Assembly: GCA_023512255.1 (NCBI GenBank)
Contig: JAILZY010000056.1
Location: 1 to 23,393 of the forward strand
Reading direction: 5' to 3'
Length of the DNA: 23,393 nt
From: a bacterium
Lineage (GTDB): Bacteria > SZUA-182 > DTGQ01
The notes beneath the pieces were generated by a model. The model had not been told where the DNA came from. It saw only the letters and a program-made list of their open reading frames with translations, and did no database searches. Both the position numbers and the translations under genes were made by a program. Below are positions 1 to 23,393 of the stretch, one piece after another; position 1 is the first letter of the stretch; every line of letters starts with the position of its first letter.

Positions 1-180
1 GACAGGAGAAATAAGGGATAATGCTTATGGCTAACACTTTCTGACAAAGGTAAGAGAATTGAATTAAGGTTAAACAGTTCCAGGGAGACAAAGGGGATAC
101 TATTGTCTTTTACCTCAATACCCTTCCCCTGCAGCTTATCTACTTCTCCTAATTTTAAATATGGGGAACATCTGGCAAGG

Positions 181-196
181 TGGCATATATAATGCA
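181..196 (+). promoter_or_regulatory. candidate sigma-54 promoter upstream of the zinc-finger gene
   Basis: The 16 bases TGGCATATATAATGCA match the -24/-12 layout of sigma-54 promoters. GG and GC are separated by exactly 10 bases, and the TGGCA and TGCA cores are intact. The consensus C after TGGCA and the first T of TTGC are changed. Three TATAAT hexamers (188-193, 215-220, 227-232) also lie in this AT-rich leader, so a sigma-70 promoter is an equally possible reading. No enhancer-binding site was recognised upstream. The rest of 1-265 holds no gene that I can support. Confidence 0.35.
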
Positions 197-265
197 AAAG
201 TCCTAAAGGCGGTATATAATTAGAGATATAATATTTTTATCCATTATTTCTTAGGATGGACGGCT

Positions 266-647
266 ATGCAAATCAAAAAAAAAACTAACGGATCGGGAAC
301 AAAAATTATTTCAAATACTGGCTAATGAGAAAGAGAAAGCTATTAGGGAAATTGCCCGCTTACTCAATAAGGACGCATCCGATATCAGGACCACGATTAC
401 GGATATTGCCGCAGATAATGGAGACTTATCGTTTCTTAATGAGAACAAGTCAACCGATTGGATGCTGGCTAAAACCTATAATGAGAAGGTGAAAAATATC
501 GAGGAGGCTATGCTCAGGCTGGCCAGAGGAGAATATGGATTATGCCAAAGGTGCGGCCAGCCTATAGAGGAACGAAGGCTTGAGGCTCTTCCCTTTGTTC
601 GCTATTGCTTTGATTGTCAGAGCGAGCTGGAGAAGATGGCAGAATAA
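266..647 (+). CDS. DksA/TraR-type zinc-finger protein, frame broken by an A10 tract
   Basis: The C-terminus has the DksA/TraR C4 zinc finger: Cys at codons 543, 552, 606 and 615, spaced CxxC-x17-CxxC, with the family-typical PIEERRLEALPFVRYC stretch. Members of this family bind the secondary channel of RNA polymerase; a zinc-ribbon role is all that can be safely inferred here. An ATG at 462 would give only 61 residues. The same frame is open back to 255 and reads as a plausible helical N-terminal half (LTDREQKLFQILANEKEKA and onward), but has no standard start codon. An ATG at 266, with a GGA-type ribosome site about 9 bases upstream, opens the other frame. It runs into a run of ten A (275-284) and stops soon after. 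Removing one A joins the two into a 126-residue protein. Slippage at the A tract, a sequence error or a broken gene are all possible. The gene is convergent with the minus-strand gene ending at 754. Confidence 0.72.
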
Positions 648-714
648 GAATAATAAGAATAAGAGCTTACTCTGGTTGCAGAATAAGAAGCTCTTGCTCT
701 GGTTGTAGAGTAAG
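639..714 (+). repeat. stop-spanning direct repeats and competing hairpins after the zinc-finger gene
   Basis: The 12 bases GCAGAATAAGAA, which contain the stop codon, occur at 639-650 and again at 678-689. A 22-base unit at 666-687 recurs at 693-714 with three transitions. Two perfect inverted repeats overlap: 661-668 with 688-695 (8 bp) and 665-673 with 707-715 (9 bp). They cannot both fold at once. The block sits between convergent genes and may help end transcription, but there is no U-tract. Confidence 0.7.
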
Positions 715-753
715 CAAGCTGGCTGTGGCTGCTTAATATAGGGGCTTGGGGGC

Positions 754-3700
754 TTATTTTTTGGCCTTGCCTTTTTCCAGTTCGCGGATTTTCTCTAATA
801 ACTGATGGGCTGCGGCCAATCCCGGCTCTAGTTGCAATACCTGAGACAACATGTTTCGGGCAAGCTCTAGGTTTTTCCGGTTGATATAGGCTACGGCCAG
901 GTTTATTCGGGCTTCGAGGTTATTAGGCGAGAGGCGCACGGTTTCTTGCCACTCTTTGACAGCCTCGGCTTCTTTGCCCAGGTTGATACAGGCGGCTGCA
1001 AGGCCAAAGTGGGTCTCAGGGCTGTTTGGGTCAGTCTGTAGAGCCTGACGATATTCATTTTCAGCCCGGGTGAAATCACGCTGACTTAGGGCAAGATTGC
1101 CCAGGTTGCAGTGAGCTTTGGCATTTCGAGGCTCGTAGCCCAGAATCTTCTCCCACTCCTTTTGAGCCGCATCGGCTAGCCCCTGTCGCATGTAGATAAT
1201 CCCAAGGTTCAAAGATGCCTCAGAATATTTGGGCCGCAAGCGAATGGCTTGCTGATAGGCTTCTTGAGCCTGTCCTAAATTTCCCTTATGCATGAGGGCC
1301 ACTCCTAGGTTAAACCAGGCTTCAGCGTTTTTAGGATCGAGCTTGAGGATTTTCTGGTATTCGGCGATGGCCTCATCGGTCTGGCCGCTCTGCCCATAGG
1401 CAAGCCCAAGGTTCAGCCTCAGCTCAAGGTCATTGGGGCCGCGCTCAAGGAGCTTTTGATAAATGCCTATGGCCTGCTGAGGCTTTCCCAGACGACAAAG
1501 CAGGCTGGCTAGCTGCAGGTGAGCCTGACGGTGATAGCTTGGGGCAATCTGGATAAGCTTTTGATAGCATTCTTCAGCTCTGCGGGCTAGGGCTGGATCT
1601 TTGCTGCTTTGCCAATCCTGCTCAAAAAGCAAGCCAAGATGGTAGTAGGCGTCGGCGAAATTGGGATCGCATTCGATAGCCCGCTCAAACTCAAGTCGGG
1701 CCCCTTCTTCCTGCTGCTGTTTGAGGTAGAGAAGGCCGCAAGTTGTATGAAGCCCCGCATGGTGGGGAGCGTGGGCAAGAGCACGCTCTAGGATTGAGCC
1801 GGCTTCTTTATACTCTCCGGCCTGAGTGGCTAGATAAGCCTTGAAGCTGTAAAGGTCTGGACTATTAGGATTATGGGCCAGCGCCCGGTCCATAATCTCT
1901 CTAGCCCTGGGCCAATCACCCTGCTGCTGGTAGAGCGAGGCAAGGTTTTGGTATGGTTTTGGATTTTTTTCATCAAGCCGCACTGCCTGACTGTAGGCTT
2001 CAATCGCTTCCCGGATCCTTCCCTGCCGAGCCAGAATGACCCCGCGGTTATTTTGGACATCAGGTTGGTTCGGCTTCAGGGAGAGTGCCCGCTCAAACCA
2101 AGCAAGGGCCTGATCTAGCTGGCCAAGCCGGCTGTAGGCTAGGCCAAGATTATAGAAAACCTGATATTGATCGGCATCTGTTTTAAGAGTTTCGGTCAGC
2201 TCACGGATCGCTTTCTCATACTCCCCCTGCTCTAGGTAGACAATCCCCAAAAAGACCTTGGCATCAGCATATCCGGCTGAGGCCATATTATCAGGATCAT
2301 TATCAGAATCAGGTCCTACAGAAGAGCCTACTCCTACAGATGATGGTGCAGAGGCTGGTTGGCTTTTGGCTATCACGGCCAGGAATTCCTCCCTGGCCAA
2401 ATCCCACTCCTTTAGCGAGAGATAAACCTGACCGAGGAGAAACCGCACAAAGAGATCGTCTGGGTTCTGGCCGGCAATCTTGGCCAAGATCTGCCTGGCC
2501 TGCTCATACTGCCCATCGTTCACCCAGGATGCGGCCAGATCAATCTCACCCTGAACCGCGACCATATCCTTGGGATCGGGAAGGGGAGATTCCCCCGATC
2601 GATGTGGCCAAGAAATATAGCCAAGGCTTTGCAGCCTCTGCCGCGCCTGAAAGTCAAGGGTCAGGCGCACACTGCCGCGGCCAAGGGTTTGGCTGCTAAG
2701 CTGTTTTTTCAGCTCATCGAGTCGATTTGCCCACTGCCGGATAACTTCCTCAGGCTGCTTGGTCCAGAGGTTATTCACCTCCGATGGATCTTCGGCCAGG
2801 TTATAGAGCTCAGGCTTTGGGGCCCGGATATATTTCCAGCCCTCGGTTCTGATTCCTTCAAGGGGACTCCAGCCGTGATTGAGCTGCGGATAGAGCGTCT
2901 CACAAAAGAGCTGAAGCTGCTGCTGCTTTGCCGCACTTCCCTGAATGAGGCTAACAAGATCAACGCCAGAGCAGGCCGAAAGCGCCGGTGTCTGAACACC
3001 GATCAGGGAGAGAATGGTTGGCATAATATCCAGGGTTCTGACTAGGTTTGAGATGGTCCGCCCTGGGGGAATAAGCCTTGGATGGCGCATGATAAGGGGA
3101 ATGTGGAGCGTAGTGTCGTAGATGAAGATGGCATGAGTCTTCTCCTGGTGTTCTCCGAGCCCCTCACCATGATCAGCAGTGAGAACCACAAGGGTATTGT
3201 CAATCAGACCAAGACCTTCCATATGCTCCAGGAGAGCCCCTACCCAGTGGTCGGTATAGGCGATTTCCCCATCGTAGAGGTGTCCGGCATATTGCTCGGC
3301 AAAGGGGCTAGGGGGGTGATAGCTGGCATGAGGATCAAAGTAGTGGACCCAGACAAAGAATGGCCAGCTTTTGTTTAGCTCGAATTTGTTTAGGTCGAAC
3401 CAGGATAGGGCAGATCGAGTTACCTGCTCTGCTCGGCGTTCACTGTCAAGAAAGCTAATCTGCCGCCCTGCTGCCGGCTGCTGATCCAGGGTATCATCAT
3501 AGAGGTCAAAGCCCTGGTCGAGCCCATAGCGGGAGTCAAGGACATAGGCACTGACAAAGGCTGCGGACCGATAGCCATGCTGCTTGAGTATTTCAGCCAG
3601 GGTAGTGCTCTCATTAGGCAGGCGAAAGGTGCCGTTGTCTCTTACCCGGGTCTGGAGCGGGTATTGTCCGGTCATAATGGTAGCGTGAGAGGGCAGGGTA

Positions 3701-4035
3701 ATTGGCACTGGCGTGTAGGCTTGAGTAAACAGAACCCCTGTCTGGGCAAGGCGGTCGATATTCGGGGTCTTCACCTCACGGTAGCCGTAGCAGCCAAGAT
3801 GATCGGCCCGCAGGGTGTCGATGGTGATCAAAAGCACATTAGGGCTTCTGATCACCTCTTGCCGATTTATGCTATCCGCCGCCGCTGGCCTTTGGGCCAG
3901 CCTAACTTTTCGGCCACAGCCTGCTGTAATCAGGCCGATTGCCGTCAGGCTGATGATGATGCTGATGAGCCATGAGCACACGGCCACCGCCACCACCGAG
4001 GCTGATTTTCTGATCCGGTCGATTAGGCTCATCAC
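754..4035 (-). CDS. sulfatase/alkaline-phosphatase-fold lipoprotein with TPR array
   Basis: Predicted lipoprotein of 1093 residues: hydrophobic residues 11-39 and lipobox ITAGC with Cys40. Residues about 66-410 are a type I sulfatase-like domain of the alkaline phosphatase superfamily, with metal-site Asp73 in TIDTLRADH, Asp288-His289 in ADHGEGLGEH and His301. The position normally held by the formylglycine Cys/Ser is Thr113 (TLPSH), so classical sulfatase maturation cannot apply. A phosphodiesterase or phosphotransferase role, as in Thr-nucleophile members, is more likely. Residues about 495-1085 are roughly 15 TPR units for protein binding, interrupted near 575-595 by a Ser/Gly/Asp-rich insert with repeated SSVG. 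It is a tandem paralogue of the upstream gene. The start is GTG at 4035, or ATG at 4032 overlapping the upstream TGA by one base; the two genes are probably co-translated. The substrate is unknown. Confidence 0.93.
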   Translation of the reverse strand: MMSLIDRIRKSASVVAVAVCSWLISIIISLTAIGLITAGCGRKVRLAQRPAAADSINRQEVIRSPNVLLITIDTLRADHLGCYGYREVKTPNIDRLAQTGVLFTQAYTPVPITLPSHATIMTGQYPLQTRVRDNGTFRLPNESTTLAEILKQHGYRSAAFVSAYVLDSRYGLDQGFDLYDDTLDQQPAAGRQISFLDSERRAEQVTRSALSWFDLNKFELNKSWPFFVWVHYFDPHASYHPPSPFAEQYAGHLYDGEIAYTDHWVGALLEHMEGLGLIDNTLVVLTADHGEGLGEHQEKTHAIFIYDTTLHIPLIMRHPRLIPPGRTISNLVRTLDIMPTILSLIGVQTPALSACSGVDLVSLIQGSAAKQQQLQLFCETLYPQLNHGWSPLEGIRTEGWKYIRAPKPELYNLAEDPSEVNNLWTKQPEEVIRQWANRLDELKKQLSSQTLGRGSVRLTLDFQARQRLQSLGYISWPHRSGESPLPDPKDMVAVQGEIDLAASWVNDGQYEQARQILAKIAGQNPDDLFVRFLLGQVYLSLKEWDLAREEFLAVIAKSQPASAPSSVGVGSSVGPDSDNDPDNMASAGYADAKVFLGIVYLEQGEYEKAIRELTETLKTDADQYQVFYNLGLAYSRLGQLDQALAWFERALSLKPNQPDVQNNRGVILARQGRIREAIEAYSQAVRLDEKNPKPYQNLASLYQQQGDWPRAREIMDRALAHNPNSPDLYSFKAYLATQAGEYKEAGSILERALAHAPHHAGLHTTCGLLYLKQQQEEGARLEFERAIECDPNFADAYYHLGLLFEQDWQSSKDPALARRAEECYQKLIQIAPSYHRQAHLQLASLLCRLGKPQQAIGIYQKLLERGPNDLELRLNLGLAYGQSGQTDEAIAEYQKILKLDPKNAEAWFNLGVALMHKGNLGQAQEAYQQAIRLRPKYSEASLNLGIIYMRQGLADAAQKEWEKILGYEPRNAKAHCNLGNLALSQRDFTRAENEYRQALQTDPNSPETHFGLAAACINLGKEAEAVKEWQETVRLSPNNLEARINLAVAYINRKNLELARNMLSQVLQLEPGLAAAHQLLEKIRELEKGKAKK

Positions 4036-6917
4036 TTTTTGCCCTTGGCCTCAACTACCTTATCGAGGAGCATCTGGGCATCGATATAGCTTGGCTGCAA
4101 TTGAATCGCCTTTTGCAAAACCTCAATGGCCTGATCGATCTCTCCCTTGAGGAAATAGCAATAACCCAGGCCATAATATGCTAGATGACTTTGGGGATAA
4201 AGCCTGACCGCCTCCTGATAATAGCTGATAGCCTGGTCGTACTTGGCCAGGTTAGCGTATAGGATAGCCAGATTGATCAAGGCTTCCAGACAGGTGGGGG
4301 CAATTTCCAGCCCCTTTTTATACTCCTGCTCGGCCTGGTCCAAGAGCCCTTGGGCAAAATAGGTCATGCCAAGATTGACATGCACCTGAAGATTATTTGG
4401 ACTCAGGCTTTCTGCCGCCAGATAACTCTGAAGAGCTAGGTCGTATTTCCCTTGCGTATAGTAGGCGACGCCGAGGTTAATGGCTGCTTCGACATTCCGG
4501 GGGTCGAGCTGAAGGGCTTTTTGGTATTCGGCTATGCATTCATCTATCTTTTGCTGATTGAAGTAGGCTATGCCAAGGTTGACATGGCAAGACGCGTTAG
4601 ATGGATTGAGACGAAGCGCCTCTTGGTATTCCTTGATTGATGAATCTAGCTCTCCTAGACGAAAATAGGCGATCCCAAGGTTATAGTGAGCTTCGAACGA
4701 GTTTGGATCAAGAGCCAGAGTCTTTTGAAATTGCGGAACAGCCTCGGCGAACTTTCCGCTTCGCACATAGAGGGACCCCAGGCAGTTATAGATCTTGGAT
4801 ATATTAGGATTGATCTTTTGCGCCTCTTCGAGCTCTCTCAATGCCTCCTCATATCTTTCCTTGGCGATGTAGGCAGAGGCAAGGTTAATGCGGCCTTCGA
4901 TGTGTTTTGGATTCAGCTTCAGCAGTCCTTGGAATTTTTCGATAGCCTGGTCAAACTCACCCAGGCTGATTAAGACACTGCCTAGGTTGTTATAGGCATC
5001 AATATATTGAGGGTTCATCTGGTGGGCTTTTTCAAGATATTCCTTGGCTTTCTGATAATCTCCCCAGGCCAGATAGACGCTGCCGATGTTATTGTATGCC
5101 TTATGGTTTTTCGGATTCATGCGCAATGACTGCTCAAAGTATTTAAGCGCCTGATCATACTCTTTCATAGCAAAGTAGACCACGCCCATATTCTCAACCG
5201 ACTCGGTATAGTCAGGATTTAGCTCAAGGGCCTTGCGAAATTGCTCCAAGGCCTTATCATACTGGCCGAGTCGGTTATAGACCGTGCCAAGATCATTGTA
5301 GGCGCTGACATAGCGGGGATCAAGCCGCAGGGTCTCTTCAAACTCCTTGATGGCTAGGTCCGTCTTGCCGATCTGATCGTAGATATAGCCTAGGACAAAA
5401 TGGGTAAATACATCATTGGGATTGACCTTCAACACGGCCAGAAACTGCTCGATAGCCTTATCGGTATCCCCCTGGCTAAAATAGTACGTGCCCATGTTTA
5501 GATAGTCAAGGGTGCCGATCATATCCTTGGGATCAGGATAGAGACCCGAGGTCTCATTTTCCGCTTTTTCATGCACGGTGGCTACATATCCAAGACTCCG
5601 AAGACGCTGGGCCGTCTCCTGGTCCATGACCATTTTCTTTGACTCCACCTTGCCGCGGGCGATTCTCCGCTTTAGAGCTTCCATCTGTTTATCAAGCTCT
5701 TCAGCCTTCTGCCGGTGGCTGGGATAGAGATTTTTCACTTGTCCCCGATCCTCAATCATATTGTATAGTTCGGGCTTTGGGGCCCGGATGTAAACCCACT
5801 CCTTGGTCCGCAAGCCCTCAAGCGGGCTCCAGCCGTGGTTGTAGAGTGGATAGTAGGTTTCGCAGAAAAACTCTTCCCGTAAGGGTTTATTTTCCTTGCC
5901 GGTCATAAGCCCCATCAGGCTCTTTCCATGAATGTCAATTTCCTTTTTCACTCCCGCAAGCTCAAGAACTGTTGGGAAAATATCAAGTAGGGTTACTTCT
6001 TGGGAAATTTCTACATTCTGGGGAATTAGCCCTGGATGGCGGAAAATTAGCGGCACTCGCAGCGTGGAATCATAAATAAAGATGGCGTGGGTCTTTTCGT
6101 TATGCTCCCCAAGTCCCTCTCCGTGATCAGCGGTCAGGATAAGCAGGGTTTGATCCCAGATATTCATCTCCTTCAGGCAGGAAATCAGCTTTCCCAGCAT
6201 CTGGTCGGTATAGGCGATTTCTCCATCGTAAAGATTATCTTTGTATTTAGTCGCAAAGGGCTGGGGAGGCTCATAGGGGGCATGGGGATCAAAACAGTGC
6301 ACCCAGAGGAAGAAGGGCTTGTTGCGCCCGTTGGTCCTTAGCCACTTTTCAGCCCCTGAGACTACATCTTCGGCTTTTCGCTCATTGTAGAGCAGAAGCG
6401 TCGCCTCCTGGTCCTTGTTCATGTAGTCATCAAAGGTATCAAAACCTTGATCTAATCCGAACCGGCGGTCAAGGACAAAGGAGCCGACAAAGGCGGCTGT
6501 CTGATAGCCTCGCTCTTTGAGCACCTCGGCCAGGGTTACCAGCTCAGGGCCAGCCACGAAAGTTCCATTATTGCGCACCCCGTGCGAGAGAGGGTAAAGC
6601 CCGGTCATGATTGACAGATGAGAGGGCAAGGTAACCGGAGTGGGTGTATAGCAGTGAGAGAAAAGGGCACCTTCTCTGGCTACTTGGTCGATTACGGGTG
6701 TCTGAATCTCTTTGTAGCCGTAGCAGCCAAGATGATCAGCCCGCAGGGTATCAATACTAATTAAGAGAATGTTGAAATTTGGTACTTTGGCCTGTCTCGA
6801 TAGGCTGATATTGTGGCATCCGGACAGCAATATTAAAAAACCAAGAAAACCAAAGAGCACTACCTTAGTTTTAATTATACCTTTGACTATCTTCCTGCAT
6901 TGAAGAGTCTCTATCAT
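4032..6917 (-). CDS. sulfatase/alkaline-phosphatase-fold lipoprotein with TPR array (paralogue)
   Basis: A 961-residue protein with hydrophobic segment 17-33 and lipobox LLSGC (Cys34), so probably membrane-tethered outside the cytoplasm. The enzyme domain, about 48-400, has Asp56 in SIDTLRADH, an intact ADHGEGLGEH metal motif and the YDGEIAYTD segment. Thr96 in TLPSH takes the place of the Cys/Ser that becomes formylglycine in true sulfatases. From about 460 to the end there are some 14 consecutive 34-residue TPR repeats. Architecture and motifs match the gene ending at 754, which points to local duplication. The start ATG at 6917 follows a GAGGG ribosome site at 6-base spacing and is well supported. 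It is likely the first gene of a two-gene operon. Substrate and partner proteins cannot be read from the sequence. Confidence 0.94.
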   Translation of the reverse strand: MIETLQCRKIVKGIIKTKVVLFGFLGFLILLSGCHNISLSRQAKVPNFNILLISIDTLRADHLGCYGYKEIQTPVIDQVAREGALFSHCYTPTPVTLPSHLSIMTGLYPLSHGVRNNGTFVAGPELVTLAEVLKERGYQTAAFVGSFVLDRRFGLDQGFDTFDDYMNKDQEATLLLYNERKAEDVVSGAEKWLRTNGRNKPFFLWVHCFDPHAPYEPPQPFATKYKDNLYDGEIAYTDQMLGKLISCLKEMNIWDQTLLILTADHGEGLGEHNEKTHAIFIYDSTLRVPLIFRHPGLIPQNVEISQEVTLLDIFPTVLELAGVKKEIDIHGKSLMGLMTGKENKPLREEFFCETYYPLYNHGWSPLEGLRTKEWVYIRAPKPELYNMIEDRGQVKNLYPSHRQKAEELDKQMEALKRRIARGKVESKKMVMDQETAQRLRSLGYVATVHEKAENETSGLYPDPKDMIGTLDYLNMGTYYFSQGDTDKAIEQFLAVLKVNPNDVFTHFVLGYIYDQIGKTDLAIKEFEETLRLDPRYVSAYNDLGTVYNRLGQYDKALEQFRKALELNPDYTESVENMGVVYFAMKEYDQALKYFEQSLRMNPKNHKAYNNIGSVYLAWGDYQKAKEYLEKAHQMNPQYIDAYNNLGSVLISLGEFDQAIEKFQGLLKLNPKHIEGRINLASAYIAKERYEEALRELEEAQKINPNISKIYNCLGSLYVRSGKFAEAVPQFQKTLALDPNSFEAHYNLGIAYFRLGELDSSIKEYQEALRLNPSNASCHVNLGIAYFNQQKIDECIAEYQKALQLDPRNVEAAINLGVAYYTQGKYDLALQSYLAAESLSPNNLQVHVNLGMTYFAQGLLDQAEQEYKKGLEIAPTCLEALINLAILYANLAKYDQAISYYQEAVRLYPQSHLAYYGLGYCYFLKGEIDQAIEVLQKAIQLQPSYIDAQMLLDKVVEAKGKK

Positions 6918-7071
6918 GATAACCCTCGCTAAGGTCCTATTGGATAAAGTAGACAGATATAACTGAAGATATAATAAAATAAAAATATAAAATTAAAATG
7001 TAAAAGAGAGAAAGGTGTCCTCCTAATTTAGTAAGAAGCAAAATCTATGCCAACCAAGGAGAAAAATCGCT

Positions 7072-7106
7072 AGGAGAAGTTAAAGTTAAACCAGGAGAAA
7101 GTTAAA
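7072..7106 (-). repeat. direct repeat spanning the 3' end of the YchF-like gene
   Basis: AGGAGAAGTTAAA (7072-7084) is repeated as AGGAGAAAGTTAAA (7093-7106), one extra A. The second copy covers the stop codon (7102-7104) of the minus-strand gene. A related AAGGAGAAAAA lies at about 7056. On + these look like ribosome sites, but no gene follows on that strand. Confidence 0.55.
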
Positions 7107-8142
7107 TATTAAACCTAAAATTAATGATATCACCATCCTTTACCACATAATCCTTCCCCTCTAATCGCATGAGCCCCCTTTTTTTGACCTCGGCCATGTT
7201 GCTGTGGCAGTTGATAAAATCCTCATACGAAACAACCTCAGCCCTGATGAAGCCCCTCTCGATGTCAGAATGGATCTTACCGGCTGCTTTCACTGCTGTC
7301 GTGCCTCGGGGTATGGTCCAGGAGCGGACCTCATCTTTGCCGACGGTAAGAAAACTGATCAGGTTCATCATGTCGTAGCTCTCCCTGATGAATTTGTCCC
7401 TAGCTGATTCCGAAAGCCCCATCTCCCGCAGGAAATCGGCCTGCTCAGTGGGAGACAGGTGGCTGATTTCTTCCTCCAAGGAGCCGGCAATCTGCATGAG
7501 CCTAAGACCGTGAGCCTGGCAATACTCCTGGATGGAGGCGTAAAGATCAGAGGCAAACCCTGATTCCGGAATGTTTATGACCACCATGGTCGGCTTGATG
7601 CTCAGGAAGGCAAAACCAGCAATTTGCTTGCGCTCGGCCTCGTCTAAGTCAAGAAGGCGAAGCGGCTTTTCTGCATCAAGACAAGCATGGACCTTGTCCA
7701 TCGTCTGAATCAGCTTCTGATCCCTGCGCTCCTTTCGCAGTGAGGCCAGGGATTTATCGACTATGGCAAAATCCGAAAAAAGCAACTCACTCTCTAGCCC
7801 GGCTACATCTTCCAGAGGGTGAAAATCTCCCTTCCCGTCATCGAATCCCTTGATCACCAAGACCAGAGCATCCATTACTTTGAGTTTCTCTAAGACCTTG
7901 GCTGAAAATTTTTCCTCCTCAGCAGGCATGGCTATATCAGCAAAGGTGATTTCGGCAGGTGTGGTTTTTTTCGGCTCAAAAACACGGCTCAAGACCTCAA
8001 GCCGCTCATCCGGGACCTTGATTAGCCCCAGATTGATATCCTGCTGCGAGGAGTATCCCCCTGTTTTGGCAGCCAGCCCAGTCAGTGAATTAAAAATCGT
8101 TGTCTTGCCACTCCCCTTAAGCCCCACAATCGCCACTTTCAT
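7102..8142 (-). CDS. divergent YchF/Obg-like GTPase with C-terminal TGS (DUF933) domain
   Basis: A 346-residue cytosolic P-loop protein. The P-loop GLKGSGKT is at 7-14. The atypical NxxE specificity motif of YchF appears as NIPE at 190-193. The C-terminal DUF933/TGS domain (about 262-345) is close to YchF: WTIPRGTTAVKAAGKIHSD, ERGFIRAEVVSYEDFI and LEGKDYVVKDGDIINFRF. YchF is a ribosome-associated ATPase/GTPase with stress-related roles. It departs from ordinary YchF (about 363 residues) in two ways. The usual GLPNVGKS P-loop is changed. The DxxG switch II segment, normally DIAGLVKGAS, reads DIAMPAEEE, with no Gly and about a dozen residues fewer. It may be a specialised paralogue rather than YchF itself. 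Start ATG at 8142 has a GGAG ribosome site about 10 bases upstream. It stands alone, with spacers on both sides. Confidence 0.9.
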   Translation of the reverse strand: MKVAIVGLKGSGKTTIFNSLTGLAAKTGGYSSQQDINLGLIKVPDERLEVLSRVFEPKKTTPAEITFADIAMPAEEEKFSAKVLEKLKVMDALVLVIKGFDDGKGDFHPLEDVAGLESELLFSDFAIVDKSLASLRKERRDQKLIQTMDKVHACLDAEKPLRLLDLDEAERKQIAGFAFLSIKPTMVVINIPESGFASDLYASIQEYCQAHGLRLMQIAGSLEEEISHLSPTEQADFLREMGLSESARDKFIRESYDMMNLISFLTVGKDEVRSWTIPRGTTAVKAAGKIHSDIERGFIRAEVVSYEDFINCHSNMAEVKKRGLMRLEGKDYVVKDGDIINFRFNI

Positions 8143-8537
8143 GATAGCTTATCTCCATAAATTCAAACTAATCAAGCTAATTATAGTATTAAATCATAGT
8201 GTTCAACCATAAAGATTTATAACTTGCCATCACTGGTCAAGACAATGGATAACTGCAATAATTATCCAAACCATAATATGAGGAATCCCCATAAAAGATG
8301 AGAAACATCTTGTCGCACAGCCACCAGGATTTTTAGCAAGGTGTGCGATACAAAGTGCGATAAGTGGTAACCTAGTTAGTATATCTAAAATAGTAGAATA
8401 AAATCAATCTTTGATTGTTCTTTGTTTGTTTGTCGGTCGGAATAGCCAAAGATTTCACCACAGTTCATCTAGAAAAGATTAAAATAAAGTATAAAGATCC
8501 TAAAATAAAACATAAATAAAATAAAGCATAAGGAGAG

Positions 8538-8573
8538 AGGCCAGCCCCAAAAGGAGGTGAAAGGGGCTGGCCT
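8538..8573. other. strong hairpin with a perfect Shine-Dalgarno sequence in its loop
   Basis: AGGCCAGCCCC (8538-8548) pairs perfectly with GGGGCTGGCCT (8563-8573). The 14-base loop contains AAGGAGGTGA on +, fully complementary to the usual 16S rRNA tail, and TCACCTCCTT on minus, a copy of that tail. There is no U-tract on either side, so an ordinary intrinsic terminator is not supported. It lies downstream of the minus-strand PAS gene and could stabilise that mRNA's 3' end. Confidence 0.7.
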
Positions 8574-8606
8574 TGAAGGAAGAAAAGGGATGATGAGGAA
8601 ATCAGG

Positions 8607-8665
8607 AGCGATTGATTGCGACTTATACCAGCGATTTACTTACCAGCGATTGATTGCAACTTATA
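8607..8665 (+). repeat. 21-bp direct repeat, two copies
   Basis: The unit AGCGATTGATTGCGACTTATA at 8607-8627 recurs at 8645-8665 with one mismatch (offset 38). A partial copy, TACCAGCGATT, is at 8626-8636 and again at 8641-8651. The function is unknown. Confidence 0.7.
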
Positions 8666-8712
8666 TATACCTTTTCTTTTTTCAATATCATCGTATAGTG
8701 ATGTGGTCGGGG

Positions 8713-8767
8713 TTAAATCTAAACTTCAGGGTTTGGGGGTTAAGCCTATTAAACCTAAACTTCAGGG
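8713..8767 (-). repeat. 19-bp repeat of the 3' end of the PAS gene
   Basis: TTAAATCTAAACTTCAGGG (8713-8731) and TTAAACCTAAACTTCAGGG (8749-8767) differ at one base, offset 36. The second copy contains the last codons and stop (8755-8757) of the minus-strand PAS gene, so the gene's terminal segment is duplicated just past its stop. Confidence 0.7.
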
Positions 8768-9261
8768 GTAAACAGGACCAATCCCTTAGCAAAACGATTA
8801 TTCTCATCGACAATAGATCTAATATCCATATTTACCCTGACCTTTTGGCCATTTTTCTTGTGGATGTAGCTTGTGAGCTTGACCTGGGAATCCTTTTTCA
8901 AGGGTGGAGGCAGCAATAGCCCTGTTCCCTGGCAATCCTCATAAGAGAGCAGAGTAAAGCAATCGGAGTGAATGAGCTCCTCTTTACTATAGCCGGTAAT
9001 AGATTCCGCTATGGGATTGGCATAGGCGATGGAGCAGTCTTTGTTAATGACCAGTAAGCCACTGGTGATATATTCATAGAGAGCTAAATTGATCCTTTTT
9101 TTCCTGGCTAGCTCCTGCTCATTCTGCCTGAGTTTATATTTTAAGTCCTTGCAGGTCTTCTCCAGCCTTTTTTTTGTATCCCATAGATCCTTGTTGGCTC
9201 TAATCATGGTTTGCATCATTCTTTTTTGCTTACGCACCTTTTCAATTTTCTCTGCCTGCAT
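8755..9261 (-). CDS. small stand-alone PAS-domain protein with N-terminal coiled coil
   Basis: A soluble protein of 168 residues. Residues 1-60 are Lys/Glu/Arg-rich and predicted helical, probably a coiled coil for dimer formation or partner docking. Residues about 58-166 form a PAS domain: GLLVINKDCSIAYANPIAE, ITGYSKEELI and a C-terminal strand ending in FTPEV. No kinase, GGDEF, HTH or receiver domain is present, so it is likely an adaptor or sensor that acts through another protein. A clear AAAGGAG ribosome site sits 7 bases before the ATG at 9261, which fixes the start. It is divergent from the large PAS sensor at 9887 across a 625-base spacer and may work with it. The ligand cannot be told from the sequence. 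Confidence 0.85.
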   Translation of the reverse strand: MQAEKIEKVRKQKRMMQTMIRANKDLWDTKKRLEKTCKDLKYKLRQNEQELARKKRINLALYEYITSGLLVINKDCSIAYANPIAESITGYSKEELIHSDCFTLLSYEDCQGTGLLLPPPLKKDSQVKLTSYIHKKNGQKVRVNMDIRSIVDENNRFAKGLVLFTPEV

Positions 9262-9886
9262 TTTTTGACTCCTTTTTGGCTTTTGGCTGAAAATTTTATT
9301 TTTAAGATCAAAGCAGATATTTCGATATGAAAAAAGTCATTGCCTTAAAAGAATCCCAATTGATAATTCGCCTCGTTATTTTTCCGAAGCTTGATCAGGA
9401 ATAACTCAATGAGAACAATTTATTTTATAGCAAATTGAATGCCAGATAATAACTGTTTGATTTTTCTATTTTTATCTTCTTGAAAAACATCCTAGGTGAC
9501 AAATTTGTCGAGCTGATCAACCAGCTAGGATCAGTACCGGATCATGCGCAGCCATTAATATCCTGTATTTTAATGAGTTGTCCTTAAAATCTAAAGGCCG
9601 GCCAGTCTCGACAAATATGTAGGAGGAAGGAAACCCTTTCGGGCGGCAAGCAAGAAAGGCAAGGGAATAGAAGGACTTATAGAGGGGTTTTAAGGAGATA
9701 GAGGGATTTTTATTAAGCATCCGAGCTAGAAATCAGCCGACAGGTGAAAATATTTAATCACCATACGGCAAGATCAAGATGCATAAGATCAAGATACAAC
9801 AGATAAAGAAGCAAGATAAATACGATGGAATAGAAAGTAAAACAAGATAAATATATAAAAAGCAAGATAAATAATGGAATAGACAT
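9262..9886. other. 625-base divergent spacer between two PAS-protein genes
   Basis: Must hold the promoters for both flanking genes, but no convincing -35/-10 pair was found. A 67-codon minus-strand frame (9517-9720) crosses its middle; it lacks a ribosome site and any recognisable motif. The right end (9760-9886) is very A-rich, with repeated CAAGATAAATA elements. GGCCGGCC, a perfect palindrome, lies near 9597-9604. Confidence 0.5.
9810..9873 (+). repeat. three CAAGATAAATA direct repeats upstream of the sensor gene
   Basis: CAAGATAAATA occurs at 9812-9822, 9843-9853 and 9863-9873. The first and third copies are each preceded by AG and followed within a few bases by TGGAATAGA. They lie just upstream of the ATG at 9887, where a promoter or regulator site is expected. 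Spacing of 31 and 20 bases is near three and two helical turns, which would suit a DNA-binding protein, but simple local duplication explains them too. Confidence 0.6.
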
Positions 9887-12568
9887 ATGGCTTCAAAAAT
9901 GGCGAATCAGAGTTTGACGAAAAAATTTACCCTAATCATTATCCTCGCCTTTGTGCCTGCCTCTTTGGTAGCCAGCGTTTTCGATTATCGCCGGCAGTAT
10001 CTGGCTGGGATAGAGCTGGGAGTGGAAAAGGCACGGTCTGTGGCTCAAACCCTTAGTGATATTAGTGATAACAGGTATAATAATAATATCAATAATATTG
10101 ATAGCTGGCATAGTGATGAGGGAAAGAGAGATTTTTACTCTAGGACCACTCAAGGCCAAGAACGTATGGAGAGGCTCCTTGAGAAGACCCTCTCCATGAC
10201 CATTCGCTATGTGGCTTTCCCCCCTGCCGGGAATCTAAACAATACGGCTGATTCCTTTGAGCAGGAAGGGATAGAAATTCTTGAGCGGAGTAAGGATCAG
10301 CGACAGGAATATGTCAAGGTGGTCTGGTTTCAGGGGAAGAAGGTTATTCGCTATCTAAAGCCCCTTTTTGAGACCGCAGAGCCATATCCGCGCTGCCATG
10401 CACTAGATAAGGCGGGAGGCGGGGTGGATGAGGCGGGAGGCAGGTTAGATGAGGCAGGAGGCAGGGCGGCAACTTCATCTTTGCCGATCCCCTCTTATCA
10501 TGCAGCTCTTCCCTCCCCTCAAGGCTTAAGGAGAAGGGTGCGGGGGGCCATTTCGCTCATTATACCTATCCATCTGCAGGCTCACACCCCAGAGCGCGGC
10601 CTGATGCGCTCCCTGTGGCTGAACCTTGGCCTTGGTGGAGGTATGGTCTTGATCTGGCTACTATTTGCCAAAATCTCGATCACTGATCGGCTGGAGAATC
10701 TGTCAGAGATGATGGCGGTTTTCAGCCGGCAGGAAGATTTTGAGGGAGAAGGTGGTGATGAGCATCTTCCGGTGGCTAGGTTCAGCGACTCGCTCAAGGA
10801 GAACATCCCTCTTCAGGATATCAAACCGCAGGATGAGATTGGATCGCTGTTTTCAGCCTTTTATCTGATGAGAGCTTCAATTAGCCAAAAAATTAAATGC
10901 TTGCAAAAAGAGGTTGACTTGAGTCGGGTTTTGACCAACTCGGCCGTTTACGGAATGATAGCCTTGGATGATAAGGGGAAGATACTTTTCTTTAATCATG
11001 GCGCGGAGAGAATCTTTGGCTGGAAGAAAGATGATATCCTGAATCAGAAGGCAAGCTTGCTTATCCCCACAAAACTTTATCGAGACTACAAGCGGGCCCT
11101 TATCCAGAGCCTAAGGGATGAGCCACTGGCTGATGAGCCTTTGGAAACAGCGGGCTTGCGCAAAAGTGGAGAGGAATTCCCCGCTTATATATCCGTATCA
11201 GCGGGCAAGATGGGCGCAAGCAAGGTATTTGCGACCATTATCCAGGATATAACCAAGCAGAAGCGGAAAGAGGGGGAAATCAGTAGACAGAATGAAAAGC
11301 TTGTTCTGCTAAGCCAAATTTCTAGCGAGCTGCTTCTTGAGCGGGATTTGAAAAAATTGGCTGAATATTCTCTAAGAAAATCGCTTGAGCTGACTGACAG
11401 TCCACTTGGACTTTTTCTGGTCAAAGATAAGGAGGGCAACTTTGGTCTTCTGGCCAGTTTGGGGATTTCAGCTCAAGCAGAAGAGGCTCAGCTTTTTCGG
11501 CCGGTCGGAGTCCTGGGGGAAATTATCCGTCAGCAAAAGCCTCAGATTATCAATACAAATCCCCGAAGCCTTTTCTCTTCAGACAACAGCAGGGCAGATC
11601 GTACCATTTTATCTTTTGGCCGACTCACTCTTCACTCATTTTTGGGAGTGCCGATTATTGCTGATCAAGAGGTAATCGGCATCATCTGTACAGCCGACAG
11701 GCCCGAAGGATACACAAAGAGAGAGGAGGAGCTGGTGAGCGCCTTGGCCAAAGACCTTTCCCTGCTCATGGTCCGAAATGCGGTTGAGCGGGAAACCCAA
11801 GTGCTGAAGGAGAGATTTCAGACCCTTTTTGACCAGGCCGCTGACATGATCGTTATCTGCAACCTGGAGGGAAAAATCCTGGCCGTGAACTACCGGACCG
11901 TTCAGTATACCGGATATTCATATGGGGAGTTGATTAATGAGGCTTTCTGGAAACTCCACCTTCCCAATGAGGAGCGAAGGGTGAGGGATTTCCTGATGCG
12001 GGTAGTCGAAGATAAGGCCTTTCGGATTGAAGGCTATCTTCGGCAAAAAGGGGGAGGAGCGTTTCCAGTCGATCTTTGTGCCAATCTGCTAACCTATGCA
12101 GATCAAAAGCTTATCCAGGTGGTGATCAGGGATATCATTAAGTTTAAAAATACAGAAGCAGATCTAAAGGAGCGGATAGAGTGGCTGAGTAGAAAACTGG
12201 ATGACTGCCGGAGGGAATCAGCCTTTTTTCGGATGGCCATGGATGCTCTGCCCGAATATGGGATTCTCATGGACCGGACAGGGCGGATAATCTTGGCCAA
12301 TGCCTTGTTTTGCCAGCGATTTGGCTACTCGGCGGATGAATTGATCGGGCAGCCGGTTGAATTCCTCTTTGATCCTGCTCTTTCAGTTGATATTGTGGAT
12401 GGGATGATCAGCCAGGCCCTGAGGGGCGGCTGGAAGGGGAAGGTGGTGCATCTGACCAAGGAGAGACAGGGGGTTTGGCTGGAGCTTTCCCTGCAGGCAG
12501 TCCGCCGCTCCGATGGTGACGCTTTGGGCTTGCTGGGGATTTACTCAGAATGCTCTAGTGGGGGGTAA
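9887..12568 (+). CDS. membrane sensor: DUF3365-HAMP-PAS-GAF-PAS-PAS, no output domain
   Basis: An 893-residue inner-membrane sensory protein. Membrane segments are near 13-31 and 241-261. Between them is a periplasmic Tll0287-like (DUF3365) domain. Such domains often bind heme c through CxxCH, but here the site reads YPRCH (Cys170-His171) with the first Cys replaced by Tyr. A three-copy 21-bp tandem repeat encoding D(K/E)AGG(G/R)x follows at residues 174-194. HAMP is about 262-335, PAS1 345-457 (FGWKKDDIL), GAF 475-632, PAS2 642-753 (TGYSYGELI) and PAS3 775-887 (FGYSADELI). The protein ends after PAS3 with no histidine kinase, GGDEF, EAL or methyl-accepting region, so it would need a separate effector. 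I found no good ribosome site before the ATG at 9887; ATG at 9899 is an alternative. The downstream spacer shows no kinase remnant. Confidence 0.9.
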   Translation: MASKMANQSLTKKFTLIIILAFVPASLVASVFDYRRQYLAGIELGVEKARSVAQTLSDISDNRYNNNINNIDSWHSDEGKRDFYSRTTQGQERMERLLEKTLSMTIRYVAFPPAGNLNNTADSFEQEGIEILERSKDQRQEYVKVVWFQGKKVIRYLKPLFETAEPYPRCHALDKAGGGVDEAGGRLDEAGGRAATSSLPIPSYHAALPSPQGLRRRVRGAISLIIPIHLQAHTPERGLMRSLWLNLGLGGGMVLIWLLFAKISITDRLENLSEMMAVFSRQEDFEGEGGDEHLPVARFSDSLKENIPLQDIKPQDEIGSLFSAFYLMRASISQKIKCLQKEVDLSRVLTNSAVYGMIALDDKGKILFFNHGAERIFGWKKDDILNQKASLLIPTKLYRDYKRALIQSLRDEPLADEPLETAGLRKSGEEFPAYISVSAGKMGASKVFATIIQDITKQKRKEGEISRQNEKLVLLSQISSELLLERDLKKLAEYSLRKSLELTDSPLGLFLVKDKEGNFGLLASLGISAQAEEAQLFRPVGVLGEIIRQQKPQIINTNPRSLFSSDNSRADRTILSFGRLTLHSFLGVPIIADQEVIGIICTADRPEGYTKREEELVSALAKDLSLLMVRNAVERETQVLKERFQTLFDQAADMIVICNLEGKILAVNYRTVQYTGYSYGELINEAFWKLHLPNEERRVRDFLMRVVEDKAFRIEGYLRQKGGGAFPVDLCANLLTYADQKLIQVVIRDIIKFKNTEADLKERIEWLSRKLDDCRRESAFFRMAMDALPEYGILMDRTGRIILANALFCQRFGYSADELIGQPVEFLFDPALSVDIVDGMISQALRGGWKGKVVHLTKERQGVWLELSLQAVRRSDGDALGLLGIYSECSSGG
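10406..10468 (+). repeat. in-frame 21-bp tandem repeat, three copies
   Basis: Units at 10406-10426, 10427-10447 and 10448-10468 differ from each other at only a few bases. Each encodes seven residues of the form DxAGGxx inside the periplasmic domain of the sensor, just after the degenerate heme motif. The unit is a multiple of three, so copy-number change would keep the frame. Confidence 0.9.
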
Positions 12569-12637
12569 GAGACATAAATTTAAATTATGCTAATTTATGG
12601 TCAGCGCCGCCCCTTTTAAATAAGCCTGAAATAGAGA

Positions 12638-12704
12638 CTATACTTTTGCACTTTTACTATACCCAGTAAAATCAAAGGCTTGGAGAAAAAGTGCAAAAGT
12701 ATAG
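12638..12704. repeat. 18-bp perfect inverted repeat with 31-base centre
   Basis: The arm CTATACTTTTGCACTTTT (12638-12655) is matched exactly by its reverse complement at 12687-12704. No U-run follows the stem on either strand, so it is not a standard terminator. ACTATAC recurs in the centre. The form resembles a small palindromic intergenic element, or a paired binding site between the sensor gene and the small membrane protein gene. Confidence 0.85.
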
Positions 12705-12764
12705 AATCTGGTAAATATTTGGAAATTACTTTTTATTCTTGACTTTTAAGGAAATTTATGAAAG

Positions 12765-12794
12765 AATGCATTGAATTATTTAATGCATTGAATT
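12765..12794 (+). repeat. 13-bp direct repeat upstream of the small membrane protein
   Basis: AATGCATTGAATT occurs at 12765-12777 and 12782-12794, offset 17 bases. It follows a possible -35 (TTGACT, 12739-12744) with a weak -10 (AAGAAT, 12762-12767, spacer 17). The repeats lie between this putative promoter and the gene, where an operator could sit. Confidence 0.6.
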
Positions 12795-12820
12795 CTCTGT
12801 GAACGCCAAAACAATCCTAG

Positions 12821-13129
12821 ATGAGAAAGGGGGCACAAAGAATAATGGGAATGATTATGGCAGTTTTAGGCGGTTTTTTAGCAATAATCCTCGGTATTAT
12901 CGGTCTGATTTTCTGGTTTAAGTATTTTCTCTATCTATTAGCGGGAAGCATCCCTATCATTCTGCTAACTGGCGGCCTTATTGCTCTGTTTATTGGTATC
13001 ACTGAAATAAAGGACACGATAAAGAGCAAAGAAGAAGAGGAAGCAAGCCGCTTTGACACCTTCCGGCCAGAGCCTCGATCGGCTGAAAGCCCAAACCAAA
13101 AGAAGGAAGATCAGAATAAAGACGACTAG
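12821..13129 (+). CDS. small membrane protein with two transmembrane segments
   Basis: A 102-residue protein that I do not recognise. Two hydrophobic stretches (about 9-33 and 35-59, with GGFLAIILGIIGLIFWF and LLAGSIPIILLTGG) are followed by a charged, Glu/Lys/Asp-rich, probably disordered tail (68-102). This is typical of small inner-membrane accessory proteins. The start is uncertain: ATG 12821 has no clear ribosome site, while ATGs at 12845 and 12851 lie shortly after a purine-rich AAAGGGGG. A strong terminator lies 44 bases past the stop, supporting a real single-gene unit. No function is proposed. Confidence 0.7.
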   Translation: MRKGAQRIMGMIMAVLGGFLAIILGIIGLIFWFKYFLYLLAGSIPIILLTGGLIALFIGITEIKDTIKSKEEEEASRFDTFRPEPRSAESPNQKKEDQNKDD

Positions 13130-13172
13130 CTCTTCCTTAAGATATAAAAAGTAAGACCAGCCATTTTTCTTC

Positions 13173-13231
13173 AAAAAAGACTGACCATCCCCAAAAAGTA
13201 AAAATAAGAGTTTCGATGGTTAGTCTTTTTT
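13173..13231 (+). terminator. intrinsic terminator, probably bidirectional
   Basis: A 17-base arm (13173-13189) pairs with 13215-13231 through one G-U wobble, loop 25 bases. The + strand stem ends in a run of T, and the other arm begins with A6, so a U-tract exists on both strands. It closes the small membrane protein gene and isolates the downstream pilus/SPFH block. Confidence 0.85.
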
Positions 13232-13292
13232 TCTTTTTGCACCTTCAGGTGAGGATAAAGTTTCAACATAAAATTTTTTTGCTCTCCATCTC

Positions 13293-13321
13293 TTGACAAG
13301 TCATCCTTAATCTGCTATACA
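13293..13321 (+). promoter_or_regulatory. sigma-70 promoter of the exeA-type operon, predicted leaderless
   Basis: Perfect -35 TTGACA (13293-13298), 17-base spacer, -10 TATACA (13316-13321, five of six). The expected start of transcription, 6-8 bases past the -10, falls at 13327-13329, at or within two bases of the ATG at 13329. No room is left for a ribosome site. Confidence 0.75.
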
Positions 13322-13328
13322 CACTTCT

Positions 13329-15233
13329 ATGGATTACACAGCCCTCCTTAACCTAAAAAAGGAACCGTTTTCGATTTCGCCTGATCCAAGCTTTTTTTAC
13401 TACTCCAGGGATTACCAGGAATGCTTGCAACAGATGGAATTGTCTATCCGACTGCGCCGGGGATTAAATATCATCCTTGGTGATGTCGGAACCGGCAAGA
13501 CAACCTTAAGTCGCGCCCTGATCCAGTTATTTCAGGGATATGAAGAGTTTAGGTTCCATTTGATACTCGATCCCTCATTTAATTCCGAATATGAGTTTCT
13601 CCTCGCTCTGGTAAAAATTTTCAATATCCCGGTCCCGGATGAAAAAACCAGCCTAGCCTTCAAGGAAGCCATACGAACTAACCTCCTAAAAGAGGGGCTG
13701 GATAGAAAGCGAGTCGTGGTCCTGATCATTGATGAGATCCAGAAGATGGACTATCCCTTTTTGGAGCTATTGCGGGATTTTTTGAACTTTGAAACCAATG
13801 AGCATAAGCTTTTGCAACTTGTGCTTCTTGGGCAGATGGAATTTCTGGATAAGATTCGGGAGAAGAAAAACTTCATGGATCGGGTCAATATGCTGTATTT
13901 CCTAAAGCCCTTAAGTCCTGACGACACCAGGGAGATGATCGAGTTTCGGCTCCGAAAGGCCGGCTATTTTTCCCGCCAGCCTCTTTTTACCCGTGAGGCA
14001 TATCGTAAGATCTACATCTATAGCCAGGGATACCCCAGGAAAATCGTCAACATCTGCCACCATTGCCTGCTTCTTATGCTAATTAGAAAGCAGGAGATAG
14101 TGGATCGGCAGATTGTCGAGCTGGTGGTCAAATCCCTTTTCCCAGAGGCAGCCTTTCCAGAGCGTAAGAAATTTAATCTCTCACTACCAGATGGGTGGTT
14201 TAAATGGGTTAAGCAGTCTCAATGGGCCAGGAGAGGAGCAGCTACAGTGGCTGTGCTCATTCTCCTTATCCTAGGATGCTTCATGATTTTTCGACACCGC
14301 AGCGTATCCGATCAAGACAGCCGCAGCTCATCTGCCCCAAAGACAGCTCATGCGCTGAGAAATAACCAACGGCTCACCCCCTCTTCTTCACCCTTGAAGC
14401 AGCAGCTCTCTACTTCCCCCCATGCCCCGCAGACAGCCAAGGCTGTGCATCAAAGCCCGAGGCCCGCAGCTATCCCTTCATCCTCTGCCGGGCAGATAGC
14501 CGACTCTGCGCTCTCAACAGCAGGAGCTTTGACTAACACCGCCGCTTTCGATCACCGGACAGCTTTGGCAACTCATCAGGCCATAGGATCAGACGCACAA
14601 TCAAATACTAAGGACAGATCCCAAGACGCACAATTAGATTTTCAAGCTGGCCGCCAAGCGGCAGTCGCCGCCGACAGCGATCTTTCCCCCCAAAAGGCTC
14701 CGATAAGGAAAATAGAGACTAGAGTCTCTCCTGCTGATGATGATCAGCAGAGTAGGCCGCAGGATTCCACTCTCGGAGAGACCCGGGGAGGATATCGGGT
14801 AGTGGTGGCTGAAAAGGGTGATTTTATCTCTAGGATGGCTATTAAACTTTATGGCTGTGAGAAAGTTTCAGATGAGCTTTTGGCAGCCATCCGAAAGGCC
14901 AATCCTCATATTGCAAATTTGAATTTCATAGAACCTGGCCAGAAGGTTTACTTTCCAGATCTTACTAAGAAAGAGGAGGGGGGCTCCTCTTGCATCTATG
15001 GTGTGCAAGTAGGTTATTTTCCCACTGCGGCCGCGGCTCAAGATTGTCTGAAGAAACTCTCCTCAATCGGCAGTCGGATCTATATTGAGCGGGACACTCT
15101 CTCCGGACGGGAAGAGCAATACGCGGTCATTATCGGCCCTTTTGCTGATCTAGCCCGTGCCTGGGAGACTATAGACAGGCTCCAGCAGAAGCACTTTCGC
15201 ACCTGCCGGGTAGTGGTCATTAGTCAAGACTAA
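13329..15233 (+). CDS. ExeA/GspA-family AAA ATPase with LysM and SPOR domains
   Basis: 634 residues. The N-terminal ATPase (about 1-270) opens with the family signature (LNLKKEPFSISPDP) and has Walker A GDVGTGKT (51-58) and Walker B VVLIIDE (130-136). A transmembrane segment is at 304-321. A long Ser/Ala/Gln-rich linker (325-485) leads to a LysM-like domain (about 488-543, YRVVVAEKGDFISRMAIKLYG) and a SPOR-type repeat (about 555-631, YGVQVGYFPTAAAAQDCL). ExeA works with ExeB to let secretin assembly pass the peptidoglycan; LysM and SPOR both bind cell-wall glycan, which fits. Topology is ATPase inside, glycan-binding part in the periplasm. The start at the promoter-proximal ATG agrees with the family N-terminus. 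The PilN- and PilO-like genes follow with gaps of 8 and 80 bases. Confidence 0.93.
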   Translation: MDYTALLNLKKEPFSISPDPSFFYYSRDYQECLQQMELSIRLRRGLNIILGDVGTGKTTLSRALIQLFQGYEEFRFHLILDPSFNSEYEFLLALVKIFNIPVPDEKTSLAFKEAIRTNLLKEGLDRKRVVVLIIDEIQKMDYPFLELLRDFLNFETNEHKLLQLVLLGQMEFLDKIREKKNFMDRVNMLYFLKPLSPDDTREMIEFRLRKAGYFSRQPLFTREAYRKIYIYSQGYPRKIVNICHHCLLLMLIRKQEIVDRQIVELVVKSLFPEAAFPERKKFNLSLPDGWFKWVKQSQWARRGAATVAVLILLILGCFMIFRHRSVSDQDSRSSSAPKTAHALRNNQRLTPSSSPLKQQLSTSPHAPQTAKAVHQSPRPAAIPSSSAGQIADSALSTAGALTNTAAFDHRTALATHQAIGSDAQSNTKDRSQDAQLDFQAGRQAAVAADSDLSPQKAPIRKIETRVSPADDDQQSRPQDSTLGETRGGYRVVVAEKGDFISRMAIKLYGCEKVSDELLAAIRKANPHIANLNFIEPGQKVYFPDLTKKEEGGSSCIYGVQVGYFPTAAAAQDCLKKLSSIGSRIYIERDTLSGREEQYAVIIGPFADLARAWETIDRLQQKHFRTCRVVVISQD

Positions 15234-15241
15234 GAGATAAG

Positions 15242-15931
15242 ATGAAACAGGAGGAAAACCTTACCGCTACAAATCAACTGATCAGATTCATTCGCGGTGG
15301 GGTTAGCTGTGAGGAATTTTATAGCCAATATCCTGAGGTAAAATCCGAGGAAAAACCGGGGAGGAGGCTACTCATGATGGGATTTCTGGCTCTGGCCGGA
15401 GTCGGGCTCATCCTGGTAGGGTATGTGCTGCTTTCTTGGCAGCTTAGGGCAGATAGGGCCCGGCTTGAGCTATTGTCCAAAGAGCTTGAGCAGACCGCAG
15501 CGCAGCTCTCATCGCCCCAGGCTCTTGAGGCCAGAAAGTCTTTCTGGAGCGGACAAGAGGCTCTAGTTAGAGACCTTTTGGGTGAGAAACTTTCTCTAAG
15601 TTGCCTGTTGAAGGAGCTGAGCCACCTTAGTCCGGCCACGGTTTTTTTCAACCGAATTTCACTCCAGAGCGCATCCTCTGCTGCCATTCAGTTAGGTACA
15701 AGCTCAAAGATAGGTGCAAGCTCACAGACAGAGGACAGCAGGAGGAAGTTAGTGCTGGAAGGTATGAGCGTACAAGAGAGCGCCTCTTATCCTGGTGGAG
15801 ATTTCCCTGCATTTTTGGCCCGGCTCAATCAATCCTCCTTTTTTCGGCATGTGCAGGTCAACTATCAGCGGGAAGCGGATACCGATTATGGTCGAGGATT
15901 AAGTTTTAGCCTGATCGCTGATTTGAGATAG
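15242..15931 (+). CDS. PilN/GspL-C-like inner-membrane alignment protein
   Basis: 229 residues: a short cytoplasmic N-terminus, one transmembrane segment (about 43-66), a coiled-coil stretch (67-95) and a periplasmic domain. This matches PilN of type IV pili and the C-terminal part of GspL. LKELSHLSPATVFFNRISL and a later VLEGMSVQ segment resemble the PilN ferredoxin-like fold. Position between an ExeA-type ATPase and a PilO-like protein supports the call. It would pair with the PilO-like protein to link the pilus/secretion motor to the outer-membrane secretin. No PilM-like actin-fold gene is present in the window, and the N-terminus is not the usual PilM-binding INLLP motif. An 18-bp in-frame tandem repeat lies at 15693-15728. 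Confidence 0.75.
   Translation: MKQEENLTATNQLIRFIRGGVSCEEFYSQYPEVKSEEKPGRRLLMMGFLALAGVGLILVGYVLLSWQLRADRARLELLSKELEQTAAQLSSPQALEARKSFWSGQEALVRDLLGEKLSLSCLLKELSHLSPATVFFNRISLQSASSAAIQLGTSSKIGASSQTEDSRRKLVLEGMSVQESASYPGGDFPAFLARLNQSSFFRHVQVNYQREADTDYGRGLSFSLIADLR
15693..15728 (+). repeat. in-frame 18-bp tandem repeat
   Basis: TAGGTACAAGCTCAAAGA (15693-15710) is followed directly by TAGGTGCAAGCTCACAGA (15711-15728), two mismatches. It encodes the Gly/Ser-rich G(T/A)SS loop in the periplasmic domain of the PilN-like protein. Confidence 0.75.
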
Positions 15932-15954
15932 TGATCTAAAAAGAGATGCTCATG

Positions 15955-16005
15955 GATGCCTGAGGTATCTGTATCTCCCTAGTGATGCCTGAGGTATCTC
16001 CCTAG
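15955..16005 (+). repeat. direct repeat between pilN-like and pilO-like genes
   Basis: GATGCCTGAGGTATCT occurs at 15955-15970 and 15984-15999, and each is followed by CCCTAG (15977-15982 directly after a further GTATCT, and 16000-16005). It lies just before the first possible ATG of the next gene. Confidence 0.75.
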
Positions 16006-16011
16006 GGATCC

Positions 16012-17118
16012 ATGAGAACGGTATTATTCGACAGCCGAGTTCCTCACGCAAATTTTCCCCAAAAACATGGCTTAAAAGATATGAAAAAGGCGCGAATTTT
16101 CATTTTTATATTTCCTGTCCTGGTCATACTTCTCTCCTGGCTTTTGCTCTATCCCTCTATAGCCGAGATCCTCAAGGTCAGAGAAAAAATTCGCCTGACC
16201 CGCAGCCAGATTGAAAGATTTGGCCATCTGCGAACTCAATCGCAGGAGATAGAGAGGAAGATAGCTTATTTTCAGAAGGACATCCAGCATCTGATTCGCT
16301 ATCTTCCCGGCCCGGGATCTATCGAGACTACCTTGAAGCAGCTTCACTCTTGGGGAACAGAATATGGATTGAACATGCTAAAGGTGAGCTCTGATTATTC
16401 CTTCCGGCTGGATGAGGCGGCAGATCAATCATTATATGCCAATGATCGGGTTTTTTGCCTGGAGGCTGTTCCAGTTCAACTTCAGGCAGAAGGGCAGCTT
16501 CCCGATATTTGCAACTACCTTGAGTGGCTGGAGGAGCTACCCTATTTTCTGAGTATTGATCAGGCGGAGATTCGCAAGCTTGAGGAGGATAGCTCAGCGG
16601 TGTTTCCCAGAGTGCGGCTAGCTATGCTCATCAAGATAGTTGGCCTATCACGTCAGGAGAAAGAGGACACTGGCCGTATCCTGAGAGCGGTGGACCTCTA
16701 CCAGCCCGCAAATCTTTCTTCTGCTCTGATTGCTGCCCAGAAAAACGTTCGGTTGACTGCCTTGGAAAAAGACCTCTTTTTTCCCGAGGAGGTCTCAGAG
16801 GCCGAAGTCGATGAGGAGCTGGGGAAGAGTGAGGAAGAGGCGGCAGTGAGCGGAGAGGATGATCCTCCTATCAGGAAGAAGAGCCGCACCTTGGCGGAAG
16901 AGGGAAGAAGCCCCTTGCAGGATGAGGGGAGAGTTTCGGTAAGAGATTTTGACCTTAACGGAATCTTGAGCTGTCAGGGGGAATATATAGCCCTGATCAA
17001 CAACAGAAGGGTGAAAAAAGGAGAAACTATAGCTGGAATGGAGGTGATGTGGATCACTAAAGATAGTATCTGCCTGGCAAAAGGTGATGAGAAATTTATT
17101 CTACGCTTGAATCAATAG
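16012..17118 (+). CDS. PilO-like alignment protein with PilP/GspC-like C-terminal domain
   Basis: 368 residues from ATG 16012; ATG 16081 (residue 24, MKKARIF) is an equally likely start because the first 23 residues look atypical and neither site has a strong ribosome site. Transmembrane segment about 28-47, coiled coil 50-95, then a PilO-like periplasmic domain (about 100-215, with LHSWGTEYGLNMLKVSSDY and a GQLPDICNYLEWLEELPYFL-type helix). An acidic low-complexity linker (255-308) follows. The last 55 residues (LNGILSCQGEYIALINNRRVKKGETIAG) look like the beta domain of PilP/GspC that contacts the secretin. Joining PilO and PilP functions in one chain would explain the absence of a separate pilP. 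Its partner is the PilN-like protein upstream. The next gene starts 28 bases later. Confidence 0.78.
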   Translation: MRTVLFDSRVPHANFPQKHGLKDMKKARIFIFIFPVLVILLSWLLLYPSIAEILKVREKIRLTRSQIERFGHLRTQSQEIERKIAYFQKDIQHLIRYLPGPGSIETTLKQLHSWGTEYGLNMLKVSSDYSFRLDEAADQSLYANDRVFCLEAVPVQLQAEGQLPDICNYLEWLEELPYFLSIDQAEIRKLEEDSSAVFPRVRLAMLIKIVGLSRQEKEDTGRILRAVDLYQPANLSSALIAAQKNVRLTALEKDLFFPEEVSEAEVDEELGKSEEEAAVSGEDDPPIRKKSRTLAEEGRSPLQDEGRVSVRDFDLNGILSCQGEYIALINNRRVKKGETIAGMEVMWITKDSICLAKGDEKFILRLNQ

Positions 17119-17146
17119 GGGTATTTATCGAGAAGAGGAAACTTGT

Positions 17147-20100
17147 ATGAGCCCAGCAGCTAAGGGGAAGAATCATCAGGCCTTGGCCGATGATGCGCCA
17201 TTGGAAGATGAGATAGAAGAGGCGGAAGAGGGAGTTTCGATTAACTATATAATTTTTACCCTCATTGTTGGCTTATTGCTTTTGCTTAACTGGTTGGGGA
17301 TCTTTAAAACCGTACTGGGAATTGACACGGCCATCATTCTTACCCTGGTCGGCGGATATAAAATCTTTTTAGGTGCGCTGGAAAGCCTTTTTAGACGCAA
17401 GATCTCGGTTGATCTAGCTATTGCCCTGGCTGCTATCGCCGCCTTGTCCATAAAACAGTATCTGGCTGCGGCTGAGGTTATGTTCATTATGCTGGTAGGC
17501 GAGGCTCTTGAGTCTTTCGCTGTTGACCGGACGAGGGGAGCCATCAAGAAGCTGATTGATCTTTCGCCCAAAAAGGCCAGGGTGGTCAGAGAAGGGAAAG
17601 AGCAGAAGATTGAGGTTGAGAGGCTGGTGGCTGGCGATCGGGTTATTGTCAAGCCGGGGGAGAGAATCCCGGTTGATGGGGAGGTTTTGAGCGGGTACTC
17701 TTCGGTTGATCAGAGCACCATTACCGGTGAGTCTATACCGGTAGAAAAGAGCGCCGGCAGCAAGGTGTATTCGGGCACCATCAATCAGCTTGGTTCTTTG
17801 GAAATCAGGGCTGAGAAGGTGGGGGAGGATACCCTTCTGTCCAGGATCATTCACCTGGTGGAAGAGGCCCAGTCGCAGAAGGCTCCTATTCAGAAGGTGG
17901 CTGATCGGTATGCTAAATTCTTTGTTCCTATTATCATCCTGGTAGCTGCCATCTCCTGGCTCATCACCCGCGATCTGGTGCGGTCGGTGTCCATTTTAAT
18001 CATTGCCTGCCCATGTGCTTTGGTACTGGCTACGCCGACGGCTATTTTTGCTGGCATTGGCCGGATGGCCAAAGAGGGTATTCTGGTCAAGGGGGGAGCC
18101 TACCTTGAGGCTATGGGCAGGGTCGGTCTGATCGCTCTTGACAAGACTGGGACCCTGACTCAGGGCAAACCTCGCCTGGTCAGCATCATTCCCTTCCAAG
18201 AGTATTCAGAACAGCAGGTTTTATCTCTTGCGGCTTTGGCTGAGCAGCATTCCGAACACCTTCTGGCTAGGATTGTGGTCGAGGAGGCTAAGAGAAGATC
18301 AGTCGATATCGGCCAGTGCGAGCATTTCCTGGTAAAACCTGGGCTTGGGGTCGAAGCGGTCTACCAGGGGAAGAGGGTGTTTGTGGGTAGTAGGAAACTC
18401 CTTCAGGAGGAGGGGATTGAATTTGATGCGGCGGCGATCAAGGTCTTGGAAGAGGTTGAGCGCAAGGGCCAGACCATAATCCTAATCTCCTGCGAACAGA
18501 AGCTGGCCGGTGCCATTACCATGCAGGATGAGATTCGGCCTGAGGCTATTGAGACCATCCGAAAACTGAAAAAACTGGGTCTCAAGCTTACCCTTCTGAC
18601 TGGAGATAACGAGCTGGTAGCCAAGCAGATAGCCCACCAGGCAGGTATTGATGAGTATGCAGCAAATCTTTTGCCCGACGGCAAAGTGGACAGGATCAGA
18701 AAGTGGCAAGAGGAAGGCTACGTCGTGGCTATGGTCGGGGATGGGATCAATGATGCCCCCTCATTGACCGCGGCCAATGTCGGCATAGCTATGGGTAGCA
18801 TCGGCTCTGATATTGCCATTGATGCCGCGGATATGATCTTTATGGCCGATGATCTGAGCCGCCTTGAGAATGCCGTGGTCATCGGCAGAAAAACAGTCAA
18901 AACTATCAGACAAAATATTATCTTTTTTGCCGTTATCTTCAATACGCTGGCTGTGGTGGCTGCTGCCTGGGCCTCAGCCTGGGTTACGCCGCCAATAGCG
19001 GCTATTGTTCATCAGATTAGCTCCCTTTTGGTGGTGGGAAATTCACTTCGGCTTCTGTCTGGGAAAATAAAAGACATCTTGACTGGCTGGCTGCTTGCTC
19101 TGATCGGATGGTCAAAGCATCTTGTTCATGACCATATTCGCTCTTTATGGGAAAACTACAGAAAGCCGATAGTCAACACTAGCCTGGCTCTGGTGATTGT
19201 GCTCTACCTTTTTTCAGGCCTAACCATGATCGCTCCCTATCAGCGGGGAGTGGTTCAGCGCTTTGGCCGTCTGATCACTGATAATGTGCCGCCTGGCCTC
19301 CATCTTTTCTTCCCCTGGCCGATAGATAAAGTTACCAAGGTTATTCGCTCGGTTGATCGGGTTGAGATTGGATTTCGCCGCAACAAGGATATAGCTAGGC
19401 GAGTGGATCAGAAAACCGGTCAGGTGATCACCACCTATGAGTGGGATATTCAGGACCGCAGCAGCGAGTATCAGAAAAAGGATGACGAGACCTTGGTGTT
19501 TACCGGGGATGAGAATTTCCTTGAGCTAGATCTAGTGGTTCAATATCGGGTTAAGGATCCTTCGGCTTATCTGTTTAAAATCAGGGGACTTCAAGATACC
19601 GAAAATCTGGTGCGGTTCTGTGCTCAGTCAGCAATCAGGGAAATTATTGGCCAAAAAGGGGCTGACCAGATTCTGACCACAGATCGAAGTGAGATTGAAG
19701 CCAGAGTTTCAAAGCTACTTCAGCAGGAATTCGATTCTCTTGATACAGGCCTTTTGGTTACCGGAGCCTATCTGCAGAGCGTGCATCCGCCCATTGAAGT
19801 GGCTGATTCTTTCCGTGCGGTGGTCAATGCCCATGAGGAAAAGAGTATGCTCATCAATCTGGCTGAAGCCTATCATAATGAACAACTGCCACTGGCTCAT
19901 GGCAAGGGGGAGCAGAATATCAGGCTGGCTGAAGCCTATAGGCAGGAGATAGTTAATCGGGCCGAAGGCGAGGGAGAGCGGTTCGTGCGTATGTGCGAAA
20001 ATTATGATCGCTTTCAAGAGGCCACTACCTTAAGGCTCTATCTTGAGACTGTGGAAAGTGTTCTGCCGGGGATGAAAAAATTTATTCTCGATGAGCAGCG

Positions 20101-20212
20101 CAATGGTCGTGAGGAGTTAACAGTGTTTGGTTCTAAAAAGATCGAGACCCTTATGAATAACCTTACCAGGGAATTTTTCCCCCGGGCCAAGCAGCAGAAT
20201 TTGAAGCCGTAA
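17147..20212 (+). CDS. heavy-metal-type P-ATPase fused to an HflK-like SPFH domain
   Basis: A continuous 1021-residue chain. Residues 1-640 are a P1B-type ATPase: eight predicted membrane segments (about 33-50, 58-78, 87-101, 104-124, 255-275, 281-303, 590-610, 613-635). It has TGES 193-196, CPC 288-290, phosphorylated Asp332 in DKTGT, GLG 399-401, TGDN 485-488 and GDGINDAP 531-538. There is no N-terminal metal-binding domain, only an acidic stretch. The usual SEHPL reads SEHLL (369-373), and the last membrane helix has HQISSLLVVGNSLRL, not the zinc-type DxG. Residues 641-675 are an amphipathic linker; 676-696 a ninth membrane segment; 697-1015 an HflK-like SPFH/band 7 region (YQRGVVQRFGRL, PPGLHLFFPWP) with a long helix. 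Even helix count in the ATPase puts the SPFH part in the periplasm, as in HflK. A GAGG ribosome site precedes the ATG. The transported metal is unknown. Confidence 0.94.
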   Translation: MSPAAKGKNHQALADDAPLEDEIEEAEEGVSINYIIFTLIVGLLLLLNWLGIFKTVLGIDTAIILTLVGGYKIFLGALESLFRRKISVDLAIALAAIAALSIKQYLAAAEVMFIMLVGEALESFAVDRTRGAIKKLIDLSPKKARVVREGKEQKIEVERLVAGDRVIVKPGERIPVDGEVLSGYSSVDQSTITGESIPVEKSAGSKVYSGTINQLGSLEIRAEKVGEDTLLSRIIHLVEEAQSQKAPIQKVADRYAKFFVPIIILVAAISWLITRDLVRSVSILIIACPCALVLATPTAIFAGIGRMAKEGILVKGGAYLEAMGRVGLIALDKTGTLTQGKPRLVSIIPFQEYSEQQVLSLAALAEQHSEHLLARIVVEEAKRRSVDIGQCEHFLVKPGLGVEAVYQGKRVFVGSRKLLQEEGIEFDAAAIKVLEEVERKGQTIILISCEQKLAGAITMQDEIRPEAIETIRKLKKLGLKLTLLTGDNELVAKQIAHQAGIDEYAANLLPDGKVDRIRKWQEEGYVVAMVGDGINDAPSLTAANVGIAMGSIGSDIAIDAADMIFMADDLSRLENAVVIGRKTVKTIRQNIIFFAVIFNTLAVVAAAWASAWVTPPIAAIVHQISSLLVVGNSLRLLSGKIKDILTGWLLALIGWSKHLVHDHIRSLWENYRKPIVNTSLALVIVLYLFSGLTMIAPYQRGVVQRFGRLITDNVPPGLHLFFPWPIDKVTKVIRSVDRVEIGFRRNKDIARRVDQKTGQVITTYEWDIQDRSSEYQKKDDETLVFTGDENFLELDLVVQYRVKDPSAYLFKIRGLQDTENLVRFCAQSAIREIIGQKGADQILTTDRSEIEARVSKLLQQEFDSLDTGLLVTGAYLQSVHPPIEVADSFRAVVNAHEEKSMLINLAEAYHNEQLPLAHGKGEQNIRLAEAYRQEIVNRAEGEGERFVRMCENYDRFQEATTLRLYLETVESVLPGMKKFILDEQRNGREELTVFGSKKIETLMNNLTREFFPRAKQQNLKP

Positions 20213-20307
20213 TCTAACCGGGGTATGTGCAAAATCATCCTGAAGATCGTATATAGCAACCTAACTTGACTTGCAGCTCGCCAACTCTCTTTGTAGGGGG
20301 TATGTTG

Positions 20308-21288
20308 ATGGAAAAAGAAACCAAAAAGAAGATCGTTATTTCACTTTTAATTCTTGTAGCCCTAGTTTTGATTTTTTTGAGCATGTTTGTGGTTGATGAA
20401 ACCCAGTACAAGATTGTCACTCTTTTTGGAAAGCCAACCAGAGTGGTTTCAGAGCCAGGGCTATACTTTAAATCGCCCATTCACACCACTATCACCCTGG
20501 ATAAGAGGCTCCTGCTCTATAATCCGGTTCCCAAGGAGTACCTGACGCGAGATAAGAAAAATGTGGTGGTCGATAATTTTGTCTGCTGGAAAATCATTGA
20601 TCCCCTTGATTTTTATGCTACCGTGATGAATGTTCCCAAAGCTGAAACTCACCTCGATGATTTGGTGTATTCTGAAGTTTCAGCTGCCCTTGGCAGATAT
20701 GACCTATCTTCTTTGGTTTCGTCCAAGCCCGGTGAGATGAAGATAGAAGAGATTTTTCAGCAGATCACCGAAAATTGTCGGCGTCGGGCGGCCAGAGACT
20801 ACAGTATGCAAATAGCCAGCGTGAAACTTAAGCAATTGATCCTTCCCCAACAAAACAAGCAGTCTGTTTTTGACCGGATGCGGGCTGAGCGGCAGAGAAT
20901 TGCCAAACAGTATCGGGCTGAGGGGGAAGAGGAGGCCATGAAGATTCGGGCGGCTACTGACAAGGAAACCAAAACAATTCTCTCCGAGGCCTATCGGACA
21001 GCTGAAATTATCAAGGGGGAAGGCGATGCTGAGGCTATCCGGATCTACGGTGAGGCCTATGGGCGAAATATCCGCTTCTATCGGCTCCTTCGGACACTTC
21101 AGGCCTATCAGAAGTTTCTGAACGAGAAAACCACGGTGGTTCTCTCCTCAGGTTCCGAGCTGTTCAAGCTCCTGACCCAGGGGCAGGTAAAGGGTACCAC
21201 TCAGGGCACGAACAATGATAAGAGCATAGCTGGCAAGGCTGCTAAAGCGGCTACCAAAGCAAGTGCAGACAATTTGGCCAGAAAATAG
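20308..21288 (+). CDS. hflC: HflC-like SPFH/band 7 protein
   Basis: 326 residues from ATG 20308, 7 bases after the GGGGG of TAGGGGG; ATG 20302 is possible, and further upstream TTG reading is unlikely. One N-terminal membrane segment (about 9-28), then the SPFH domain (VVDETQYKIVTLFGKPTRVVSEPGLYF is split at residues about 29-55), then the long charged helix rich in RAEGEEEAMKIRAATDKET and GEGDAEAIRIYGEAYGRN, typical of HflC. HflC alternates with HflK in a large periplasmic cage that, in E. coli, encloses the FtsH protease. The last 40 residues are a Thr/Ala/Lys-rich tail. It lies between two HflK-like partners in one direction, 95 bases after the fusion gene and 20 bases before the next. No ftsH is in the window. 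Confidence 0.93.
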   Translation: MEKETKKKIVISLLILVALVLIFLSMFVVDETQYKIVTLFGKPTRVVSEPGLYFKSPIHTTITLDKRLLLYNPVPKEYLTRDKKNVVVDNFVCWKIIDPLDFYATVMNVPKAETHLDDLVYSEVSAALGRYDLSSLVSSKPGEMKIEEIFQQITENCRRRAARDYSMQIASVKLKQLILPQQNKQSVFDRMRAERQRIAKQYRAEGEEEAMKIRAATDKETKTILSEAYRTAEIIKGEGDAEAIRIYGEAYGRNIRFYRLLRTLQAYQKFLNEKTTVVLSSGSELFKLLTQGQVKGTTQGTNNDKSIAGKAAKAATKASADNLARK

Positions 21289-21308
21289 CAAGGAGGCAGG
21301 CGATCGAG

Positions 21309-22250
21309 ATGAGCAAGGCGAAAACTGTTAGAAGGTGGGCAAAGTGGCTGCTCGGCATAGCTGGACTTGTCTATCTCCTGTCCGGCTTTTATCTTGTATC
21401 AACCAATGAATTGGGTGTGAAGAGGCGTTTTGGCCGGGTAGTCGATGCCAGGGTATCTCCGGGATTGCACTACCGCTGGCCTTATCCAATCGAAAAAGTG
21501 GATAAGATCAAGCCACAGGAAAAGAAGCGGATCAGTGTTGGGTTTGAATTCGCTGACCAGGCCATTGGTCGAGTCTCAAATCCGACTCAAGGAGAATTCC
21601 TGACCGGCGACCGCAATATCATCAAGATGGAAATGGTCCTCCAGTACTCTATTCTAGATCCGGTTAAGTACCTGTTTTCCTTTACTGATCCAGCGGCCAT
21701 AATTAGAGACCTGGCCAAGGCCAGCCTGGCCAAAACTACGGCTCGGATGAACGTGGATGAGGTCCTTGAGGGGAACGGCAAGATAGCTATTCAGAATACG
21801 GTTCTGGCTGACACCCAGGCGCGGCTAGATGAGCTTGGTCAGGGGAGGCGGTGGGTCCAGGTAGCTTCGATTAACCTTCAGAATGTCTTTCCACCTCTTG
21901 AGGTGGCCGACGCCTTCAAGGATGTGGCCGCAGCCAGACAGGACCGTGACCGCTATATCAATGAGGCTGAAGGATACCGCCGGGAGAAAATCCCGCAGAG
22001 TAGGGGAGAGGCTGAGCGGATCCTGCGTGAGGCTGAAAGCTACCGGAATGAGAAAATTAACACAGCCCAGGGAGATGCCCAGCGATTCATCGAAATGTGC
22101 GCCGAGTACGAGGGGAGCGAGCAGGTTACTGCCTCCCGTCTTTATCTTGAAACTATGGAACAGACCATGACCAGGATGCAAAAGGTGGTGGTTGATTCCG
22201 ACAGTCAGACAAAGCCCTTTGATCTCAAAATCATAGACCTTGAAGAATAG
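21309..22250 (+). CDS. hflK: HflK-like SPFH/band 7 protein (second HflK-type gene)
   Basis: 313 residues with one membrane segment (about 12-31) and an HflK-type SPFH domain: STNELGVKRRFGRVVDARVS, PGLHYRWPYPIEKVDKI and a central EFLTGDRNIIKMEMVLQYSI. The C-terminal helix (NEAEGYRREKIPQSRGEAER, ending in a Met-rich stretch) also matches HflK. It lacks the long glycine-rich cytoplasmic N-terminus of E. coli HflK. It is a paralogue of the SPFH half of the fusion gene at 17147 and probably shares the HflC partner. A strong AAGGAGG ribosome site lies before ATG 21309. The final six codons with the stop are duplicated directly after the stop, so stop readthrough would simply repeat the same C-terminus. 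Confidence 0.92.
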   Translation: MSKAKTVRRWAKWLLGIAGLVYLLSGFYLVSTNELGVKRRFGRVVDARVSPGLHYRWPYPIEKVDKIKPQEKKRISVGFEFADQAIGRVSNPTQGEFLTGDRNIIKMEMVLQYSILDPVKYLFSFTDPAAIIRDLAKASLAKTTARMNVDEVLEGNGKIAIQNTVLADTQARLDELGQGRRWVQVASINLQNVFPPLEVADAFKDVAAARQDRDRYINEAEGYRREKIPQSRGEAERILREAESYRNEKINTAQGDAQRFIEMCAEYEGSEQVTASRLYLETMEQTMTRMQKVVVDSDSQTKPFDLKIIDLEE

Positions 22251-22268
22251 ATAGACCTTGAAGAATAA
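22233..22268 (+). repeat. 18-bp tandem duplication of the hflK 3' end including the stop
   Basis: ATAGACCTTGAAGAATAG (22233-22250) is followed directly by ATAGACCTTGAAGAATAA (22251-22268). Each unit encodes IDLEE and a stop codon in the same frame, TAG then TAA. Confidence 0.95.
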
Positions 22269-22293
22269 ATAGCGAAAGAGTCCTGAGGGTATT

Positions 22294-22752
22294 ATGAACA
22301 ACAAACTCTTTATCTCCATTGTGGTGATAGTTATTCTGATTGGGGTCATGTGGCTTACTGCCCCAAGAGGAGCTAAAGGCCCAGAGAGAGTCGAGGATGT
22401 CATCTGGAAGATGTTTTCCGCCGCCCTAGCTGGAGATACCCAGCAGTATATCGACTGTTTTTCCGGCCCGCCCCGTAATGTGCTGGAAGAAAACCGAAAG
22501 CAGACCACCGAAGCTGCTTTTCAGGACTACATCAGGCGTGATGTCCAGGATATTAAAGCCTTGTCGATCATAAACGGCCAGCAGGAAGATGCCCAGAGGG
22601 CAGTCTTTGAGGTCGAGGCAGTCTATCCCGATCGGAACGAGAATCAAATTTTCTCTCTCCAGAAGATTCAGGGGAAGTGGAAAATCGTGAGCATTTCACG
22701 TCCTGTGATCACCAAACAGCCGATTCCCTATCTGGAACAGGTAGTGAAGTAG
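22294..22752 (+). CDS. membrane-anchored protein with small NTF2-like/DUF4878-type domain
   Basis: 152 residues. One N-terminal membrane segment (about 5-23, LFISIVVIVILIGVMWL) is followed by an extracytoplasmic alpha+beta domain. It starts with a helix carrying the AALAGDTQQYIDCFSG pattern and ends in strands including EVEAVYPDRNENQIFSLQKI and GKWKIVSI. This order (helix with aGD-x-yldc, then a strand ending in W-K-I) is usual in DUF4878/NTF2-like proteins, but the family match is tentative. A GAGGG ribosome site lies 6 bases before the ATG. As the last gene of the SPFH cluster, 43 bases after hflK, and with the same predicted periplasmic side, it may be a cage partner. That is inference from position. 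Confidence 0.8.
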   Translation: MNNKLFISIVVIVILIGVMWLTAPRGAKGPERVEDVIWKMFSAALAGDTQQYIDCFSGPPRNVLEENRKQTTEAAFQDYIRRDVQDIKALSIINGQQEDAQRAVFEVEAVYPDRNENQIFSLQKIQGKWKIVSISRPVITKQPIPYLEQVVK

Positions 22753-22758
22753 ATAAGA

Positions 22759-22789
22759 GGGAGGAGAATACCTCCCCTGCCTTTCTATT
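22759..22789 (+). terminator. weak intrinsic terminator after the SPFH cluster
   Basis: GGGAGG (22759-22764) and CCTCCC (22771-22776) form a 6-bp stem with a 6-base loop, followed by a T-rich stretch with interruptions. It begins six bases after the stop of the last gene. The short stem and broken U-tract make it a weak call. The remaining spacer to 23033 holds no gene that I can support. Confidence 0.45.
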
Positions 22790-23033
22790 TCTTATACCCA
22801 AACGCTTTTTATACTCAAATATCCTTGAGATATGATCACAGAGGTTATATCGACCTCATGTTATTGAAGATTGAAGAGCGATTTGTGTTTGCCTTCATTA
22901 TGATTTTAAATTAAACTGAGTGCTATCTTCCGGATTCCTGCTCCCGCAGAATAAGGAAATGACTAGGGCAAGGGAGCTAGGAATAATATCTCACTGTAAT
23001 ATTACGCTAATTATTATTGCACAGACAATATTT

Positions 23034-23225
23034 TTACAACTGTCCTATCTTCTGACTTATAAGATTTTTGAAATAGTTGTAGATAGCCCTCCCTATTGAG
23101 AAGACAACGGCACTCAATCCCCCCATAATCACGGCCCCAGCCGGAGCTGCGCAGCACACAATCAGAATGGAGCAAACCAAAAGTCCGCACAACATACTCA
23201 TCAGCACCGGTTTAAAGAATCCCAC
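23034..23225 (-). CDS. small hydrophobic membrane protein
   Basis: 63 residues starting at GTG 23225, with an AAAGGAG ribosome site 8 bases upstream, the strongest argument that it is real. Residues 5-46 are nearly all hydrophobic (LCGLLVCSILIVCCAAPAGA, then VIMGGLSAVVFSI), enough for two short membrane helices, followed by a basic, aromatic tail (NYFKNLISQKIGQL). Four cysteines lie in the first half; the stretch LIVC does not satisfy a lipobox. I do not recognise the family. It is convergent with the SPFH cluster. Confidence 0.65.
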   Translation of the reverse strand: MGFFKPVLMSMLCGLLVCSILIVCCAAPAGAVIMGGLSAVVFSIGRAIYNYFKNLISQKIGQL

Positions 23226-23326
23226 TTTTAATTCTCCTTTCAGAATTTATTGGTTCTTTCAGATTTTATCATATATTTTCATAATTATGTGATATATTAT
23301 ACTTTTATATAATGATATCGCTCTTA

Positions 23327-23371
23327 TATATCAGACACCATAAACCCTATATCAGAACAACCATAAACCCT
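23327..23371 (+). repeat. near-tandem 22-24 bp repeat at the window edge
   Basis: TATATCAGA...CCATAAACCCT occurs at 23327-23348 and again at 23348-23371, differing by a small insertion. It lies upstream of the small membrane protein in AT-rich sequence; what follows is outside the window. Confidence 0.65.
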
Positions 23372-23393
23372 CGAAGGGGCTTAGCTCTTATTA

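Follow-up and report, generated by a model that had tools for sequence, protein, structure and literature searches.

The stretch of DNA analysed here over its full 23,393 nucleotides (hereafter the window; contig JAILZY010000056.1 of assembly GCA_023512255.1, GTDB lineage SZUA-182; DTGQ01) encodes, in one uninterrupted chain, a heavy-metal P1B ATPase and, C-terminal to it, an HflK-type SPFH domain, within an operon that also encodes an HflC and a second HflK-type protein. Judged by sequence comparison, this fusion belongs to a wider family whose members bear one of three unrelated metal transporters on one and the same putative scaffold subunit, here termed HflK1. We consider it fairly probable, at roughly two chances in three, that an old SPFH trio (HflK1, HflC and HflK2) serves transition-metal transporters as a modular platform in the membrane, with the fusion as its pump-bearing subunit. 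SPFH assemblies and metal pumps are each known, and what appears to be new is a conserved HflK branch joined to three unrelated metal transporters and accompanied by partners of its own; a description of the fusion was not found in the open-access literature, although absence there is not proof of novelty. The features of the window on which the argument relies are the following, all on the plus strand.

17147..20212, plus strand: P1B-ATPase-HflK1 fusion, a single open frame of 1021 aa, kept in relatives
17147..19066, plus strand: P1B metal ATPase half, residues 1-640 (TIGR01525, hydropathy, motif alignment)
19067..19174, plus strand: linker, residues 641-676, predicted cytoplasmic, evolving fast yet in frame
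19175..20209, plus strand: HflK1 half, residues 677-1021 (TIGR01933, Band_7, loop, tree)
20302..21288, plus strand: cassette HflC (TIGR01932, 204 bits), the conserved next gene, with its start at 20302 or 20308
21309..22250, plus strand: HflK2, a second HflK-type SPFH protein of 313 aa (TIGR01933, 222 bits), in a clade of its own
22294..22752, plus strand: small membrane-anchored NTF2/cystatin-like protein (model pLDDT 82, fold matches)

The initial annotation had claimed that a P-type ATPase and an HflK-like SPFH domain, both complete, share one chain, and this is borne out by the 1021-aa frame, which passes two NCBIfam cut-offs: TIGR01525 (heavy-metal P-ATPase) with 614 bits against 346, as a full-length match over residues 88-636, and TIGR01933 (HflK) with 202 bits against 159. 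Pfam places E1-E2_ATPase at residues 139-309 (3.5e-62), HAD hydrolase at 328-543 (8.1e-32) and Band_7 at 694-908 (2.2e-22), and the same search found no HMA domain ahead of the pump. The P1B half displays an acidic N-tail and, by hydropathy, eight predicted helices, and a ninth membrane helix lies beyond these at about residues 678-696, in agreement with the earlier proposal of an SPFH half with its own membrane helix. The catalytic motifs CPC (288-290), DKTGT (332-336), TGDN and GDGINDAP were likewise confirmed, and all four are invariant among the fusions of close relatives. The metal motif CPC lies in M4 of the pump. Its M5 and M6 residues, by which a Cu (P1B-1) or Zn (P1B-2) selectivity subgroup is recognised, are Asn and HQ..SS, respectively, unlike those of Escherichia coli ZntA or CopA. 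The sidedness of P1B ATPases follows an established topology rule, and this usual topology combined with nine helices would place the linker in the cytoplasm and predicts a periplasmic SPFH domain, as in HflK. An AlphaFold model of the whole fusion, built from 5 sequences, was of low confidence (mean pLDDT 51) and was set aside as a basis for structure. Residues 369-373, within the nucleotide-binding domain, read SEHLL in the window and SDHPL in the fusion of Bryobacterales, SEHPL being the usual form of this motif in P1B ATPases.

The fusion is a genuine and conserved gene. Residues 641-676 contain no in-frame ATG, and the sole in-frame TTG of the linker, read by eye, is not preceded by a Shine-Dalgarno-like sequence, in line with the earlier reading of the junction as devoid of start signals. 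It had been allowed that close relatives might always encode the two halves as separate genes; however, the fusion is present in all 5 genomes compared from the window's order, the four relatives displaying 83, 69, 64 (contig-cut) and 55% identity to it, and the one truncated copy is interrupted by the contig end only, its contig beginning inside the gene. Four further genomes of the class, outside this order, do not carry the fusion. Compared with a same-genus relative, dN/dS is 0.085 for the P1B half and 0.084 for the membrane helix plus SPFH half, so both are under purifying selection, whereas the linker is relaxed (0.74) with the frame kept. The relatives and these dN/dS values rule out an artefact or a frameshift as the source of the fusion.

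The fusion opens the operon [P1B-HflK1]-HflC-HflK2-NTF2-like, and an identical four-gene order was found in Bryobacterales (Acidobacteriota, locus L041). Proteins joining a P1B ATPase to HflK, for which a domain search had been suggested, occur in 15 of the 297 Acidobacteriota genomes surveyed, where their frames span 1015-1135 aa. A wider search of 386 genomes, using the junction and the SPFH half as query, revealed that the long N-terminal extensions on HflK proteins of other lineages are CDF transporters or SO_0444-type Cu/Zn efflux permeases. All three kinds of transporter half are recognisable members of their families, assigned by TIGR01525 for P1B, PF01545 for CDF and NF033936 above cut-off (as well as PF03773) for SO_0444, and differ from ordinary members by the HflK1 added at the C-terminus. 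We mapped 45 fusion loci (17 P1B, 16 CDF and 12 SO_0444); HflC and HflK2 directly adjoin the fusion in 43 of them, and all but one of the 17 P1B loci (16) also have the NTF2-like gene in fourth place. The two loci without adjoining HflC and HflK2 are L184, which is truncated at a contig end, and L107, where both are missing; at L107 (contig 10 of genome G373) an SO_0444-HflK fusion stands alone, and a complete cassette (L108) is present in the same genome. Two genomes of the window's order encode a second fusion, of CDF type, in a full cassette (G002) or a contig-cut one (G004). The retention of the same two partner genes across transporter types suggests a dedicated scaffold for metal transport.

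Several candidates were discarded. In several Acidobacteriota, the long frames seen at HflK turned out to be spurious, GC-rich and superimposed on canonical hflKC, and G033, G346, G371 and G246 were rejected as further fusions, their extensions being not real or cut by a contig end. Among the matches listed, none was confirmed as HflK fused to a non-metal domain. A plasmid search found no plasmid-borne P1B-HflK fusion: the best match was a Fusobacteria plasmid on which a P-ATPase gene stands ahead of an SPFH gene that is distinct from it and matches weakly, and the Paracoccus and Persicobacter plasmid matches included no cassette.

Phylogenetic analysis places the three kinds of HflK apart. 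A careful tree was computed from 65 HflK-type sequences (22 HflK1, 25 HflK2, and 18 canonical HflK including that of E. coli). In it, the fused HflK1 sequences fall on one side of a branch with support 91/81, as do HflK2 (95/89) and canonical HflK (96/89) each on their own. Larger quick trees do not recover HflK1 as one clade, so the unity of HflK1 rests on the careful tree together with a loop insert containing Trp766, which is found in 34 of 38 HflK1 sequences, whereas all 41 HflK2 and all 22 canonical HflK lack it; at 91/81, the grouping of HflK1 is moderately supported. The Trp766 codon lies at positions 19442-19444, and this near-invariant residue is common to fusions with all three transporter types. 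The P1B halves of all fusions constitute one clade (SH-aLRT 99), the SO_0444 fusions already form one group, and a single origin per transporter type was not rejected by the AU test (p 0.29 for P1B and 0.11 for CDF). An independent fusion of HflK to each transporter was rejected in view of the HflK1 grouping and the common insert, and the simplest history suggested by the sequences would be one old HflK1 lineage whose transporter has been exchanged.

To our knowledge, the role described for HflK/HflC cages is almost exclusively the regulation of FtsH, and the system of the window shares several traits with the HflK-HflC-FtsH system of E. coli: its SPFH half scores above the HflK cut-off, HflC adjoins it, and it has one membrane helix and a predicted periplasmic domain. 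It differs in bearing a whole transporter at the N-terminus, in having two HflK-type subunits instead of one, and in its separate phylogenetic group with a specific loop insert. Since the HflK1 of the window falls outside the canonical HflK clade, it is to be regarded as HflK-like and not as canonical HflK, which the same genome (G000) encodes as well.

Regarding metals, nine cassette HflCs of Acidobacteriota display His-rich N-tails with 11-15 His, eight P1B fusions carry shorter tails with 5-7 His, and several SO_0444 fusions have His-rich loops; no such tail was found on the window's own proteins. A CDF-HflK1/HflC/HflK2 cassette is located on a conjugative plasmid of Aquibium oceanicum B7, a cultured marine bacterium, near genes for Nramp, a two-component system and a ZntA-like P-ATPase, and a ZIP transporter gene comes after one SO_0444 cassette. 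The annotation of the Aquibium plasmid cassette reads HflK/HflC only, the CDF-HflK fusion (positions 6001-9646 of locus L181, NZ_CP018172.1) being named simply HflK; as the CDF half is dropped in this way, such fusions may be widely hidden in databases. The metal would be one of the Zn/Cd/Cu class, and export appears more likely than import.

In the platform that we propose, HflK1 would be an old paralogue of HflK in which a whole transition-metal transporter has taken the place of the short cytoplasmic N-terminus, the transporter being a P1B ATPase here and, in other lineages, either a CDF protein or a permease of SO_0444 type. The SPFH domain of HflK1 would join HflC and HflK2 in an HflKC-type ring or cage, in the way that SPFH proteins assemble. 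As a transporter would sit at each HflK1 position, every assembly would bear several transporters clustered in one membrane patch, which may concentrate, stabilise or gate them, and the common partners, some of them with His-rich cytoplasmic tails, could capture metal for the pump. The metal-handling membrane microdomain suggested by the initial annotation, taken as such a platform, stands as the best reading, although the HflC and HflK2 partners, the HflK1 subfamily and the fusions with other transporters had been missed. A more elaborate form, which we offer tentatively and regard as doubtful, is a hetero-oligomeric cage with transporters along its rim, moving metal into or out of an enclosed periplasmic chamber and with the P1B, CDF or SO_0444 pump as an exchangeable module; if true, it would represent a protein-walled compartment for metal transport.

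The clustering of P1B ATPases by a scaffold is an established phenomenon in Mycobacterium tuberculosis, where it matters for resistance: in PacL/CtpC effluxosomes, membrane P1B ATPases are clustered by a small scaffold that bears a metal-binding motif, a resemblance to the platform proposed here (PMC9374683, PMC13043812). However, the scaffold there is PacL and not an SPFH protein, pump and scaffold are separate genes, and the foci are reported to be independent of flotillin (PMC9374683, PMC13043812). By family search and reading, the neighbours of the fusion are PilN/PilO-like, SPFH and NTF2-like genes, with no PacL-type scaffold gene among them.

The closest described system, likened by its gene make-up, is PA2434-PA2439 of Pseudomonas aeruginosa, an unfused arrangement that may be a relative. 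It comprises HmtA, called a P-type ATPase importer, and three HflC/HflK-family genes, a znuA mutant starved of zinc shows 5.6-14.4 fold more of its transcripts, and a putative Zur site, though a weak one, has been noted (PMC4542158); its proteins rise upon zinc depletion (PMC11761036). A 2026 study of strain PA14 described an operon of three SPFH genes, PaFlo5-7, with hmtA unmentioned (PMC13086221), and these probably correspond to PA2437-PA2439. As in the window, a metal P-ATPase is encoded with three HflK/HflC-type SPFH proteins, and the P. aeruginosa system is zinc-responsive; pump and SPFH proteins are separate genes there, whereas the window and its relatives have them fused. An overlapping set is found on Rhizobium plasmids in the order HflK-HflC-HflK-P1B, again with tails rich in His, but its proteins are only distantly related to those of the window.

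These unfused arrangements of like make-up render import a serious rival as to direction: an HmtA-like P1B half would take up Zn or Cu under metal starvation, with the SPFH trio aiding uptake. Besides the induction of PA2434-PA2439 by zinc depletion, its importer annotation and its weak putative Zur site, the M5/M6 residues of the fused pump, which match neither ZntA nor CopA, are consistent with this. Nevertheless, P1B ATPases are mostly exporters, the CDF and SO_0444 proteins at the same place on HflK1 belong to efflux families by annotation, and the P1B ATPases of the HmtA-like Rhizobium clusters, taken as a stand-in for HmtA, are distant from the fused clade; on balance we judge import unlikely. 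Another way of reading the SPFH half is that it brings the pump to FtsH or shields it from the protease, so that proteolysis sets the pump level and clustering is secondary. HflK and HflC are indeed FtsH modulators (PMC2636767, PMC13220708), and FtsH genes were found in all 8 carrier genomes tested, with three in the window's genome (above the family cut-off, on contigs 103, 24 and 60). Given that FtsH is near universal, its presence in carriers says little; no ftsH gene lies within the mapped cassettes, HflK1 falls outside the canonical HflK clade and a canonical HflK is also available in the window's genome. We judge FtsH control slightly less probable than import. Lastly, that the fusion merely secures co-expression or stoichiometry, with halves that work as well apart and an SPFH domain that is no scaffold, agrees with the unfused sets of similar make-up on Rhizobium plasmids and, by annotation, in P. 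aeruginosa, but is made very improbable by three transporter families at the same fusion place, the same two partners kept, and purifying selection on both halves.

In several phyla, gene fusion joins this one HflK branch to metal transporters of three kinds. If the modular platform is correct, SPFH assemblies would be tied directly to metal transport, and the idea that transporters are organised by SPFH scaffolds can be put to a clean test, for which the Aquibium oceanicum plasmid offers a tractable example in a cultured bacterium. The same platform may explain why, under zinc scarcity, P. aeruginosa induces its metal P-ATPase and the three SPFH genes jointly.

Some further observations concern the surroundings of the fusion and its distant counterparts. 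Directly ahead of the fusion, and separated from it by a gap of 29 bp, lie genes for an AAA protein that resembles GspA/ExeA and carries a SPOR domain and for two proteins of PilN/PilO type (13329-17118), and a similar AAA/PilN/PilO set lies upstream of the fusion in genomes G001, G002 and G004. In Rhizobium, an HflK-type protein with a long multi-helix N-half (positions 4719-6869 of locus L197 and 4848-6908 of L198) adjoins HflC, another HflK and a P1B ATPase, and the N-half of the L197 copy has no Pfam family match. At the other end of the window, on the minus strand, two tandem large proteins (754-6917) resemble a sulfatase with many TPR repeats, the first of them confirmed by Pfam.
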